A DNA stretch of 64,000 bases, taken from Roseinatronobacter alkalisoli (GTDB lineage Bacteria; Pseudomonadota; Alphaproteobacteria; Rhodobacterales; Rhodobacteraceae). Positions 1 to 64,000 of this stretch are shown here, one piece after another. The notes beneath the pieces are model-generated. The model saw only the letters and a program-made list of their open reading frames with translations. It was not told where the DNA came from and did not search any database. Both the position numbers and the translations under genes were made by a program. Position 1 is the stretch's first letter. Every line of letters begins with the position of its first letter. The stretch is from NCBI RefSeq assembly GCF_028745735.1, contig NZ_JAQZSM010000019.1, positions 1-64,000 of the forward strand. The letters are read 5' to 3'.

Positions 1-149
1 GGCCGCCCGCCCTGCAATTCAGCACGCGTGTATTCCTGATTCAGATAACGCTCCAGATACAACGCCGTCATCCCGGGATTGTCAGCATTGTCAAACCATT
101 CCTGTGAACGGTACTTCTTGGGGGGGGATTTGTGGGGGTCGGATGTCAT
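1..149 (-). CDS. IlvD/Edd family dehydratase, N-terminal fragment (runs off left edge)
   Basis: Reading the minus strand from the ATG at 149 gives 49 codons open to the window edge. The stretch K-K-Y-R-S-Q-E-W-F-D-N at residues 11-21, followed by NPGMTALYLERYLN at residues 24-37, is the typical N-terminus of sugar-acid dehydratases of the IlvD/Edd family, [2Fe-2S] enzymes that turn aldonates into 2-keto-3-deoxy acids. The Fe-S cysteines lie beyond the edge, so substrate class cannot be judged. It is third in a minus-strand series after a 2-hydroxyacid dehydrogenase and an idonate-type dehydrogenase, which fits oxidation and dehydration of a sugar acid. A 247-bp gap separates it from the upstream gene, so an internal promoter is possible. 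Confidence 0.8.
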   Translation of the reverse strand, partial: MTSDPHKSPPKKYRSQEWFDNADNPGMTALYLERYLNQEYTRAELQGGR

Positions 150-396
150 ATATCGCTGCCTTTCGGATATGGCCATGCGGCCCATTCGTGTGGCACAGCG
201 GAGGGCGTGACTGGCATACGGTCTGCGCGCGTTGCTGTGTCGGGGTCGCTGTTGCAAAGATCTTTCACCGGAACCCCGGCATTAAGCGGATCACCTGCAA
301 AACCCTGCCGCGACCCTGCTTCCGGTGTGGGGGCAAGGTCACTCCTGTACGCAGGCAGGTCGGAAAAGGTCCACGGTTCCAGTGTCATGCTGTTGT

Positions 397-1437
397 CTAC
401 ACCCCTGAGAACATGATCTGAGCTTTCATGGCCTGACTGCGATCCGATGCCAGCCGGAACGCGCGTTCAGCATCGTTCAGGGGCACTGTCTGCGTGATCA
501 GGGGTTTCACGTCTATCAGACCTTTCTGCATCAGTTCGACTCCGGTTGCGAATTCGGGGTGAAACCGGAAAGAACCGCGCAGGTCCAGTTCTTTCGCGGT
601 GATTGCCATCATCGGCAGGGTCATGTCCCCGCCAAGACCCAGTTGCAGAACCACACCGCGCGGGCGCAACGCATTGATGCCCTGACCAAGCGCCTGCGCG
701 ACGCCGGTGCATTCATAAAGCACGTCGAAATAGCCCTTGTCCGCGGTGAAGCGATCCAGCGCATCGGGGGTGTCGGCCATGTTGATGACATGATCCGCCC
801 CGCAGGCGCGCGCCATGCCAAGGGTGAAATCCGACAGGTCAGTTGCGACGATTTCTGCTGCACCCGCGCGCCGCGCGCACAGGATGGACAACACGCCGAT
901 CGGGCCGCAACCCGTGACCAGCGCACGCTTGCCCGTCATGGATCCCGCGCGCCCGGTGGCATGCAGCGTCACCGCCAGCGGTTCAGCCATGGCGGCTTCG
1001 CCCGCGCTCAGGCCTGTGGCGTCGACGCATTGTGCGGCATTGGCGATCAGTTCTTCGCGGAATGCCCCCTGAATATGCGGGAACGGCATGGCAGAGCCGT
1101 AAAACCGCATGTTCAGGCAGTGATTGGGCAAGCCTTCGTGGCAATAGCGGCATGTAGCACAGGGCCTGCTGGGCGATACGGCAACCAGTTGACCGCATGT
1201 GAAGCGATCCACCCCCGGCCCCAGTTCGATGACATAGGCCGAAACTTCGTGCCCCAGCACCATGGGTTCGCGCAGCCGGACCGCGCCAAAGCCGCCGTTG
1301 TGGTAGTAATGCAGGTCCGATCCGCAAACCCCGCCAGTTGCCAGTCGCAGGCGCAGCTGACCCGGGCCGAGGGGGTCGGGGGCATACTCCTCCACGCGCA
1401 AATCGCGCGCGGCATGGATGACGATGGCTTTCATCAC
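397..1437 (-). CDS. Zinc-dependent medium-chain alcohol dehydrogenase, L-idonate 5-dehydrogenase-like
   Basis: A 346-residue MDR protein of normal length. Catalytic zinc ligands are visible in GGVCGSDLHYY (Cys about 38) and GHE (His-Glu about 63-64). The four-cysteine structural zinc loop is in RPCATCRYCHEGLPNHC, and the NAD(P)-binding GCGPIG sits near residue 176. The closest family by eye is L-idonate 5-dehydrogenase (IdnD), which oxidises L-idonate to 5-ketogluconate; sorbitol or other polyol dehydrogenases are alternatives. Its start overlaps the stop of the upstream hydroxyacid dehydrogenase by 4 bp (ATGA), so the two are translationally coupled. The gluconate-5-dehydrogenase-like SDR across the divergent promoter supports a ketogluconate-type chemistry, but the substrate is inferred. 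Confidence 0.8.
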   Translation of the reverse strand: MMKAIVIHAARDLRVEEYAPDPLGPGQLRLRLATGGVCGSDLHYYHNGGFGAVRLREPMVLGHEVSAYVIELGPGVDRFTCGQLVAVSPSRPCATCRYCHEGLPNHCLNMRFYGSAMPFPHIQGAFREELIANAAQCVDATGLSAGEAAMAEPLAVTLHATGRAGSMTGKRALVTGCGPIGVLSILCARRAGAAEIVATDLSDFTLGMARACGADHVINMADTPDALDRFTADKGYFDVLYECTGVAQALGQGINALRPRGVVLQLGLGGDMTLPMMAITAKELDLRGSFRFHPEFATGVELMQKGLIDVKPLITQTVPLNDAERAFRLASDRSQAMKAQIMFSGV

Positions 1438-2381
1438 TGCACCTGCGTCAGAAGGGGTTTGCCCGCGAAATGCGCCGCCAGATTATCGCGCATCAACTGG
1501 CCCATGGCCCGGCGGGTTTCAAACGTGCCGCTGGCGTGATGGGGTTGCAGCAACACATTGCCAAGCCGGGCAAAGCGCGGGTTCAGCTGCGGCTCTCCTT
1601 CGAACACATCCAGCGCGGCCCCGCGCAACCGCCCCTGTTCCAGCGCGTCAAGCAGCGCCCCTTCATCGATATTCTGCGCGCGGGAAATATTGACCAGCAG
1701 CCCGTCGGGGCCAAGCGCGTCCAGCATGCTGGCATTCACGATGTGCCGTGTCTGGGCGGTGGCGGCCAGTGTCACGAACAGAACATCGCATTGGGTGGCC
1801 AGTTCGGTCGCGGACGCGACGAACTGCCAGTCGGCGCAATCTGCCCGCGGTGTGCGGGCATTGTAGGAAATTTGCATGCCAAATCCCTGAAGCCGCCGCG
1901 CAACCGCCATCCCGATCCGGCCAAGACCCAGAATACCCGCGCGCTTGCTGCAGGCGCGGTGTTGCAACGGGAACCCGCCTTTCAAGGCCCAGTCCCCCGA
2001 CCGCGCCCAGGCATCCGCTGCGACAATACCGCGCGACAGGGCCAGCCACATGCCAAGGGCCAGATCGGCGCAATCATCAGTCAGAACATCGGGCGTGTTG
2101 GTCACGGCAATGCCGCGGGCGGCACAGGCAGTCAGGTCCACCGCGTCATAGCCGACACCGAAGACCGAGATGATTTCCAGTGCCGGGCAAGCGGCTATCA
2201 CATCTGCACCCGCGCCCAGATCGCCGCGCGTGGCGATGGCTTTTATTCCGGGGCCGATTTCGGACAGGAATGCACCTTTGTCGGGCGCGTCATAATAGCG
2301 ATGCACCTGATAGGTGTCGTGCAACGGGGCTTCATCCCATTCGGGCAATTGGCCCATCTGAAGAATGTGCGGCTTGGACAT
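1434..2381 (-). CDS. D-isomer-specific 2-hydroxyacid dehydrogenase (glyoxylate/hydroxypyruvate reductase type)
   Basis: A 315-residue NAD(P)-dependent 2-hydroxyacid dehydrogenase. The Rossmann motif GLGRIG is near residue 150. The catalytic triad is visible: Arg in LVNISRAQ, Glu in DVFEGEP and His in QPHHASGT. It is first in a minus-strand unit, followed with a 4-bp overlap by the idonate-dehydrogenase-like gene and then by an IlvD-type dehydratase. It probably reduces 2-ketogluconate, hydroxypyruvate or glyoxylate; the sequence cannot decide which. Its promoter region is shared with the divergent SDR and contains a LacI-type operator at 2425-2438. Confidence 0.85.
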   Translation of the reverse strand: MSKPHILQMGQLPEWDEAPLHDTYQVHRYYDAPDKGAFLSEIGPGIKAIATRGDLGAGADVIAACPALEIISVFGVGYDAVDLTACAARGIAVTNTPDVLTDDCADLALGMWLALSRGIVAADAWARSGDWALKGGFPLQHRACSKRAGILGLGRIGMAVARRLQGFGMQISYNARTPRADCADWQFVASATELATQCDVLFVTLAATAQTRHIVNASMLDALGPDGLLVNISRAQNIDEGALLDALEQGRLRGAALDVFEGEPQLNPRFARLGNVLLQPHHASGTFETRRAMGQLMRDNLAAHFAGKPLLTQVQ

Positions 2382-2424
2382 ACGACAATCCGTTTTGCTG
2401 GGAGGTTTTGATGTTGACCTTTCG

Positions 2425-2438
2425 TGATATCGTTAACA
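2425..2438. promoter_or_regulatory. LacI-family operator (site 1), shared divergent promoter
   Basis: TGATATCGTTAACA matches the reverse complement of the dyad seen exactly at 8765 and 12756, with one mismatch. It sits midway between the divergent starts at 2381 (minus) and 2487 (plus), so one bound repressor could control both units. The likely ligand-responsive protein is the LacI regulator at 4234-5250 (inference). Confidence 0.6.
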
Positions 2439-2486
2439 TACTCAGCTAAATGCTGGGTTGTCCAGCGAAATCAGAAGGAAGTTTGC

Positions 2487-3242
2487 ATGACTTACACTTT
2501 GTTTGATCTGACCGGCAAGCGTGCCCTGATCACTGGATCTTCGCAGGGCATAGGCTTCGCGCTTGCCCGTGGACTTGCAGACGCGGGCGCGCAAATCGTG
2601 TTGAACGGGCGTGACGAAGCCAAGCTGGCCAAGGCCGCTGCCAGTATTCCGGGGGCCACTACATTGGCCTTTGATGTCACCAGCCACGACGACGTGCGCA
2701 ACGCTGTTGATGGCTTCGAGGCAGCACATGGTGCGATTGACATTCTGGTCAACAATGCGGGCATGCAGCACCGCGCACCCCTGCAGGATTTCCCCGCCGA
2801 GATGTTCGAGAAGCTGTTGCAGACCAATATCGCCAGCGCGTTCCATGTGGGCCAGGCTGTTGCGCGCCACATGATCGCGCGTGGGTATGGGCGCATCATC
2901 AATATCGCCAGTGTCCAGACGTTGCTGGCCCGCCCGGGTATTGCACCCTATACGGCCACCAAAGGTGCTGTTGCGAACCTGACCAAGGGCATGGCAACGG
3001 ACTGGGCGCCGCATGGGCTGAACTGCAATGCGATCGCGCCAGGATATTTCGACACACCCTTGAATGCGGCGCTGGTATCGGACCCGGAATTTTCTGCATG
3101 GCTGGCAAAACGCACGCCAGCGGGGCGCTGGGGCAAGGTCGAAGAATTGCAGGGCGCCTGTATTTTCCTTGCATCCGATGCCGCAAGCTTCGTCAATGGC
3201 CACACGCTTTTCGTCGATGGTGGCATCACCGCCTCGCTCTGA
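2487..3242 (+). CDS. SDR oxidoreductase, gluconate 5-dehydrogenase-like
   Basis: A classical short-chain dehydrogenase of 251 residues. TGSSQGIG forms the nucleotide-binding turn, NNAG follows in the middle, and YTATKGA supplies the catalytic Tyr-x-x-x-Lys. The opening LFDLTGKRALITGSSQGIG is typical of gluconate 5-dehydrogenase/IdnO proteins. The ATG at 2487 is chosen because AAGGAAG lies about 7 nt upstream and the conserved N-terminus starts there; a longer in-frame reading from 2424 has no support. It is first in a plus-strand unit with a GarR-like reductase and the LacI regulator. Together with the idonate-type dehydrogenase it suggests a 5-keto sugar acid intermediate, though other SDR substrates are possible. 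Confidence 0.8.
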   Translation: MTYTLFDLTGKRALITGSSQGIGFALARGLADAGAQIVLNGRDEAKLAKAAASIPGATTLAFDVTSHDDVRNAVDGFEAAHGAIDILVNNAGMQHRAPLQDFPAEMFEKLLQTNIASAFHVGQAVARHMIARGYGRIINIASVQTLLARPGIAPYTATKGAVANLTKGMATDWAPHGLNCNAIAPGYFDTPLNAALVSDPEFSAWLAKRTPAGRWGKVEELQGACIFLASDAASFVNGHTLFVDGGITASL

Positions 3243-3269
3243 ACACATCGCAACAGACAGGAACATAAC

Positions 3270-4175
3270 ATGGCCACGAAAATCGCCCTTATCGGTGCCG
3301 GCGCTATGGGTGGCGCGATTGGCGCACGACTTGTCAGGACCGGGACGGCGCTGTCGGTATTCGACCTTGACCAACAGAAAGTGGATGCGCTGGTCGCATG
3401 CGGCGCGACCGCGGCGGCAAGCGGCGCCGATGCAGCGCGGTCTGCATCGGCTGTTATTCTAAGCCTGAACAGTCCGCGCATTGTGGACGCTGCGGTTTTC
3501 GGGCCGGAGGGGGTGGCCGCAGGCGCGGAACCGGGCACACTTATCATCGACATGTCGTCAATTGATCCGACCACAACCCAGAATCTGGCCGCGCGCGCCA
3601 AGGCGCAGGGTCTTGCATGGGTTGACAGCCCCTTGTCCGGTGGCATTCCCAAAGCCGCCACGGGCGAGTTGACACTTATGCAGGGCGGGGAAGAAGCTGA
3701 CGTGGCAAGGGCGCAGTCCGTCCTGGCCAAGGTTGCAGCAAACCAGACGCATATGGGGCCAGCCGGGGCGGGCCAGACGACCAAGCTGATAAATCAGGTT
3801 CTGTGCGGTCTGGGTTTTATGGCCGTGGCAGAAGCCACTGCACTGGCCGAAGCCGCCGGCGTCGATGCAAGCCGCATTCCGCAGGCCTTGCGCGGGGGGC
3901 GTGCAGATTCCGCATTGCTGCAGGAATACATGCCGCGTTTTGCCGCGCGCGATTATCGACGCACCGGCCGGATTGACAATATGGTCAAGGATCTGAACGG
4001 CGCACAGGATCTTGCGCGTCTGAGCAACACCGCAATGCCGATGACCGCCCTGTGCGCTGAAATACACCGGATGCTGACAGCAGCAGGGCTTGGCGGCGAG
4101 GATCAGGCCGCGCTGATGGAATTCTTCACCGGTGCGGGAAACCCGTTGCCCAATTCCAACAAGGACGCAGTGTAA
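3270..4175 (+). CDS. NAD(P)-dependent beta-hydroxyacid dehydrogenase, tartronate semialdehyde reductase-like
   Basis: A 301-residue member of the 3-hydroxyisobutyrate / 6-phosphogluconate dehydrogenase superfamily. The N-terminal GAGAMGG is the nucleotide site, DSPLSGG (about 116-122) is the substrate-binding signature, and GQTTKLINQ carries the catalytic Lys. GarR/GlxR-type enzymes reduce tartronate semialdehyde to D-glycerate; 3-hydroxyisobutyrate dehydrogenase is the alternative. It sits 27 bp after the SDR and 58 bp before the LacI regulator on the same strand, so it is probably co-transcribed. Its presence hints that C3 semialdehyde units arise in the pathway (inference). Confidence 0.78.
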   Translation: MATKIALIGAGAMGGAIGARLVRTGTALSVFDLDQQKVDALVACGATAAASGADAARSASAVILSLNSPRIVDAAVFGPEGVAAGAEPGTLIIDMSSIDPTTTQNLAARAKAQGLAWVDSPLSGGIPKAATGELTLMQGGEEADVARAQSVLAKVAANQTHMGPAGAGQTTKLINQVLCGLGFMAVAEATALAEAAGVDASRIPQALRGGRADSALLQEYMPRFAARDYRRTGRIDNMVKDLNGAQDLARLSNTAMPMTALCAEIHRMLTAAGLGGEDQAALMEFFTGAGNPLPNSNKDAV

Positions 4176-4233
4176 ATGCCCTGCGCGGAACGAAAGACTG
4201 GATTGAACGCATAACCCACGATAGCGACATAGG

Positions 4234-5250
4234 ATGGACAATCCGCGCAAATCACCCACAATGACAGATGTTGCCCGCAAGGCGGGCGTATCGCCCATGA
4301 CGGTCAGCCGGGCATTCAAGCCGGGCAGTCTGGTCAATGACGCGACGCGCGCGCGCATTCTGGCGGCAGCAGAAGAACTGGGATACGTGCTGGACAGCAC
4401 AGCGTCCAGCCTGCGATCCCAGAAAACCGATTTCGTGGCAGTCACGATTCCGTCGATAAACAATGCCAATTTCGCCGACACTGTTGGGGCACTGAATGAA
4501 GGGCTGAAGCATCGAGGGCTTCAAATCCTGCTTGGGTACACGAATTACGACATGCAGGAAGAAGAACGTCTTATCGAACAACTTTTGCGCCGGAAGCCGC
4601 AAGCAGTTGTCGTGACCGGGGGGAAGCATACCCCGCGCTGCCGCAGATTGCTGACTAACGCGAATGTCCCGGTCATCGAAACCTGGGATCTTCCGGAAGC
4701 AGCGTTGAATCACGTGATCGGTTTTTCGAATGCGCAGGCCGTGCAGTCCATGGTTGACCATTTCGTCGCAAAAGGTCTGACGCGGATTGCATTTATCGGC
4801 GGCGATGCGGACCGCGATACACGCGGGCTGGACAGGCGGCTGGGTTTTGTGGCCGCGATGCAGCGGCATGGGCTGGATGCGACACGCCTGATTGCGGCAG
4901 GCCCACCACCGATTTCCATGCGCGAAGGGGCCGACGCGATGGTTCATCTGCTGGACACCGCGCCCGATACCGAAGCTGTGATCTGCGTGTCGGATTTGTC
5001 TGCTTTTGGTGCCCTGAGTGCCTGCCAACGGCGTGGCATTCCTGTACCGGGCCAGATTTCCATCGCCGGTTTCGGCAATTACGAGGTTGGCGCGATCTGC
5101 GTGCCCTCGATCACCACAATTGACCCCGGACCCAAGGAAATCGGCGCGCGCGCGGCCAGCTTGATTTGCAAAGTGCTGGATAACAGCACAACCGAGGCAA
5201 TCTGCGAACATATCCAGCCGCGATTATTGCTGCGCGAATCCTCGATCTAG
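4234..5250 (+). CDS. LacI-family transcriptional regulator (GntR/IdnR gluconate-type)
   Basis: A 338-residue LacI-family protein. The N-terminal helix-turn-helix (about residues 10-30: MTDVARKAGVSPMTVSRAF) is followed by the hinge and a periplasmic-binding-protein-like sensor domain. Segments such as EEERLIEQLL, PVIETWD and ISIAGFGNYEVG resemble the gluconate/idonate repressors GntR and IdnR. Being inside the cluster, it is the natural candidate to bind the four TGATAACGATATCA-type dyads at 2425, 5458, 8765 and 12756. Two of those are identical and two carry one mismatch. The inducer is probably a sugar acid, which is inference. No convincing operator lies directly in front of this gene. Confidence 0.88.
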   Translation: MDNPRKSPTMTDVARKAGVSPMTVSRAFKPGSLVNDATRARILAAAEELGYVLDSTASSLRSQKTDFVAVTIPSINNANFADTVGALNEGLKHRGLQILLGYTNYDMQEEERLIEQLLRRKPQAVVVTGGKHTPRCRRLLTNANVPVIETWDLPEAALNHVIGFSNAQAVQSMVDHFVAKGLTRIAFIGGDADRDTRGLDRRLGFVAAMQRHGLDATRLIAAGPPPISMREGADAMVHLLDTAPDTEAVICVSDLSAFGALSACQRRGIPVPGQISIAGFGNYEVGAICVPSITTIDPGPKEIGARAASLICKVLDNSTTEAICEHIQPRLLLRESSI

Positions 5251-5431
5251 ATCCTTGAATGCGGGTGAACGCTGGTTGGTCCCGGCGTTTCCCGAAGGCC
5301 GCAGAGTGGCCCACTACCGCCCCGCGACACACCGCTGACGAAGGACTGCCACAGCAACTGCGGGGATCATTCCCGCGGGGGCTTGGCGCGACGGCCTGAC
5401 CTGTTTCTGCCAGAAAATTGCAAAAAAAGAA

Positions 5432-5471
5432 TTGACGTGGACAGGTCAATGTTGAAATGATAACGATACCA
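5432..5471 (+). promoter_or_regulatory. TRAP operon promoter with LacI-type operator (site 2)
   Basis: TTGACG at 5432-5437 and AATGAT at 5456-5461 form a sigma70-like pair with an 18-bp spacer. TGATAACGATACCA at 5458-5471 overlaps the -10 and differs from the cluster operator by one base. Binding there would block RNA polymerase. The TRAP binding-protein gene starts 16 bp further on, at 5488, behind a GGGAGGA Shine-Dalgarno. Confidence 0.6.
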
Positions 5472-5487
5472 TAAGGGAGGACATAAC

Positions 5488-6507
5488 ATGACGCTACCAT
5501 CATTCATACGAAAGGTTGCCGCAACCGGGGTTGCTGGCCTGATGCTTGCAAACTCTGCTCTGGCGCAGGTGCAGATGACCTATGCGCATTCCGAAAACCC
5601 CAGTTCCGTCGTTGCAGCCGAAGCATTCAAGGCCATTGTCGAAGGACAATCTGCAGGGGAAATTCAGGTCAATCTGGTCATTCACAGCACGCTTGGCGGG
5701 GACCGCGATGTGGTGGACCAGATGCGCCTGGGCGAGCTGGAATTCTATGTGGTGGGCATTCACGGCCTTTCAGGCATTGCCCCGAATGTGCAGATGTTTG
5801 ATGCTCCGTATCTTTTCGCCAACCGCAACGAATTCTATGCCTTGATGCGCGATCAGGAACTTGTCGGCTTCGTGCGCGACCACATTCTTGAACGTTCAGG
5901 TGATACGATCCGCTTCCTTGGCGCGGCCGAAAATTCCGTCCGCAATCTTTATTCCCGGCATGGGCCGATCCGCCTGCCATCTGATCTTGGCCCGGTCAAG
6001 CTGCGCGTTCCGCCAGGGCCGCTGAATATTGCTGTCTGGCAGGGGCTTGGCATCGGATCAGTTGTCGGGCTGTCGGGGTCTGAGCGGAACCAGGGCCTTC
6101 AGACCGGGATCATCGATGCGACCGAAGGCAGCCTTTCGGGCGCCATGAGCGCGGGGCATGTCGATCTTCTGGGCAATATCACGATGACAGGACACAGCTT
6201 TTCCTACATGGCCTATCTGGTCAACGAAGAGTTCTGGCAAACCCTGACCGATGCACAACGCGACATCATCAGCGCAGCATCTGATCTGTCCATCATCATC
6301 CAGAACGGTGCCGCAATGACAGCAGAACTTGATGCACTTCGCGATGCGGCGGCGGCTGGCGCGAATATCACCATCCTTTCGCCTGCCGAAGCGGCGGTCT
6401 GGCAGGAAACAGCTTTCCCTGTCGGGCAGCAATTCATCGCCGACAATCTTGATGCTGATTTCGCCGAACAGGCGCAATCCGCCATCGACGCCATCCGCGC
6501 GCGCTGA
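5488..6507 (+). CDS. TRAP transporter substrate-binding protein (DctP family)
   Basis: A 339-residue periplasmic binding protein with a clear Sec signal peptide, cleaved after ANSALA near residue 26. The DctP fold is recognisable: HSTLGGDRDVVDQMRLGELEF in the N-lobe, then VKLRVPP carrying the conserved Arg that pairs with the ligand carboxylate, and EGSLSGAMSAGH further on. These proteins bind organic or sugar acids and deliver them to a DctQM membrane unit. Genes for both membrane subunits follow, with an intercistronic hairpin at 6528-6549. Expression is probably under the LacI operator overlapping its promoter. The substrate is likely a carboxylated sugar (inference from context). Confidence 0.9.
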   Translation: MTLPSFIRKVAATGVAGLMLANSALAQVQMTYAHSENPSSVVAAEAFKAIVEGQSAGEIQVNLVIHSTLGGDRDVVDQMRLGELEFYVVGIHGLSGIAPNVQMFDAPYLFANRNEFYALMRDQELVGFVRDHILERSGDTIRFLGAAENSVRNLYSRHGPIRLPSDLGPVKLRVPPGPLNIAVWQGLGIGSVVGLSGSERNQGLQTGIIDATEGSLSGAMSAGHVDLLGNITMTGHSFSYMAYLVNEEFWQTLTDAQRDIISAASDLSIIIQNGAAMTAELDALRDAAAAGANITILSPAEAAVWQETAFPVGQQFIADNLDADFAEQAQSAIDAIRAR

Positions 6508-6527
6508 TCCCCGGTCACCAGCCTGTG

Positions 6528-6549
6528 CCGACCGGTTCCCACCGGTCGG
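6528..6549 (+). terminator. Intercistronic hairpin after TRAP binding-protein gene
   Basis: CCGACCGG (6528-6535) and CCGGTCGG (6542-6549) form an 8-bp perfect stem with a 6-nt loop and no U-tract. It lies between dctP and dctM. It is likely a 3' stabilising or attenuating element that lets the binding protein be made in excess. Confidence 0.5.
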
Positions 6550-6573
6550 TCAGGTCAACGGAACATCTGTCTC

Positions 6574-7875
6574 ATGGCCATCATCCTTCTTCTGCTCGCA
6601 GTCCTGATTATCGGCATCCTGCTTGGGGTGCCGATCTTCGCGGCCATGGGGCTTTCAACCCTTGTGCATTTCATCGATACGGGTCGGGAATCGACGCTGA
6701 TCATCCTTAACCAGCGCATCTTCAATGGTGTGACATCCTTTACCTTCCTCGCGGTGCCGATGTTCATTCTGGCAGGCGAAATCATGGTGCGGGGCAAGCT
6801 GATTGACCGGCTGCTGGATGTCGCGCGCGCCTTTGTCGGGCATATGCGCGGCGGTCTGGCGCAGGTGAATATCCTGTCCAGCGTGTTTTTCGCCGGTATT
6901 TCCGGCTCTGGTCAGGCGGATATTGCGGCGATGGGGTCGACGGTTGTGCCTGCCATGGTCAAGGATGGCTATCCACGCGGTTATGCGGCGGCCATCACGG
7001 CGCAATCGGCCACCCTGTCCCCTACCCTGCCCCCGTCAATTGTGATGGTAGTCTATGGTGCGGTGTTCGGGGTGCCTGTCGGTGCGCTGTTTGCGGCGGG
7101 TGTCAGCGTCGGCGCTTTCATGGCGGTCTGCTACATGATCCTTGCCTATGTCATGGCGCGGAAATACAGCCTGCCGCTGCATCCGCGCGCCAATCTCCGG
7201 CAGGTCTGGGTGGCACTGCGCGCGGGCCTTGCCCCACTGGGCATGCCCGCCATCATCCTGATCGGCATTTTCGGCGGTATTTTTACCACTGTCGAGGCCG
7301 CAGCCGTCGCCGTTCTTTATGCGCTGATCATGACATTGCTTGTCTACAGATCGATCCGCATCACCGAGATGGGGCCGATTCTTGTCTCATCGGCAATCAC
7401 CTCTGCCGCTGTGCTGATCATTTCCGGCGTCGGGCTGTCATTTTCCTATATCGTTGCGATTCAGCACATCCCCCAAGCGGTTCTGGGCGCGCTGACGACT
7501 GTGTCGCAAAGCCCCTTCGTGATCGTTTCACTGATCCTGATCGTATTGCTGATTGCGGGCATGTTTGTCGGGCGGACTGCGAATATCCTGCTGTTCGGTC
7601 CGATCATCATTCCGATATTCTACCAACTCGGGTTCTCGCCGGTGCATACTGCGCTGATCATCATCATCGTGCTGGGGGTGGGCCATCTGACCCCGCCAGT
7701 GGGCGGGGCACTTCTGACCGCATGCCTGATAGGGCGCTGTTCGATGCCCGATATCCTGAAATACATGTGGCCGATGATCATCCTGGAAGTGGTGTTGGCG
7801 GTAATTATCCTGATGATCCCCGCCATATCCGAAACACTGCCGGCATTCTTTGAACTGGGAGGAGTGGGGCTATGA
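6574..7875 (+). CDS. TRAP transporter large permease (DctM family)
   Basis: A 433-residue, very hydrophobic protein with about a dozen membrane segments, matching the usual DctM length. Typical DctM patterns are present: GVPIFAAMGLS near the start, the AVPMFILAGEIM region, VFFAGISGSGQADIAAMGS and LSPTLPPSIVMVVYG. It forms the ion-coupled channel of the tripartite transporter. The stop overlaps the dctQ start by 4 bp (ATGA). The gene order P-M-Q is unusual, since Q normally precedes M. No strong Shine-Dalgarno is visible before the ATG at 6574; later starts would cut the first membrane segment. Confidence 0.9.
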   Translation: MAIILLLLAVLIIGILLGVPIFAAMGLSTLVHFIDTGRESTLIILNQRIFNGVTSFTFLAVPMFILAGEIMVRGKLIDRLLDVARAFVGHMRGGLAQVNILSSVFFAGISGSGQADIAAMGSTVVPAMVKDGYPRGYAAAITAQSATLSPTLPPSIVMVVYGAVFGVPVGALFAAGVSVGAFMAVCYMILAYVMARKYSLPLHPRANLRQVWVALRAGLAPLGMPAIILIGIFGGIFTTVEAAAVAVLYALIMTLLVYRSIRITEMGPILVSSAITSAAVLIISGVGLSFSYIVAIQHIPQAVLGALTTVSQSPFVIVSLILIVLLIAGMFVGRTANILLFGPIIIPIFYQLGFSPVHTALIIIIVLGVGHLTPPVGGALLTACLIGRCSMPDILKYMWPMIILEVVLAVIILMIPAISETLPAFFELGGVGL

Positions 7876-8414
7876 CCGGACACACCCCTGCCTTGCGACA
7901 TGCAATTGACTGGATCGACCGGGGTGCTGGCGCCATCGACTGGCTGTCGCGCATCGCCATGGGGGCGGCGCTTCTGGGTGTGCTGACGATGCTGCTTTTG
8001 CAGGTCGCCGTGCGCTATGTGGTGAATTTTCCGCTGCCCTGGGTTGAGGAACTTGCCGTCTATCTGTCCGGGTATATCGCGATGATCGGCACGGCCGTCT
8101 GCCTGCGCATGGGGTTTCACCTGCAGGTCGATCTGCTGCGTGACCGTCTGGGCGGGCGCGTGCGGATACTGCATTTCCTGCTGGTCAATCTGGTGGTGGC
8201 CGGTTTTGGCTATTTCCTGCTGAAATACGGTATCAGGTTTGTCGAACTGGGGGCCGGGCAGACCAGCCCGTCCAGCTATTTCCCGGTTGCGCTGGGGCGG
8301 CTGGCCATGCCTGTCGGCGGCGGTTTGCTGATCATTCAATCCATTGTGCTGGCACTGCGCGCGACCGATGCGCTGATCTTCGGGCCGCGCGCCAGCGATC
8401 AAAGCCTTTGGTAG
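7872..8414 (+). CDS. TRAP transporter small permease (DctQ family)
   Basis: A 180-residue protein with four predicted membrane helices. The family pattern LPWVEELAVYLSGYIAMIG (about 54-72) is followed by LRMGFHLQVDLLRDRLG. DctQ is the small membrane partner of DctM. It is coupled to dctM by a 4-bp overlap. Its 3' end overlaps the convergent small-barrel gene on the minus strand by 16 bp (8399-8414), so this pair has no room for a separate terminator. Confidence 0.88.
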   Translation: MTGHTPALRHAIDWIDRGAGAIDWLSRIAMGAALLGVLTMLLLQVAVRYVVNFPLPWVEELAVYLSGYIAMIGTAVCLRMGFHLQVDLLRDRLGGRVRILHFLLVNLVVAGFGYFLLKYGIRFVELGAGQTSPSSYFPVALGRLAMPVGGGLLIIQSIVLALRATDALIFGPRASDQSLW

Positions 8415-8716
8415 ATGATGTGATAATGGCTGCCCTCATACATGTGGCGCACCGATGCAAGGGCGTCCATCGCCGCAAGCCTGCGGTCGGATGCCAGCGC
8501 TTGCGCTATGGCGTCGCGGGTGGGGTAGTCGATTTCCTGAACAAGGAAGACATCCTCGCCGGGTTGCTCGGCTTCAAGCGGATGATAGAGGCGCACCGCC
8601 TGCGCGTGCAACATCTGCTGCCATGCCGGCAACAACCGCGTGCGAACAGCGTCATAAAAGGCGTCTTTCATCCCGTCATGGATGCGGCCGCGAAAAATAG
8701 CGCTGCGTGTGAACAT
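8399..8716 (-). CDS. Small dimeric alpha/beta-barrel (EthD/Dabb-like) protein, paralogue 1
   Basis: A 105-residue protein. Its pattern matches the product of 10604-10963 along the length: an opening beta strand (FTRSAIFRGRI versus FVRCAFFQGHV), a central PTRDAIAQAL versus PSREAIAEAL motif, and a closing H-Y/F-HI strand. This architecture fits the dimeric alpha/beta-barrel superfamily, whose members act as small isomerases, lactone-forming or ring-handling enzymes; no catalytic residue can be assigned. The ATG at 8716 is chosen because AAGGGAAA lies just upstream and the paralogue aligns from there; a longer reading to 8887 crosses the operator. It is divergent from the alpha/beta hydrolase gene across operator site 3. 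Confidence 0.65.
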   Translation of the reverse strand: MFTRSAIFRGRIHDGMKDAFYDAVRTRLLPAWQQMLHAQAVRLYHPLEAEQPGEDVFLVQEIDYPTRDAIAQALASDRRLAAMDALASVRHMYEGSHYHIIYQRL

Positions 8717-8762
8717 GATTTCCCTTTCATTCTTGTACAGATTCCACCGAATGGCTTGCATG

Positions 8763-8778
8763 TATGATAACGATATCA
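8763..8778. promoter_or_regulatory. LacI-type operator (site 3) overlapping a TATGAT -10
   Basis: TGATAACGATATCA at 8765-8778 is identical to site 4. TATGAT at 8763-8768 is a good -10 for the rightward hydrolase operon. It lies between the divergent starts at 8716 (minus) and 8819 (plus). Confidence 0.65.
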
Positions 8779-8818
8779 TAACCTGCTGCAAAGTCTGAAA
8801 CATATGGGAGCCGCCGGT

Positions 8819-9652
8819 ATGTCCAACAGTGACACCACGCTTTTCCTGGAGCTTGATCCGGATAACGCAATCCACGCGATCCACCACTCACCGCAGGGTG
8901 ACAAAGCGACATTCGTGTTCCTGAACTCCATGGGCGCGACAACACAAGTGTGGGAAGAAACCCTTGCGCCTGCACTGCGCGCACGGGGTTTCGGGACGCT
9001 CAGTTTTGATTATCGCGGACAGGGGAAGACACGGTTCGGCCCTGATGCGACCCTTACACCGGCAGAAATCATCTCTGATACGGGCACGGTTCTGGCACGT
9101 ATCGTACCCCGGCGGCCCATTCTGGTGGGGCTGTCGATTGGTGGGTTGTTCGGGGCTTCGGCCCTGCTGGCCGGGGCACAGGCGGAAGGGCTGGTGCTGA
9201 TCAATACATTGCGTAAACAGAATGCGCAGGTGGAATGGATCAATACGCTGGAAGAACGGCTGATCGGCATAGGAGGGATGCCCCTGGTGCTGGATGTGCT
9301 GCGCCCTGTCCTGTCGGGGGTGGACCAGTTGGAAAAGCTGCGCACGACCCATCTGCCGGAAGAAGGCTATACACCATGGCCCGCCGACCACCCGCGCAGG
9401 CGACTGGCCGAAGGTGTCAAACAGGCGCAATGGGATATTGCGTGGCAGGACCTTTCCTTGCCGGTGCTGGTCATGACGGGGCTGCAGGACAGGTTATTCC
9501 GCATTCAGCCCGATGTTGATGAACTGACGGCCCGCCTGCCCGATGCCCGCACAGTCACCTATGCGGATGGCGGACATTCCCTTCAGGCTGAACACCCCGA
9601 CAGCTTTGTTGCCGATCTGGCGGAATTCGCAGCCAGTCTGGGGGCCGCCTGA
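8819..9652 (+). CDS. Alpha/beta hydrolase (lactonase/esterase type)
   Basis: A 277-residue alpha/beta hydrolase. The nucleophile elbow GLSIGG places Ser near residue 106, TGLQDRLF carries the likely acid, and GGHSLQAEHP carries the catalytic His. NSMGATTQVWEE resembles the oxyanion-hole region of 3-oxoadipate enol-lactonase-like enzymes, so opening of a sugar lactone is attractive. An esterase or C-C hydrolase role is equally possible. The ATG at 8819 has GGGAG 7 nt upstream and is preferred to the in-frame ATG at 8804. Its stop shares a base with the next start (TGATG), so it is coupled to the aldo/keto reductase. Regulation is probably by operator site 3. Confidence 0.8.
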   Translation: MSNSDTTLFLELDPDNAIHAIHHSPQGDKATFVFLNSMGATTQVWEETLAPALRARGFGTLSFDYRGQGKTRFGPDATLTPAEIISDTGTVLARIVPRRPILVGLSIGGLFGASALLAGAQAEGLVLINTLRKQNAQVEWINTLEERLIGIGGMPLVLDVLRPVLSGVDQLEKLRTTHLPEEGYTPWPADHPRRRLAEGVKQAQWDIAWQDLSLPVLVMTGLQDRLFRIQPDVDELTARLPDARTVTYADGGHSLQAEHPDSFVADLAEFAASLGAA

Positions 9653-10599
9653 TGGATAAACGCCGCCTGATGGGCACAGATCTGGATGTTTCGGTCATCT
9701 GCTATGGCCCGATGCGGGCACCGCAGGCACATGATGACCCGGCGGTCAGGCAACACCAGCGCGCCATGGAAGTGGCGATTGAACGAGGTGTGAACCTTAT
9801 TCATTCCAGCTATGAATATGGCGTCCGGTGGCTGATGACGCCGGTTCTGCGCAACCACCCGGAACGGCATGACCTGCTGCATGTCATCAAGGCACCGGTC
9901 CCCGATTGGGACGATGACGGGTTCGACCCGGCGAAGCTGGAAGCGCGCATTGACGATGCGCTGCGCGAATTATGCACCGACCGCATCGCGTTGGTGCAAT
10001 GGATGTGGCGCTGTCGTCCACATGAAGAAGCCCCGCGCCTGACGCTGCTTGCAAAAATCCGCGATGCTGTGGGTGAATGTTTTGAACGCTTGCGCGACAA
10101 GGGAAAGGTCGCCCATATGGGCTGCTTTCCTTATTTCCCGCAAAGCGCCGGGGCCGCGCTGGACATCCCCGGCAACCGCGCGCTGATTGCCTATTACAAC
10201 CCGATTGAGATGGAAATGCGCCCCCTTATTCAGGACGCCGCCGCGCGTGGTCAGGGTTTTCTTGCGATCCGTCCGCTTTATGAGGGCGTGCTGACCAGCC
10301 GCTATGCAGACCACGCCGCACTACCCCGCGAACACAGGCTGGCAAAGCCGAAATACGCCACCGCCTTTGCCCATCGCGCCCGGCTTGCCGCCGTGCTGCC
10401 CGAAGCCGCTGCAGACATGACGCGCTTTGCAATCCGTTTTCCGTTGCTGACGGCAAGTTGCGCCAGTGTCATCGTCGGGCTGAACAGCGAAGCGCAGGTG
10501 CATGAGCTATGTGACCACGCACAGGGTGTGCGGCCAGATGATGTGACCGTGGCGCGCGTGAAACGGGTTTTCGACGAGATGTCCCAACAGGAAGGGTGA
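9652..10599 (+). CDS. Aldo/keto reductase family protein
   Basis: A 315-residue TIM-barrel aldo/keto reductase. Recognisable segments are RRLMGTDLDVSVICYGPMR at the N-terminus, GVNLIHSSYEYG with the likely catalytic Tyr, and VIKAP with Lys. The usual histidine after strand 4 is not obvious: the region reads LVQWMWRCRPH, so activity may be altered. It is translationally coupled to the hydrolase before it and followed after 4 bp by the second small-barrel gene. Likely reaction is NAD(P)H-dependent oxidoreduction of a sugar or keto acid; the substrate is not assignable. Confidence 0.75.
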   Translation: MDKRRLMGTDLDVSVICYGPMRAPQAHDDPAVRQHQRAMEVAIERGVNLIHSSYEYGVRWLMTPVLRNHPERHDLLHVIKAPVPDWDDDGFDPAKLEARIDDALRELCTDRIALVQWMWRCRPHEEAPRLTLLAKIRDAVGECFERLRDKGKVAHMGCFPYFPQSAGAALDIPGNRALIAYYNPIEMEMRPLIQDAAARGQGFLAIRPLYEGVLTSRYADHAALPREHRLAKPKYATAFAHRARLAAVLPEAAADMTRFAIRFPLLTASCASVIVGLNSEAQVHELCDHAQGVRPDDVTVARVKRVFDEMSQQEG

Positions 10600-10603
10600 C
10601 CGG

Positions 10604-10963
10604 ATGTTTGTGCGATGTGCGTTTTTTCAGGGTCATGTGAAGCCCGGCAAGCAAGACGCCTTTGATGCCCATATCAAGGCAGAACTTCATGCGCTTTGGA
10701 CACGTTTTCCCCATGTGCAGGAAGTCCGCCTTCTGCGCGAGGTGGAAAGCGACCGTCCAGACACGCATCTGGAACTGGTCATCGCGATGAAATTCCCGTC
10801 GCGCGAAGCAATTGCCGAAGCGCTTGATTCAGATATCCGCTATGCCAGCAAGGCCGCATCGCAAGCCCTGTTTGACATGTTCGACGGGCATGTATTCCAT
10901 ATCGTTTTCGCAGCCGATCAATTGCCGATCCCGACAGGTGTGCTTGTCGGCAGACCGGCCTGA
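10604..10963 (+). CDS. Small dimeric alpha/beta-barrel (EthD/Dabb-like) protein, paralogue 2
   Basis: A 119-residue protein sharing the layout of the 105-residue protein at 8399-8716: an N-terminal strand FVRCAFFQGHV, a Lys/Ala-rich helix, PSREAIAEALDSD, and a closing VFHIVF strand. It has an extra C-terminal tail of about 12 residues. Two copies in one regulon, each beside different enzymes, suggest a heteromer or two successive steps on related intermediates. It lies 4 bp after the aldo/keto reductase and 16 bp before the SDR start, within one plus-strand operon. Confidence 0.68.
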   Translation: MFVRCAFFQGHVKPGKQDAFDAHIKAELHALWTRFPHVQEVRLLREVESDRPDTHLELVIAMKFPSREAIAEALDSDIRYASKAASQALFDMFDGHVFHIVFAADQLPIPTGVLVGRPA

Positions 10964-10979
10964 ACAGGAGATGACGCAG

Positions 10980-11726
10980 ATGACAGAAACCAAAGTCGTT
11001 CTGATTACCGGGGCCAGTCAGGGGATCGGGCGTGCCTGCGCGAATGCGTTTCTGGCCGCCGGGCATCATGTTGTTCTGGCAGCGCGCGGTCGTGCCGGGC
11101 TGGACGCAGTTGCGGCCGCAGCACCCGAACGCGCGATGGTGCATCCATGCGATGTATCCAGCCCCGAACAGGTGGATGGGTTGTTTGCAGCCATTCAGGA
11201 CCGTTTCGGGCGGCTGGATGTAGTGTTCAACAATGCGGGCATCAGCCTGCCGGCAACCGAAATCGCCGATATTTCATGGGAAGACTGGCGGCGCGTTGTT
11301 TCAGTCAACCTTGACGGGGCGTTTCTGATCGCGCGGGGGGCATTCGCCATGATGCGTGCGCAAGACCCCAAAGGCGGGCGGATCATCAATAACGGTTCAA
11401 TCTCGGCGCATGTGCCGCGCGTGGGGTCGGTGCCCTATACCACCACCAAAACCGCCATTACCGGGCTGACGCGCACTTTGTCGCTGGACGGGCGCAAGCA
11501 TGACATCGCTTGCGGGCAGATCGATATCGGCAACGCCGCATCCGACATGACCGAAGCGATGGGCAAGGGTGTTCCCCAAGCCGACGGCACATTGCGACCA
11601 GAACCGGTGATGGATGTGGCGCATGTGGCAGACGCCGTATTGCACATGGCAAACTTGCCGCTGGAAACGAATGTGCAGTTCATGACCATCATGGCCACCA
11701 AAATGCCCTATGTCGGTCGCGGATAG
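10980..11726 (+). CDS. SDR family oxidoreductase
   Basis: A classical short-chain dehydrogenase of 248 residues. TGASQGIG is the cofactor site, NNAGIS follows, and the Ser of NGSISAH with YTTTKTA gives the Ser-Tyr-Lys catalytic set. The ATG at 10980 has AGGAG at 10966-10970, a 9-nt spacer; the ATG at 10971 abuts that site and is unlikely. It is the last gene of the hydrolase operon. Its 3' end overlaps the convergent ketopantoate-reductase-like gene by 19 bp. It likely oxidises a hydroxyl of the substrate, opposite or prior to the aldo/keto reductase (inference). Confidence 0.8.
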   Translation: MTETKVVLITGASQGIGRACANAFLAAGHHVVLAARGRAGLDAVAAAAPERAMVHPCDVSSPEQVDGLFAAIQDRFGRLDVVFNNAGISLPATEIADISWEDWRRVVSVNLDGAFLIARGAFAMMRAQDPKGGRIINNGSISAHVPRVGSVPYTTTKTAITGLTRTLSLDGRKHDIACGQIDIGNAASDMTEAMGKGVPQADGTLRPEPVMDVAHVADAVLHMANLPLETNVQFMTIMATKMPYVGRG

Positions 11727-12691
11727 CACCCTGCGGTCTGCGCGGCCAGCACCACCAGCGGCAGTACGACATCCAGCACCGGCGTTGCCACCCCTGCCCC
11801 GCGCGCGAAATGCTGGACGATCCGCAGCATGGAATCGATTTCCATCGGGCGCCCAAGGTCGAAATCCTGCCGCATGGATGGCACCTGCAGCGCGCCTTTG
11901 CCCGGTGCAATGACCTGATCAACGTCATCCGCAAGCCCGTCAAAACCATGGCTGCGGGCGACATCCGCCCCTTCCAGAAACAGCGCGCGGGCCAGGCGCG
12001 CGGTGTCCGGCATCTGGTTGATTTCGCGCACGCGCGCGCCGGTCAGCACCGATATCGGGGCTGATGACAGGTTGCGCAGCAATTTGTGCCACATCTGATA
12101 GCGGATGTCCCCGGTATGCGTGAATTCCACGCGCGCGCTGCACAGGCTTGCGGCCAGATTTTCAGACAGGTCCGACGGCACCGGGCCACCGATGGCAAAC
12201 CGGTTTGTCGCACTTCGGTTCTGGACAACACCCGGCGCAACGACCTGATTGGTGGCATAGATGATCGCGCCCTGAATCTGCGTCGCATCAAGCAAGCCCG
12301 CCAGAACCGCGCCGGGGTCCAGCAACGTGCAATCCAGCGGCCGGTCATGCGGCTGGAACCCGACGCCATACCACCAGAACACGCCATTCATGGCCATGAT
12401 GATGGGACAGTCGCGCAGATACGCGGGCAGGCCGCTGATGACCTGCGCCAGCGCCGGGGCCTTCAGCGTGGAAATCAGGACATCCTGCGGCCCAAGTTGC
12501 ACGGGATCATCCGTTGCGTGAAGGCGGATTACGGTTTCCTGCCCTGACGGGTCGCGCAGGCAAAGCCCGTTTGCCCGTATGGCATCCAGATGCGGACCGC
12601 GTACCAGTATCGACACATCATGCCCGGCTTCTGACAATGCGACAGCAAGCAATCCGCCTGTCGCCCCTGCGCCCAAAATTGCAACCCGCAT
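11708..12691 (-). CDS. 2-dehydropantoate 2-reductase family protein (PanE/ApbA-like)
   Basis: A 327-residue protein with the PanE/ApbA layout: N-terminal GAGATGG nucleotide site, STLKAPALAQ, then the C-terminal helical domain with WHKLLRN supplying the likely catalytic Lys and PMEIDSM the conserved Glu. True PanE makes pantoate. Paralogues like this, embedded in catabolic clusters, usually reduce other 2-keto acids, so housekeeping pantothenate synthesis is unlikely here. The ATG at 12691 is the conserved start; the longer reading to 12754 runs into the promoter. It is divergent from the ABC importer operon across operator site 4. Confidence 0.78.
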   Translation of the reverse strand: MRVAILGAGATGGLLAVALSEAGHDVSILVRGPHLDAIRANGLCLRDPSGQETVIRLHATDDPVQLGPQDVLISTLKAPALAQVISGLPAYLRDCPIIMAMNGVFWWYGVGFQPHDRPLDCTLLDPGAVLAGLLDATQIQGAIIYATNQVVAPGVVQNRSATNRFAIGGPVPSDLSENLAASLCSARVEFTHTGDIRYQMWHKLLRNLSSAPISVLTGARVREINQMPDTARLARALFLEGADVARSHGFDGLADDVDQVIAPGKGALQVPSMRQDFDLGRPMEIDSMLRIVQHFARGAGVATPVLDVVLPLVVLAAQTAGCYPRPT

Positions 12692-12730
12692 TTCATGCTC
12701 CGTCTTCGTGTGAACAACCGAATAATTGCA

Positions 12731-12769
12731 TTGACATGACCTGTCCTCATCCACATGATAACGATATCA
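12731..12769 (+). promoter_or_regulatory. ABC importer promoter with LacI-type operator (site 4)
   Basis: TTGACA (12731-12736) and CATGAT (12754-12759) have a 17-bp spacer. The exact dyad TGATAACGATATCA occupies 12756-12769 and overlaps the -10, as at site 2. The binding-protein gene starts at 12850 and the divergent PanE-like gene at 12691. Confidence 0.65.
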
Positions 12770-12849
12770 GTGACCATGTAAAACAGGTTTCCAGACATTC
12801 TGCGAAAAACAACTGTCACAAGGCGCCGATGCTTTTGGAGGAGGAAAAC

Positions 12850-14430
12850 ATGAAACTAACAAGAATAGCCGGTGTCAGCCTGGCGGTATTGCTTGGCACA
12901 ACTGTCCTGACATCCGCACAGACCATTACCGTGGCGATGTCACCCCCATCCGTTGAAACCAACCGTTACTGGAACACGCCGGGCGATTTCAATCTTGGCC
13001 CCGCCATGCAAGGGCTGGTCGGCCATGATCCTGTTACCGGAATGTATGATAACAGCGGTCTTGCCGAAAGCTGGTCGCATAATGACGATTTCACCGAATG
13101 GACCTTCACCCTGCATGAAGGTGCTGAATTTCATTTCGGCTATGGCCCTGTCACGGCGGCGGATGTGGTTCATAGCCACACCCTGCACACCGGCGAGGAC
13201 AGCACCCTGATCGGGGTGGCGCAACTGAAAGATGTTGCGGTCGAAGCGCTGGATGAACGCACCGTCAAATTCACCCTGCCGCGCCCCCAGATCGATTTTC
13301 TGTTCGCCCATGGTGGTCGCGGATCGTTGGTGATTTACAGCAAGGCCCAGTATGATGCGGAAGGGCTGGAAGGATATGATACCCGGCCCGCAGGAACAGG
13401 CGAATTCCAGTTTGTGGCGCGGAATATCGGCCAGGGTCTGACTTTTGAACGGGTTGAGAACCACTGGTCCGGTCGCGATGCCGAAGTAGAGCGGCTGGTT
13501 CTGCGTTTCATCGGCGAACCAGCCACCGCGCTGGCCACACTTTTGTCGCGCGAGGCGGACATGGCCGTGCTGCCGCGCGAATTGCAGCCCGATGCCATTA
13601 ACGCAGGGTTTGAAGCAATAGGGTCATCCAATGCTGCCAACCAGACGGCGATGTTGTTCAATGGCACCTTCCTGACAGAAGGTGATGACAAGCTGGACCC
13701 GACGCTGCCATGGCTGGACATTCGCATCCGCGAAGCCATCAACCGCGCGATTGACCGCGAAGCAGTGATTGATGTGCTCTATGACGGGCGCGCATCCATC
13801 CTGCCGGTCTTTGGCATGGACCCGCGTCACGAAGGGTACCGTGAAGATCTGGCAGAGATGTTCGAGGAGTATTACGGGTATGACCCGGAACGCGCCATGG
13901 CGCTGATGGCCGAAGCCGGGTATCCGCAGGATTTTGAAAATCCGGTCATTCCGATCCTGTCGTCAAATCTGGCCGGCAACCCCGAATTCCCCACCATGGC
14001 CGAACTGATGCAGGTCTTTCTGGATGAAGTCGGGTTCCAGACCGAGATTGTGGAACTGGACTGGGCGGGGCTTGGCGCGCTGCGCCGCGCGCGCGAAGCC
14101 AGATTGTTCCACCCGATGCGCAACATGCCCGTCAAGCCAAGCGCGGTTGGCATCGGCAATTACTACGCCAGTTCGGGTCGTCCGAACGTCAATTATGAAG
14201 ATCCGGTGATAGAGGAGTTGAACACCCTCTATGCGGCGTCAACCGACCCGCAGGAACGAGAGGAGCTTGCAGGCCGGATATTCCAGCAGGCGTTTGAGCA
14301 ATACGCGGTTGCACCGCTGGCCAGCCTGTCCGCTGAAATCATGGTCAACCCTGAAACAGTTGCGGGCTGGACCTTTCCGGGTGTCACCTCGGCAGGGATA
14401 AGCCATTTCAATCTGATTGAACCGCAGTAA
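12850..14430 (+). CDS. ABC transporter substrate-binding protein, family 5 (peptide/oligosaccharide type)
   Basis: A 526-residue lipid-free periplasmic protein with a Sec signal peptide ending near residue 23 (TVLTSA before QTITVAM). Family-5 features are present: ESWSHNDDFTEWTFTLHEGAEFHFG in lobe I and IREAINRAIDREAVIDVLY later. These proteins usually bind di- or oligopeptides but also opines, oligosaccharides or glycosylated compounds. Control by the same operator as the sugar-acid genes argues for a carbohydrate-derived ligand (inference). The ATG at 12850 follows a GGAGGAGG Shine-Dalgarno; the upstream open reading to 12514 is not supported. A hairpin separates it from the permease gene. 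Confidence 0.9.
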   Translation: MKLTRIAGVSLAVLLGTTVLTSAQTITVAMSPPSVETNRYWNTPGDFNLGPAMQGLVGHDPVTGMYDNSGLAESWSHNDDFTEWTFTLHEGAEFHFGYGPVTAADVVHSHTLHTGEDSTLIGVAQLKDVAVEALDERTVKFTLPRPQIDFLFAHGGRGSLVIYSKAQYDAEGLEGYDTRPAGTGEFQFVARNIGQGLTFERVENHWSGRDAEVERLVLRFIGEPATALATLLSREADMAVLPRELQPDAINAGFEAIGSSNAANQTAMLFNGTFLTEGDDKLDPTLPWLDIRIREAINRAIDREAVIDVLYDGRASILPVFGMDPRHEGYREDLAEMFEEYYGYDPERAMALMAEAGYPQDFENPVIPILSSNLAGNPEFPTMAELMQVFLDEVGFQTEIVELDWAGLGALRRAREARLFHPMRNMPVKPSAVGIGNYYASSGRPNVNYEDPVIEELNTLYAASTDPQEREELAGRIFQQAFEQYAVAPLASLSAEIMVNPETVAGWTFPGVTSAGISHFNLIEPQ

Positions 14431-14448
14431 AGCGCATGCGCAATCGTT

Positions 14449-14488
14449 AAGAAGGGGGCCGTTCCCGCCAAAAAGGTGCGGCCTTCTT
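14449..14488 (+). terminator. Imperfect intercistronic hairpin after ABC binding-protein gene
   Basis: AAGAAGG...CCG at 14449-14461 pairs with CGGCCTTCTT at 14479-14488, giving 10 pairs with a 3-nt bulge and a C-rich run after it. It lies between the binding-protein and permease genes, the same position as the hairpins at 6528, 52030 and 63943. Confidence 0.4.
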
Positions 14489-14523
14489 CCCCCCTCTTTA
14501 CTCATAATAGGTCATGCCCTGTC

Positions 14524-15444
14524 ATGCTGACTTTCCTGTTCAAGCGCACCCTTTATGCCCTGATCTCATTGCTTGTGATCACGTTGATCGTGTTCAGTCT
14601 TAGCCATCTTTCGGGAAACCCGCTTGATGCGCTTTTGCCTGATGATGCGACCCCGCAACAGATCGAACAGGTGACCCGGCATCTGGGTCTGGACCGTCCG
14701 ATCTGGGTGCAATACCTGACATTTCTGCAAAACGCGGCGATGGGCGATTTCGGCGACAGCCTGAAATGGAAAGGGCAAACCGCCGCAGAAGTGGTGTGGG
14801 AACGTTTGCCTGCCACCCTGCAACTGGGCGGACTGGCCCTTCTGATCAGTATTGTCGTGGCCCTGCCGCTGGGTGTTATGGCCGCTGTTTACAAGAACAC
14901 TGCACTGGATGCCGTGGCGACAGTCATCGCGCTGCTGGGCCAGTCCCTGCCGGCATTCTGGCTGGGGCTGGTGCTGATGTGGATATTCGCGGTGATGCTG
15001 GGCTGGTTTCCGACATCGGGCTATGGCGGGTTGTCGCATATGATCCTGCCTGCGGTCGCAATGGCGTGGTTTCAGGTGGCAGCCCTTACGCGGCTTACAC
15101 GGTCTGCAATGCTGGAAGTGCTGGACGCGGAATACATCAAACTGGCGCGCGTGAAGGGCGTGCGGGAACGGCGGGTGGTCTGGAAACATGCGTTCCGCAA
15201 TGCCGCGATTGTGCCGGTAACTTATTTCGGGGTGCTTGCAGGGTCTTTGCTGACCGGCTCCGTCGTGATCGAGACCGTGTTCAACTGGCCGGGCACCGGC
15301 TGGCTGGCGATCACGGCCATTCAGGGACGCGATTTTCCTGTGGTGCAGACCGTGGTTCTGTTCTTCGCCGTGCTGTTCCTGCTGGCGAATCTGATTGTCG
15401 ATATCCTGTATGCGCTGATTGATCCGCGCATCCGCAACACCTGA
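14524..15444 (+). CDS. ABC transporter permease (DppB/OppB type)
   Basis: A 306-residue inner-membrane permease with six helices. The N-terminal LFKRTLYALISLLVITLIVF and the DNPLDALLP-like loop (GNPLDALLPDDATPQQIEQ) are typical DppB. The EAA coupling loop reads EYIKLARVKGVRERRVVWKH. It pairs with the next permease to form the channel. The ATG at 14524 gives the standard DppB N-terminus; the in-frame ATG at 14476 lies in the hairpin region. Confidence 0.9.
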   Translation: MLTFLFKRTLYALISLLVITLIVFSLSHLSGNPLDALLPDDATPQQIEQVTRHLGLDRPIWVQYLTFLQNAAMGDFGDSLKWKGQTAAEVVWERLPATLQLGGLALLISIVVALPLGVMAAVYKNTALDAVATVIALLGQSLPAFWLGLVLMWIFAVMLGWFPTSGYGGLSHMILPAVAMAWFQVAALTRLTRSAMLEVLDAEYIKLARVKGVRERRVVWKHAFRNAAIVPVTYFGVLAGSLLTGSVVIETVFNWPGTGWLAITAIQGRDFPVVQTVVLFFAVLFLLANLIVDILYALIDPRIRNT

Positions 15445-15460
15445 TACGGGGAATTACACC

Positions 15461-16300
15461 ATGAGCCGACGCGCCTTGCGCCGCTTGCCGCTTGTCCCGA
15501 TTTTACTGTTGTTTCTGGTGCTGATTATTCCTGCGTTTCTTGCAACATGGATCGCGCCGCATGACCCCTATATCAGCAACCTGCGGGCACGGTTGCAGCC
15601 GCCCGTCGGGTTCGGGGGAAGCTGGGATTACCCGCTGGGGACCGACCGGCTGGGCCGCTGCATGCTCAGTCGTATCCTGCACGGTGCCAAATATGCGCTG
15701 GGAATATCGATGGTTGGCATTGCCATTGGTGCTATTCTTGGCACCGCGCTCGGGCTGATTTCGGGATATCTGCGCGGTTGGGTCGATGTCATCATCATGC
15801 GGCTTGTGGATATCACCTTCGCGCTGCCATCGATCCTGCTGGCACTGGCGCTGGCTGCAATCTCCGGTCCAAGTCTGGGGTTGGTGGTGCTGGTGGTCGT
15901 GTTCGTGATCTGGGGTTTCTTCGCGCGACAGGTGCGGGCGGAAACCCTGTCCCTGCGCGAGCGGGACTTCGTAGCCCGTGCCCGTGTCGCAGGTGCATCG
16001 GGCGGGCGTATCGTGCTGCGCTACATCCTGCCCAATATCATGAATACCATCATTGTTCTGGCCACGTTGCAGATTGGTGTCGTCATCATTCTGGAAGCAA
16101 CACTGTCCTTCCTTGGTATTGGCATTCCGCGCCCGGCCCCGGCATGGGGATTGCTGGTCGCGGACGGGCGGCAACTGATCGTGTCGAACTGGTGGATATC
16201 GCTTTTCCCTGGTCTTGCGATCCTGCTGACTGTGCTGTCGGTCAACCTGATCGGGGACTGGCTGCGCGACTGGCTGGACCCGAAGCTGCGGCAGGCATGA
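15461..16300 (+). CDS. ABC transporter permease (DppC/OppC type)
   Basis: A 279-residue permease. It has a basic N-terminus (MSRRALRRLP), a periplasmic segment with HPLGTD-like YPLGTDRLGRCMLSRILHGAKYAL, and the coupling loop DFVARARVAGASGGRIVLR. The order B-C-D-F follows the dipeptide importer standard. GGGGAA lies about 8 nt before the ATG at 15461. It is co-transcribed with the gene before it (16-bp gap) and the ATPase after it (10-bp gap). Confidence 0.9.
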   Translation: MSRRALRRLPLVPILLLFLVLIIPAFLATWIAPHDPYISNLRARLQPPVGFGGSWDYPLGTDRLGRCMLSRILHGAKYALGISMVGIAIGAILGTALGLISGYLRGWVDVIIMRLVDITFALPSILLALALAAISGPSLGLVVLVVVFVIWGFFARQVRAETLSLRERDFVARARVAGASGGRIVLRYILPNIMNTIIVLATLQIGVVIILEATLSFLGIGIPRPAPAWGLLVADGRQLIVSNWWISLFPGLAILLTVLSVNLIGDWLRDWLDPKLRQA

Positions 16301-16310
16301 GGATAGTGTC

Positions 16311-17297
16311 ATGACAAAAAACGACCCCATCCTGTGTGTCAAGAACCTGCGCACCGAACTTGCGTTAAGCAGTGGTGCCATCGAAGTGGTGCGCGGTGTT
16401 TCATTTTCAGTGAACAAGGGCGAAACGCTTGGCATCGTGGGGGAGTCGGGATCGGGCAAATCCATGACGGCGCTGTCGATCATGCGTGTGCTGCCGCGGC
16501 CTATCGGGCGTATTGCGGGCGGGTCGATCCGGCTTGACGGGCGCGACCTTGTTCAGTTGACAGAATCCGAGATGACCAGAATACGCGGGCGAGAGATCGG
16601 GATGATCCTGCAGGATCCGCACACATCGCTGAACCCGGTCTATACAATCGGAAATCAGGTCATCGAGGCATTGCAGATCAATCAGCAGCGCGGCGGATTG
16701 CTGGAAAAGGCGATCAGCCTGCTGAAAAAAGTGAATGTCGCAGATGCCGCGCGCCGCGTTCATGCCTTTCCCCACCAGATGAGCGGCGGGATGAAACAGC
16801 GCGTTGTCGGTGCCATTTCAATCGCGGGTGCGCCGAAGGTCATCATCGCAGATGAACCGACGACCGCGCTGGATGTGACGATCCAGCTGCAATATCTGGA
16901 ACTTCTTGAACAGATACAGCAGGAAACCGGCACTGCGATTGTTTTCATCACGCATGATCTGGGCATCGTTGCGCGGCTGTGCCACCGGCTGGTGGTCATG
17001 TATGCGGGCCGGATTGTCGAAGAAGGGACAGTTGATGATGTGTTCAACGCGCCCTCGCACCCCTATACTGTCGCGCTTCTGAACTCGGTGCCACATGTCG
17101 ACCGCAAGGTTGACAGGCTTTACGCCATCAAGGGGAACCCCCCTGCCCTGCACGAAATCGGCACGGGATGCAGTTTCGCGCCGCGATGTCCCCTTGCAGA
17201 TACGCGCTGCAAAACAGTTTCGCCACCGACGGTTCCGGGGAAAAACCACGGGCAAGGTCATTTTGCCGCCTGCTGGAAAACAGGAGAGATGGCATGA
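16311..17297 (+). CDS. ABC transporter ATP-binding protein (DppD/OppD type)
   Basis: A 328-residue ATPase. Walker A GESGSGKS is at residues 44-51, the signature MSGGMKQR and Walker B VIIADEPTTALD follow, and the H-loop is in FITHDLG. The C-terminal oligopeptide-transport extension contains CSFAPRCPLADTRC, a four-cysteine-type pattern common in this family. Its stop overlaps the next ATPase by 4 bp. It energises the DppBC-like channel together with the second ATPase. Confidence 0.92.
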   Translation: MTKNDPILCVKNLRTELALSSGAIEVVRGVSFSVNKGETLGIVGESGSGKSMTALSIMRVLPRPIGRIAGGSIRLDGRDLVQLTESEMTRIRGREIGMILQDPHTSLNPVYTIGNQVIEALQINQQRGGLLEKAISLLKKVNVADAARRVHAFPHQMSGGMKQRVVGAISIAGAPKVIIADEPTTALDVTIQLQYLELLEQIQQETGTAIVFITHDLGIVARLCHRLVVMYAGRIVEEGTVDDVFNAPSHPYTVALLNSVPHVDRKVDRLYAIKGNPPALHEIGTGCSFAPRCPLADTRCKTVSPPTVPGKNHGQGHFAACWKTGEMA

Positions 17298-18289
17298 ACC
17301 CACCGGTTGTGGAGCTGAAAAACGTCACCCGTCATTTCGACGTCCCCACAGGCGGGTTTCTGTCGCGCAGAACGGCGGTTGTGCGCGCGGTCGAAGACAT
17401 GACGCTGTCACTGCAAAAGGGCAAAACACTGGCACTGGTGGGCGAATCCGGCTGCGGCAAGACCACGCTGGCACGTATGCTGCTGCGGCTTCTTGAACCG
17501 ACATCGGGGAAAATTCTGGTCGATGGCGAGGATATCAATACACTGTCGGGCGCGGCACTACGCCGTTTCCGCACCAAGGTGCAGGCGGTATTTCAGGACC
17601 CCTGGGCGTCGCTCAGTCCCAGAATGCGCGTTTTTGATATCGTTGCAGAAACGCTGGTGGTGAATGAAAAGCTGACCCGCGGTGAATTGACCCGCCGCGT
17701 GGACGAGGCGCTGGTTTCAGTAGGGCTGCGCCCGGATCAGGCACGGCTTTTCCCGCATGAATTCTCGGGCGGACAGCGCCAGCGCATCGCCATTGCCTCT
17801 GCCATTGTTGCGCGTCCGGAAGTCCTGATACTTGATGAACCGGTTTCCGCGCTGGATGTCTCTATCCGCTCGCAGATCATGAACCTGTTCAAGGATATTC
17901 AGGACGAATACGGGTGCAGCTATGTCGTGGTTGCACATGATCTGGGCACCACGCGCTATCTGGCCGACCAGATTGCAGTGATGTATCTGGGGCGGCTTGT
18001 GGAACTGGCGGACACGCAGGATATTTTTGAGTGCCCCATGCACCCCTATACCGAAGCGCTGTTATCTGCGGCCCTGCCCCTGCGCCCGGACCGCAAAAGC
18101 GCGCGGGCTGTGCGCCTGCAAGGTGAAGTGCCTTCGCCCATTAACCCGCCAAGTGGCTGCGCATTCCACCCGCGTTGCGACAGGTTCATGGGTGAGGTTT
18201 GCAAATCCACGCAGCCAACCACAAGTCATTCGCAAGGACGAATCGTCGCGTGTCACCTGTATGGGCAGGACCACCATCAGCAGCAGTGA
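17294..18289 (+). CDS. ABC transporter ATP-binding protein (DppF/OppF type)
   Basis: A 331-residue ATPase. Walker A is GESGCGKTTL, the signature FSGGQRQR, Walker B EVLILDEPVSALD, and the family C-terminal tail has CAFHPRCDRFMGEVC. The ATG at 17294 is preferred because it overlaps the upstream stop (ATGA) with GGAGAGA just before it; earlier in-frame starts lie inside dppD. It is the last canonical gene of the importer; a DUF2268 peptidase follows 58 bp later on the same strand. Confidence 0.92.
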   Translation: MNPPVVELKNVTRHFDVPTGGFLSRRTAVVRAVEDMTLSLQKGKTLALVGESGCGKTTLARMLLRLLEPTSGKILVDGEDINTLSGAALRRFRTKVQAVFQDPWASLSPRMRVFDIVAETLVVNEKLTRGELTRRVDEALVSVGLRPDQARLFPHEFSGGQRQRIAIASAIVARPEVLILDEPVSALDVSIRSQIMNLFKDIQDEYGCSYVVVAHDLGTTRYLADQIAVMYLGRLVELADTQDIFECPMHPYTEALLSAALPLRPDRKSARAVRLQGEVPSPINPPSGCAFHPRCDRFMGEVCKSTQPTTSHSQGRIVACHLYGQDHHQQQ

Positions 18290-18347
18290 CAGGTCAGGCA
18301 GATCGCGCGATGGGAACCAAGCTGAACCGCGACGAGGGGCAGACACG

Positions 18348-19073
18348 ATGACGACGCTATCCCGCCCGCCGCAGGACCGGTTCGGGCCCATAATTGCCCG
18401 TGGCACGCATGATGTGGTAGCGGGCGTCATGCCCAAGATGATCCTGCACTTCCTCGACGCCCGCGACCAGCTTTCCGGCCTGCAAGGCTGGCTCGCCGAA
18501 CTCCTGAACACCGCGTTCGACACATCGGCTGAACTGCTACCGTTGCGCGATACCGATGTGGTGATCAAAGCCGGTACACACGTTATCCCGGAGAAGGGGC
18601 ATCTGGGATGCGCGCCAGAGGCTGGCCTGATTTATGTTACAGTGGACCCAAGACACCCTTCTCTGAGGGCGAATGTCAGCAGGTCTGTGGAAAGAATGCT
18701 GGCTCATGAATTGCATCATTGCTCGCGATGGGACGGACCCGGATATGGGAATACGCTCGGTGAGGCGCTGATTTCAGAAGGGCTGGCAGGGCACTTTTCA
18801 CAGGAAGCGTTTGGAGGGCCGCCCGAACAGTGGGAGAGCATGACGATCAGCACTTTGCGCCCGCATATCACCAAGGTCCAGAACGAATGGGGAAGCCGTG
18901 AATATGGGCATGAGGCGTGGTTCTTCGGTTCTTCGGAATTGCCCAGATGGCTAGGTTATTCGCTCGGGTATCATGTAGTTGCGCAATATCTGGCCGCGTG
19001 CCAACAAACCAGTGCATCTGGATTGGTCCATGCTGATGCCAAGATTTTCCTGCCGTATCTTGGCGATATCTGA
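18348..19073 (+). CDS. DUF2268-type putative zinc metallopeptidase
   Basis: A 241-residue protein with the zincin motif HELHH at residues 120-124 and a downstream glutamate in LGEALISEGLA (about 139-144), the arrangement of the DUF2268 (YjaZ-like) predicted proteases. No signal peptide is evident, so it is probably cytoplasmic. AGGGG lies about 10 nt before the ATG at 18348; the reading open from 17997 lies inside the ATPase gene. Placement directly behind a family-5 importer suggests it may process an imported peptide-like substrate, but this is inference and it could be an unrelated cargo gene. Confidence 0.75.
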   Translation: MTTLSRPPQDRFGPIIARGTHDVVAGVMPKMILHFLDARDQLSGLQGWLAELLNTAFDTSAELLPLRDTDVVIKAGTHVIPEKGHLGCAPEAGLIYVTVDPRHPSLRANVSRSVERMLAHELHHCSRWDGPGYGNTLGEALISEGLAGHFSQEAFGGPPEQWESMTISTLRPHITKVQNEWGSREYGHEAWFFGSSELPRWLGYSLGYHVVAQYLAACQQTSASGLVHADAKIFLPYLGDI

Positions 19074-19264
19074 CCTTCCCTTTTCAGGCGCGTTTGGGTG
19101 ATGCTGCATGCGTTCACCTAGGGCACAGTCCGCCAAGCAGTCCCCATGGTGTCGTTATGCGCTGGCCAAAGGCAGGCCCCGATGTCAGGTCAAAATCGAT
19201 TGTTCCCGGATTTATCCGCAAGTATGTAGGCCCGGATACAAGCCATCCGGAAGCAACACCCGAC

Positions 19265-20455
19265 ATGAAGCACACAAACCATATTGCCATCGCCGGGGCC
19301 GGGGTCAGTGGCTTGACCGCTGCCGCAGCACTTGCGCAGGCTGGTCATCGGGTGGTGGTCTTTGATCAGTTCGATCAGGCGCGTCCCGTGGGGTCAGGGC
19401 TGGTCATACAACCCGTGGGCATGAAGGTTCTGCATCAGATCGGCGCTGGCGATGCAGCATTGGCCCAGGGCAACCGCATTCACCGCATGCTGGGCCACGA
19501 GGCAGTTGGCGGCCACCGCGTTCTGGATGTGCATTATGATCGCCCCGGCGGCCCCCGCTTCGGGCTGGGGATTCACCGCGCGGCACTTTTTCAGGTTGTG
19601 CTGGATGCAGCCATCAGCGCAGGCGCGGAAATTGTCACCGGGCACAAGGTATCGGCACAGCGCAATCAACGGCTTTGCTTCGAGGGCCGCAAGGATGCCG
19701 GACCGTTCCGCATGATCATCGATGCCAGCGGCGCGCACTCGCCCCTTTCGCCCCTGCGCGCGAAACCATTGGGTTATGGGGCGCTTTGGGCAACGGTTGA
19801 CTGGCCAGAAAACACTGGCCTGCCCCCGGATGAGCTGCGCCAGATCTACCGCAAGGCGTCGCGGATGCTGGGTGTGCTGCCAGTCGGTTCCCTGCACGGT
19901 GACACGTCGCGGAAGGCGGCGATCTTCTGGTCACTTCCCGCATCCTCGCATGAAAGCTGGTGCAAACAAGGTCTTGACCGCTGGCGGGATGAGGCGATCA
20001 CGCTCTGGCCGGAATATGCCCCTTTTGCGGCGCAGATCACGGAACCGGGCCAGATGGCGATGGCGCGCTACAGCCACGGCACATTGCGCAGGCCATGGGG
20101 CAACGGCGTTGTTCATATCGGGGATGCGGCCCACCGCGCCAGCCCGCAACTGGGACAGGGGGCGAATATGGCCCTGCTTGATGCGTGGGCGCTGGCACAG
20201 GCGCTGGAACATGCGCAGGGGGATGCCGACCGCGCCATGCAGCTTTATGCGCGCACAAGGCGCTGGCATGTGCGCATCTATCAACTGATGAGTTGGGCCT
20301 TTACCCCGCAATACCAGTCAGACAGCCACTTGCTGCCGATACTGCGGGACCGGCTGCTGTTCCCCATGTCCATGATCCCGCCCCTTCCACGCATCCTCAG
20401 CCGTCTGGTCTGCGGTGACCTTTTACCACCGGACGGCTTTGGGCTGAAATTCTGA
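19265..20455 (+). CDS. FAD-dependent monooxygenase (UbiH/salicylate hydroxylase type)
   Basis: A 396-residue class A flavin monooxygenase-like protein. GAGVSG near residue 11 binds the ADP of FAD, GLGIHRAALFQVVLDAA is the substrate-side segment, and GDAAHRASPQLGQGANMAL is the second FAD motif. Members hydroxylate aromatic rings or related carbon acids with NAD(P)H. The ATG at 19265 starts the conserved flavin fold; the reading back to 19094 has no homologous look. It follows the peptidase after 191 bp, so co-transcription is uncertain. The substrate is unknown. Confidence 0.8.
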   Translation: MKHTNHIAIAGAGVSGLTAAAALAQAGHRVVVFDQFDQARPVGSGLVIQPVGMKVLHQIGAGDAALAQGNRIHRMLGHEAVGGHRVLDVHYDRPGGPRFGLGIHRAALFQVVLDAAISAGAEIVTGHKVSAQRNQRLCFEGRKDAGPFRMIIDASGAHSPLSPLRAKPLGYGALWATVDWPENTGLPPDELRQIYRKASRMLGVLPVGSLHGDTSRKAAIFWSLPASSHESWCKQGLDRWRDEAITLWPEYAPFAAQITEPGQMAMARYSHGTLRRPWGNGVVHIGDAAHRASPQLGQGANMALLDAWALAQALEHAQGDADRAMQLYARTRRWHVRIYQLMSWAFTPQYQSDSHLLPILRDRLLFPMSMIPPLPRILSRLVCGDLLPPDGFGLKF

Positions 20456-20540
20456 TCTCGCCTTGCAAAACAATGGTATGGCGGCGGGAACCATGCAGCA
20501 TTGCCCGTGGTGGATGACAAGAACCACCCGCCCGCTTTGC

Positions 20541-21275
20541 TCAGATGCGCATGCGCCGCGCAAGCCGGGTTTCGATCTGCACCATCGCGTCATAGATCAG
20601 CACGGCAAACAGCCCCACGATCAGCCCGCCCTGCAGAACAAAGGCAGTGTTGTTGGTCAGCAGTCCGGCAATAATCACCTCGCCCAGCGTATGGGCCGCA
20701 ACAGTTGATCCGATTGTCGCTGTTCCCAGCGCGATGACAACCGACAGGCGGATGCCCGTCAGGATAACCGGCATTGCAAGCGGCAATTCCACACGGACCA
20801 GCCGCTGCCAGCGCGACAGGCCGATGCCGCGCGCAGCCTCCATCGTGGCGCGGGGCAGGTTTGTCAGGCCGGTTATCGCGTTTTCCAGAATGGGCAACAG
20901 ACCATACAGGAACAGCGCCACCAATGTCGGCGCCGACCCGAAACCCATTGCCGGGACGGCCAGCGCCAGCACCGCAACCGGGGGAAATGTCTGCCCCATA
21001 TTGGCGATGCTGCGCGCCAGCGGGCGGAATGCGACCCCTGCCGGGCGGGTCACCAGAATGGCCAGCGAAACGGCAATCACCGTCGCCGCGCCTGCTGCCG
21101 CAAGCACAAGCCCCAGATGGTTCAGCGACAGCGACAAAAGCGAATTGCGCGTATAGATGACAGGCCCGCCTGCAGGTGCCAGTGGCGCAAAGACCGACGC
21201 AAACCAGTCGGGGCGCAGGACCAGTGCCAGCAGCAGCACCAGCACTGTCAGTCGCAGGACCATTGCGGGCCTCAT
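20541..21275 (-). CDS. Osmoprotectant/betaine ABC transporter permease (YehW/OpuCB-like)
   Basis: A 244-residue permease with about six helices. The coupling segment RATMEAARGIGLSRWQRLVRVELPLAMPVILTGIR is characteristic of Opu-type betaine importers. It is the last gene of a minus-strand operon encoding binding protein, permease, ATPase and this permease, and it overlaps the ATPase gene by 4 bp. The four-gene order matches the YehZYXW system of enterics, which moves glycine betaine. Confidence 0.88.
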   Translation of the reverse strand: MRPAMVLRLTVLVLLLALVLRPDWFASVFAPLAPAGGPVIYTRNSLLSLSLNHLGLVLAAAGAATVIAVSLAILVTRPAGVAFRPLARSIANMGQTFPPVAVLALAVPAMGFGSAPTLVALFLYGLLPILENAITGLTNLPRATMEAARGIGLSRWQRLVRVELPLAMPVILTGIRLSVVIALGTATIGSTVAAHTLGEVIIAGLLTNNTAFVLQGGLIVGLFAVLIYDAMVQIETRLARRMRI

Positions 21276-22207
21276 GGGTGGAATTCCACGCGGGCGCGGA
21301 TTGCATCAAGGCTCACATGCCCGATCTGCACACCGTCCTGTTCCACCGGCACCGCAGAACGTCCTGTCCACAGACAGGCGGAAAGCGCATCGCGCAGGCT
21401 GGCCCCCGCTGGCAGGGCCGCGCCATCGGCAGGGCCGTCAGCAACGATTTCCGACACGGGGATCAGCGACAACAGCCGCAAGGGGCGTTCAACATCGCCC
21501 ACCATATCGGCCACAAAATCCGTTGCGGGGCGGGTGATGATCCGCGCAGGCGTGTCATATTGCACCAGCCGCCCGGCATCCATCACCGCCACTTTGTCGC
21601 CCAGACGCATTGCTTCTTCCATGTCATGGGTAACCAGCATGATCGTTGACCCCAGCTTTTGCTGGATGCGGCGCAGATCATCCTGTGCGCGGGCGCGGAT
21701 TATCGGGTCCAGCGCGCCGAAGGGTTCATCCATCAGCAACAGATCAGGCCGCGATGCCAAAGCGCGGGCCACGCCTACGCGCTGTTGCTGCCCACCCGAC
21801 AGATCCGACGGGTAGCGGTCGCGAAACTGCGCCGGGTCCATGGAAAACAGGTCCAGCAATTCATCAACGCGCGCACGGATCCTGTCGCGGGGCCATTGCA
21901 GCAATTCGGGCACAGCCGCGATATTGCGCGCCACAGTATGATGCGGAAACAGGCCGTGCCCCTGAATGGCATAGCCAATGCGCCGCCGCAGGATATGCGG
22001 CTTGACCGTCAGGGTCGATGTCCCGTTGATGCGCACTTCGCCTGCACTGGGTTCTTCCAGTCGGTTGACCATGCGCAACAGCGTGGTTTTCCCTGACCCC
22101 GATGTACCGACGATGGCAGTAATCGTCCCGGCTTCCACTGTCATCGACACAGAGTCGACGGCCTTGGTTGCGCCATAGGTTTTGGTCAGGCGGTCAATTT
22201 CAATCAT
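21272..22207 (-). CDS. Osmoprotectant/betaine ABC transporter ATP-binding protein (YehX/OpuCA-like)
   Basis: A 311-residue ATPase. Walker A is GTSGSGKTT (about 34-42), the signature LSGGQQQRVG, and Walker B LLLMDEPFGALD. After the ATPase core there is a C-terminal region of about 80 residues with a single CBS-like stretch, shorter than the tandem CBS of OpuAA/ProV. It overlaps both neighbouring permease genes (4 bp and 8 bp), which indicates tight translational coupling. Confidence 0.9.
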   Translation of the reverse strand: MIEIDRLTKTYGATKAVDSVSMTVEAGTITAIVGTSGSGKTTLLRMVNRLEEPSAGEVRINGTSTLTVKPHILRRRIGYAIQGHGLFPHHTVARNIAAVPELLQWPRDRIRARVDELLDLFSMDPAQFRDRYPSDLSGGQQQRVGVARALASRPDLLLMDEPFGALDPIIRARAQDDLRRIQQKLGSTIMLVTHDMEEAMRLGDKVAVMDAGRLVQYDTPARIITRPATDFVADMVGDVERPLRLLSLIPVSEIVADGPADGAALPAGASLRDALSACLWTGRSAVPVEQDGVQIGHVSLDAIRARVEFHP

Positions 22208-23375
22208 GTCCGGTATCCGGTATCACGCGCGCCAACTCTACGAAGATATCCATGGCAATGGCAGCTGTCAGGGCCAGCGCAACTGTGGGCAGCGCCCCCA
22301 GCAGGATCAGGTCGGTCGCGGTCTGGTTCAGCCCCTGAAAGACAAATGTGCCGAACCCGCCACCACCGATAAGCCCCGCAATGACGGCAAGCCCGATATT
22401 CTGGACCAGAACAATACGCAGCCCGGTCAGGATGATGGGCAGTCCCAGCGGCAATTCCACCCGCCACAGGCGCTGGCGCGGCGTCATGCCCATACCGCGC
22501 GCGGCCTCTAGCGCGGCGACCGGGGTGGCGGCCAGTCCGGCCACGGTATTGCCTACTACCGGCAGCAGCGAATACAGCACCAGCGCCAGAAAGGCCGGGG
22601 CAAAGCCGATACCTGCAATGCCGATGGCCTGCGCCCCTGGAATTGCGGTACCAACCCAGGCAAGGACAGGGATCATCAGACCAAACATCGCCAGTGACGG
22701 AATGGTCTGCAGAAAGCTGAGCACCGGCAATGTCGCGCCCCGCAACTGCGCGCGACGGTGACACAGGACACCCAGCGGAAACCCGATGACCGCCGCCGCC
22801 GTCAGCGACCCGAAGGCCAGACCCAGATGCCGCCATGCAGCGCTGACAAACGCATCCCGGCGGCTGGAAAATTCCTGTAAAACCGACAGATCCGACAACG
22901 CGCCGGACCACAGGATGGCCGCCAGCCCCGCCAGCGCTGCCGCCAGCATGCCACCGCGCGCCAACGGGCCGGGCGCAATGCCTGCCAACGCATCCGCCAG
23001 CAACAGCATGAAGACTGCAAGCAGACACCAGAAACCGATGCCCGGTGACACACGGGCATATTCGCCCGCCCCTTCCAGCAGCGCGGGTGCCCCTTGTATC
23101 AACAGCGCGATCAGACCCGGAATGCCCAGCACCGCGCCCCCCAGCCGCAGCCGCGGCATTGATGCAGGCAACCCCATCAGCAGCCCGGTGACAATAACGG
23201 CCACAGCCGGCCATGTGGCACCGGGGGCCGCGACCTGCCACGCCATGACGCCATCGCCCGCCACGATCCGGTTCGCGGCAATCGTCATATAGGGCAACAG
23301 CAACGCGCCCAGCCCCAATGCCGTGAACAGCACGCCCGGCGCGGACAGCGCCATGCGATACGGGCTAAGCACCAT
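22200..23375 (-). CDS. Osmoprotectant/betaine ABC transporter permease, long form (YehY-like)
   Basis: A 391-residue permease, longer than OpuCB because of an extra N-terminal membrane region of about 180 residues. The C-terminal half carries the Opu coupling segment VAALEAARGMGMTPRQRLWRVELP. The long form is typical of YehY. It lies 9 bp after the binding-protein gene and overlaps the ATPase by 8 bp. Confidence 0.88.
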   Translation of the reverse strand: MVLSPYRMALSAPGVLFTALGLGALLLPYMTIAANRIVAGDGVMAWQVAAPGATWPAVAVIVTGLLMGLPASMPRLRLGGAVLGIPGLIALLIQGAPALLEGAGEYARVSPGIGFWCLLAVFMLLLADALAGIAPGPLARGGMLAAALAGLAAILWSGALSDLSVLQEFSSRRDAFVSAAWRHLGLAFGSLTAAAVIGFPLGVLCHRRAQLRGATLPVLSFLQTIPSLAMFGLMIPVLAWVGTAIPGAQAIGIAGIGFAPAFLALVLYSLLPVVGNTVAGLAATPVAALEAARGMGMTPRQRLWRVELPLGLPIILTGLRIVLVQNIGLAVIAGLIGGGGFGTFVFQGLNQTATDLILLGALPTVALALTAAIAMDIFVELARVIPDTGHD

Positions 23376-23384
23376 GGCGCGCGG

Positions 23385-24293
23385 TCAGTCCAGAATTCCG
23401 GTCCGGGTCAGATACTCGCGCGCGACCGCTTCTGCGGGTTCGCCACCCACCTGAATGCGTCCGTTCAGTTCCTGCAGGATGGTCATGTCCAGACCTTCGA
23501 AAATCGGGTTAAGTACATCCGCAATCGCGGGATATTCCGCAAGCGCGGCTGCGCGTATGATCGGCGCGGGTTCATAGACCGGCTGCACCCCCTGATCATC
23601 CTGCATCACCACAAGACCGGTAGCCCCCACACCACCATCCGTGCCGTAAACCATCGCCGCATTCACGCCCGAGGTGCCGCGTGCCGCCGCCTGAATCGTT
23701 GCCGCCGTGTCGCCGCCCGACAGAACCACTGTCTGGTCCGGCGTCAGCGCGAAGCCATAGGTTTCCTGCATCGCTGGCAACACCGCAGGAGAAGACACGA
23801 ATTCGGTTGACGCGGCCAGCTTCACATCGCCCCCGCCTGCAACCCATGCTCCGAAATCGGACATGGTAACCAATGCGTTTTCCGCAGCGACAGGTCCGGT
23901 CACTGCAATCGCCCAGGTATTGTTGGCCGGTGCGGAGGACAGCCAGAGAACGTCATTCTGTTCGCTGTCCAGTTCCGCCGCACGGGTATGGGCTGCTGCT
24001 GCATCTTTCCAGATGTCGCTGTCAGCCTCGTTAAAGAAGAATGCCGCGTTGCCGGTATATTCAGGATAAATGTCGATCTGGTTGGCCAGCAGGGCTTCGC
24101 GCACCACTTGCGTTCCGCCCAGTTGCAGCCGACGTTCCACCGGAATGCCCGCATCTTCAAGTGCCAGGGCAATAATATTGCCCAATAGCCCGCCTTCAGT
24201 ATCGATTTTTGATGACACCCGGATATCCGCTGATGTGGCAGATGCCATCGCGACCCAAAGCCCCAGAGTGGCAGAGACAAGCTGTGTTTTCAT
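23385..24293 (-). CDS. Osmoprotectant/betaine ABC transporter substrate-binding protein (YehZ/OsmF-like)
   Basis: A 302-residue periplasmic binding protein. The signal peptide MKTQLVSATLGLWVAMASATSA is followed by DIRVSSKIDTEGGLLGNII, the N-terminal hallmark of OsmF/OpuCC proteins. IDIYPEYTGNA and the WLSSAPANNTWA segment carry the aromatic residues expected for betaine coordination. The ATG at 24293 lies behind GAAGGAG and starts the signal peptide, so the longer reading to 24329 is rejected. It is the first gene of the operon. No EcfG-like promoter was found in front of it, unlike the stress block further right. Confidence 0.88.
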   Translation of the reverse strand: MKTQLVSATLGLWVAMASATSADIRVSSKIDTEGGLLGNIIALALEDAGIPVERRLQLGGTQVVREALLANQIDIYPEYTGNAAFFFNEADSDIWKDAAAAHTRAAELDSEQNDVLWLSSAPANNTWAIAVTGPVAAENALVTMSDFGAWVAGGGDVKLAASTEFVSSPAVLPAMQETYGFALTPDQTVVLSGGDTAATIQAAARGTSGVNAAMVYGTDGGVGATGLVVMQDDQGVQPVYEPAPIIRAAALAEYPAIADVLNPIFEGLDMTILQELNGRIQVGGEPAEAVAREYLTRTGILD

Positions 24294-24652
24294 GATGTAT
24301 CGGGCTCCTTCGACAGGTAATTTCAACAAGAGGTAGGTTGATCATGCGCCAGGTCTATTGGTGCGGGTCACAAAACCGGAACGGGTTGCGCAACATTACA
24401 TCACGCTGGCTTTCTTTTGTGGCGTTAACTGCGTTCACCGCGCACTGGCCACATGTGTGAAACGGATGCCGGACTGGTCCGGCATTTCAGGGCATCACCC
24501 CGATGTCTGCGAAATATGTTACAGTAACTATCCTTCCCGTCAATCGCATCCCCTGCCCCGGGCGTAACGGGCCTTGGCAGGCAGCACCGACGGCAGGGGC
24601 TGTTTGCTGGAACAATTCGCATAATTGCGCGTTGACTGAATGGGAGAAAGCC
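24294..24652. other. Divergent intergenic region with a 20-bp dyad
   Basis: This 359-bp region separates the betaine importer from the fatty-acid operon. It holds no credible ORF. ATGCCGGAC (24466-24474) and GTCCGGCAT (24477-24485) form a near-perfect 20-bp dyad. It could be a regulator site for either operon or an 8-bp hairpin with a CTGG loop followed by TTTC. No clear sigma70 pair stood out by eye. Confidence 0.5.
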
Positions 24653-26917
24653 ATGTCATCATTCCGCCGAGAGCGTATTACCAAGCCGATTTTCCGCTGG
24701 GCAAAGGGCGCCATGCCCGGTTTGTCACAGACAGAGCGCGAGGCCCTTGAAGCGGGCGAAGTCTGGTGGGACGCCGACCTGATGTCGGGTAACCCCGACT
24801 GGGAAAAGCTTCTGGCCGTGCGCGCACCGCAACTGAGCACCGAAGAAAGGGACTTTCTGAATGGTCCCTGTGTCGCGCTGTGCCAGATGCTGGATGACTG
24901 GACCATCAACCAGACCGACGGCGACCTGAGCCCTGTAATATGGGATTACATGCGCCAGCACCGGTTTTTCGGCATGATCATTCCGCGCGCATATGGTGGG
25001 CTGGGGTTTTCCGCCTTCGCCCATTCCGAAGTCGTCCGGCGCCTGTCGATGGTGTCAATTCCTGCCGCTGTAACCGTCATGGTGCCAAATTCACTTGGTC
25101 CGGGGGAATTGCTGCACCTGTTCGGAACAGACGAGCAAAAGGACTATTGGCTGCCGCGTCTGGCCGATGGGCGCGAATTACCTGCATTCGGGCTGACCAG
25201 CAACGAGGCTGGCTCAGACGCCTCTGCGATGCTTGACAGCGGCGTTGTCTGTCGCGGCGACTGGAAGGGGCAGGAGGTGCTGGGCATCCGGCTGAACTGG
25301 TCCAAGCGCTATATCACGCTGGCACCGGTTTGCACGCTTCTTGGGCTGGCTTTCAAACTGCAGGATCCCGATGGTTTGCTGGGTGATGACCCGGAACCGG
25401 GAATAACCTGTGCGCTGGTGCCGACAGATTTGCCGGGTGTGCAGACTGGCCGCAGACACATCCCGTCCGGCACCATGTTTCAGAACGGGCCGACAGTTGG
25501 CAAGGACGTGTTCATTCCGGTTGACAACATCATCGGTGGTGCGCCGCAAGCGGGCAAGGGATGGATGATGCTGATGAGTGCGCTGGCCGCAGGGCGGGGC
25601 GTGTCCCTGCCTTCGCTTGCCTGCGCGGGTACGACGCTGGCTGCACATTCCAGCGGGGCCTATGCGCGGGTGCGCGAACAGTTCAACCTGCCAATCGCGA
25701 AATTCGGCGGCATTCAAGAACCGCTCGCGCGGTTGGCCGCAGATGCCTATGCCGTCAACGCCGCGCGCCACCTGACCTGCGCGGGCCTTGATGAAGGGCG
25801 CGCGTTGTCGGTGATTTCCGCCCTGATGAAATATACCGCAACAGAACGGATGCGCGCGGCGATCAACGACGCAATGGACATCCACGCAGGCAAGGCCGTG
25901 ATCGACGGGCCGTCGAATTACCTGTCTGCCAGTTACCGCGCAGTGCCGGTCGGAATTACAGTTGAAGGGGCCAATATCGTGACCCGGTCGCTTATGGTCT
26001 TCGGCCAGGGCGCAATCCGCGCGCATCCGCATCTTCTGGACGAAATTCTGGCGCTGGAGAATGGGCAGCAAGACGCAGGTCTTGCAGCGTTTGACACGCA
26101 TTTCTGGCTGCATGTCCGCCATTCCATCCGCACCATGGGGCGCAGCATTGGCCGCGCGCTGACGGGCGCGCGTTTCGCGCCTGCGCCGCGGGGGGCTACC
26201 GATGCGCGGGATGCGCCCCTTTACCGCGAACTGGCGCGCTGGTCGGCGGCCTATGCGATTACCGCAGATATGGCATTTCTGACCATTGGCGGCGGGTTGA
26301 AACGCATGGAAATGCTGTCAGGCAGGATGGCGGATATTCTGAGTGAGCTTTATGTCACCTCTGCTGTGCTGAAACGCTGGCAGGACGAGGGCAGACAAGC
26401 CAGTGATTTCGATCTGGTCGCATATAATGCGCAACGCTCCTTCGCGCGGATAAGTGCTTTGCTGGATGAAACCATCGCCAACTTCCCCTCGCGCGGGGCG
26501 GCATTTCTGCTGCGTGTCATAACATTGCCGCGCGCTGTGGCGCGACCCCCGTCGGACGCGCTGACCGCGCGCTGCGCCGCGCTTATCAGCGAACCCGGCC
26601 CGGTACGGGACCGGTTGACGGGCGATGTCACCGAGCCGGGGCATGGCGCGGGGATCATTGCGCTGAATGACGCGTTCGACAAAACGATTGCCGCCGACCC
26701 CTTGCGCCGCCGCTTGCGCGAACTTGACATGACACCAGCGCAGGCACTGGAAGCCGGTCTGCTGACTCAAACAGAAAAAGACCAGCTTGATGATCTGGAA
26801 AAAGCGGTCGCCAAAGTGATCGCTGTGGATGATTTCTCGCCCGACGAATTTGCAGCAATGCTGCCAGCACCCAAAATTGCCGGGCGCACCCCCAAAAAAC
26901 CGGAGGCTGCCGAATGA
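24653..26917 (+). CDS. fadE: Acyl-CoA dehydrogenase, FadE-like
   Basis: A 754-residue long-form acyl-CoA dehydrogenase, close in size to E. coli FadE and far larger than ordinary 380-residue enzymes. FGLTSNEAGSDASAM is the flavin/substrate region, and GSGKGWMMLMSALAAGRGVSLPS-type sequence (here AGKGWMMLMSALAAGRG) is the FadE signature. It performs the first step of fatty acid beta-oxidation. The ATG at 24653 has GGGAGAAAG upstream; the frame is open to 24503 without support. The stop overlaps the thiolase start by 4 bp. Confidence 0.88.
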   Translation: MSSFRRERITKPIFRWAKGAMPGLSQTEREALEAGEVWWDADLMSGNPDWEKLLAVRAPQLSTEERDFLNGPCVALCQMLDDWTINQTDGDLSPVIWDYMRQHRFFGMIIPRAYGGLGFSAFAHSEVVRRLSMVSIPAAVTVMVPNSLGPGELLHLFGTDEQKDYWLPRLADGRELPAFGLTSNEAGSDASAMLDSGVVCRGDWKGQEVLGIRLNWSKRYITLAPVCTLLGLAFKLQDPDGLLGDDPEPGITCALVPTDLPGVQTGRRHIPSGTMFQNGPTVGKDVFIPVDNIIGGAPQAGKGWMMLMSALAAGRGVSLPSLACAGTTLAAHSSGAYARVREQFNLPIAKFGGIQEPLARLAADAYAVNAARHLTCAGLDEGRALSVISALMKYTATERMRAAINDAMDIHAGKAVIDGPSNYLSASYRAVPVGITVEGANIVTRSLMVFGQGAIRAHPHLLDEILALENGQQDAGLAAFDTHFWLHVRHSIRTMGRSIGRALTGARFAPAPRGATDARDAPLYRELARWSAAYAITADMAFLTIGGGLKRMEMLSGRMADILSELYVTSAVLKRWQDEGRQASDFDLVAYNAQRSFARISALLDETIANFPSRGAAFLLRVITLPRAVARPPSDALTARCAALISEPGPVRDRLTGDVTEPGHGAGIIALNDAFDKTIAADPLRRRLRELDMTPAQALEAGLLTQTEKDQLDDLEKAVAKVIAVDDFSPDEFAAMLPAPKIAGRTPKKPEAAE

Positions 26918-28203
26918 CCAAAACTCAGGACGTCTTTCTGATCGATGGTGCGCGCACGCCTTTTCTGAAGGTGCGCGGCAAACGCGGGCCGTTCACCCCT
27001 GTCGATCTGGCCGTGCAATGTGGCCGCCCCCTTCTTGCGCGCCAGCCTTTTTCGGCTGACGCTTTTGATATGGTCATTCTTGGCTGTGTGAATGTCATCG
27101 CGGATGAGATGAACCCCGCGCGCGTCGCCGCCCTGCGGCTGGGCATGGGCGACGCGATGGTGGCCTTCACAGTTCAGATCAACTGCGGGTCCGGAATGCA
27201 ATCCATCGACACTGCCTTCCGGACCATTCGCGAAGGATCAGGTGATCTGATCCTCGCAGGCGGGGCAGAGGCATTGAGCCATGCGCCGCTGGTGCTGCAG
27301 GATGATGCGGTCGACTGGCTGGCCGGGATGCAGACGGCTTCCGGCCCGCTGGCGACTGCACAAAATGCCTTGCAGATCAGGCCAAAGCACCTGAAGCCCG
27401 TCGTGGGGCTTGAACGCGGCCTGACCGACCCTATCACCGATATGAGCATGGGCCAGACCGCCGAGTTGCTGGCGCATCATTTCGGCATCACCCGTTCAAT
27501 GGCAGACACTTACGCAGTAGAAAGCCACACGCGCCTTGCCGCCGCACAACAGGACGGCACCTTTGCGCATGAAGTTCTGCCTGCGTTCGACCGCGACGGT
27601 AATGTGTATTGCGACGATGACGGGGTGCGCGCGGACAGCAGCGTGGACAAGCTGCGGGGGTTGAAGCCGGTTTTCGAAAAGCCCTACGGGCAGGTAACCG
27701 CTGGCAATTCTTCGCAGGTAACGGATGGTGCGTCATGGTGCATTCTGGCATCGGCAGACGCAGTGAAGGCACATGATCTGACCCCGATCGCCCGGTTGGT
27801 AGACAGCGAATGGGCGGCACTTGATCCTTCGGTCATGGGGCTGGGTCCGGTCATGTCGGTCACGCCGCTGCTGTCGCGCCACGGATATGGGGTTGCGGAT
27901 GTCGATTTATGGGAAATCAATGAAGCATTTGCCGCACAAGTGCTGGCCTGTCTGGCGGCATGGCAAGACCCGCGTTTCTGCCGCGACGTTCTGGGGCTGG
28001 ATGACAGTTTCGGTGTGATCCCGCGCGATAAACTGAACATTCATGGCGGTGCCATTGCACTGGGGCACCCTGTCGGCACCAGTGGCAACCGCATCGTTCT
28101 GCATCTGGCAAACGCGCTGAAAGCGACAGGGGCAAGGCGCGGTGTCGCAACCGAATGCATTGGCGGCGGGCAAGGCGGCGCAATGATCCTGGAGGCAGTG
28201 TGA
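26914..28203 (+). CDS. fadI: Acetyl-CoA C-acyltransferase (thiolase), FadI-like
   Basis: A 429-residue thiolase. The acyl-accepting Cys is in QINCGSGMQS (about 91), the His loop is GGAIALGHPVGTSGNR, and the second catalytic Cys is in ATECIGGGQGG. The length and the NEAFAAQVLA segment fit FadI-type beta-oxidation thiolases. GGAGG lies before the ATG at 26914, and coupling to both neighbours is through overlaps (ATGA, TGATG). It cleaves 3-ketoacyl-CoA to acetyl-CoA. Confidence 0.9.
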   Translation: MTKTQDVFLIDGARTPFLKVRGKRGPFTPVDLAVQCGRPLLARQPFSADAFDMVILGCVNVIADEMNPARVAALRLGMGDAMVAFTVQINCGSGMQSIDTAFRTIREGSGDLILAGGAEALSHAPLVLQDDAVDWLAGMQTASGPLATAQNALQIRPKHLKPVVGLERGLTDPITDMSMGQTAELLAHHFGITRSMADTYAVESHTRLAAAQQDGTFAHEVLPAFDRDGNVYCDDDGVRADSSVDKLRGLKPVFEKPYGQVTAGNSSQVTDGASWCILASADAVKAHDLTPIARLVDSEWAALDPSVMGLGPVMSVTPLLSRHGYGVADVDLWEINEAFAAQVLACLAAWQDPRFCRDVLGLDDSFGVIPRDKLNIHGGAIALGHPVGTSGNRIVLHLANALKATGARRGVATECIGGGQGGAMILEAV

Positions 28204-30281
28204 TGAACATGACATTACAGGAGTATCTGAAATCATCAGAACTGGAACTGGGCAATACTTCAGACGCGCCCGGTGGCGAGCATTGGCGCTATAATGTCAG
28301 TGATGATCAGATCGGCTGGTTGGTGCTGAACTGTAAGGATGCCTCGGTCAACACTATTTCCGACACTGTGCTGCGTGAACTTGAAACCCATCTTGAGCGC
28401 ATCGAAGCAGACATGCCTCGCGCGCTGGTTTTGCGGTCGGGCAAACCTGCGGGTTTTGCCGCCGGGGCCGATATTCACGCCCTTGCCGGAATGGATGCAG
28501 ATGACACCGGACAGCTTCTGCGTGATGGGCATGCGCTGCTGCACCGGCTGGCGGGGTTGTCCTGTCCGACCATTGCTGTAGTGCATGGTGCGGCACTGGG
28601 CGCGGGGTTTGAAATCGCCTTGGCCTGCGATTACCGCATCGCCATTGAAGGGGCCTCTTTCGGGTTGCCCGAAGTACGGCTGGGGCTGCATCCGGGGCTT
28701 GGCGGCACTGTGCGCCTGCCCGAACTGATCGACCCGCTTCAGGCCATGCAGATGATGCTGACAGGCAAGACCGCGCATACCAGGCGCGCGAAGGATCTGG
28801 GCATTGCAGATATGGTTATCGAAGAACGGCATCTGCGCAACGCGATCCTTGCGGTTGTGCATGGCGAGGTGCACCACCAGACGCGCGGTCTGATGGGCAA
28901 GGCCTTCGGCCTGTCAGCGGCGCGCATTCTGGCCGCAGACAGAATGCGGCGGGAAGTGCAGAAAAAGGCCCCGAAAGAACACTACCCCGCCCCTTACGCA
29001 TTGATCGACAATTGGGCGGAACATGGCAACGACCCGGATGAAATGCAAAAGGCCGAAATCGCTTCTTTTGCCGGATTGCTGCAAACCGAAACCAGCAAGA
29101 ACCTGATCCGCGCCTTCATGCTGCGGCAGCGGCTTAAACAGGGCGCAAAGGCTATGGATGACATTGCCCGTGTCCATGTCATCGGCGCGGGCGTGATGGG
29201 GGCGGAAATCGCCGCATGGATTGCCATGCAAGGCAAACAGGTCACTGTCAGCGACCCGGATGAAAGCGCGCTTGGCAAGATGATCGCGCAGGCAGCCCGG
29301 TTGTGCAAGGACACGCATAAGGACAACCTTCAAACCCGTGACACGCTGGACCGGCTGATGCCCGACCCGAAGGGCTATGGCGTGCGCAATGCCGATCTGG
29401 TGATAGAGGCGGGACCAGAAAACCCTGAAACAAAGGCCAGCATATTTGCCGATCTGGACAGCCGGATGAAGGCAGGCGCGATTCTGGCCACCAACACCTC
29501 CAGCCTGCAACTGGCCGGGTTGACCAATCATGTGCCGGAGAAGACGCGCTTCGCGGGGCTGCATTTCTTCAACCCGGTCAGCAAGGTGCCACTGGTGGAA
29601 CTGGTCAGCCATGATGCAACCAGCGCGGATACGCGCGCGCGGCTGATGGCGTTTTGCAAAGGTATCGACAAATTGCCGGTTGCAGTGTCTGACGCGCCCG
29701 GCTTTCTGGTGAACCGCGCGTTGATGCCCTATCTGCTGGAGGCGCTTTTGCTGATGGATGAGGGCACATCCAAGACGCAAATCGACCGCGCGGCGATTGA
29801 CTTCGGCATGCCGATGGGTCCTGTCACACTGGCCGATCAGGTGGGGCTGGACATCTGCCTTGATGTTGCAGAAAGCCTGAATACATCACTGGACAGCCCG
29901 GTTGCCGATATTCCCGCACTGCTGCGCAATAAGGTCGCGGCGGGCGATCTGGGTCGCAAGACAGGGCGCGGATTTTATGACTGGTCGGATGGCACACTGA
30001 AACCCGGTGAAAACGCGAAAACACCACCAGACCTGACCGACCGGCTGATCCTGCCAATGCTGAATGCCTGTGCGGAATGTTTGCGCAAGGGTGTGGTCGG
30101 CGGCGTCGATGACCTTGATGCAGCGATGATCTTTGCAACCGGCTTTGCCCCGTTTCGTGGTGGCCCGATGACATATGCGGCAGCGCGTGGCTATGACACC
30201 ATCCGCCAGCGCCTGAGCGACCTGGAAACGGCACATGGCGCGCGTTTCGCCCCGGACCCATACTGGACCACACATGCGTGA
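28203..30281 (+). CDS. fadJ: Bifunctional enoyl-CoA hydratase / 3-hydroxyacyl-CoA dehydrogenase (FadJ/FadB-like)
   Basis: A 692-residue two-part enzyme. The hydratase half (about 1-220) has AGADIHALAGM, GAALGAGFEIALACDYRIA and GLPEVRLGLHPGLGGTVRLP. The dehydrogenase half begins with GAGVMGAEIAAW near residue 327 and has HFFNPVSKVPLVE with the catalytic His, and C-terminal helices finish it. Together these carry out the second and third steps of beta-oxidation. The start TGATG is shared with the thiolase stop; ATG at 28209 is an alternative. It forms an alpha-like subunit with the thiolase encoded just upstream. Confidence 0.9.
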   Translation: MNMTLQEYLKSSELELGNTSDAPGGEHWRYNVSDDQIGWLVLNCKDASVNTISDTVLRELETHLERIEADMPRALVLRSGKPAGFAAGADIHALAGMDADDTGQLLRDGHALLHRLAGLSCPTIAVVHGAALGAGFEIALACDYRIAIEGASFGLPEVRLGLHPGLGGTVRLPELIDPLQAMQMMLTGKTAHTRRAKDLGIADMVIEERHLRNAILAVVHGEVHHQTRGLMGKAFGLSAARILAADRMRREVQKKAPKEHYPAPYALIDNWAEHGNDPDEMQKAEIASFAGLLQTETSKNLIRAFMLRQRLKQGAKAMDDIARVHVIGAGVMGAEIAAWIAMQGKQVTVSDPDESALGKMIAQAARLCKDTHKDNLQTRDTLDRLMPDPKGYGVRNADLVIEAGPENPETKASIFADLDSRMKAGAILATNTSSLQLAGLTNHVPEKTRFAGLHFFNPVSKVPLVELVSHDATSADTRARLMAFCKGIDKLPVAVSDAPGFLVNRALMPYLLEALLLMDEGTSKTQIDRAAIDFGMPMGPVTLADQVGLDICLDVAESLNTSLDSPVADIPALLRNKVAAGDLGRKTGRGFYDWSDGTLKPGENAKTPPDLTDRLILPMLNACAECLRKGVVGGVDDLDAAMIFATGFAPFRGGPMTYAAARGYDTIRQRLSDLETAHGARFAPDPYWTTHA

Positions 30282-32130
30282 ACCCACCGCGCATTTCACG
30301 TCAGATGAACCAGTGGTTGACTGGATTCTTGCCACATTGGGGCATGATCTGCGGGTGGGCCTGCCGCTGGGGCTGGGTAAACCCGTCACGCTGATCAATG
30401 CGCTGGTGCGCCGGGCCTGTGATGACCCCACCATCAGGCTGCGCATATTCACCGCGCTGACGCTGGAACGGCCAACCCCATCATCTGACATGGAACGCCG
30501 CTTTCTGGAACCCGCGCTGGACCGGTTGTTTGGTGATTATCCGCAAATCGAATATGCACGGCTGCTGCGCGCAGGTGAGCTGCCTGAAAACATTCAGGTC
30601 ACCGAATTCTTCCTGCAGGCCCCAAACTGGGTCAAGGTGCCACAGGCCCAGCAGAATTATGTCTCTGCCAATTATACCCACGCGCTGGATGTGTTGCTGA
30701 AGCAGAAACCGAACCTTATTCTGCAACTCCTTGCGGGTGATGGCGGTCGCCTCAGCCTGTCCTGCAACCCCGATATTACCAGCGACCTGTTGCGTCTGCG
30801 CAAGCGCGGCGATGCTGCATTCACATTTATCGGGCAGGTTCATGCGGGACTACCATTCATGCCCGGCCCCGCAGAAATAGATGTGTCCGAATGCGCGGCC
30901 TTGCTGACGCCTGATGCGGCGCCACATGCGCTGTTTTCAGTCGTCAAGCGACCAGTAAGCCTGCGCGATCATGCGATTGCCTTGCATGTCTCGCGCCTGA
31001 TCCGCGATGGTGGCACAATTCAGATCGGTATCGGGCAGATCGGCGATGCCATTGCCAACGCACTGACCCTGCGGCAGGATGAGCAGATTGCACCACTCTG
31101 GCAAAGCTGCCCCTTTCCGCACGCCGCGGAATTCAACGAAAGCGGCCCGTTCCGGACCGGGCTTTACGGCCTGACGGAAATGCTGGTCGATGGGCTGCTT
31201 GCCTTGTTCGAACGTGGGATAATCCGGCGCGACGTGGATGGCGCCGCAATTCATGCCGGGTTCTTTCTGGACAGCCGCGATTTTTATGACCGCCTGAAAG
31301 CCCTGCCCGCGCAGGATCGCGCGCGCATTGCAATGGTGCCGGTGTCCTATACCAATTCACTGCTGGGGGACGAACCGGCGAAACGTGCTGCGCGTGCCGA
31401 TGCCCGGTTCATCAATTCCGCGATGATGGTCACGCTGCTGGGGGCCGTCATTTCCGACGGGACAGAGGATGGCAAGGTCGTCAGTGGTGTAGGCGGGCAG
31501 TTCAACTTCGTTGATCAGGCATTTGCACTGAAGGATGCGCGTGCCATCATCACCCTGCCCGCGACCCGACACGGCAAATCCGGGCTGACGTCAAACATCC
31601 GCTTTTCCTATGGCCATGTCACCATTCCCCGCCATATGCGCGATATCGTGGTCACGGAATACGGAATTGCCGATCTGCGCGGCAAAAGCGATGCCGACAC
31701 CATTGCCGCATTGCTGGAAATCGCCGACAGCCGGTTCCAGCAGGAGTTGGAAAACGAGGCCAAGGAGTCGGGGAAACTGCCAGCATCCTACCGCTTGCCT
31801 GATACCGCGCGCAAGAACACCCCCAAAGCGCTGCGGAACTGGCTGGAACCATATCGCGACGGCAGTTTGCCGGATTTCCCCTTCGGAACGGATTTCACTG
31901 ATATTGAACAATATCTGTTGCCCGTGCTTGCTGATCTGCGCCGCGCATCCGCCCATATTCCGGCCTTGCTGGCCCTGACCCTGCGCGGCCTGCGTGGCAA
32001 TCCGGCCCGCCGCGAGGATGAAGCGCTGGACCGCATGGCGCTGGCGCAGCCTGACGGGATCAGGGCGCGGGCAGCGGCTTTGGCCCTGCGTGGCGCGCTG
32101 CGACGGCACGAAGACCCCGCGAGCGAATAG
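30274..32130 (+). CDS. Acetyl-CoA hydrolase/transferase family protein
   Basis: A 618-residue member of the acetyl-CoA hydrolase/CoA-transferase family, with HDLRVGLPLGLGKP at the start and a C-terminal catalytic domain. VVTEYGIADLRGKS carries the family's nucleophilic Glu region, preceded by VGGQFNFVDQAF. It may move CoA between acetate and other acids, or hydrolyse acyl-CoA, to recycle CoA during beta-oxidation. The ATG at 30274 overlaps the fadJ-like stop by 8 bp, so it belongs to the same transcript. It is longer at its C-terminus than typical 500-residue relatives. Confidence 0.82.
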   Translation: MREPTAHFTSDEPVVDWILATLGHDLRVGLPLGLGKPVTLINALVRRACDDPTIRLRIFTALTLERPTPSSDMERRFLEPALDRLFGDYPQIEYARLLRAGELPENIQVTEFFLQAPNWVKVPQAQQNYVSANYTHALDVLLKQKPNLILQLLAGDGGRLSLSCNPDITSDLLRLRKRGDAAFTFIGQVHAGLPFMPGPAEIDVSECAALLTPDAAPHALFSVVKRPVSLRDHAIALHVSRLIRDGGTIQIGIGQIGDAIANALTLRQDEQIAPLWQSCPFPHAAEFNESGPFRTGLYGLTEMLVDGLLALFERGIIRRDVDGAAIHAGFFLDSRDFYDRLKALPAQDRARIAMVPVSYTNSLLGDEPAKRAARADARFINSAMMVTLLGAVISDGTEDGKVVSGVGGQFNFVDQAFALKDARAIITLPATRHGKSGLTSNIRFSYGHVTIPRHMRDIVVTEYGIADLRGKSDADTIAALLEIADSRFQQELENEAKESGKLPASYRLPDTARKNTPKALRNWLEPYRDGSLPDFPFGTDFTDIEQYLLPVLADLRRASAHIPALLALTLRGLRGNPARREDEALDRMALAQPDGIRARAAALALRGALRRHEDPASE

Positions 32131-32488
32131 GGGCCGCGGCGGGATGCGGGTGCATGGCACCAGAACAGCGGTGGTTTTCTTGCAGCGCGCGCGCGTCTGT
32201 TCGGCCAGTGCTGCAAGGCTTGACGATTCCTGGCCTGAAGGGAACGCCCAAAAGCGCGGAATCAAGGCCGCAGGCCGCCGCGCTATCGGCGGGCCGTCCC
32301 GCGGCCTGCCGATGGTACAAGGGCAGTTCAAGCCTTTGAAATCAGGAATATACCGCTTGCATAAACTGCATCCCTATAACGCCGGACCGGCAGACCCCGG
32401 CCCACCGATAGCGCGGGCTTGATCCAGGCACCAAGTCCCCTTCAGGTCAAACCAGTAACCCACACCACCAGCCAGCAGGGGCGTGTGC
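32131..32488. other. Convergent intergenic region with an inverted repeat
   Basis: This 358-bp stretch lies between the fatty-acid operon and the convergent cytochrome operon. GCAGGCCGC (32270-32278) pairs with GCGGCCTGC (32301-32309), a 9-bp stem with a GC-rich 22-nt loop and no U-tract. It may help end transcription. No gene is recognised; small minus-strand frames here look like chance. Confidence 0.4.
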
Positions 32489-32935
32489 TTAGTCTTCGTC
32501 ATCGGGCGGGCGCAAGGCAGCGACCTGTTCAGGGGTGATCGGATCGGCATAATCATTCCCGAAATGGCTGCGCACATAATTCGTCACCGCCGCGACTTGT
32601 TCATCCGTCATCATGTCACCGAAACGCGGCATGCCATGATAGCCGGTCAGGATAACCCCGGCGATGAAATGCTTTGAGTTCATCTTCGGATTGCCCGCAA
32701 GTGGCGGGTGCGCGCCAGCACCATCGGCACCCTGCCCATCTTCCATATGGCAGGCCTGACAGGTGGTACGATAAAGCGCTGCGCCATCTGTCTGGGTGAA
32801 ATGGTCGGAGTCATCCGAAAACCGCGCCAGCAAACTGTCTGCGCCCTCTGCGGTTGCCGGGGCTTCCTGCGTCTGTGCGGTGCTTGCCAGCAGGGTCAGT
32901 GCGATACAGGTGAACATAACATCCCGGCGCATCAT
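32489..32935 (-). CDS. Periplasmic monoheme cytochrome c
   Basis: A 148-residue protein with a signal peptide (MMRRDVMFTCIALTLLASTA) and one heme site CQACH at residues 59-63. GMPRFGDMMTDEQVAAVTNYVRSHFG supplies the distal Met. This is a class I soluble cytochrome c of the kind that accepts electrons from periplasmic dehydrogenases. The start overlaps the amine oxidase stop (ATGA), so it is made together with that enzyme and is its likely electron acceptor. ATG at 32932 is an alternative start. Confidence 0.85.
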   Translation of the reverse strand: MMRRDVMFTCIALTLLASTAQTQEAPATAEGADSLLARFSDDSDHFTQTDGAALYRTTCQACHMEDGQGADGAGAHPPLAGNPKMNSKHFIAGVILTGYHGMPRFGDMMTDEQVAAVTNYVRSHFGNDYADPITPEQVAALRPPDDED

Positions 32936-34533
32936 GCATTCTCCCGCTGGTCCAGGCGCCTGATCGCATCGAGGGCCGACAATAACGACCCTTCCAACCA
33001 TGCCGGAATATGCGAACAATGTTCGCCCGCCAGCACCAGCCGGTTGTCGATTTCGCATAGCGTCTGATAATGTTCATCGCGCAGGTCTTCGGTCCATTGC
33101 CCGTAGCAGCCAAGCGACCAGTCCACCCGGTGCCATACCCAGGATGTGCCGGACATGAATTCAGCATCATATTGCGGGTGGATCTGACGACCCAGCGCAA
33201 GGGCAGCGTCGATGCGTTCCTGCGGGGTCATGGATGACCACGAATAGGTAAAGTTGCGCCCGGCCGTCGCGGTGTCATAGGCGGCCTGCAACACTGCCGG
33301 GCCATCGGACAGAAAACCGTAATTGGGATAGGCGATCTGCACCAGCGGCAGATCTGTATAGCTGATGCCACCCATGATCCAGTCGTCCTGTTCCCAGAAC
33401 CGGCGTCTGAATTCCAGGGCGACCTTGAAGGCAGAAGCATAGGGCACCGCCGCAATTGCCTTGCGCATCGCATCAGAGCAGTCGACATCCAGCTGCACAA
33501 GCACTGACAACGGGATGGTACAGATGCACCAGTCAGCACTTTCCTGCCGCACCGTGCCCCCCTGCCCGCCATCTTCATAGGTGACGGTCACGGAATTGTC
33601 GTTCTGCGCAATTCTGGTGACGCGGGCGTTCAACTGGATCACGTCGGCCACTTCGCGCGCGAATGCATCGGTGATCCTGTCCATACCGCCCACCGGTTCG
33701 AACATTGGCGGTTCGAACTGGTAGCCATTGAAATTGAACAACTGGTCCCACAGCCCCGATTGCAGCAAGGGCGACAGATCGATCGGCTGCGAAGGTGACT
33801 TTTCCGGCATCAGCCCGCCACCGGGGCGGGTATCCCAACCGCGCACATCGCCCAGATCGTCGCTGACACTAAAGCGGTAATTGCGGTCCAGAACGCCCCA
33901 CTCTTTCAGGCCCTCCAGCAGCTTTTCGCGGTCTTCAGGGCTGACAGCTTCATCCAGTTCCCCCTGACGCAGCGACTTTGCCAGCAATTCGGAAACATGG
34001 CCGCGCATATCCTTCTCGACATGCCCAATGCGCTGCGGCTGGCCGCCAAAGGCGTGCGCAGAATGCAGATAGGCCTTGTTGTTCTTGTTGATGAAGGGCT
34101 GCATCGGCACGCCCAGCCTGCGGCAATACGCAAATACCGCGCGGTGATGGACCGGCAGCCGCCACGGGCCGGGATTGAAATATCCGTCGCCCTGAAAATC
34201 ACAGCTGATCTCATGCCCGCCCATTTCGGTGTAGCGGTCGCCGCCGCGGATTGTCAGACAACGCCCGCCCTGACGGTTCTGATATTCCAGGATTTTCACC
34301 TCATACCCCGCGCGGCGCATTTCATAGGCGGCAGCCATACCAGCGATGCCCGCACCCAGAATCAGGACGCGCCGACCCTGACGCGGACCTTGCAGGTCTG
34401 GCGGACCCGTATACCCGGATTCCTGTGCAAGACCGAGGCTTGTCATCGCCTGATACATCGCCGCCGTGCCCGCGACCTGCCCGATCATTGCCAGCAATTG
34501 CCTGCGGCTTGGGTTGAAAGGTGTCATGGCCAT
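32932..34533 (-). CDS. Tat-exported flavin amine oxidase/dehydrogenase
   Basis: A 533-residue flavin monoamine oxidase-family protein. Residues 9-14 (SRRQLL) plus a following hydrophobic stretch form a twin-arginine signal, so a folded FAD protein is exported. GAGIAG (60-65) and RQGGR (87-91) bind FAD; LVLAGEHCSHIPAWLEGSLLSALDA is the C-terminal flavin motif. Substrate could be an amino acid or amine. It is sandwiched between two cytochrome c genes, with overlap to the downstream one. By analogy with nicotine oxidoreductase NicA2, which passes electrons to a cytochrome c rather than oxygen, it is probably a cytochrome-linked dehydrogenase (inference). AGGAGGG lies 8 nt before the ATG. Confidence 0.85.
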   Translation of the reverse strand: MAMTPFNPSRRQLLAMIGQVAGTAAMYQAMTSLGLAQESGYTGPPDLQGPRQGRRVLILGAGIAGMAAAYEMRRAGYEVKILEYQNRQGGRCLTIRGGDRYTEMGGHEISCDFQGDGYFNPGPWRLPVHHRAVFAYCRRLGVPMQPFINKNNKAYLHSAHAFGGQPQRIGHVEKDMRGHVSELLAKSLRQGELDEAVSPEDREKLLEGLKEWGVLDRNYRFSVSDDLGDVRGWDTRPGGGLMPEKSPSQPIDLSPLLQSGLWDQLFNFNGYQFEPPMFEPVGGMDRITDAFAREVADVIQLNARVTRIAQNDNSVTVTYEDGGQGGTVRQESADWCICTIPLSVLVQLDVDCSDAMRKAIAAVPYASAFKVALEFRRRFWEQDDWIMGGISYTDLPLVQIAYPNYGFLSDGPAVLQAAYDTATAGRNFTYSWSSMTPQERIDAALALGRQIHPQYDAEFMSGTSWVWHRVDWSLGCYGQWTEDLRDEHYQTLCEIDNRLVLAGEHCSHIPAWLEGSLLSALDAIRRLDQRENA

Positions 34534-34537
34534 GCGC

Positions 34538-35986
34538 TCAGCCCTCCTGCCGTTTGAAGCGGCGCCTGCGCGCCAACCACCAGAGTATCAGCCCCGCAAC
34601 AGCAATAATCCCGGCCAGCCCGACCCATGCCGCCATCTGAAGGACACGAAGCAGCGGGGGCATTTCTTCTTCCTGCTCCAGTACATGGGTAACATCCGCG
34701 GCGGTCAGCATACTGTCCTGCCGCCCCCCGAATGTTGCGCGGGTGTAATTGGCCAGCATGGCAATCTGTTCATGGCTCAACTCATCCGCAAAGCCAGGCA
34801 TTGCAGGGGCGCGGTACAATTTACCCGCCGGCACGCCATGCAACAGAACCTGCAGCAGATTGCCGGGATCGGCGCGGCGCAGCGCGGCGTTCTGGTCCAG
34901 CGACGGATAAAAAGCCTGTGGCTGGCCCTGCCCGGACATGCCGTGGCAGGCGGCGCAATGGCTGAGGAACAACTGCTCCGGCGTGCTCAGGTCGTCGCGG
35001 GAAAGGGCAGCCGCCATTTCCGTGCGGATTTCCCCGAAGCGATGCGTCGGCATGCCGCGCTCTTCCACGGGTGGGATGATGGGAATATCCTGACTACCTG
35101 CGGCAATTGCCGGGATGGTTTTCAGATAGGCCGCAATCGCCGCAAGGTCGTCATCATCCAGATGGCTGGTAGAGTGCTGCACAAAATCGGCCATTGGCCC
35201 GGCGGCCTGTACGATATTGTCGGCATGACCGGTGCGCAGATAATCCACAATATTCTGTTGCGTCCATTCCCCGATCCCGGTTACCGGATCGGGTGTCAGG
35301 TTCGGGGCAAGCCAGCCATCCATTTCCTCACCCGCCAAATACAGATCATCCTGCATGGCGAAGAAATCGTTGCGCGGGGTGTGACATTCACCGCAATGGC
35401 CCAGATGATCAACCAGATATGCACCGCGCTGCGAGACCGGATCATCACCGACTGCGGGCAGGTCACGACTGCCCAGAAACAGCCAGTTCCATACCATCAC
35501 CCCCGTACGTATATTGAACGGAAAGGGCAGGTCGGTTTCATGTTCGGGGGCCTCGTCCACAGGATTCTGGTCCTGCAACCAGGCATACAGCGCATCGATA
35601 TCCGCATCACGCATCCCCCGGAAGGACGCATAGGGCATGGCGGGGTAAAGGCGGCGGTCCGGGGCGACACCACGGCGCAGGACGCGCGCCAGATCATCGC
35701 GGCTGTAGTCGCCGATGCCATAGTCGCGCGATGGGCTGATATTGCTGGCAACAATCGTGCCCATGGGGGTTTCAACCTGATAGCCGCCCGACAGGTCTTC
35801 CTTGTGGCATGACATGCAGCCCGACGCCCGCGCGACATATTCCCCCCGCGCAATCTGCGCCTCTGTCTGTGCGGAGGACGTCGTCTCTGCGGCAACCGCG
35901 CTGGCCAGCATCAGTGCCGCGACCGGTGCGCAAAGGCGGGGCGGAATTCCAGAATGCATCCACAATGGGGGTGCGGTGGTCAGCAT
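34538..35986 (-). CDS. Membrane-anchored triheme cytochrome c
   Basis: A 482-residue protein with three heme sites: CMSCH at 57-61, CGECH at 198-202 and CAACH at 344-348. Each is followed by a distal Met region such as YPAMPYASFRGM and APAMPGFADEL. An N-terminal signal peptide is followed by the three domains and a C-terminal helix near 450-475 ending in basic residues. This is the architecture of the cytochrome subunit of membrane alcohol or gluconate dehydrogenases, which carry electrons to ubiquinone or oxidases. Here it accompanies an amine oxidase instead. The ATG at 35986 is behind AGGAC; ATG at 35959 would also keep the signal peptide. Confidence 0.85.
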   Translation of the reverse strand: MLTTAPPLWMHSGIPPRLCAPVAALMLASAVAAETTSSAQTEAQIARGEYVARASGCMSCHKEDLSGGYQVETPMGTIVASNISPSRDYGIGDYSRDDLARVLRRGVAPDRRLYPAMPYASFRGMRDADIDALYAWLQDQNPVDEAPEHETDLPFPFNIRTGVMVWNWLFLGSRDLPAVGDDPVSQRGAYLVDHLGHCGECHTPRNDFFAMQDDLYLAGEEMDGWLAPNLTPDPVTGIGEWTQQNIVDYLRTGHADNIVQAAGPMADFVQHSTSHLDDDDLAAIAAYLKTIPAIAAGSQDIPIIPPVEERGMPTHRFGEIRTEMAAALSRDDLSTPEQLFLSHCAACHGMSGQGQPQAFYPSLDQNAALRRADPGNLLQVLLHGVPAGKLYRAPAMPGFADELSHEQIAMLANYTRATFGGRQDSMLTAADVTHVLEQEEEMPPLLRVLQMAAWVGLAGIIAVAGLILWWLARRRRFKRQEG

Positions 35987-36124
35987 AAGACAATGTCCTG
36001 CACTAAAGTAATTCACAGACGCAGCGCTGCGCCGGGCGCGCGACCGGAAGGAAACGGCACAACGGCAGACCCCAGAAAGGCGGTCCACAGATCGACCGTT
36101 TCCTTTTCGCCAGCGCTATATATC

Positions 36125-36149
36125 AACTACGCTTTCCCGCGCGGGTTCC
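36125..36149 (-). promoter_or_regulatory. Possible EcfG-like promoter upstream of cytochrome/amine oxidase operon
   Basis: On the minus strand GGAAC-N16-AGTT, one base off the motif shared by the stress block, ends 139 nt before the ATG at 35986. The distance is long compared with the other sites, so this is a weak candidate. Confidence 0.3.
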
Positions 36150-36182
36150 ATTCCTTGCCCAGATACGATTGCAGGCCAACAA

Positions 36183-36305
36183 TCAACGATCAGCAAGGAA
36201 AGGGCACAGCCCCTTTGGCTGTGCTGCTTTTTGCCCATGGACCGACGGGGGAATGTCATCCGGTGGCGACTCATTCGGCAGACGACCAGCATTGATGACA
36301 GACAT
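36183..36305 (-). CDS. Small stress-promoter-driven ORF (40 aa) or sRNA
   Basis: A 40-residue frame starting MSVINAGRLPNESPPDDIPP and ending FLADR. It has no recognised domain and no membrane segment. Two signals support expression: AAAGGAT is placed 6 nt before the ATG at 36305, and a perfect GGAAC-N16-CGTT promoter lies 42 nt upstream. The last third of the frame contains the hairpin at 36204-36224, so the transcript could instead be a short regulatory RNA ending there. It is the outermost gene before the cytochrome operon on the same strand. Confidence 0.45.
   Translation of the reverse strand: MSVINAGRLPNESPPDDIPPSVHGQKAAQPKGLCPFLADR
36204..36224. terminator. Strong hairpin, bidirectional
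   Basis: GCACAGCC (36204-36211) and GGCTGTGC (36217-36224) form an 8-bp stem with a 5-nt loop. The plus strand continues TGCTTTTTG, the minus strand CCTTTCCTT. It could end the short minus-strand transcript starting near 36345, or shield it from antisense transcription. Confidence 0.5.
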
Positions 36306-36346
36306 GTATCTATCCTTTCGATGCATGCGGGCATTTCCATTCATCC

Positions 36347-36371
36347 AACGCCAGCAGGGACGGAATGTTCC
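36347..36371 (-). promoter_or_regulatory. EcfG-like promoter (GGAAC-N16-CGTT) for the 40-aa ORF/sRNA
   Basis: The minus strand shows GGAAC at 36371-36367, 16 bases, then CGTT at 36350-36347. This is an exact match to the motif repeated before the other stress-block genes. The ORF starts 42 nt downstream. Confidence 0.65.
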
Positions 36372-36398
36372 TGCATGCATGTGTGCGCCTGATCTTCT

Positions 36399-36590
36399 TC
36401 AGTTCTTTTGCGGTGATGCTCCCGCATCGCCCGGCGTGGTCTTGCGGGCGCTGCCTGCGGATTGTTCCCGGTCATCATTTTCATCATTCACGCGCTTCAG
36501 TGGTTGGCCGGGGCGCTGTGGCCCGCGTGGCTGCCCGGACGAGCCTGCAGTTTTCTGCGGGGTGTCGGAATTTGCATTGGGTTTGTTCAT
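36399..36590 (-). CDS. Small hydrophilic protein, probable stress protein
   Basis: A 63-residue, highly polar, low-complexity protein rich in Asn, Pro, Gln, Gly, Arg and Asp (QPRGPQRPGQPLKRVNDEND). It has no domain, helix signal or cysteine and is probably disordered. GGAG lies 6 nt before the ATG at 36590, which is the third of three consecutive ATGs. A GGAAC-N16-TGTT promoter ends 30 nt upstream, the same spacing as for the MgtC-like gene. Function unknown. Confidence 0.62.
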   Translation of the reverse strand: MNKPNANSDTPQKTAGSSGQPRGPQRPGQPLKRVNDENDDREQSAGSARKTTPGDAGASPQKN

Positions 36591-36619
36591 CATCATCTCC
36601 ATGAACCATGTAAGAAACA

Positions 36620-36644
36620 AACATGCCAAAGCGGCATTTGTTCC
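36620..36644 (-). promoter_or_regulatory. EcfG-like promoter (GGAAC-N16-TGTT) for the 63-aa protein
   Basis: On the minus strand GGAAC (36644-36640) is followed after 16 bases by TGTT (36623-36620), 30 nt before the start codon at 36590. Confidence 0.65.
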
Positions 36645-36766
36645 GTGTCATCTGCGGCAGGGGCTGTGGAGGGCGGCCATCGTAAGGGAGCTGGCCGGGA
36701 CGAGTTGAAGAACCGGTATGCACAGGCAGTAACGATACCCCCGTTGATCGTGCCCGCATCGCGGTT

Positions 36767-37237
36767 CTATTCAATCGCCTCCTCCGCGATCTTGATCAGC
36801 CGGATGATGATCAGCGCCAGTCCGGTGGCAAGGATCGCAAGCAGCCAGAACCCGAAACCTGCACCAAGACCAAGGGCAGCCGCCAGCCACAGGCTTGTCC
36901 CCGTGGTAAGGCCACGCACGCTGCCTTGCGAAAAGACGATCATTCCCGCAGCCAGAAACGCAACGCCGCTGGTCACCGCTTCAAGCAAGCGCAGCGGGTC
37001 CATAGCCAGCCCACTCGACATACCCTGCATGCGGGCCATCATTTCCAGCATGATCAGGCAATAGGCAGCAGCAGCCAGCCCCACCAGCATATGTGTACGC
37101 AAACCTGCTGGTCTGTTGCGCATTTCGCGTTCGAAACCGATCAGCCCGCTGAAAATCACTGCGCCCAGCAACCGCAGGACGATGGTTCCCAGTCCCAATT
37201 CAGTGCTGTTCCCGAATTCTGCAAGAATGCTGTTCAT
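36767..37237 (-). CDS. MgtC/SapB family membrane protein
   Basis: A 156-residue protein with about four helices. The MgtC hallmark is present: RLLGAVIFSGLIGFEREMRNRPAGLRTHMLVGLAAA, then VTSGVAFLAAGMIVF and GLTTGTSLWLAAALGLGAG. It lacks the C-terminal ACT-like domain of virulence MgtC, so it belongs to the short form. MgtC proteins aid growth under acid, Mg2+ limitation or envelope stress. The ATG at 37237 has GGCGGAAA before it; the long reading to 37630 crosses the promoter. A perfect GGAAC-N16-CGTT promoter ends 29 nt upstream. Confidence 0.85.
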   Translation of the reverse strand: MNSILAEFGNSTELGLGTIVLRLLGAVIFSGLIGFEREMRNRPAGLRTHMLVGLAAAAYCLIMLEMMARMQGMSSGLAMDPLRLLEAVTSGVAFLAAGMIVFSQGSVRGLTTGTSLWLAAALGLGAGFGFWLLAILATGLALIIIRLIKIAEEAIE

Positions 37238-37265
37238 TTTCCGCCACCATTTTTGTGCAGTTTGT

Positions 37266-37290
37266 AACGCCCCGGAAACCATGGGGTTCC
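37266..37290 (-). promoter_or_regulatory. EcfG-like promoter (GGAAC-N16-CGTT) for the MgtC-like gene
   Basis: On the minus strand GGAAC lies at 37290-37286 and CGTT at 37269-37266, separated by exactly 16 bases and 29 nt from the ATG at 37237. Confidence 0.7.
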
Positions 37291-37415
37291 AGCGCAGGAC
37301 CAGCAAACACGCGTTGGGCCACTTGTCGCCGATCACACCGCGACGACCATGGCGTGACTTGCCAGAATCGCTGCCTTGTGCTGGAATTTTCAGGGGATCA
37401 TGAAAGGATGCTGCA

Positions 37416-37643
37416 ATGAGTGACTGGGAAAACACCAGCGTAATTCCATGCGTCGGTCGCTCTGGCGAGCGGTTGACTGTGATCGAACAATGCCGGGCGG
37501 ATCGCGCCAGACAAACACTTTTCATGTCCGAACAGGACGCGCAGGCGCGGCGGTACGTGCTGGGCAACGGGTCCCAGGTAGAGCCGCTGGACCGGAACAG
37601 ATTCGTGCTGCCGGACACGCGGGAGATCATTACACGCCAGTAA
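37416..37643 (+). CDS. Hypothetical small protein (75 aa)
   Basis: A 75-residue soluble protein with no recognised domain (segments RLTVIEQCRADRARQTLFMS and ARRYVLGNGSQVEPLD). The last part, VEPLDRNRFVLPDTREIITR, looks like a folded beta-rich end typical of small uncharacterised proteobacterial proteins. AAGGATG lies 8-10 nt before the ATG at 37416. It is alone on the plus strand, divergent from the MgtC-like gene. No GGAAC-type promoter was found in front of it. Confidence 0.55.
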   Translation: MSDWENTSVIPCVGRSGERLTVIEQCRADRARQTLFMSEQDAQARRYVLGNGSQVEPLDRNRFVLPDTREIITRQ

Positions 37644-37906
37644 CGCCGCCCTCGCCCAAATTGTCCGACATCATCGCCTGTTTGACCACCCGCGCCGGTA
37701 TGTCACAAACGGCGCTGTGGCCGGGTGGCTATCCGCTTTGGCCGTGATCCGGAACGATGCGTCATGGCGCAGGCGTGGACAGGTCCAATGCACCCCATAG
37801 CCGTGGCAGGGACTCGGGATGGTTTTTCTGCAGGAACCCGACCAGCAGGGCTGAAGTGCCAGCGCTTCATAGTGCCCTTGTCATTGCTGGCATCTTCCCG
37901 CCCCGG

Positions 37907-39487
37907 TCAGATGAACATTGCCACCATCACAAGGGTCACTGCAATCAACAGGGCCGACCACATGTGATGCGATTTCCAAAATGGCTTATCCGCCAGTTCC
38001 GCCCGGTCCTTGCGCCAGTTTTCGCGGCTCCAGGTATCTTCTCCCGGTTTCAGTTCGGGTGCATCGGACCGCAGGGTGATACCCACGAAAATCCCGAGAT
38101 TCATCAGCAGCATCAGCCCCGTGCCATACAGGAACTGCAACTCGAATAGGCCCAAAGCCTCGAACAACGTGAAACAGATAATGCCAACGGGAATACCGAT
38201 GGAAAGCGTCCAGAAAGCTGCGTGCCGCGGGGGCTGGCGTCAGAACAACCCGCCCAGAAAAACCACAACCACCGGCATCGTAATATATCCCAGGAAGGAC
38301 TGGAAATACTCCACAATACCACCAAAAGAGCCGATTATTGGTGCCCAGATGGCCGCCAACACCATGAACACGCCGACAAGCACACGGCTGAGCATCAACA
38401 TCCGCGCTTCGCTCCAGTGCTTCTTGCGCGGCTTCACGAAGTCGTTGACCACCAGCGACGCGCTGCCGTTCAGAACAGAATCGACCGTGGACATCAGCGC
38501 GGCGACCAGTGCCGCCAACGCCAGTCCCCGCAGCCCTTCCGGCAGCAGAACGAACACCAGCGCGGGCCATATCTGGTCCTGATCGCCGATTTCAGGGAAA
38601 ATTTCGCGGCCCATGACACCGGGCAGAACCAGAATGAACAGGAACGGAAGCTGGAACGCGCCCGCCAGCAGCAGACCCCAGCGCCCATGATTGACATTCT
38701 TGGCGGCCAGCACTTTCTGAACCACCACCTGATTGGTCGTCCAGTAATAGAAACTCAGCCAGATCGCGCCGGTAAAGATGCCGGGCCACGGGAAGAAATC
38801 ATCATCAGCGGGTGGGGCAATGGTAAAACCACCTTCCGGCGCGGCCTGCCGCACACCTTCCCACGATCCGATCTGCCAGAAGGTCATGAAAAAGATGATT
38901 GTGCCGACAACGATAAGCAGCACACCCTGAATCGTGTCGGTGATCATCACGGCTTTCAGCCCCCCGAAGATCACATAAAGCCCGCCCAGAAAGGCGATTG
39001 CCGCGATCAGGGTCCATAATGGCATGTCCGGAAACAGCAGTTGCAGGGTCAGGGAACCGGCAAACAGTGCTCCGGCACTGTCGATCAGAATTGCGGTAAA
39101 GACCGAAAATGCCGCAAAGACCTTGCGCGCGCGCCCGTCATAACGACGTTCCAGAAACTCCGGCATGGTGCTGACCTTGGAACGCAGATAAAACGGAAGC
39201 ACGAACAGCGAGAAGAAAATCAGAACAAGCGTTGCGGTCCATTCATAGTTCCAGACAGCGATGCCATGCTCATACCCCGCCCCGGCCAGCCCCGCAAAGG
39301 ACGTGCCCGACAGGTTGGCCGACATCATCGAAATGCCGATCACCGGCCAGATCGCCCCGCGCCCCCCCAGGAAATAGCTGTTGGTGTCGCCATGTGACCG
39401 GCTTATCCAGATCCCGATGCCCATGACGATAATGATGTAAAGCGCTGCGATGGTGAAATCGGGGGTGGTAACGTCAAAGTCAGGCAT
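37907..39487 (-). pseudogene. Sodium:solute symporter (SGLT-like) interrupted by in-frame TGA
   Basis: The frame from ATG 39487 (AGGAG 9 nt upstream) encodes an SSS-family symporter: NSYFLGGRGAIWPVIGISMMSANLS-type helix 2 region, EFLERRYDG and about ten helices to PVVVVFLGGLF. Codon 416 is TGA (38242-38240). The same frame then continues without break for 110 codons (RHAAFWTLSIGIPVGI...), giving the last helices up to 37907. Relatives normally have Trp right after GLF, so TGG to TGA explains the stop. It could be a recent nonsense mutation, a sequencing error or readthrough; the remaining frame shows no other damage. It is driven by a GGAAC-N16-TGTT promoter at 39523-39547. Confidence 0.75.
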
Positions 39488-39522
39488 GATTATGAACTCC
39501 TGCAAGTAAAAACCGGGGCACT

Positions 39523-39547
39523 AACAGCCGGATGGCGAAGTTGTTCC
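39523..39547 (-). promoter_or_regulatory. EcfG-like promoter (GGAAC-N16-TGTT) for the SSS symporter
   Basis: On the minus strand GGAAC (39547-39543), 16 bases, TGTT (39526-39523), 36 nt before the ATG at 39487. Confidence 0.65.
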
Positions 39548-39660
39548 AATCAATGGGAATATCTGGCGGCGGAATGTGTCCAGACCCGCAACCGGGGTGC
39601 CCCCGTAGTCGCCCGCAGCGCCCCCCCATCCGCAAAAATTTCAGACCGCAAGATCATGTC

Positions 39661-39685
39661 GGAACATTGTGGCGGGGTGGTTGTT
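39661..39685 (+). promoter_or_regulatory. EcfG-like promoter (GGAAC-N16-TGTT) for the acidic secreted protein
   Basis: GGAAC at 39661-39665 and TGTT at 39682-39685 are separated by 16 bases; the start codon at 39736 is 51 nt downstream. Confidence 0.65.
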
Positions 39686-39735
39686 TGGGGAGGGTCCACG
39701 CCTCAACGAGGCATCACAAGACAGGAGAATGTCCA

Positions 39736-40167
39736 ATGACACCTAAATTCGCAATTCCACTTATCGTCGCTCTGGGTACGAGCACCGCGGTTATGGCGCA
39801 GGAGGCGCCTGCGGAACCTGATTCCGGTTTCGGCACGACCAATGTGCCCTTCGACTGGGATGACGAAACCCGGAGTGCCTTCTTCAGCGACCCCGAAACC
39901 GGCGGGTTGCTGAGTGATGATGAAATCACGGAAAACTGGGCCAACCTGACGCTGGAGCAGCAGGACATCGTGCTGCAGCATTGCGACGGTATCGGCACCG
40001 ATGACACCGGGTTTGATGATGCGCAGGAAGAGCCGCCTGTTGATGGCGCAGCACCGGCGACTGATGACACATTTGCCGAACCCGATATCGGCGCACCCGA
40101 CGACCTGGGGGCCACCGGGGACGACCCCGATATCGCCCATCTGTGTTCACTGATCGAAGATCAGTGA
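39736..40167 (+). CDS. Secreted acidic protein of unknown function
   Basis: A 143-residue protein with a signal peptide (MTPKFAIPLIVALGTSTAVMA before QEAPAEP). The mature part is very acidic, rich in Asp, Glu, Pro and Thr, with two cysteines (QHCDGIG and HLCSLI). It has the conserved-looking core WDDETRSAFFSDPETGGLLSDDEI and a repetitive tail. Acidic exported proteins are common in halophiles; no enzymatic motif is visible. AGGAG lies about 9 nt before the ATG at 39736. It is divergent from the symporter, each with its own GGAAC-type promoter, and is followed by a strong hairpin. Confidence 0.75.
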   Translation: MTPKFAIPLIVALGTSTAVMAQEAPAEPDSGFGTTNVPFDWDDETRSAFFSDPETGGLLSDDEITENWANLTLEQQDIVLQHCDGIGTDDTGFDDAQEEPPVDGAAPATDDTFAEPDIGAPDDLGATGDDPDIAHLCSLIEDQ

Positions 40168-40195
40168 TTCCGATCACCGGTATTTCCGGCCCGAA

Positions 40196-40223
40196 AGCCC
40201 AGGCAGAAGAACCTGCCTGGGCT
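40196..40223 (+). terminator. Strong hairpin terminator after the acidic protein gene
   Basis: AGCCCAGGCAG (40196-40206) and CTGCCTGGGCT (40213-40223) form an 11-bp perfect stem with a 6-nt loop, 28 bp after the stop codon. There is no long U-tract. Confidence 0.65.
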
Positions 40224-40264
40224 AATCCGCATGTCCAGTGCGCAACGCATGAAGGCCCCGCCCC

Positions 40265-40639
40265 ATGGCAACCCAAGATCTGATGAATGTATATTTTGAT
40301 ATCATTGCCCGGATACTGGAGATGTTGGGCGTGTCCGCCATCATCGCAGGTGCTGCGTTTGCCCTGTTCGAAGTGGTGCGCAATCTGGTCCGGGGTTGGG
40401 ACGGGCAGAAAATATTTGACCTTTTCCGTACACGGCTGGCGAAAAGCATCCTGATCGGGGTGGAGTTCCTGATTGCTGCCGATATCGTGGGCACCGTCAT
40501 TATCGAACCCTCGCTGGACAGCCTTGGTACATTGGCAATGATCGTGCTTATCCGCACCTTCCTGAGCTTCACACTGGAGGTAGAGATAGAAGGCCGCTGG
40601 CCCTGGCAACGCGGGCGCAACCGCCATGAAGATGACTGA
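40265..40639 (+). CDS. DUF1622 membrane protein
   Basis: A 124-residue protein with about three helices. FDIIARILEMLGVSAIIAG, then RTRLAKSILIGVEFLIAADIVGT and LIRTFLSFTLEVEIEGRWPW, match the DUF1622 family of small inner-membrane proteins of unknown role. The C-terminal RGRNRHEDD is cytoplasmic and charged. AAGG lies before the ATG at 40265. It follows the hairpin at 40196-40223 and no GGAAC-type promoter was found, so its transcription start is unclear. Confidence 0.8.
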   Translation: MATQDLMNVYFDIIARILEMLGVSAIIAGAAFALFEVVRNLVRGWDGQKIFDLFRTRLAKSILIGVEFLIAADIVGTVIIEPSLDSLGTLAMIVLIRTFLSFTLEVEIEGRWPWQRGRNRHEDD

Positions 40640-40767
40640 CCCACGACACTAGGAAGGCACCTATATGCGCCGGGAAACGGCCTCAGCGTAAAGGCAGGCA
40701 CCCCCGGCAGCCCTGCGCTGCGGCCTGGCAATCACCACGCGCACAAGTCGGGGGGGGGGCAGCAGGC

Positions 40768-41712
40768 TTACGCGGTGCTCAGATCACCGCGCACTGGCCT
40801 GATGGCCTGCGCTGCGCCGCGATTTGCCAGAAAGGTCGGGCGTGGCGCAGGGGCAGCAAATGGCGCGACCGGTTGGTTCGACATCGCATTATAAACAAAG
40901 AACGCATTGGACCGCGGGAAGGGTGTGACATTGCTGTTTGAGGCATGCAGCGTATTGCATTCGAAAAAGACCACAGTGCCCGCTGGCCCGGTCGCAGCAT
41001 CCAGCCCGGCATCCCCCGCAAGCTTTTCAAGCACCACATTTGACGGAACGCCAACCTCTTGGCGCTTCAGGCTTGTCTTGTGGTTGGCCGCCGGGGTTTC
41101 CCCCTGACAGGCGATGAAATGCCGGTGCGAACCGGGGATCAGCATCAGCGGCCCGTTCAGCGCGCTGTTATCGGTCAGCAGGATCGAGGCCGACACTGCA
41201 CGCATGCGTGGCATGCCATCCTCTGCGTGCCAGGTTTCGAAATCCGAATGCCAGTAAAATTCTTTCCCGATAAAGCCGGGTTTGTAGTTCAGGCGGCTCT
41301 GATGCAGATAAACCTCGTCGTCCAGCAGGAAACGCGCCACATCGGCAATCCGTGTGTCAGCCGCCAGTCTGGCAAAAAGCGGGCTGTGTTCATCCAGCCG
41401 GAAAATAGTGCGCACCGCGTCTGCGCCGGGTTCCGTCACCAGATCCTCGGTGCGGATATCCTGCCCGTTGGCGCGCAACCGCGCCGAGGCCGCAATCAGC
41501 CGGTCAATTTCGTCGTCACTGAACAAACCCTTGCAGACCAGATACCCGTTGCTTTCATACGCCTGCGCCTGCGCTTGTGTGATTGGCGCGCTTGCGGTCC
41601 AGTCCCGCCACAATATCGGGTCTTTGCGCGGCACAAGACATTCGCGGTCCTTCTGCCGGGTGGGATAGGAATCCATCGCGGTAAACTGACTGGTTCGGTG
41701 GGTGATGTTCAT
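40768..41712 (-). CDS. ectD: Ectoine hydroxylase
   Basis: A 314-residue non-heme iron, 2-oxoglutarate-dependent dioxygenase. The EctD signature FYWHSDFETWHAEDGMPRMRA spans about 153-171 and gives the HxD iron ligands His155 and Asp157; the distal His256 is in NTLHASNSN. It converts ectoine to 5-hydroxyectoine, an osmo- and thermoprotectant. No ectABC genes are in the window, so the substrate is imported or made elsewhere. AGGAGG lies 8 nt before the ATG at 41712. A weaker GGAAC-N17-GGTT sequence (41786-41811) lies 74 nt upstream. Confidence 0.92.
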   Translation of the reverse strand: MNITHRTSQFTAMDSYPTRQKDRECLVPRKDPILWRDWTASAPITQAQAQAYESNGYLVCKGLFSDDEIDRLIAASARLRANGQDIRTEDLVTEPGADAVRTIFRLDEHSPLFARLAADTRIADVARFLLDDEVYLHQSRLNYKPGFIGKEFYWHSDFETWHAEDGMPRMRAVSASILLTDNSALNGPLMLIPGSHRHFIACQGETPAANHKTSLKRQEVGVPSNVVLEKLAGDAGLDAATGPAGTVVFFECNTLHASNSNVTPFPRSNAFFVYNAMSNQPVAPFAAPAPRPTFLANRGAAQAIRPVRGDLSTA

Positions 41713-41785
41713 CGAAATAACCTCCTCTCTCTGTCAGGTCTTTCTTCTCTGTGCGCCTGCCAAATACGCAGACGCGCACAGCCAT

Positions 41786-41811
41786 AACCGCCGATATACG
41801 GGCGGGGTTCC
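41786..41811 (-). promoter_or_regulatory. Possible EcfG-like promoter for ectD (GGAAC-N17-GGTT)
   Basis: On the minus strand GGAAC (41811-41807) is followed after 17 bases by GGTT (41789-41786). Spacer and -10 each deviate slightly from the block consensus, so it is tentative. Confidence 0.4.
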
Positions 41812-41868
41812 AAATCCTGTTGCGGATCATTCGCCCCGGCATTGGAACCCGGCGCAGCCCGAAGGGCC

Positions 41869-41893
41869 GGAACAATCTGCGTTCCCGCGTGTT
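41869..41893 (+). promoter_or_regulatory. EcfG-like promoter (GGAAC-N16-TGTT) for the Cys-rich protein operon
   Basis: GGAAC at 41869-41873 and TGTT at 41890-41893 with a 16-base spacer, 32 nt before the ATG at 41925. Confidence 0.68.
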
Positions 41894-41924
41894 CGAATAA
41901 TGCATGCCAGAAAGGAGAGGAGCG

Positions 41925-42137
41925 ATGGCCAGATGCGCACAATGCGGAAACGACTATGCGCATTCCTTCGAAGTCACGATTGCCGGGGCAAGTTACAGCT
42001 TCGACAGTTTCGAATGTGCAATCCATAAGCTCGCCCCCGAATGCGGCCATTGCGGCTGCAAGGTTGTGGGGCATGGCACGGACAAAGCAGGCGTCACCTA
42101 TTGCTGCGACCATTGCGCGCAACACGGGTCAGCCTGA
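41925..42137 (+). CDS. Cysteine-rich small metal-binding (zinc-ribbon-like) protein
   Basis: A 70-residue protein with eight cysteines: CAQC near the start, then FECAIH, ECGHCGC and YCCDHCAQH with adjacent histidines. The spacing suggests two zinc sites, like a zinc ribbon or a bacterial metallothionein-like fold, but it is not a recognised SmtA. Possible roles are metal buffering or redox protection. A very strong AAAGGAGAGGAG precedes the ATG at 41925, and a GGAAC-N16-TGTT promoter lies 32 nt upstream. The next gene starts 19 bp after its stop. Confidence 0.72.
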   Translation: MARCAQCGNDYAHSFEVTIAGASYSFDSFECAIHKLAPECGHCGCKVVGHGTDKAGVTYCCDHCAQHGSA

Positions 42138-42155
42138 CAATGAAGGAGGACAACT

Positions 42156-42554
42156 ATGCCGGAACATGACCACAGGAAAGACACTGCAGATGCGCTTCGT
42201 CACGATCTTGACGCGGGCCGCGGCCGCGACAAGACCAGCGCGCCGGACCCCGCTGCCGCGCCCCTGGGCACTGATGACGAAGCGGCAGGAACCCCGATCA
42301 GCCCGGAACAGGCCAGTCGCGCGCGCGACAGGGAAATTCACGCCGCAGGCCCCGCTCCCGGCGTCATCCCGCCTGCGATGACCAATGTCGCCGGGTCGGG
42401 CAACGCAGCACCCGACCGCCGCGAAACCGTTTTCCCTACAGATATGCCGCCCACGAAACCCGGTACATCCGGAAGGGCCATAAGATGGGTGATCGGCGTG
42501 TTTGTGGCAGTCGTCGTCCTATGGCTTCTGCTTGGGCTATTCGGACAGTCCTGA
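42156..42554 (+). CDS. Hypothetical C-terminally membrane-anchored protein
   Basis: A 132-residue protein. The first hundred residues are hydrophilic and look disordered (many Asp, Arg, Ala, Pro, including ISPEQASRARDREIHAAGP). One membrane helix at the end (about 107-128, IRWVIGVFVAVVVLWLLLGLF) makes it a tail-anchored protein with the soluble part probably in the cytoplasm. AAGGAGG is ideally placed before the ATG at 42156. It is likely co-transcribed with the Cys-rich protein from the same stress-type promoter. Function unknown. Confidence 0.7.
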   Translation: MPEHDHRKDTADALRHDLDAGRGRDKTSAPDPAAAPLGTDDEAAGTPISPEQASRARDREIHAAGPAPGVIPPAMTNVAGSGNAAPDRRETVFPTDMPPTKPGTSGRAIRWVIGVFVAVVVLWLLLGLFGQS

Positions 42555-42641
42555 AAACGGCGCTGGCCGGGTTCTGCCGCTGAGCACTGAGAACGGCATT
42601 CCCCCAGGCTTCTTTTTCCACCCTTGAAACAGGAGGCGCGC

Positions 42642-42950
42642 ATGCCACGCGGTGACAAATCCAGATATACCGACAAGCAGAAACGCAAGGCCGAACACAT
42701 TGCCGAAGGCTACAAGGAGCGCGGCGTAGACACGAAAGAGGCCGAGAAACGCGCCTGGGCGACGGTCAACAAGGATGATGGCGGCGGCAACAAAAGCGGG
42801 GCGGGCCGCGGCACGCATACCGGGAACCCCGCAGCAAAGAAAGGCGGCAGGAAAGGTGGTGAAGCCGCAGCCGCGCGCCCGGCAGAAGAACGCGCGGAAT
42901 CGGCCCGCAAGGCCGCTGAAACACGCAAGCAGAACAAAGGGGATGGGTAA
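42642..42950 (+). CDS. Small basic protein, 'plasmid stabilisation protein'-like
   Basis: A 102-residue, very basic, Ala/Lys/Gly-rich protein. The N-terminal KRKAEHIAEGYKERGVDTKEAEKRAWATVNKDDGGG is a conserved motif in short proteins often labelled plasmid stabilisation proteins. The C-terminal half is low-complexity KKGGRKGGEAAAARPAEERAE and may bind nucleic acid. AGGAGG precedes the ATG at 42642. It sits 87 bp after the tail-anchored protein gene on the same strand. There is no plasmid evidence here; a stress/DNA-protection role is more likely given the neighbours (inference). Confidence 0.72.
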   Translation: MPRGDKSRYTDKQKRKAEHIAEGYKERGVDTKEAEKRAWATVNKDDGGGNKSGAGRGTHTGNPAAKKGGRKGGEAAAARPAEERAESARKAAETRKQNKGDG

Positions 42951-43054
42951 TCCCCCCTGCGCCCGCCGGTGTGCAAGCGTGTTCGCAGGCCGGGCCGCTC
43001 GCAATCCGGGTACAGGCGTTACAACCCGGTACGGCCCGCGACACCCGCCGCGCT

Positions 43055-44125
43055 TCAGATCATCGGCTTCCCACCAGTGACCGCGATTGTGGCGCCTGAC
43101 ACATAGCTGGAAGCGGCTTCCGCCAGCATGACATAGGCCGAGGCCAGTTCAACCGGCTGCGCAGGGCGTTTCATCGGGTAATTGGCACCGAACTGCGCAA
43201 CCGTTTCGCCGGGAAAGCTGCCGGGGATAAGCGGCGTCCAGACGGGACCGGGCGCCACGCAGTTCACACGGATCCCCTTGTCAGCCAGCATCTGCGCCAG
43301 CCCTGCGGTGAAATTCTGGATTGCGCCCTTGGTGGTTGCATAGGCCAGCAGGCTGGGATTAGGCATATCCGAATTGACCGATGCAGTATTGATGATCGAC
43401 GCGCCCTTGCCCATCTGGCCGACCGCTGCCTTGGAAAGGTAGAACATGGAATGAATGTTGATCGCGAATGTGCGCTCCCATTCCTCATCCGGGATATCAT
43501 CAAGTTCCCCGAAACTCTGCTGATGAGCGGCATTGTTGACCAGAATATCCAGTCGCCCGAATTCGGCGGCCACGGTTTCAACAATATAGCGGCAGTGTTT
43601 CGGGTCGGATATGTCACCGGGCAACAACAGGCATCGTTGGCCGCAGGCCTCAATATGACGGGCCGTGTCCTTCGCGTCCTCGGTTTCTTCCAGAAACGAG
43701 ATCGCGACATCGGCACCTTCGCGCGCATATGCAATGGCCACAGCCCGCCCGATACCACTGTCCCCCCCGGTGACAAGGGCAGATGCGCCGCGCAAGCGCC
43801 CATGCCCCACCCATGTTTCCTCGCCATGGTCAGGGCGTGGGTCCATCTGTGTGAAGGTTCCCGGTAGCTGCTGCGTCTGTTCCGGGAAGGGGGGATGGGG
43901 GAAGTGCTCCGGATGCCAGCCCGGATCCGTCTGTGGTGCGGCCCCGGTGCCGGGCTGTTTCATGGTATTGCCAGCGCCCGCGTTCATATCCGTGCGATGG
44001 TGGCCCGCCGGATCAATCTGTTGCTGACGCTGATCAATCACGCGGGGGTCTGCGCGACGCAGGGCTTCGTTCGCGGGGGGTGTGTCCTGCACATCGGGCG
44101 CGGTGGGGTTTTTCGGTAAGGTCAT
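43055..44125 (-). CDS. Long SDR oxidoreductase (YghA/YdaD-type general stress protein)
   Basis: A 356-residue SDR with an N-terminal extension of about 110 residues that is Pro/Gln/Asp rich and contains PFPEQTQQLPGTFTQMDPRPDHGEETWVG, diagnostic of the YghA/YdaD/YhxC group. The catalytic part has TGGDSGIGRA, NNAAHQ, NTASVNS and YATTKGA. Relatives are induced by general, salt or oxidative stress, with unknown physiological substrate. GGGAG is upstream of the ATG at 44125. A GGAAC-N16-TGTT promoter ends 35 nt before it, back to back with the promoter for the plus-strand neighbour. Confidence 0.88.
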   Translation of the reverse strand: MTLPKNPTAPDVQDTPPANEALRRADPRVIDQRQQQIDPAGHHRTDMNAGAGNTMKQPGTGAAPQTDPGWHPEHFPHPPFPEQTQQLPGTFTQMDPRPDHGEETWVGHGRLRGASALVTGGDSGIGRAVAIAYAREGADVAISFLEETEDAKDTARHIEACGQRCLLLPGDISDPKHCRYIVETVAAEFGRLDILVNNAAHQQSFGELDDIPDEEWERTFAINIHSMFYLSKAAVGQMGKGASIINTASVNSDMPNPSLLAYATTKGAIQNFTAGLAQMLADKGIRVNCVAPGPVWTPLIPGSFPGETVAQFGANYPMKRPAQPVELASAYVMLAEAASSYVSGATIAVTGGKPMI

Positions 44126-44159
44126 TTCGCAAGCTCCCTTTTACAACTGCTACCCACCC

Positions 44160-44184
44160 AACATGTGGCTGGCGCTATTGTTCC
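44160..44184 (-). promoter_or_regulatory. EcfG-like promoter (GGAAC-N16-TGTT) for the stress SDR
   Basis: On the minus strand GGAAC (44184-44180), 16 bases, TGTT (44163-44160), 35 nt before the ATG at 44125. Confidence 0.68.
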
Positions 44185-44221
44185 GCAGGCAAGGCTTTCC
44201 GGACCGCACCACACATGCAGG

Positions 44222-44246
44222 GGAACAACCGCCCGCCCAAAGCGTT
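44222..44246 (+). promoter_or_regulatory. EcfG-like promoter (GGAAC-N16-CGTT) for the 71-aa protein
   Basis: GGAAC at 44222-44226 and CGTT at 44243-44246, exact consensus with a 16-base spacer, 56 nt before the ATG at 44302. Confidence 0.7.
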
Positions 44247-44265
44247 CAAGTAGCGGAACAGGTAA

Positions 44266-44517
<252 letters not shown>

Positions 44518-44751
44518 ATGATCGCGTTCCGGCAGGGGGGCATGCCCTGATACCGGGTCAAGCGCGCTGCGAGCTCCGTCAGGCGTTGATCACCCGGGAC
44601 GACAGCGGGAACGAAGGCAAACATGTAATGGGTGAACTGGTTGGTCGCGCGCAACTGCTTTTTGTCTGGAAACTGCGCGGCACACGCTTGGCAAGCGTTG
44701 ACGGCGCAACATCCGGGGCCAGCCATCACATACCCTTGCAAGTTGCAAATG

Positions 44752-44783
44752 GCCGTGGCGGGGGTTCGGGCCACCGCCACGGC
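44752..44783 (-). terminator. Hairpin downstream of the PRC-barrel remnant
   Basis: GCCGTGGCGG (44752-44761) and CCGCCACGGC (44774-44783) make a 10-bp perfect stem with a 12-nt loop, 8 bp beyond the PRC-barrel stop. CCTTGCA and TGCAAGG flank it and can extend the structure. It probably was the terminator of the PRC gene. The rest of 44518-44791 shows no gene. Confidence 0.5.
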
Positions 44784-44791
44784 TGCAAGGG

Positions 44792-45052
44792 TTAAACGCC
44801 CAATGGCAGCCCGTAATGGCCGTGAACCCGGCGGTCGTATTCAGGGTCGACCCAGGGGTCTTCGTCACGCGCGAAACTCGGGCCGCCTTCAAGCTGTTCA
44901 CGCGGGATATTGACGACATATCCGCCAAGAGCGGTATCGTAATCCAGCGTATCCCATGGCAGCGGGTGGTAGCGTTCCCCGATGCCCAGGAACCCGCCAA
45001 AGGACATCACGGCATAGGACACGCGGCCCGAATGTCCTTCCGGGCCGCTGAT
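44792..45052 (-). pseudogene. PRC-barrel domain protein, 5'-truncated remnant
   Basis: The minus-strand frame ending at 44792 encodes SGRVSYAVMSFGGFLGIGERYHPLPW and then DYDTALGGYVVNI plus EQLEGGPSF, the recognisable C-terminal two-thirds of a PRC-barrel stress protein. The first strands that should precede SGRV are missing: upstream of about 45052 the sequence becomes the 3' end of the aldehyde dehydrogenase gene. An ATG at 45088 inside that gene could start a 98-residue hybrid, but it would lack the barrel's N-terminus. The break marks a recombination junction between the stress block and the sugar-acid operon. Confidence 0.65.
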
Positions 45053-45065
45053 GCGCGGATCATTG

Positions 45066-46574
45066 TCACGCAACGGGCAATAATGCATCGGGCAGGTTCT
45101 GGTAGCACACCGGCCGCAGGAACCGGCGGATGGACAAGGTGCCCACCGATGTTGCGCCGAAATTGGTTGATGCCGGATAAGGACCGCCATGGACCATGCT
45201 ATCGGCCACTTCAACCCCGGTGGGGAAACCATTGGCCAGAACGCGTCCTGCTTTGCGTTCCAGCACCGGCAACAGGCGCTGGCCCAGTTCAGTGTCCTCT
45301 GCGTCCAGATGCAGGGTGCAGGTCAACTGGCCTCGCAGGGCATGCGCAAATTCCAGCATCTGATCTGCGTTCCGCGCGCGGATGATCAGGCCCAACGGAC
45401 CGAAAACCTCTTCGCCAAGTGCATGATTGGCCAGCCAGAATTCCGCTGTGGTTTCAAACAGATATGGCGTGGCGTTGCGCAAATCACAACTTGTTTTCAG
45501 CAGGGTCTGCACGCCTGCGGTTGCCGCCACCCGGTCGCGCCCGGCGCGGTAGGCCCCCGCCATGCCGTCGGTCAGCATGGTCTGGGGGGCAACGCCTTGC
45601 AGCGCTTCTGTTGCTGTTGCCGCGAACTGATCGGCCTGCGGACCATCCAGCAGAACCGCAATGCCAGGATTGGTGCAGAACTGCCCCGCGCCCATGGTCA
45701 GGCTGGCGGCCCAGCCTTTGGCGATGTCACCGCCGCGCGCATCCAGCGCCTGTGGCAGGATGAACATGGGATTCACACTGCCCAGTTCGCCGAAAAACGG
45801 GATCGGTTCGGGGCGTGCCGCACACAGGTCAAACAGCGCCCGCCCCCCGGTCAGCGAGCCGGTGAACCCCACGGCCCTGATCAGCGGATGGGTGACCAGC
45901 GCCTCGCCCACATCGCGCTTGCCACCCTGAATCAGGGAAAACACGCCCGGATGCAGCCCGCAGGCTTTCGCCGCCGCCGTGATTGCATCGCCGACCAGTT
46001 CGCCCGTGCCGGGATGGGCGGAATGGCCCTTGACCACAACCGGGCAGCCTGCCGCAAGGGCCGCCGCTGTGTCACCCCCACCCACTGAGAATGCCAGCGG
46101 AAAGTTTGATGCCCCGAACACGGCAACAGGACCGATGGGGCGCTGCATCATGCGCAATTCCGGGCGTGGCAGCGGCTGGCGGTCGGGCAGCGCCGGATCA
46201 TGGCGGCTATCAAGATAGTCACCCTTGCGGATGTGTTCAGCGAACAGGCGCAACTGGCCGGTCGTGCGCCCGCGTTCGCCCACCAGCCGCGCATCCGGCA
46301 GGCCGGTTTCCTGCGCGCCGATTTCGGTAATCGCATCGCCACGCGCGTCAATTTCATCTGCGATGGTGTCAAGAAATCTGGCGCGATCATTGCGCGAGCT
46401 ATAGCCATAGGACCAGAACGCGGCTTCCGCAGCTTCACAAGCGCGCGCGACCAGATCCGGCGTGCCGACGGAAAATTCATGCGGGTGACCATGCGCCGGA
46501 CTGGACGGAAAACGCGCGGCGCCTGCCACCTGTTCGCCCGCGATCAGGTGCTTGCCGTGGGGGGTATGGGTCAT
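45066..46574 (-). CDS. 2,5-dioxovalerate (alpha-ketoglutarate semialdehyde) dehydrogenase-like ALDH
   Basis: A 502-residue aldehyde dehydrogenase. FGASNFPLAFSVGGGDTAAALAAGCPVVVKGHSAHPGTGELV is typical of the NADP-type ketoglutarate semialdehyde dehydrogenases (KGSADH). FFGELGSVNP holds the general base Glu and GAGQFCTNPG the nucleophilic Cys. It would oxidise 2-oxoglutarate semialdehyde to 2-oxoglutarate, the last step of aldonate degradation whose earlier enzymes are encoded just upstream. The ATG at 46574 with AAAGG before it is preferred to a longer frame from 46610, which overlaps the RraA-like gene. Its 3' end abuts the PRC-barrel remnant. Confidence 0.87.
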   Translation of the reverse strand: MTHTPHGKHLIAGEQVAGAARFPSSPAHGHPHEFSVGTPDLVARACEAAEAAFWSYGYSSRNDRARFLDTIADEIDARGDAITEIGAQETGLPDARLVGERGRTTGQLRLFAEHIRKGDYLDSRHDPALPDRQPLPRPELRMMQRPIGPVAVFGASNFPLAFSVGGGDTAAALAAGCPVVVKGHSAHPGTGELVGDAITAAAKACGLHPGVFSLIQGGKRDVGEALVTHPLIRAVGFTGSLTGGRALFDLCAARPEPIPFFGELGSVNPMFILPQALDARGGDIAKGWAASLTMGAGQFCTNPGIAVLLDGPQADQFAATATEALQGVAPQTMLTDGMAGAYRAGRDRVAATAGVQTLLKTSCDLRNATPYLFETTAEFWLANHALGEEVFGPLGLIIRARNADQMLEFAHALRGQLTCTLHLDAEDTELGQRLLPVLERKAGRVLANGFPTGVEVADSMVHGGPYPASTNFGATSVGTLSIRRFLRPVCYQNLPDALLPVA

Positions 46575-46585
46575 GTGAGTACCTT

Positions 46586-47311
46586 TCAACGTCCGGTTTT
46601 CTTGCGCCATTCCGCAAATGTGGCGAGGTTCTGCTCATCCGTGGGCGGGTAAAGGCCAATCACGCCCGCGCCCGCTTCGACCTGTTCCAGAACAAATTCC
46701 TCATACACTTCCATCTCGGCGCATTCTTTCGCAATTTCTTCGGCCAGATGGGCGGGAATGACCATGACGCCATCGCCGTCACCCAGCAGCACATCGCCGG
46801 GAAACACCGCAACACCGCCGCAGGCCACGGGAATGTTGATATCCAGCGCCTCATGCAGGGTCAGGTTGGTGGGCGCAGAGGGGCCGGCGCAATAGGACGG
46901 CATGTCCAGCGCGCCGATGCCCGCCATGTCGCGAAACCCGCCATCAGACACAACACCCGCCGCGCCGCGCATGGCCAGCCGTGTGATCAGGATGGAACCG
47001 GCCGTTGCGGCGCGCGCATCACCGCGCGCATCCATGACCAGCACGTGGCCCGCAGGACATGTTTCAATCGCCACGCGCTGGGGGTGGTCGCGGTCGCGGA
47101 AAACAGTGATGGGGTTGCGGTCCTCGCGCGCGGGAATGTAGCGCAGGGTGAATGCCTGCCCGACCATGATTTCGGATTTGGGCGCGACAGCGCGCACCCC
47201 CTGAATGAACTGGTTGCGCAGACCGCGCTTGTAAAGTGCTGTTGCCACCGACGCGGTTGAAACTTTCTTCAGCGTGGCGCATGTGCTCTCGGAGAGGGTG
47301 TATTCGGTCAT
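46586..47311 (-). CDS. RraA-like family protein
   Basis: A 241-residue protein of the RraA/4-hydroxy-4-methyl-2-oxoglutarate aldolase family. VSTASVATALYKRG opens the fold, GHVLVMDARGD and AGVVSDGGFRDMAGI are the signature substrate/metal segments, and VFPGDVLLGDGDGVMVIP follows. Family members include RNase E inhibitors, HMG aldolases and oxaloacetate decarboxylases. Placement between the ALDH and the dehydratases argues for an enzymatic role on a 2-keto acid rather than RNase control. It is longer than enterobacterial RraA (about 160 residues). AGGATAG precedes the ATG. Confidence 0.8.
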   Translation of the reverse strand: MTEYTLSESTCATLKKVSTASVATALYKRGLRNQFIQGVRAVAPKSEIMVGQAFTLRYIPAREDRNPITVFRDRDHPQRVAIETCPAGHVLVMDARGDARAATAGSILITRLAMRGAAGVVSDGGFRDMAGIGALDMPSYCAGPSAPTNLTLHEALDINIPVACGGVAVFPGDVLLGDGDGVMVIPAHLAEEIAKECAEMEVYEEFVLEQVEAGAGVIGLYPPTDEQNLATFAEWRKKTGR

Positions 47312-47323
47312 CGGTCTATCCTG

Positions 47324-48229
47324 TCAGATCAGGTTATTGCGTTTCAGAAACTGGTTCAGGCGCGATTGCTGGCTATCCGTCAGCGGCCATGCTGACGGGG
47401 CGCGCGTGGTGCCACAATCATGGCCGGTTGCCTGCAACGCCGCCTTGACGCCAGTGACATTGGTGCCGTTCATTTCCTCGGCGCGGATATCCTCGAATGC
47501 ACGCATATCTGCGATCAGCGCGTTTGCGCCTGCGTAATCGCCCGCTTCCAGCGCTGCATGAATGGCAAGCGAGCGTTCGGGCCAGACATTGATCAGCCCC
47601 GACGTGAAGCCCCGCGCGCCAACCGCGTAGAAGACCGGCGCCCAGACTTCGGCCAGCCCCCCAACCCATGTGATGGCGGGGTCACAGGCGGCGATGGCCT
47701 CGGCCAGTTTCAGAGGGTTGGGCGTGGCCCATTTGACACCGCGCACATTTGGCACCGCGCAAAGATCGGCGATTGCCCGCGTGCCAATCGCGTCATTGCG
47801 CAAATACAACATCATCGGCAACCCGCCGGAGGCATCGTTGATTGCGTGCAGGTAATCAACCACACCGCGCGGGGCCACAAACGGGTCTGGCGGCTGGTGT
47901 ACCATCAGCGCTGTCGCCCCTGCATCGGCTGATGCCCGCGCCAGCTGTTGCGCATCGCGCAGACCGCGGCCAACACCGGCCAGAACGGGTGCGCGGCCAC
48001 CGACCAAGGCGACGACTTCGCGCGCCATGGTGCAGGCTTCGTCGGTGGTCAGCGCGTAAAACTCGCCGGTGTTGCCATTAACCACCGGCATGTGCAGGCC
48101 CGCGTCAAGCGCGCGGTCAAGGATCGGGGCAAGGCGGTCGGGCGCAATTTCGCCCGCGCTGTCATAGGGGGTGACCAGAATGCCGGAAATACCGCTAAGG
48201 GCTTCGTCGAGTGTCATATGCGTTTCCAT
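47324..48229 (-). CDS. DHDPS-family 2-keto-3-deoxy sugar acid dehydratase/aldolase
   Basis: A 301-residue class I aldolase-fold protein of the dihydrodipicolinate synthase family. VVNGNTGEFYALTTDEAC is the phosphate/carboxylate loop, LPMMLYLRND holds the catalytic Tyr, and VRGVKWATPN holds the Schiff-base Lys. In this context it most likely dehydrates L-2-keto-3-deoxyarabonate to 2-oxoglutarate semialdehyde; 5-dehydro-4-deoxyglucarate dehydratase or a cleaving aldolase are alternatives. The start TGATG overlaps the stop of the IlvD gene by one base; ATG at 48217 is a second option. Confidence 0.85.
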   Translation of the reverse strand: METHMTLDEALSGISGILVTPYDSAGEIAPDRLAPILDRALDAGLHMPVVNGNTGEFYALTTDEACTMAREVVALVGGRAPVLAGVGRGLRDAQQLARASADAGATALMVHQPPDPFVAPRGVVDYLHAINDASGGLPMMLYLRNDAIGTRAIADLCAVPNVRGVKWATPNPLKLAEAIAACDPAITWVGGLAEVWAPVFYAVGARGFTSGLINVWPERSLAIHAALEAGDYAGANALIADMRAFEDIRAEEMNGTNVTGVKAALQATGHDCGTTRAPSAWPLTDSQQSRLNQFLKRNNLI

Positions 48230-49962
48230 CAGTAAATGTCCGGCTCGCCTGCGGCGCGGCCGAAATCGCGTTCCAGAAAGTCGAAATCGCAGCCTGTATC
48301 GGCCTGGGTGACATGTTTTGAGAACATCCATCCCCAGCCGCGCCCGAATTTTGGTTCAGGCACAGGCAGGGCGGCGCGGCGCGCGGCCAGTTCGTCCTCC
48401 TCCACCAGCATGTCCAGCCTGCGCGCGGGCAGGTCCAGCCGCACGATATCGCCGGTTTTCAGCAATGCCAGCGGCCCGCCGACATAGCTTTCGGGGGCCA
48501 CATGAAGCACACACGCCCCATAGGATGTGCCCGACATGCGCGCATCGGAAATGCGCAGCATATCGCGGTGGCCTTGCTTGATCAGCGCCTTGGGAATGGG
48601 CAGCATCCCCCATTCGGGGAAGCCCGGCCCGCCCAGCGGCCCGGCGTTGCGCAGGACCAGCACATGATCTGGCGTGACATCCAGATTTTCATCATCCACC
48701 GCGGCCTTCATGTCGGGGTAGCTGTCAAAGACCAGCGCAGGCCCCTCGTGGACATGGTATTTCGGATCGCAGGCGGCGGGCTTGATCACCGCCCCGTCGG
48801 GACATAGATTGCCGCGCAGCACGGCCAGTGATCCTTCGTGATAGACCGGATTCGACAGCGGGCGAATGACATCATCGTTGAAGACCTGCGCACCTTCCAG
48901 ATTCTCGCCCATACTTTTGCCGGTGACGGTCATGCAGCTTGTGTCAAGGCGTTCCTCGATCTGCTTCATCAGGGCGCGAAGCCCGCCTGCATAGAAGAAA
49001 TCCTCCATCAGGTAATCCTTGCCCGCAGGGCGGACATTGGCGATCAGCGGCGTGGTGCGCCCCAGCGCATCCAGATCATCCAGCGTCAGGTTCACACCCG
49101 CGCGGCGCGCCATGGCAATCAGGTGAACAACAGCATTGGTGGAACAGCCTGTCGCCATAGCCACGATGGCGGCATTCTTGACTGCCGCTTCGGTGACAAT
49201 CTGGTCGGGGGTCAGGTCTTCCCACACCATGTCGACAATGCGTCGGCCGCAATCAGCCGCCATGCGCTGATGGCCGCTGTCAACCGCCGGAACCGACGAT
49301 GCGCCGGGCAGGGTCAGCCCCATCGCATCGGTGATCGCGGTCATGGTGCTGGCCGTGCCCATGGTCATGCACACCCCGGCGGAACGTGCGATACCACCCT
49401 GCACCCCCTGCCATTCGTCATCAGAAATATTACCTGCGCGCCGTTCGTCCCAGTATTTCCAGGCATCCGACCCCGACCCCAGCGCGCGGCCCGCATAATT
49501 GCCGCGCAGCATTGGCCCGGCAGGCAGATAGATCATCGGCACACCCGCTGTCAGCGCGCCCATCACCAGCCCGGGCGTGGTCTTGTCACAGCCGCCCATC
49601 AGAACCACCCCATCCAGCGGGTGTGAACGGATCATCTCTTCCGTTTCCATGGCCAGCATGTTGCGATAAAGCATCGAGGTGGGTTTGGTGAAGCTTTCAT
49701 CCACCGAAAGCGACGGCAATTCGACAGGAAAACCACCCGCCTGCAACACGCCCCGTTTCACGTCCTTGGCACGTTCGCGGAAATGCGAATGACAGCTGTT
49801 CAACTCGGACCAGGTGTTCAGAATGCCGATCACGGGCTTGCCCATGAAATCGGCCTCGGAATAGCCCAGTTGCATCAACCGCGACCGGTGGCCAAAGCTG
49901 CGCAGATCATCAGGGCCAAACCACCGCGCAGAGCGAAGGTCAGAAGGGGTTTTGCGGGTCAT
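48229..49962 (-). CDS. IlvD/Edd family dehydratase, L-arabonate dehydratase type
   Basis: A 577-residue dehydratase of full length. Cysteines for the [2Fe-2S] cluster are in LNSCHSHF, GGCDKTTPG and SAGVCMTMGTAST, and the C-terminal catalytic Ser region is DARMSGTSYGACVLHVAPES. The NTWSELNSCHSHFRERA form is that of sugar-acid dehydratases (arabonate, xylonate, galactonate) rather than IlvD proper. It makes the 2-keto-3-deoxy acid used by the DHDPS-family enzyme it is coupled to. GGAG lies before the ATG. This is the second sugar-acid dehydratase of the window; the first runs off the left edge. Confidence 0.88.
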   Translation of the reverse strand: MTRKTPSDLRSARWFGPDDLRSFGHRSRLMQLGYSEADFMGKPVIGILNTWSELNSCHSHFRERAKDVKRGVLQAGGFPVELPSLSVDESFTKPTSMLYRNMLAMETEEMIRSHPLDGVVLMGGCDKTTPGLVMGALTAGVPMIYLPAGPMLRGNYAGRALGSGSDAWKYWDERRAGNISDDEWQGVQGGIARSAGVCMTMGTASTMTAITDAMGLTLPGASSVPAVDSGHQRMAADCGRRIVDMVWEDLTPDQIVTEAAVKNAAIVAMATGCSTNAVVHLIAMARRAGVNLTLDDLDALGRTTPLIANVRPAGKDYLMEDFFYAGGLRALMKQIEERLDTSCMTVTGKSMGENLEGAQVFNDDVIRPLSNPVYHEGSLAVLRGNLCPDGAVIKPAACDPKYHVHEGPALVFDSYPDMKAAVDDENLDVTPDHVLVLRNAGPLGGPGFPEWGMLPIPKALIKQGHRDMLRISDARMSGTSYGACVLHVAPESYVGGPLALLKTGDIVRLDLPARRLDMLVEEDELAARRAALPVPEPKFGRGWGWMFSKHVTQADTGCDFDFLERDFGRAAGEPDIY

Positions 49963-49986
49963 GTATTTTTGCTCCGGTCTGGGTGG

Positions 49987-51507
49987 TCAGTCCTGCACAT
50001 TGGGCAGGGTCGCGATTTTATGAGGACGCAGCGCGCCATAGACCTGCCAAAGGATCGACAGCGCGGCAAGGGCCAGGAAGGTGCCCGAGATGGGATTGGT
50101 CAGGAAACCAGTGAAATCACCCGCCGACAGTTGCAGGCCCCGGCGGAAATTTGTCTCGGCCATGGGACCAAGAATGAACCCTATGATGAACGGGGCGGTG
50201 GGCATGCCCGCCTTGGCAAAGGCGTAGCCCAGAATGCCGAAGGCAAGGATCGTCCAGACATCGAAAATACGACTGCCCAGACCAAAAGCCCCAACAGCAC
50301 ACAGCACCAGAATGATCGGCAGCAGAATATGCTTGGGGATGGCCAGAAGCCTGATGAAGATACGCAAGCCGACGAATTCAAGGATCAGCATCATCACCGC
50401 AGCGACGACAAGCGCAGCAAAGATGGTATAGACCAGCGGCCCTTGCGTGATAAACAGCATCGGCCCCGGCTGAATGCCATGGATCATCAGCCCGCCCAGC
50501 AGGATTGCCGTCACCGCATCGCCGGGAATACCCAGTGTCAGAAGTGGGATCATCGCACCGCCGATACCGGCATTATTGGCGGTTTCGCTGGCAACGACGC
50601 CTTCAATCGTGCCTTTGCCGAATTTCTCTGGCGTTTTTGAGCGCTTCTTCGAGACAATATAGCTGATGATATTCGACGTGCCTGCGCCGATCCCCGGCAG
50701 AATACCGATTGAAATGCCAATCACGGCAGAGCGGATGGCGTTCGGAATCTGGCCCAGAAATTCTGCCATGGAAAAACCAAAACCCTTGATCTTGACCAGC
50801 AGTGGCGGGGCGGGCGGCGCGGCGCCTTTGCGGTGGGCATTTTCGGCGACACGGATCACCTCTGCCACAGCGAACATGCCGACCAGCACGGTCAGGATGG
50901 AAAAGCCCGCATTGATTTCCACCCTGCCAAAGGTGAAGCGCGTAATCGCATCGACGGGCGCAATACCGACGGTCGAAATCGCGAAGCCCGCAACGCCTGC
51001 GAATATGCCCTTGATCATCGACCCGGAGGACAATGTGGCAATTAGCGTCAACGAAAAAACGGCGATGGCGAAATATTCATGCGGGCCAAAGGACAGTGCG
51101 ACACGCGCCAGTGAGGGCGCGATGAACATCAGCGCGCCGATGGACAGGATCGTGCCGATAAAGGAAAACACGATACCCACGCCAAGCGCCTTGGCGCCTT
51201 CACCCTTTTCCATCATCGGCGCACCGTCAAAGGTGGTGGCGATGGAAGACGGCGTGCCGGGTATTTTCAGCAGGATGGCAGAAATCAGCCCGCCTGACGT
51301 GGCCCCCACGAAAAGTGCTATCAGAAGCGAAATGCCGGCTGCCGGCCCCAATGTATAGGTCATTGGCAGACACAGCGCGATGGCCATGACGGCGGTCAGC
51401 CCGGGCACCGCGCCAAACACGATGCCCACGGCCACACCCAGCGTGATCAGGACAAAAATCTGCGGGGACAGGACATTGCCGAACCCCGCGAGCAGAAGAT
51501 CAAGCAT
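49987..51507 (-). CDS. Tripartite tricarboxylate transporter, large permease (TctA family)
   Basis: A 506-residue membrane protein with about twelve helices. LGVAVGIVFGAVPGLTAVMAIALCLPMTYTLGPAAGISLLIALFVGATSGGLISAILLKIPGTPSS is the TctA N-terminal signature, and the mirrored repeat GIGAGTSNIISYIVSKKRSKTPEKFGKG occurs later. It forms the transport channel with TctB. AAGGAG precedes the ATG, and a 12-bp gap separates it from tctB. Substrate is probably the aldonate degraded by the genes that follow. Confidence 0.92.
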   Translation of the reverse strand: MLDLLLAGFGNVLSPQIFVLITLGVAVGIVFGAVPGLTAVMAIALCLPMTYTLGPAAGISLLIALFVGATSGGLISAILLKIPGTPSSIATTFDGAPMMEKGEGAKALGVGIVFSFIGTILSIGALMFIAPSLARVALSFGPHEYFAIAVFSLTLIATLSSGSMIKGIFAGVAGFAISTVGIAPVDAITRFTFGRVEINAGFSILTVLVGMFAVAEVIRVAENAHRKGAAPPAPPLLVKIKGFGFSMAEFLGQIPNAIRSAVIGISIGILPGIGAGTSNIISYIVSKKRSKTPEKFGKGTIEGVVASETANNAGIGGAMIPLLTLGIPGDAVTAILLGGLMIHGIQPGPMLFITQGPLVYTIFAALVVAAVMMLILEFVGLRIFIRLLAIPKHILLPIILVLCAVGAFGLGSRIFDVWTILAFGILGYAFAKAGMPTAPFIIGFILGPMAETNFRRGLQLSAGDFTGFLTNPISGTFLALAALSILWQVYGALRPHKIATLPNVQD

Positions 51508-51519
51508 CAGCCGGGCTCC

Positions 51520-51999
51520 TTATGGCAGATAGGGGGTCAGCGGGCCGCCCGGCAGCATCAGCCGGAACCCATACCGAAACGTCACGAAGATCAGCACCGC
51601 AGCGACCACCGCCAGCACCACATAAAGAAACAGACGCGGCTTTTGTGTCGCAGGCGCAAGAAGGCAGAACTGCGCGAAAAGAAACAAGGCGGCGGCAACC
51701 GGAAAACCAAGCGGCCGCAGCGCCGCAATAAAACACGCAACCAGCCCGAGGGTGGCCATCACGGTCAGGATCTGGCGGGGTTGCAACCGCTCAGACGCAG
51801 TGGATGGCAGAAAGCCGGTCCGGCGCAGTGTCACAATCACCTGTAGCAGGCCAAGCCCAACCATCGCCGTCCCCAGCGCATAGGGGAAAAACGTCGCATC
51901 CACAGCGCCCCGGCGCGGCAACTGCATGGTCATGAACAGGTAACCGATCCCTGCACCGAGCATTGCCAGCCCGATGATGAGTTCAGAATTGCGCGACAT
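51520..51999 (-). CDS. Tripartite tricarboxylate transporter, small permease (TctB family)
   Basis: A 159-residue protein with four helices. LIIGLAMLGAGIGYLFMTMQLPRRG at the start and RPLGFPVAAALFLFAQFCLL in the middle match TctB. GGGGGAG lies before the ATG at 51999. The gene order is C-B-A, the common TTT layout. A strong hairpin separates it from tctC. Confidence 0.88.
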   Translation of the reverse strand: MSRNSELIIGLAMLGAGIGYLFMTMQLPRRGAVDATFFPYALGTAMVGLGLLQVIVTLRRTGFLPSTASERLQPRQILTVMATLGLVACFIAALRPLGFPVAAALFLFAQFCLLAPATQKPRLFLYVVLAVVAAVLIFVTFRYGFRLMLPGGPLTPYLP

Positions 52000-52029
52000 T
52001 TCGACTCCCCCGAAACATATGTGTATTGA

Positions 52030-52066
52030 CCGACAGGCAGCCCGTCTTGCCGGGCCTGCCTGTCGG
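52030..52066 (-). terminator. Strong intercistronic hairpin between tctC and tctB
   Basis: CCGACAGGCAG (52030-52040) pairs with CTGCCTGTCGG (52056-52066), and an inner CCCG/CGGG extends the stem with one bulged base. There is no U-tract. It lies directly after the binding-protein gene and probably limits read-through or protects the tctC mRNA 3' end. Confidence 0.6.
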
Positions 52067-52088
52067 CCTGTCGTCGGTCAGTCCGGGT

Positions 52089-53054
52089 TTAACGCGCGGA
52101 CTGAAGCACTTCGCGGAAGGGCATGTATGTGTCGCGAATGGCATTCAGCCGCTCCATTGCGGCATCATGCGCAAGGAAGGACACGGGCTGTTTGAAGCCC
52201 TGCTCCAGATCCGCAGCATATTCCGGGATTTCGGTAATCTGGCGCATGATGTCTTCCATCTTGGCCACAATTTCCGGATCCGTACCCTTGGGGAAGGCGA
52301 TGATATAGGGGTTGTTCATCACGAAATCGACGCCCTGTTCCGCGAAGGTCGGAATATCACCCAGCAGTTCGTTGCGGGTTTCATTGGGCTGTCCCAGAAC
52401 GACCATCTGGCCTGCGGTGTGATAATCCTGAATCGCACCATAGGCGATGCCGCCCACGTCAATCCGGCCACCCAGAAGCGCCGCGATCTTGTCCGAGGCG
52501 GAACCCGTATCAACCACACGCATGTCAGCGCCGGTTTCCTGCTGGAAAATCGTGCCCTGCAGATGCGAATAGCCGCCGAACTCGGTCCCGAAAACCACGC
52601 TTTGCGGTTCTGCGTCAGTGCGTGCGACCAGTTCGTCAATGCTGGTAATGCCCGATTGCGCGCTGGCCACGAAAACCGCGCCCTGATCAATCCCCGGGAT
52701 GCAACAGATTTCGAAATCATCAATGCCGTAATCTGCAAGCCCCGACACTTCGGTGACGATCAGATGGCCAGTATGACCGAACAGCATGGTGTAGCCATCA
52801 GGATCAGCATCCTTGACCGCCGAGGTTGCAATGGTTGCGCCGCCGCCGGGCATATTGGTCACAACCATGGACCCACCGGTGATCTGTTCGAAATAGCGCG
52901 CCATCGTGCGGGTGTTGAAATCGGTATCGCCACCGGGGCCCGCGCCGATGATCACATTGATGGTGCGGGTCGGCCAGTCGGTTTCAGCCTGCGCGGCCGA
53001 TACGGACAAGGCAAGGGCGCTGGCCGTTGTCAGAACGGTGAAACGGAAAGTCAT
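52089..53054 (-). CDS. Tripartite tricarboxylate transporter substrate-binding protein (TctC family)
   Basis: A 321-residue periplasmic protein with signal peptide MTFRFTVLTTASALALSVSAAQA. WPTRTINVIIGAGPGGDTDFNTRTMARYFEQ is the TctC N-terminus, and GGSMVVTNMPGGGATIATSAVKDADPDGYTM follows with the carboxylate-binding loop. The ATG at 53054 has GGAGG about 8 nt upstream; the longer frame lies across the operator. It is the first gene of the operon, reading away from the GntR regulator at 53214, with the palindrome 53101-53114 between them. Confidence 0.9.
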   Translation of the reverse strand: MTFRFTVLTTASALALSVSAAQAETDWPTRTINVIIGAGPGGDTDFNTRTMARYFEQITGGSMVVTNMPGGGATIATSAVKDADPDGYTMLFGHTGHLIVTEVSGLADYGIDDFEICCIPGIDQGAVFVASAQSGITSIDELVARTDAEPQSVVFGTEFGGYSHLQGTIFQQETGADMRVVDTGSASDKIAALLGGRIDVGGIAYGAIQDYHTAGQMVVLGQPNETRNELLGDIPTFAEQGVDFVMNNPYIIAFPKGTDPEIVAKMEDIMRQITEIPEYAADLEQGFKQPVSFLAHDAAMERLNAIRDTYMPFREVLQSAR

Positions 53055-53100
53055 GGGTGCTCCTCCACTAGCATATTGGTCAGTTGAACCGTTCTGAAGT

Positions 53101-53114
53101 ATTAATATATTAAT
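53101..53114. promoter_or_regulatory. Palindromic GntR-type operator between tctC and the regulator
   Basis: ATTAATATATTAAT is a perfect 14-bp palindrome with a TAATATATTA core. It lies between the divergent starts at 53054 and 53214. The same core appears before the second GntR gene. Confidence 0.6.
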
Positions 53115-53213
53115 GATCAGAAGGCAAGCTTCTGCTACGATAAGGCAATTCGCCTTTGAAAGCGCGCGTCTGCTGGCATAAGATCGTGAAAAAATAAGGC
53201 ACTGAACCACGTC

Positions 53214-53897
53214 ATGACAACGCCCAAGCGCAAGCAATCCCGAGCAGATGTAATATACGAATCGCTGCGGCGCATGATTGTGACACTGGAATTACCCCCC
53301 AAGCACGTCCTGCAGGAACGCGAACTGGCCGAGAAATTTGCCGTGAGTCGCACACCGGTGCGTGAAGCAATCCTGCGCCTTGCCGAACAGGAACTTGTCG
53401 TCATAGCACCCCAGCACGGCACATTCGTGGCCGCCATCAGTCCCGATTCCGTGCGGCAGGCGCATTTCCTGCGCGTCAATCTGGAAACGCCTGTCGTGGA
53501 TATGCTGTGTCAGGCTGGCGAACTTGACCTGTCAGTACCGCGCGCCGTGATACTGGAACAGAAACTGGTCGCGCGGCACAATTCATATGCCGAATACATG
53601 CCGCTTGATGATCGCTTTCACCAGTCCCTGTTTGAAATCGCGGGTATGGGCGGCATCTGGCAGGTGATTCATGCCCGCAAGGCGCATCTGGATCGCATCC
53701 GCTTTCTGAAAGCCGCCGAGCGTAGCGAACTGGATACGTTGACACGCCAGCATGAAGCGATCCTTGACGGGATTGCAAATCGTTCGCGATTGGGCGCGCA
53801 GGAACTTATCCGCGCGCATGTTTCCGGCTCTCTGGCCTTCATGCAATCCCTGTTACACAGCAATCCCGAGTTGTTCGAGCAGACCGCAGAGCCTTGA
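53214..53897 (+). CDS. GntR-family regulator, FCD subfamily (1)
   Basis: A 227-residue FCD regulator. The winged HTH spans about 10-75, with LQERELAEKFAVSRTPVREAILRLAEQELV. The C-terminal helical domain has DDRFHQSLFEIAG, RQHEAILDGI and AHVSGSL histidines that normally bind a metal and a carboxylated effector. It is divergent from the TctCBA/aldonate operon and probably represses it until the acid binds. The ATG at 53214 has only a weak Shine-Dalgarno. Confidence 0.87.
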   Translation: MTTPKRKQSRADVIYESLRRMIVTLELPPKHVLQERELAEKFAVSRTPVREAILRLAEQELVVIAPQHGTFVAAISPDSVRQAHFLRVNLETPVVDMLCQAGELDLSVPRAVILEQKLVARHNSYAEYMPLDDRFHQSLFEIAGMGGIWQVIHARKAHLDRIRFLKAAERSELDTLTRQHEAILDGIANRSRLGAQELIRAHVSGSLAFMQSLLHSNPELFEQTAEP

Positions 53898-53915
53898 CAC
53901 CGACGGCAGGAGCGC

Positions 53916-53931
53916 TTCTAATATATTAGAA
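53916..53931. promoter_or_regulatory. Palindromic operator upstream of second GntR gene
   Basis: TTCTAATATATTAGAA is a perfect 16-bp palindrome sharing the TAATATATTA core with the site at 53101. It lies 18 bp before the GTG at 53950, so at least one of the two regulators probably binds here. Confidence 0.55.
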
Positions 53932-53949
53932 CCTTAGTGGAGCGCATCA

Positions 53950-54615
53950 GTGGACGGTCGTATTACCCCTGCCACAATGTCAATTTACGACGCGTTGCGT
54001 GACAGGATCATTACGCTTGATATCGCGCCCGGTGCGCTGCTTAGCCGTGCCGGGATCATGCAGCAGTTTGACACCAGCGCCACCCCCATCCGCGAAGCAT
54101 TGCGTGCCTTGCGTGACGAAGGGCTGGTCGAAATCCACCCACAGGCCAGCACCCGCGTCAGCCGGATTGACCTGTCGCAGGCCACCCAGACCCATTTCCT
54201 GCGAAGCACGCTGGAACAAGCCATCGTTGCCCAGATCGCGGAAACCGGGGCATCTGGCGTTCATGCGGAACTGTCCAGTATCGTCGAGTTGCAACGCGAC
54301 TGTGTGGCCGCAAACGACCTGGCCGGGTTCCGTCAGCTTGACCTTGCATTCCACCAGACGCTGTTTCGCGCAACGGACCGGCTTGCCCTTTATAAACTGA
54401 TCCGACGGGAAAGCGGGCATATCGACCGCATCCGTGCGCTGCATCTGCCGCGTGCGGATAAAACCGCGCAAATTCTTACTGACCATGACCGAATTGTTAC
54501 GGCTTTACGCCTTGGCGACCCGCAGCTTGCAAAGGAACGGATGCGCCTTCATCTTTCGCATACCATCGCGCTTGGTCCCGCGTTGAAACAGGAATTCCCT
54601 GCATACTTCGTCTGA
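53950..54615 (+). CDS. GntR-family regulator, FCD subfamily (2)
   Basis: A 221-residue FCD regulator. The HTH includes LSRAGIMQQFDTSATPIREALRALRDEGLV, and the sensor domain has LDLAFHQTLFRATDR, LTDHDRIVTAL and LHLSHTI with the metal-binding histidines. It starts with GTG at 53950 behind GGAG. It shares strand and spacing (52 bp) with the first regulator but is not a close copy. Two FCD regulators in tandem may sense different intermediates of the adjacent pathway, or one may serve the deoxyribose operon to the right. Confidence 0.85.
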   Translation: MDGRITPATMSIYDALRDRIITLDIAPGALLSRAGIMQQFDTSATPIREALRALRDEGLVEIHPQASTRVSRIDLSQATQTHFLRSTLEQAIVAQIAETGASGVHAELSSIVELQRDCVAANDLAGFRQLDLAFHQTLFRATDRLALYKLIRRESGHIDRIRALHLPRADKTAQILTDHDRIVTALRLGDPQLAKERMRLHLSHTIALGPALKQEFPAYFV

Positions 54616-54787
54616 ATGCAGGGCCGTGCTGTAGCCTGGGTCGCGCAGGCCATTTCATAGTCGTGATTTTCCCGGCATGTCGCGAATGTCCGGGCATTTA
54701 CACTATATGGCCCGCCCCCTGCGGGTTCTGGTCTGCGCCCCGGAAGATGCCAGTTACGCAAAACCCGGCATCGACCGGATGCGCGGA

Positions 54788-57139
54788 TCAGGCCCCGTAA
54801 GGCACCCAGATATTCTTGATCTGTGTTGCGCGGTGCAGGAAGGCGCGGCCCTGCCCGTCAGCGCCGGACCAGTCGCGGGCACCGTCGAATTCCGTCCATG
54901 TTTGCTTCAGGTTGCCCGCGCTTTCGACCTCTACCATCGCGCCACCGTCGCGCCCGCCCACATACCACATTCCCGCGACACCATCATGTTCCGCCAGTGT
55001 CTTCGCCAGTATGTCGCGCGGGCCGGTGATGATATTGACGACACCGGCAGGAATATCCGACGTTTCAAGAACCTGATACAGGTCAGTCGCCGCCAGTGGG
55101 TGCACCTGCGACGGCACCGCGACCACAGTATTGCCCATGGCGATGGCGGGCAGCACAAGGCTTATGAAACCCAGCAGCGGCACCCCAGTCGGACAGACCA
55201 CGCCCATCACACCAAGCGGTTCGGGCATCGCCAGCGTTACATGCGCTGATTTCGTATGATGAACGGCACCATCGAACTTGTCCGCTTGCGCGGCATACCA
55301 GAAGCAGCGCCGGATTGCGGTTTCCACCTCGGCCCGCGCGGTGGCGCCTTTTGTGCCGAAGCTTTCCAGACGTGCCGCAAATTCATTTGCGCGCGCCGAA
55401 AGGTTTTCTGCCAGATAATAAAGCACCTGCGCCCGGTTGTGGCCCGTCGCACTGGCCCAGCCACTGACTTTGCCCGCCGCCTCCACAGCGTTGCGGATAT
55501 CCTTGCGATTGCCCAGACCCGCAAGCCCGGCAGCACCCTTCCTTCCTGCTACTGCATAGGCATAGCCGGAGTCAGGCCGCGCCTGTTTGCCACCCACGAA
55601 AAGTTTCGCGGTCCGGTCAATCGCCGCATCCGCACCGCCCCCGTGGGGCGTGGCCTGCAGTTCGGGCAATTCGGCGGGCGTGCCCGTCGGGGCGGGGCGG
55701 CGCAGATAGGCCATCATGCCCTCGCGGCCCCCTTCACGCCCGAAACCCGACTCTCGGTAGCCGCCAAAACCCGCGCCCGCGTCGAACACATTGGTGCAAT
55801 TGATCCATACCACCCCCGCCTTCACCTGCGCAGCAATATCAAGGCACAGGTTCACATTCTCCGACCAGATCGAGGCCGCCAGCCCATAGCGCGTGTTATT
55901 GGCAAGCTCCACTGCGTCTGTGGGGCTGCGGAAGGTGGTCATCGTCACGACCGGGCCAAATATCTCTTCGGTTGACAGCACATTTGCGGGCTGCACATTC
56001 GTCACAATCGTCGGCGGATAAAAACAGCCTTCGGGCGCATCCCCCTGATGCAGCACCGCACCCTGCGCCACGCCTTGCGCCACCAGCGCCCGGATCCGGT
56101 CCAGTTGCACGGGATGCACGATTGCGCCCATGTCAGTGCATTTATCAAGTGGATCACCCACCCGCAGCACCGCCATCCGCGCCTTCAGCAATGATTCAAA
56201 GCGCGCGGCAACCGCCTCGGCCACCAGAATGCGCGCGCCAGCGCAGCAAACCTGCCCTTGATTGAACCAGATCGCATCGACCACGCCTTCTACCGCTGCA
56301 TCCAGATCCGCATCGGCAAAAACCACGAAAGGTGACTTGCCCCCCAATTCCAGCGTCAGCGCCTTGCCCGACCCCGCGATCTGACGCCGGATAGTCTTGC
56401 CCACCTCTGTCGAGCCGGTGAAGGCAACCTTGTCCACCCCCTTGTGGCCGGTGATGGCCGCACCTGTCGCACCATCGCCTGTGACAATGTTGATAACGCC
56501 TGCGGGCAGTCCTGCCTCGGCGCAGACCTGGGCAAAGGCCAATGCCGTCAGCGGGGTATATTCCGCAGGCTTCAGCACCACCGTATTTCCGGCCGCAAGC
56601 GCGGGCGCGATCTTCCAGGCCAGCATCAGTAACGGGAAATTCCATGGGATTACCTGCCCGCAGACACCATGGGCCGCATATCCCGGCAGTTCGTCGGCGG
56701 CAATCTCTGCCCAGCCGGCATGGTGGTAGAAATGGCGCGCGACCAGTGGCACGTCGATATCGCGCGTCTCGCGGATCGGTTTGCCGTTATCGATGGATTC
56801 CAGCACGGCAAGGAAACGGGCATGCTGCTGGACATGGCGCGCAATGGCATAAAGGTGGCGCGCGCGCGCGTGACCCGAAAGCTTCGCCCAGTTTGCTTGC
56901 GCCTTCCGCGCGGCATGCACCGCCGCATCCACATCTGCTGTCGTCCCTTGCGTAACACACGCGATAACACCGCCCGTTGCCGGGTTATGCACCTCAAAGC
57001 CAGGTCCGGGCGCGGTGAAAACACCATTAATGAAATGACCGAAGCCATCCGCATGCGCGTCGAGCCAGCCCTGCACGACAGAAGAATCCTCGGGCGCGGG
57101 GCCATATTCCATGCTCTTAAGTATCTCCTTGATGCTCAT
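54788..57139 (-). CDS. ALDH16-type double-domain aldehyde dehydrogenase
   Basis: A 783-residue protein. The N-terminal domain (about 1-490) is a full aldehyde dehydrogenase: NFPLLMLAWKIAPALAAGNTVVLKPAE, LELGGKSPFVVF with the Glu, and FNQGQVCCAGARI with the Cys. The C-terminal domain (about 510-783) resembles the ALDH cofactor-binding half (GVMGVVCPTGVPLLGFISLVLPAIAMGNTVVAVPS) but lacks a catalytic Cys, the hallmark of ALDH16. It follows deoC by 10 bp, so it likely oxidises acetaldehyde or glyceraldehyde derivatives released by that aldolase (inference). AAAGGGA precedes the ATG at 57139. Confidence 0.87.
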   Translation of the reverse strand: MSIKEILKSMEYGPAPEDSSVVQGWLDAHADGFGHFINGVFTAPGPGFEVHNPATGGVIACVTQGTTADVDAAVHAARKAQANWAKLSGHARARHLYAIARHVQQHARFLAVLESIDNGKPIRETRDIDVPLVARHFYHHAGWAEIAADELPGYAAHGVCGQVIPWNFPLLMLAWKIAPALAAGNTVVLKPAEYTPLTALAFAQVCAEAGLPAGVINIVTGDGATGAAITGHKGVDKVAFTGSTEVGKTIRRQIAGSGKALTLELGGKSPFVVFADADLDAAVEGVVDAIWFNQGQVCCAGARILVAEAVAARFESLLKARMAVLRVGDPLDKCTDMGAIVHPVQLDRIRALVAQGVAQGAVLHQGDAPEGCFYPPTIVTNVQPANVLSTEEIFGPVVTMTTFRSPTDAVELANNTRYGLAASIWSENVNLCLDIAAQVKAGVVWINCTNVFDAGAGFGGYRESGFGREGGREGMMAYLRRPAPTGTPAELPELQATPHGGGADAAIDRTAKLFVGGKQARPDSGYAYAVAGRKGAAGLAGLGNRKDIRNAVEAAGKVSGWASATGHNRAQVLYYLAENLSARANEFAARLESFGTKGATARAEVETAIRRCFWYAAQADKFDGAVHHTKSAHVTLAMPEPLGVMGVVCPTGVPLLGFISLVLPAIAMGNTVVAVPSQVHPLAATDLYQVLETSDIPAGVVNIITGPRDILAKTLAEHDGVAGMWYVGGRDGGAMVEVESAGNLKQTWTEFDGARDWSGADGQGRAFLHRATQIKNIWVPYGA

Positions 57140-57149
57140 CAGTGTCCCT

Positions 57150-58190
57150 TTACGACGCAGCGTGGCGGTGCGAGGCAGCATAGCGCCCCGTAATATGGTG
57201 TTCTAACTGGCGTTCGATATCGCCCAGCATGGATGACGCCCCGAAGCGAAACAGATCCGGTTCAAGCCATGGTCTGCCCAGTTCTTCTTTCATCAGGATC
57301 TGCCAACTCAGCGCTTCCTTCGCCTGCTTCATGCCGCCTGCGGGCTTGAAACCGATCCGGTAGCCGGTGGCGGCACCATAGTCCCGAAGTGCGCGAACCA
57401 TTACCAGACTGACAGGCAGCGTGGCATTCACGTCTTCCTTCCCGGTGGACGTCTTGATGAAATCCGCCCCTGCCTGCATCGCCACCATTGATGCGGCATA
57501 GACGTTTTCCAGCGTGCGCAGATCGCCGGTGGCCAGAATTGCCTTCATATGCGCCGCGCCGCAGGCTTCGCGCATGGCGCGGATTTCATCATGAAGCGCC
57601 TGCCAGTCTTGCCTGAACACATGTTCACGGGTGATAACAATGTCAATTTCCTGTGCGCCCTGCGATACGGCCCATCTGATTTCGGCCAGGCGCAGGTCAA
57701 GCGGCGTCAACCCGGCCGGGAAACCCGTCGCCACACTCGCCACCGGAATACCGGAACCTTCCAGCGCCTCAACCGCGTGGGGGACCATCGTGGGATAGAC
57801 GCAGACCGCGCCAACCGTCAGTCCCATCCCTTCGATCCCCAGTCCGGTCACAATCCGGTCGGCCAGCGGGCGCCGTGCCTTGGCACATAAGCGCCGCACT
57901 CTTTCAGCGGTATCATCGCCTGCAAGTGTCGTCAGATCGACCAGGCGGATTGCGTTCACCAACCACGCCGCCTGATGCAGCTTCTTTGCGGTTCGTCGCC
58001 CCGCAAGTGTCGCGACCCTGCGTTCCGCAGCAGACCGGTTGACCGCGTGCCCCTCGAACATCGCGACATCCAGCGGAAGGCCGGGGTTGCGCCCCTTTTT
58101 TACCTGCCTCACAGGCGCAGGACGCGGATCGGTGGCAACCGGATCATCTGCCGGGCAGGTATGGTTGCGTGTATCGTCATTCACAATCAT
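57150..58190 (-). CDS. deoC: Deoxyribose-phosphate aldolase
   Basis: A 346-residue DeoC with an N-terminal extension of about 75 residues before the barrel, as in the alphaproteobacterial long form. LVDLTTLAGDDTAERV starts the barrel, QEIDIVI has the Asp, MKAILATGDL has the Schiff-base Lys, and DFIKTSTGKEDVNATL has the second Lys. It cleaves 2-deoxyribose-5-phosphate into glyceraldehyde-3-phosphate and acetaldehyde. The ATG at 58190 has AGAG 6 nt upstream; ATG at 58196 is possible. It is followed directly by the ALDH16 gene and preceded by the sugar kinase with a 172-bp gap. Confidence 0.9.
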   Translation of the reverse strand: MIVNDDTRNHTCPADDPVATDPRPAPVRQVKKGRNPGLPLDVAMFEGHAVNRSAAERRVATLAGRRTAKKLHQAAWLVNAIRLVDLTTLAGDDTAERVRRLCAKARRPLADRIVTGLGIEGMGLTVGAVCVYPTMVPHAVEALEGSGIPVASVATGFPAGLTPLDLRLAEIRWAVSQGAQEIDIVITREHVFRQDWQALHDEIRAMREACGAAHMKAILATGDLRTLENVYAASMVAMQAGADFIKTSTGKEDVNATLPVSLVMVRALRDYGAATGYRIGFKPAGGMKQAKEALSWQILMKEELGRPWLEPDLFRFGASSMLGDIERQLEHHITGRYAASHRHAAS

Positions 58191-58362
58191 GGTCATCTCT
58201 TTGCCGTGGTGGATGGCATCATCGCCACTCCGCCGCTGTCAGGTGCGCGCCGCTGTCGGAATCTGTCCCTATCGCCGCAAATTCCGCGTATTTCGGGACG
58301 CAGGCCTTGCGGATGGCGAAAACGGCCCGGATCAGCGCAAGCGAAATGATATCCGGGCACGT

Positions 58363-59295
58363 TCAGTTTTCCCCAAGCGCGCGGCAAAACACCCCGAATG
58401 TTTCGGTGTCGGCATAGCTCGACTGGGTGCCGCGCCCGGTGATTGAATGCGCGGCATAGCGCGCAGCACGTTCCAGCGCCTGCTGCGGTGTGGCGCCACC
58501 CGACAGGAAACGCGCAAAGCTTCCGATGAACGCATCGCCCGCGCCGGTTGTGTCCACGGCTTCGACCCGGACTGGCGCAATCTGCACAGCGTCTTCTGCA
58601 GTGACAAGCCGCGCACCACGCGCACCCAACGTCACGATCACATTGCGTATGCCGCGCTTGATAAGTGACCGCGCTGCGGCAAGCACCGCCGCGTCGGTGT
58701 CAGTGGGCATGCCCGACAGCAGCGCGAGTTCGCTTTCATTCGGGCAGAACCAGTCCAGCCCGTCAAGCCGCGACAGGTCAAGTTCCGGGTCGGCGGGGGC
58801 CGGGTTCAGAATAGTCTGCACCCCATGCCGCGCCCCGAATGCGACGGCATGATAAACGGTGTCAAGCGGCACCTCCAGTTGCAGAAGGATGGCGTCGCAC
58901 CCCTTCAGCGTCGCGGCGGCGGCGTCGATGTCAGCTGGTGAAAGATGGGCATTTGCGCCCTTCACAATCAGGATGGCATTTTCACCATCCGGCGCAACGA
59001 AGATCGGCGCAACGCCGGATGGCGTACCCTCGACACAGCGGAGATGGGAAACATCTATGCCGTGATCCGACAAATTCTGCCGCGTCCGGGGGCCGAAGAT
59101 ATCATCGCCGACGCAGGTTACCATCGACACCTGCGCGCCCAGTCGCGCGGCGGCCACGGCCTGATTGGCTCCCTTCCCGCCGAAGCCAAGCACAAAATCG
59201 GGTGCCTCCAGCGTTTCGCCGCGATCGGGCATCCGGTTCACATAGGTAACAAGATCGACCATGTTCGATCCAACGACAGCAATGCGGTCAGCCAT
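58363..59295 (-). CDS. PfkB-family sugar kinase (ribokinase/deoxyribokinase)
   Basis: A 310-residue PfkB kinase. GGKGANQAVAAARLGAQVSMV is the first PfkB signature and VDTTGAGDAFIGSFA the second, with the catalytic Asp. VVGSNMVDLVTYV at the start is the ribokinase type. With deoC and a sugar ABC importer it most plausibly phosphorylates 2-deoxy-D-ribose or ribose. The ATG at 59295 overlaps the epimerase gene by 8 bp. The 172 bp between it and deoC contains an imperfect CCCGGAT/ATCCGGG repeat but no gene. Confidence 0.87.
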   Translation of the reverse strand: MADRIAVVGSNMVDLVTYVNRMPDRGETLEAPDFVLGFGGKGANQAVAAARLGAQVSMVTCVGDDIFGPRTRQNLSDHGIDVSHLRCVEGTPSGVAPIFVAPDGENAILIVKGANAHLSPADIDAAAATLKGCDAILLQLEVPLDTVYHAVAFGARHGVQTILNPAPADPELDLSRLDGLDWFCPNESELALLSGMPTDTDAAVLAAARSLIKRGIRNVIVTLGARGARLVTAEDAVQIAPVRVEAVDTTGAGDAFIGSFARFLSGGATPQQALERAARYAAHSITGRGTQSSYADTETFGVFCRALGEN

Positions 59296-60394
59296 TGCGC
59301 AAATCCTTCTCGGTGCCGCCGATAGCGGCAATGGTGCGGGCAAGCGCGGCGGCCTCGTCACGGGTGACGTAACCGAACCGCGCCATGAAACTGCGGGTCT
59401 CGCCGGGGTGCAGCACTCCGACATTCCCCTTTGTCCTCTCGGCCAGATAGCCCTCTGGTTCGCAGGTGGACGGCAGGGCGAATGCCGCTACCTTTGCATC
59501 TGCGCCGTGCAATATCCAGCGCACCATATGCCCGAATTCCGCCGTGGCATAGGACATGGCGAACCCGTCGCCCTGGGGCCGTTCCAGCATTGCATGGGTC
59601 ATGCCCGCCGCGTCAGTGCCCGGCGCATCAACATAGATGACCTGCTCCGGGTTCCAGCGTTCCGGCTGGTCAAGCACGCGGCCCGCCTCCGGCATCCCGG
59701 AAAGTTCAGACAGGAAAGCGCGGTAGTCATCATTTGGGGTGACATGGGCCGGCACGTCAGTACGGACACGGGTCCGGCCGGTTGAGAAGGGCGCAGGCTG
59801 GTGGATGATCCCATTCGGAACGAATGCGAAATTTACATGCGCCATATACATCAGGTCCATCGGCAGCGCGGAGCGGTTCTCGACAACCATCCCCATGCCG
59901 ATGACTGTCCCCTCCCCCAGCGTGACTGACGGCCGGGCGCGGTAGTTCGGACCGAAACCCAGCACATGATCAACGTGACCACCGACGCGGATAACGGGCG
60001 CACCATCCTCCTGGCAAAATTCCAGATGTGCTGCGTCCATCCGTTTGCATGGCATTTCGCCATGCAGGGGGTGGTCATCTTCGGGGCCGGGACAGCCATT
60101 TGTCAAAATCCCGCTGTGATAAGCAAGGCAGCCATATGTTTCCACGATTGAATGCGCAGGGCGCGGCGCAGGAAAGGCGCTGTCCATAGTCAGACGCACA
60201 CCATCAAACACCGCATCCCAGATCATCTGGCCCATGAACGGCAGGACATCAACATGGCCGCGCGCGGTTGCTATGCGCAGCATCTCGATGTCAAGCCGGG
60301 TGCGCCAGGCGGTCACGGTAAATGCCGGACTGCGCGCAACTACATTCTCAGCGTGGTTGAACATCGCGGGTGTAAGGGGGATAGAAATTGTCAT
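59288..60394 (-). CDS. DUF4432 family aldose epimerase-like protein
   Basis: A 368-residue galactose-mutarotase-fold protein of the DUF4432 group. GHVDVLPFMGQMIWDAVFDG, GCLAYHSGILTNG and YLAERTKGNVGVLHPGETRSF are recognisable segments. It probably interconverts sugar anomers before phosphorylation. ATG at 60394 has AAGGGG upstream and lies 2 bp after the permease stop. Confidence 0.8.
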   Translation of the reverse strand: MTISIPLTPAMFNHAENVVARSPAFTVTAWRTRLDIEMLRIATARGHVDVLPFMGQMIWDAVFDGVRLTMDSAFPAPRPAHSIVETYGCLAYHSGILTNGCPGPEDDHPLHGEMPCKRMDAAHLEFCQEDGAPVIRVGGHVDHVLGFGPNYRARPSVTLGEGTVIGMGMVVENRSALPMDLMYMAHVNFAFVPNGIIHQPAPFSTGRTRVRTDVPAHVTPNDDYRAFLSELSGMPEAGRVLDQPERWNPEQVIYVDAPGTDAAGMTHAMLERPQGDGFAMSYATAEFGHMVRWILHGADAKVAAFALPSTCEPEGYLAERTKGNVGVLHPGETRSFMARFGYVTRDEAAALARTIAAIGGTEKDLRNG

Positions 60395-60396
60395 GT

Positions 60397-61419
60397 TCAA
60401 CGCCCCTTCCGGCTGCGCAATGCATTAAGCGCGATCACCACAATCAGGAATGCGCCCCAGACGAAGTTGATCAAATGGTTTGACACGCGCATCATCTGCA
60501 ACCCGGATGCCAGCAATGTCAGGGAAATCACAGCCAGCGCCACCCCCAGAACATTGCCCTTGCCGCCTGCGGGGTTGGTGCCGCCCAGCACCGCGATCAG
60601 CACAGCCTGCAACAGATAGGACGATCCATAGTCCGATTTGGCTGCGTTCGTTCGTGCCGACAGCAAAATCCCCGCCATCGCGGCAAGGCCGCCTGTCAGC
60701 ATATAGGAAAAAACGATCATGCGCCCCTTCTCTATCCCGGTATAGATCGCGGCCTTCGGGTTCGTGCCGATAAGTTTCAGCCGCAACCCGAATGATGTAC
60801 GCGACAGCAGAAGCGACAGCCCGACGCATAACACCACGAACAGGACGAACGGCACCGGAATCGCCGCGATTTTGCCGTTGCCAAGCCAGGTCCATGCCGG
60901 GGGGAAACCCACGATAGCCGGGCCGCCGGTTAACACCAGACACAGGCCGATGAACACCTGCCCGGTGCCAAGCGTCGCCAGAATGGGCGTTATCTTCAGC
61001 CCTGAAATCAAAAGCCCGTTCACAAGCCCCGCAAGCACACCAACAAGCAGCCCCACCCCCACACCAAAGATCACCGCGCCGGAACCAAGCGCCCCGACGC
61101 CCGCCTCACCCGCGAGGTAGCCGAACACGGTGCCCGCCGTTATCCCGGCAAGGTTCGCAACCCCCACAATCGACAGGTCAATCCCGCCGGTCAGCATTGC
61201 GATCATCATCGCAATGGCCAGAATGCCAAGCTCCGGCATGAAAAAGGCCATCGACTCGAAATTATAGGAAGACATGAACATCTGCGGGCGAAGCGCGGTC
61301 ATCGTCGCAAGGATCAGCAGGCAGATCACGCCAAGCTGGATGTTTGTATGGGAACTGGCCCTGATAAGGCGCTGGCCAAACGATTCCTCCGTCGTGCCTG
61401 TAGCATTGGTCTGGCTCAT
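60397..61419 (-). CDS. Sugar ABC transporter permease (RbsC-like) 1
   Basis: A 340-residue permease with about ten helices. LTGGIDLSIVGVANLAGITAG is the RbsC signature and FGLRLKLIGTNPKAAIYTGI the coupling region. This is the second of two permeases, which suggests a heterodimer as in some ribose-type or AI-2-type importers. The operon order is binding protein, ATPase, permease, permease. Confidence 0.88.
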   Translation of the reverse strand: MSQTNATGTTEESFGQRLIRASSHTNIQLGVICLLILATMTALRPQMFMSSYNFESMAFFMPELGILAIAMMIAMLTGGIDLSIVGVANLAGITAGTVFGYLAGEAGVGALGSGAVIFGVGVGLLVGVLAGLVNGLLISGLKITPILATLGTGQVFIGLCLVLTGGPAIVGFPPAWTWLGNGKIAAIPVPFVLFVVLCVGLSLLLSRTSFGLRLKLIGTNPKAAIYTGIEKGRMIVFSYMLTGGLAAMAGILLSARTNAAKSDYGSSYLLQAVLIAVLGGTNPAGGKGNVLGVALAVISLTLLASGLQMMRVSNHLINFVWGAFLIVVIALNALRSRKGR

Positions 61420-61431
61420 ATCCTGTCCCCC

Positions 61432-62409
61432 TCAGACAAGCGCGCGGCGGTCGCGCAACGCCGTCACCGCCACCGCGCAGATCAGCATGCCGCCAACGAC
61501 GACCCGCTGCCATGTCGTGTCTATCCCCATCAGGATCAACGAGTTCTGGATCATCACAAGGATGAACACCCCCAGCACCGTGCCCATAACCGTGCCACGC
61601 CCCCCGAAGATAGACGCCCCGCCAAGCACCACAGCCGCAATCACATCAAGTTCCAGCCCCACGAAATCGCGCGGGTTGGCAAGCCAGATCATCGACGAAT
61701 GCAGAAGCCCCGCAAAACCGGCCAGCGCCCCCGCAGTGCAATAAACGAATATCATTGTACGCCCAGTCTTGAACCCCACGCGCTTCGCGGCCTCGGGGTC
61801 GGCGCCATAGGCATATACCGACCGCCCGATCATGGTCCGCGTCAGTATCAGATGAATGCTGATGGCAATGACGATGTAGACCACAATCATCGCGGACAAC
61901 CCGAATGTCGTGCCGTTGGCGCGTTCCAACGTCACAATATTCGCGCGACCAACCTCGATCAGGGCTTCGGGCATCTGGTTGATGTTGACATTCGAGGTGC
62001 CGACCAGCCCCAGAACAAGGCCACGGACCACCGATGCCGTGCCAAGCGTAACAATCAGCGGGATCATGTGAAACTTGTGGATGATGCCCGCATTCATCAG
62101 CCCCAGCAGCGCCCCGATAGCGGTCGCGCACAGGAAGGGAATGATCACCCCGTCAAAATCCAGCGCCACCATTGTCCGCACGACCAGATACATGGCCGCC
62201 ACGGCGAACGCAGTAAACGAAACATCTATCCCGCCGGAAATCATGATCAGCAACACCCCCAAAGCCATCAGGCCGATGACCACGTTTGACTTCAGCAGGC
62301 TGAAGATGTTCGGGAGTTGCCAGAAGGCGGGATTGATGAGTCCGATAAACACCATCGCGGCCACCAGTATCAGCGCGATCACCACATCGGTATTGCTGAA
62401 CAGTTTCAT
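61432..62409 (-). CDS. Sugar ABC transporter permease (RbsC-like) 2
   Basis: A 325-residue permease. [20 protein letters not shown] is the RbsC signature, and [17 protein letters not shown] the coupling region. It overlaps the ATPase gene by 4 bp and lies 12 bp before permease 1. It is clearly related to but diverged from that partner. Confidence 0.88.
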
Positions 62410-63923
62410 GCCGTTTCCTTCCGGGTCACGCTGGCCAGTGCGGTTTCCAGCGCTTCTTCGGTCAGTGCATCACCGGAGAATTCGCCGGTCAGACGACCAT
62501 CTTCCATGGTAAACACGCGGTTGCAATTGGCCGCCAGTTCAGGAAGATCATCCGAAATCATAAGAACCGCCAACCCTTTGTCGTGGGCAAGCCCGTGTAT
62601 AATGCTGTGAATCTGCTCCTTAGACCCGACGTCGACACCGACAGTTGGCCCGTTCAGGATAAGCAGGCGCGCATCAGTCATCAGCCAGCGTCCGATCACC
62701 ACGCGCTGCTGATTGCCGCCTGACAGTGTTGAAACCGGCACCTCGGTCCCCGGCGCGGCAATTTGCATGTCCCTGAACATTTTCCCGGTCTCTGACCGTG
62801 CGCGCATATGGTTCAGCCAAAGCCGTGGTGCATAGCGGTCCATTGCTGCGGAAATGGCATTGTCGCGGATAGACCGGTTCAGAAACAACCCTTCAGACAG
62901 GCGATCTTCGGGCACATAGGCCACGCCTGCCCTGATCGCATCGGAAACCGAAGCCGGGGCAAGGGGGCGGCCATCCACCTCCATCCTGCCGGTCACGTCC
63001 TGACGCAGACCAAAGATTGCCTTGGCCAGTCGCGTGCGCCCGGCCCCGATCAGGCCCGACAGCCCCACCACCTCACCGGGCATAAGCCGCAGCGACACAT
63101 CATGCACGCTGTCGCCGACGCTTACGCCCTCAAGCAACAGTCGCGGTGTCGCCTGCGGATCAAATGCGGGCGCAGTGAAATGGCCGGTATTCAGGTCGCG
63201 CCCGGTCATGGCGCGGGTAATCGCGCGTTCATCGAATTCGCCGATAGGCCCTTCAGCCACCTTTCTGCCGTTACGGAATACGGTCAGGGCTTCGCTGATT
63301 TCAAGCATCTCGCGCATTTTGTGGCTGACGAACAATATCGCGATTCCCTGCTGCTGCAGGTCACGGACAATGCGGAACAACCGCGCCACCTCGCGGCCTG
63401 TAAGTGCGGTTGTCGGTTCGTCCATGATGATAAGTCGCGCCTCTGCCAGAACGGCGCGGGCAATGGCCACAATCTGGCGCCCGGCGGCGGGCAGCGTTTC
63501 CACAGTCGCATCAAGATCAAGGTCCACATCCAGCCGGTCCAGCACCTCGCGCGCCATTTCGCGCCCGCGCCGCCAGTTCACAATTTTCTGTCTCTCGCGC
63601 AGAAATGTGTTCAGGAACAGGTTTTCGACAACTTTCAGCGTCGGGAAAAGTGACAGATCCTGATATATGACCTGCACCCCCTGCCCGATAGATATCGCGG
63701 GATCAAGCTGATCCATGGCTTTTCCATCGATCAGAATCTCGCCCGCATCGGGCTGGTAGACGCCCGACATAATCTTGATAAGCGTGGATTTGCCAGAGCC
63801 GTTCTCTCCGGCGAGGCAGCGGATCTGCGCGCGATCGATTGTCATCGACACATTGTCAAGCGCGCGAACGCCACCGAAACGCTTCGAAATGCCCCGAAGC
63901 TCTATCAGGGGGGGGAACGCCAT
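62406..63923 (-). CDS. Sugar ABC transporter ATP-binding protein (RbsA-like, double ATPase)
   Basis: A 505-residue protein with two ATPase halves. The first has Walker [11 protein letters not shown] (about 38-47) and [13 protein letters not shown]. The second has the degenerate P-loop [10 protein letters not shown] and the signature [15 protein letters not shown], as usual for RbsA/XylG. ATG at 63923 has GGAGG about 8 nt upstream; the frame remains open to 63965 through the hairpin, which is unlikely to be translated. It energises the two permeases. Confidence 0.92.
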
Positions 63924-63942
63924 GGAAGACCTCCGGAAATAT

Positions 63943-63972
63943 GGACGCGGCACACCTGGCCGCACCGCGTCC
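63943..63972 (-). terminator. Intercistronic hairpin after sugar-binding protein gene
   Basis: GGACGCGG (63943-63950) and CCGCGTCC (63965-63972) form an 8-bp perfect stem with a 14-nt loop. It lies between the stop at 63980 and the ATPase start at 63923, as in the other binding-protein operons here. Confidence 0.5.
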
Positions 63973-63979
63973 TGAACGA

Positions 63980-64000
63980 TCAGAAGTCGTACTGATCCAT
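63980..64000 (-). CDS. C-terminal end of a sugar ABC substrate-binding protein (runs off right edge)
   Basis: The last six codons before a minus-strand TGA (63982-63980) read M-D-Q-Y-D-F, an ending like those of rhamnose/AI-2-type binding proteins (Y/F-D-F). The position, just before the ATPase and hairpin, is where the binding-protein gene is expected. The evidence is short, so this is tentative. Confidence 0.4.

Follow-up and report, generated by a model that had tools for sequence, protein, structure and literature searches.

Does a row of short motifs in the genome of Roseinatronobacter alkalisoli mark the promoters of a general stress regulon, and which sigma factor would read them? The window, that is the whole stretch of DNA that was analysed, comprises 64,000 nt (NZ_JAQZSM010000019.1, positions 1 to 64,000), and the motif is GGAAC-N16-YGTT with both boxes exact. 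Judging from the DNA and its comparison with relatives, 36125-44246 very probably forms a regulon island that belongs to the alphaproteobacterial general stress response, and we regard the array as a regulon cluster that is real but for the most part to be expected.

The predicted promoter array and its genes

The window holds nine exact matches, against a mean of 0.75 in 100 dinucleotide shuffles, of which the highest count was 4 and none reached nine; the original prediction had reckoned with about one chance match. Eight of the nine lie at 36347-44246, all at the predicted places and on the predicted strands, correctly oriented and with 28, 29, 31, 34, 35, 41, 50 and 55 bases from the -10 box to a start codon (29-56 nt had been claimed). 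A Shine-Dalgarno-like stretch, judged by eye, is clear at seven of the eight starts and weak at mgtC. The ninth match (24609, plus strand) is found 19 nt upstream of a 754-aa ORF resembling acyl-CoA dehydrogenase. The whole genome (4.84 Mb) has 90 exact matches, and eight within 7.9 kb compares with 0.15 expected (binomial P 3.5e-12, before correction for the roughly 1,200 half-overlapping stretches to choose from). The reversed control pattern occurs 122 times, so the motif is not in excess genome-wide, and most matches outside the array are therefore chance. When a strict promoter filter, which random places pass at 3%, was applied to 89 of the 90 sites and the stretches around them, 12 passed; four of these belong to the array, and the other four array sites were dropped by the filter. 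Elsewhere in the genome, sites precede genes for CsbD, ExoD, Cu/Zn SOD, PRC-barrel and DUF1328 proteins.

The boxes agree with published EcfG consensus sequences, reported as GGAAC-N16-17-C/GGTT (PMC12148442) and, for R. etli, as GGAAC-N16-CGTT (PMC3892343), and the assignment to the EcfG type stands even though the base before GTT is C in three array sites and T in five. The narrow C/G consensus does not allow T; the GGAAC-N17-20-GTT of S. melonis (PMC6599016) does.

On the minus strand, predicted EcfG-type promoters precede a 40-aa ORF (site 36347..36371, 41 nt upstream of 36183..36305, with an RBS-like stretch before the ATG), a disordered 63-aa protein without a Pfam family (site 36620..36644, gene 36399..36590), an MgtC-family membrane protein (site 37266..37290, gene 36767..37237, Pfam MgtC 1.3e-30) and a sodium:solute symporter (site 39523..39547, gene 38240..39487, Pfam SSF 5.4e-55, TIGR00813 above cut-off); those of the 40-aa ORF and the MgtC gene are predicted from the motif itself. 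On the plus strand, the site at 39661..39685 faces an acidic protein with a signal-like N-terminus and no Pfam family (39736..40167), with the gene of a DUF1622 membrane protein behind it (40265..40639, Pfam 7.1e-22). The site at 41869..41893, also on the plus strand, faces a Cys-rich 70-aa protein (41925..42137) and probably serves the two genes behind it, coding for a 132-aa protein with a C-terminal membrane-type helix (42156..42554) and a 102-aa basic KGG-like protein (42642..42950); no motif was found in the 170 nt upstream of either, for the KGG-like gene in three of three genus genomes. The last two exact sites face an SDR-family oxidoreductase with a long N-terminal extension (site 44160..44184 and gene 43055..44125, both minus, Pfam adh_short_C2 6e-58) and, on the plus strand, a 71-aa protein (11 protein letters not shown at the site 44222..44246; gene 44302..44517, its end of 14 protein letters not shown) without a Pfam family. 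The SDR had been called YghA-type. Its family membership holds by the Pfam models, and the narrower label proved loose: PRK07985 scores 305.5 against 538 and PRK06701 384.3 against 413, both below the curated cut-off, which was reached for none of the 25 NCBIfam models shown. Both weaker variants foreseen earlier also exist on the minus strand, GGAAC-N17-GGTT (41786..41811) 73 nt upstream of the ectoine hydroxylase gene ectD (40768..41712, TIGR02408 356.6 bits against a cut-off of 336.5), and a weak GGAAC-N16-AGTT (36125..36149) before a multihaem cytochrome c gene with CxxCH motifs (34538..36088, start uncertain), which flanks the array.

Relatives and the core system

The congeners G229 and G232 (stretches L071 and L072) have syntenic orthologues of seven array genes, and G231 (L073) has one, that of the symporter. 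GGAAC-N16/17-NGTT is kept in 14 of the 15 orthologous upstream regions (G229 7/7, G232 6/7, G231 1/1), the sole miss being the SDR of G232. The distance from site to start agrees within 2-4 nt for five genes, and spacers drift. The symporter site lies 32-36 nt before the start in all three congeners, that of the acidic protein at 48 nt in G229 and, as GGTT, at 49 nt in G232, that of the Cys-rich protein at 31 nt in G229 and likewise in G232, as GGTT, and that of the SDR at 32-33 nt in G229 (GGTT), with GATT at 33 nt in G232. The site of the 71-aa protein is exact in both, at 55-56 nt. For the disordered protein the distances are 29, 23 and 32 nt across the three genomes, with N16 in G229 and N17 before a look-alike gene in G232 (2563, minus strand), and the ectD site has identical boxes at 85 nt in G229 and reads GGAAC-N17-TGTT at 71 nt in G232. 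In G232, an exact site precedes the possible start of a look-alike cytochrome gene by 104 nt. Box identity (190/192) is partly circular, as the boxes in the relatives were located by looking for them. Comparable stretches of 12-13 kb from the three genomes hold 10, 10 and 10 sites, against 0.61, 0.53 and 0.45 in shuffles. The MgtC gene gave no tblastn match in the compared stretches of G229 and G232; in Ketogulonicigenium an MgtC/SapB gene adjoins ecfG.

The array is accessory, being present in 3 of 37 genus genomes though NepR is found in 19 (16 above cut-off). In the family, NepR occurs in 89 of 198 genomes (87 above cut-off), which bears out, for the family sampled, the earlier statement that the EcfG system is not universal in Rhodobacterales. 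Of the 197 other family genomes, 12 have orthologues of the array SDR (E<=1e-80), and all 12 are NepR-positive (P 4e-5), as are the two others with the KGG-like protein. Of the 14 SDR matches in the family, no more than 9 have a relaxed motif upstream, in five cases 26-35 nt from a possible start. No second dense array appeared in ten 18-kb stretches around SDR or KGG-like matches in the family, which hold 0-4 sites. A search for named relatives of the Cys-rich protein gave three loci only; an exact site lies some 110-140 nt before the Plastoroseomonas homologue, and that of Mycolicibacterium agri has none in the scanned stretch.

A genome search found phyR, nepR and an ecfG-like gene all present, so the stress reading does not fall on a missing EcfG or PhyR. 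Together with an HWE/HisKA_2 kinase they form one locus (G000:C98), on a contig other than that of the array. NepR scores 38.4 bits against PF18557 (cut-off 25.7). PhyR matches PhyR_sigma2, PhyR_sigma-like and Response_reg (PF22029, PF22233, PF00072) above cut-off, and its nearest solved chains are 9by5 (3.2e-95 over residues 3-263), 3n0r and 4qic. The EcfG-like sigma (L045:6516-7091) starts at the nepR stop codon, as in an operon, has regions 2 and 4 and is nearest to the solved chain 5uxx (1.7e-46); it stays below the cut-off of the equivalog NF009198 (263.2 bits against 270). The linked kinase exceeds the cut-offs for HisKA_2 (78.1 bits) and HWE_HK (29.3 bits) and stays below that of the PhyK equivalog (211 against 750). 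EcfG-type sites face both nepR and phyR. These core genes, the sites kept in relatives and the NepR-linked SDR support the view that the array genes fit a stress regulon with EcfG promoters.

Under stress, the HWE/HisKA_2 kinase would phosphorylate PhyR, which would then take NepR off EcfG, and the freed EcfG-RNA polymerase would transcribe from 8-10 separate promoters within 36125-44246, with a single gene or short operon behind each: the 40-aa ORF, the disordered protein, MgtC, the symporter, the acidic protein plus DUF1622, ectD, the Cys-rich protein plus its two followers, the 71-aa protein and possibly the cytochrome operon. We infer that the sites are used by EcfG or by either of its two paralogues, and the extent of the operons, the signal and the functions given here are equally putative.

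The reader of the sites

The genome codes for three EcfG-like sigmas, and the main user of the sites could be another of them (C37:97135 or C76:242707), in which case the promoters would be real and the island a subset regulon outside the core response. The paralogues are 52% and 41% identical to EcfG, their region 2 matches the PhyR_sigma2 model, their contig stretches hold several sites (3 on C37, 4 on C76), and both split EcfG regulons in R. etli (PMC3892343) and EcfG paralogues in Sphingopyxis (PMC7083833) have been reported. Against this, the core nepR-ecfG promoter has identical boxes and the array SDR tracks NepR in the family, and we regard a paralogue as a possible but rather unlikely main user. 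Reading of the sites by a different ECF group whose -35 box is GGAAC is improbable: such boxes are known elsewhere, as in the GGAACTT of E. coli RpoE (PMC8103513), and the genome has 13 matches to sigma-70 region 2, but a GTT -10 box with 16-17 nt spacing is the EcfG consensus, and the link of the SDR to NepR-positive genomes speaks against it as well. A short GC-rich motif might also have piled up here by coincidence, with only few real promoters among the sites. This would suit the lacking genome-wide excess and the expectation of about one site in the window; shuffles, clustering, orientation, distances to starts and conservation in relatives make it hardly credible.

The array shares promoter boxes and spacing with the known EcfG/PhyR/NepR regulons (Sphingomonas melonis, Rhizobium etli, Methylobacterium extorquens, Sinorhizobium meliloti RpoE2); targets in common are a PRC-barrel gene, listed among EcfG-controlled genes of S. 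melonis (PMC6599016), and numerous small proteins without known function. The core locus also resembles the known ones, where phyR is usually divergent from nepR-ecfG with an HWE/HisKA2 kinase nearby. Unlike in these regulons, 8-10 predicted target promoters are gathered within 8 kb on a contig other than the core locus, and ectD and a symporter are among them. In Rhodobacter sphaeroides, a member of the same taxonomic order, RSP_1274-1272 also have phyR opposite a NepR-like/EcfG-like pair, yet PhyR is reported to have no major role in general stress and to act mainly in membrane stress, and the available part of that study describes no target set as wide as the array's; its authors were in 2018 aware of no other such study in Rhodobacterales (PMC5830050). 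PhyR had only this specialised role there, and PhyR-NepR-EcfG may or may not work as a true general stress response in Rhodobacterales; the array offers a compact predicted target set in another lineage of Rhodobacteraceae.

The core promoter and hydroxyectoine

Outside the window, phyR and nepR-ecfG have interlocking promoters: in 68 of 85 family loci, from 68 genomes that span different genera, the two share 31-33 bp on opposite strands, always with an offset of 6-8 bp. The typical element is GGAACC-A-AACGC-N8-GCGTT-T-GGTTCC, with each -10 box 1-3 bp inside the opposite -35 box; we found no description of it in open-licence papers. In Sinorhizobium meliloti Ak57 (L288), the divergent rsiA1-rpoE2 and rsiB1 operons each have an EcfG-type site, and there the two do not overlap, in contrast to most Rhodobacteraceae loci compared. 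We lean slightly towards the hypothesis that one two-faced promoter drives the stress switch in most Rhodobacteraceae with the system. The two faces would compete, one EcfG-RNA polymerase serving one face at a time, and sigma plus anti-sigma (nepR-ecfG) and antagonist (phyR) would be made in alternation, in proportions that depend on how strong one face is compared with the other; partner-switching would then have its ratio control built in. The balance of the three would then hinge on a single element of about 32 bp. The element suits a pair of overlapping promoters better than the binding site of a dimeric regulator, as its centre lacks self-complementarity (0.33, compared with 0.88 for the outer ten bases).

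Another palindrome, GGAACR-N15-YGTTCC with an offset of 2, was considered as a designed two-way promoter and rejected. In G229 and G232 it occurs at the 71-aa gene, in G231 at the symporter, and 114 of 198 family genomes have one, namely 55 of the 89 NepR-positive genomes and 59 of the remaining 109 (Fisher P 0.31); the reversed control was equally common or commoner in most rows.

The ectD site has parallels of another kind. A sigma factor, sigma-8, controls the ectABCD operon in Streptomyces avermitilis, and SigB controls ectT in Virgibacillus (PMC5402319, PMC5924519); stress sigmas thus act on ectoine functions as predicted here, but they belong to other sigma families, and here the hydroxylase gene alone, split from ectABC, carries the site. 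In the 7.5 kb searched for a site before ectABC, the sole match is antisense, inside ectA. With ectABC elsewhere and lacking a sense-strand site, stress control would act on the step from ectoine to hydroxyectoine. Hydroxyectoine is reported to go up in stationary phase in some microorganisms (PMC5924519), and a site on the hydroxylase gene rather than on ectABC is a possible mechanism for this rise. In the genus, ectD (E<=1e-60) is found in 3 of 37 genomes, the same ones that carry the array.

Density of the sites and the control genes

The array is real and is, by every test that could be made, part of the EcfG general stress response, a known system; what goes beyond the routine is a stress-type site at ectD and an interlocked core promoter outside the window. 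By a pattern search, exact GGAAC-N16-YGTT sites number nine in the window, and eight of these fall within 36347-44246, each at its predicted position and strand; 100 dinucleotide-preserving shuffles averaged 0.75 and never exceeded 4. The distance of 29-56 nt to a start codon given in the original prediction was very nearly right, the eight sites being found 28 to 55 nt before the start. By eye, seven of these starts have a clear Shine-Dalgarno-like stretch, and that of mgtC a weak one. With any base before GTT and a spacer of 16 or 17, there are 10 sites in 33000-46000, where 200 order-1 shuffles averaged 0.61 and reached at most 5. The genome as a whole shows no enrichment of the motif (90 exact sites in 4.84 Mb versus 122 for the reversed pattern), and it is thus by its density that the array stands out, 0.15 sites being expected in 7.9 kb. 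A 754-aa ORF similar to an acyl-CoA dehydrogenase begins 19 nt past the ninth exact site of the window (24609-24633, + strand); chance would give roughly one match to the motif in the window.

A genome search for ecfG, nepR and phyR, suggested as a check on the prediction, located phyR, nepR, an EcfG-like sigma factor and a kinase together on contig C98. NepR has a single match in the genome (C98:30390, 38.4 bits against a cut-off of 25.7). The adjoining phyR, on the opposite strand, encodes 264 aa with PhyR_sigma2, PhyR_sigma-like and receiver domains and matches the solved chains 9by5 (3.2e-95) and 3n0r (1.3e-70). The start of the sigma factor gene overlaps the nepR stop; the protein has regions 2 and 4, its nearest solved chain is 5uxx, and it falls 7 bits below the cut-off of the best NCBIfam model. 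A HisKA_2/HWE kinase of 593 aa is found beside nepR. There are two more EcfG-like sigma genes, at C37:97135 and C76:242707 (52% and 41% identity to the core sigma), and any of the three may be the reader of the array. The contig stretches of these two paralogues hold EcfG-type sites, three on C37 and four on C76.

The array in congeners and the site at ectD

The array is a compact accessory island, present in 3 of the 37 genomes of the genus. BLAST found most of it in two congeners, G229 and G232; in G231 it matched only the symporter, and the remaining rows are weak short matches. By tblastn, ten array genes were matched in G229 and nine in G232, where a tenth, that of the disordered protein, was recognised by eye. 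Seven genes were covered by the comparison of sites, and GGAAC-N16/17-NGTT precedes all seven orthologues in G229 and six in G232, where the SDR site reads GATT; the symporter of G231 also has it. Across 24 ortholog pairs the eight bases of the boxes match in 190 of 192 cells, and across the 19 pairs of equal spacing the spacers match in 167 of 326 (94/96 versus 79/206 with the closest genome pair left out), the agreement of the boxes being partly by construction because they were searched for in the relatives. Independent of this circularity, the spacers drift but most distances from site to start are conserved. In the window, G229 and G232, respectively, the distances are 35, 35 and 36 nt for the symporter (32 in G231), 50, 48 and 49 for the acidic protein, 31 in all three for the Cys-rich protein, 34, 32 and 33 for the SDR, 55, 55 and 56 for the 71-aa protein, 29, 23 and 32 for the disordered protein, and 73, 85 and 71 for ectD.

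As mgtC had no tblastn match in the fetched congener stretches, its putative promoter is called from the motif alone, as is that of the 40-aa ORF. Of the weaker variants predicted, that before the cytochrome gene exists, but only as GGAAC-N16-AGTT in the window; in G232 a look-alike gene is preceded by an exact site, 104 nt from a possible start. The variant before ectD was borne out as an N17-GGTT site 73 nt upstream, kept in G229 and reading N17-TGTT in G232, and published text already gives C or G as the base preceding GTT in the consensus (passages of PMC12148442 and PMC4814048).

The hydroxylase gene ectD lies within the array (TIGR02408 above cut-off), and ectC is found on contig C120 with ORFs whose position and size suit ectA and ectB. 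No EcfG-type site was found for ectABC, the sole match in 7.5 kb being antisense within the ectA-like ORF. From the ectD site we infer that ectoine hydroxylation would be under EcfG control. According to a passage of a review (PMC5924519), hydroxyectoine increases on entering stationary phase in some microorganisms.

Candidate sites elsewhere in the genome

A strict promoter filter, which required a start with a Shine-Dalgarno stretch and a position not within a long ORF, was passed by 12 of 89 classified exact sites versus 3% of 6,000 randomly chosen positions. The array accounts for four of the 12, and its remaining four sites are dropped by the filter. Those identified among the eight others precede CsbD, YkuD and PRC-barrel genes and a short ORF before exoD; the rest precede a thiamine-enzyme-like, a ferric-reductase-like, a small unknown and one unscanned gene. 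Inspection added sites before Cu/Zn superoxide dismutase, DUF1328 and PLDc_N genes. These genes fit a general stress response, each site being only a candidate because most genome-wide matches are chance.

The superoxide dismutase gene (L046:7569-8075, on a stretch of contig C76) has its exact site 35 nt upstream. Upstream of exoD the site is kept in three genomes (L046:6625, - strand; L071:3993, + strand, in G229; L072:12705, - strand, in G232), and about 33-35 nt past it begins a short ORF, starting MLC(P/L)E and similar in all three by eye, possibly a leader peptide or a leader RNA. Also beside exoD, which adjoins the array in G229 and G232, lies a copy of the SDR promoter with the first SDR codons (L046:5401-5425, G000:C76:235400; 87% over 122 bp), probably a trace of island rearrangement.

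The interlocked core promoter and the family

At the core locus the nepR-directed site is overlapped by an opposite-strand site displaced by 7 bp, so placed in our genome (L045:6220-6252, G000:C98:30219-30251) and in G201 and the congeners G229 and G232. In G201 phyR lies about 1 kb from the interlock, which fits a two-faced promoter less neatly. Divergence of phyR and nepR-ecfG, and EcfG-driven expression of both, are already described (passages of PMC4814048 and PMC8103513); no description of an in-register overlap of their promoters was found in the portions of the open-licence literature consulted, and one may be in print.

As predicted, the EcfG-type system is not universal in Rhodobacterales: in a family sample of one genome per genus, except two of our own, NepR was found in 89 of 198 genomes (87 above cut-off), and in 19 of 37 of the genus (16 above cut-off), and since the model is short (35 positions) some may be missed. 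The strict interlock pattern (GGAACNNAACN{12,13}GTTN{2,3}GTTCC) occurs in 47 family genomes, which are 47 of the 89 with NepR and none of the 109 others (P 1e-20, own genome left out), and its reversed control in one.

One NepR locus per genome was compared for the 89 genomes (90 fetched stretches minus two duplicates, plus our own; one hit only where a genome has a second). Both phyR and ecfG lie within the stretch at 85 loci and are divergent in every one; opposite sites overlap at 68, always offset by 6, 7 or 8 bp in a search that permitted a wider range. Reading of the other 17 suggests that about 11 have the element altered at one or two bases, and that in the remainder it is lost or one side is kept. 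In two stretches without phyR (L240, L265) the one site kept is nepR-directed, which would be predicted were phyR served by the other face; no clear site was seen in L260, also without phyR, or in L259, where phyR is present and the contig ends before ecfG. Self-complementarity is 0.88 in the outer ten bases and 0.33 in the middle, a pattern that suits a pair of promoters better than a single dimer site.

Of the 34 plasmid records that matched PhyR, ten were examined. The interlock is present in Dinoroseobacter shibae and Roseicitreum antarcticum, takes a near form in Ketogulonicigenium vulgare and is absent from Roseobacter litoralis. Unlike the interlocked Rhodobacteraceae loci, Sinorhizobium meliloti Ak57 has two back-to-back sites without overlap, as does Methylobacterium bullatum, in whose stretch a nepR/ecfG match is absent; Sphingomonas parapaucimobilis has one site. 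A Shinella record and a second S. meliloti record showed no sites, and in Azospirillum there was none close to phyR.

Among the 197 other family genomes, 12 have an orthologue of the array SDR (E<=1e-80), and all 12 are NepR-positive (hypergeometric P 4e-5). The KGG-like protein is present in two genomes besides our own, both NepR-positive. A relaxed search at 14 family SDR hits found an upstream site in nine, five of these 26-35 nt before a possible start, and none in five; ten 18-kb stretches around family SDR or KGG-like genes hold 0-4 sites each. A homologue of the Cys-rich protein (57%) is found at 8001-8210 of L087, from Mycolicibacterium agri, an actinobacterial record far from the alphaproteobacteria, and reflects either transfer or a mixed assembly.
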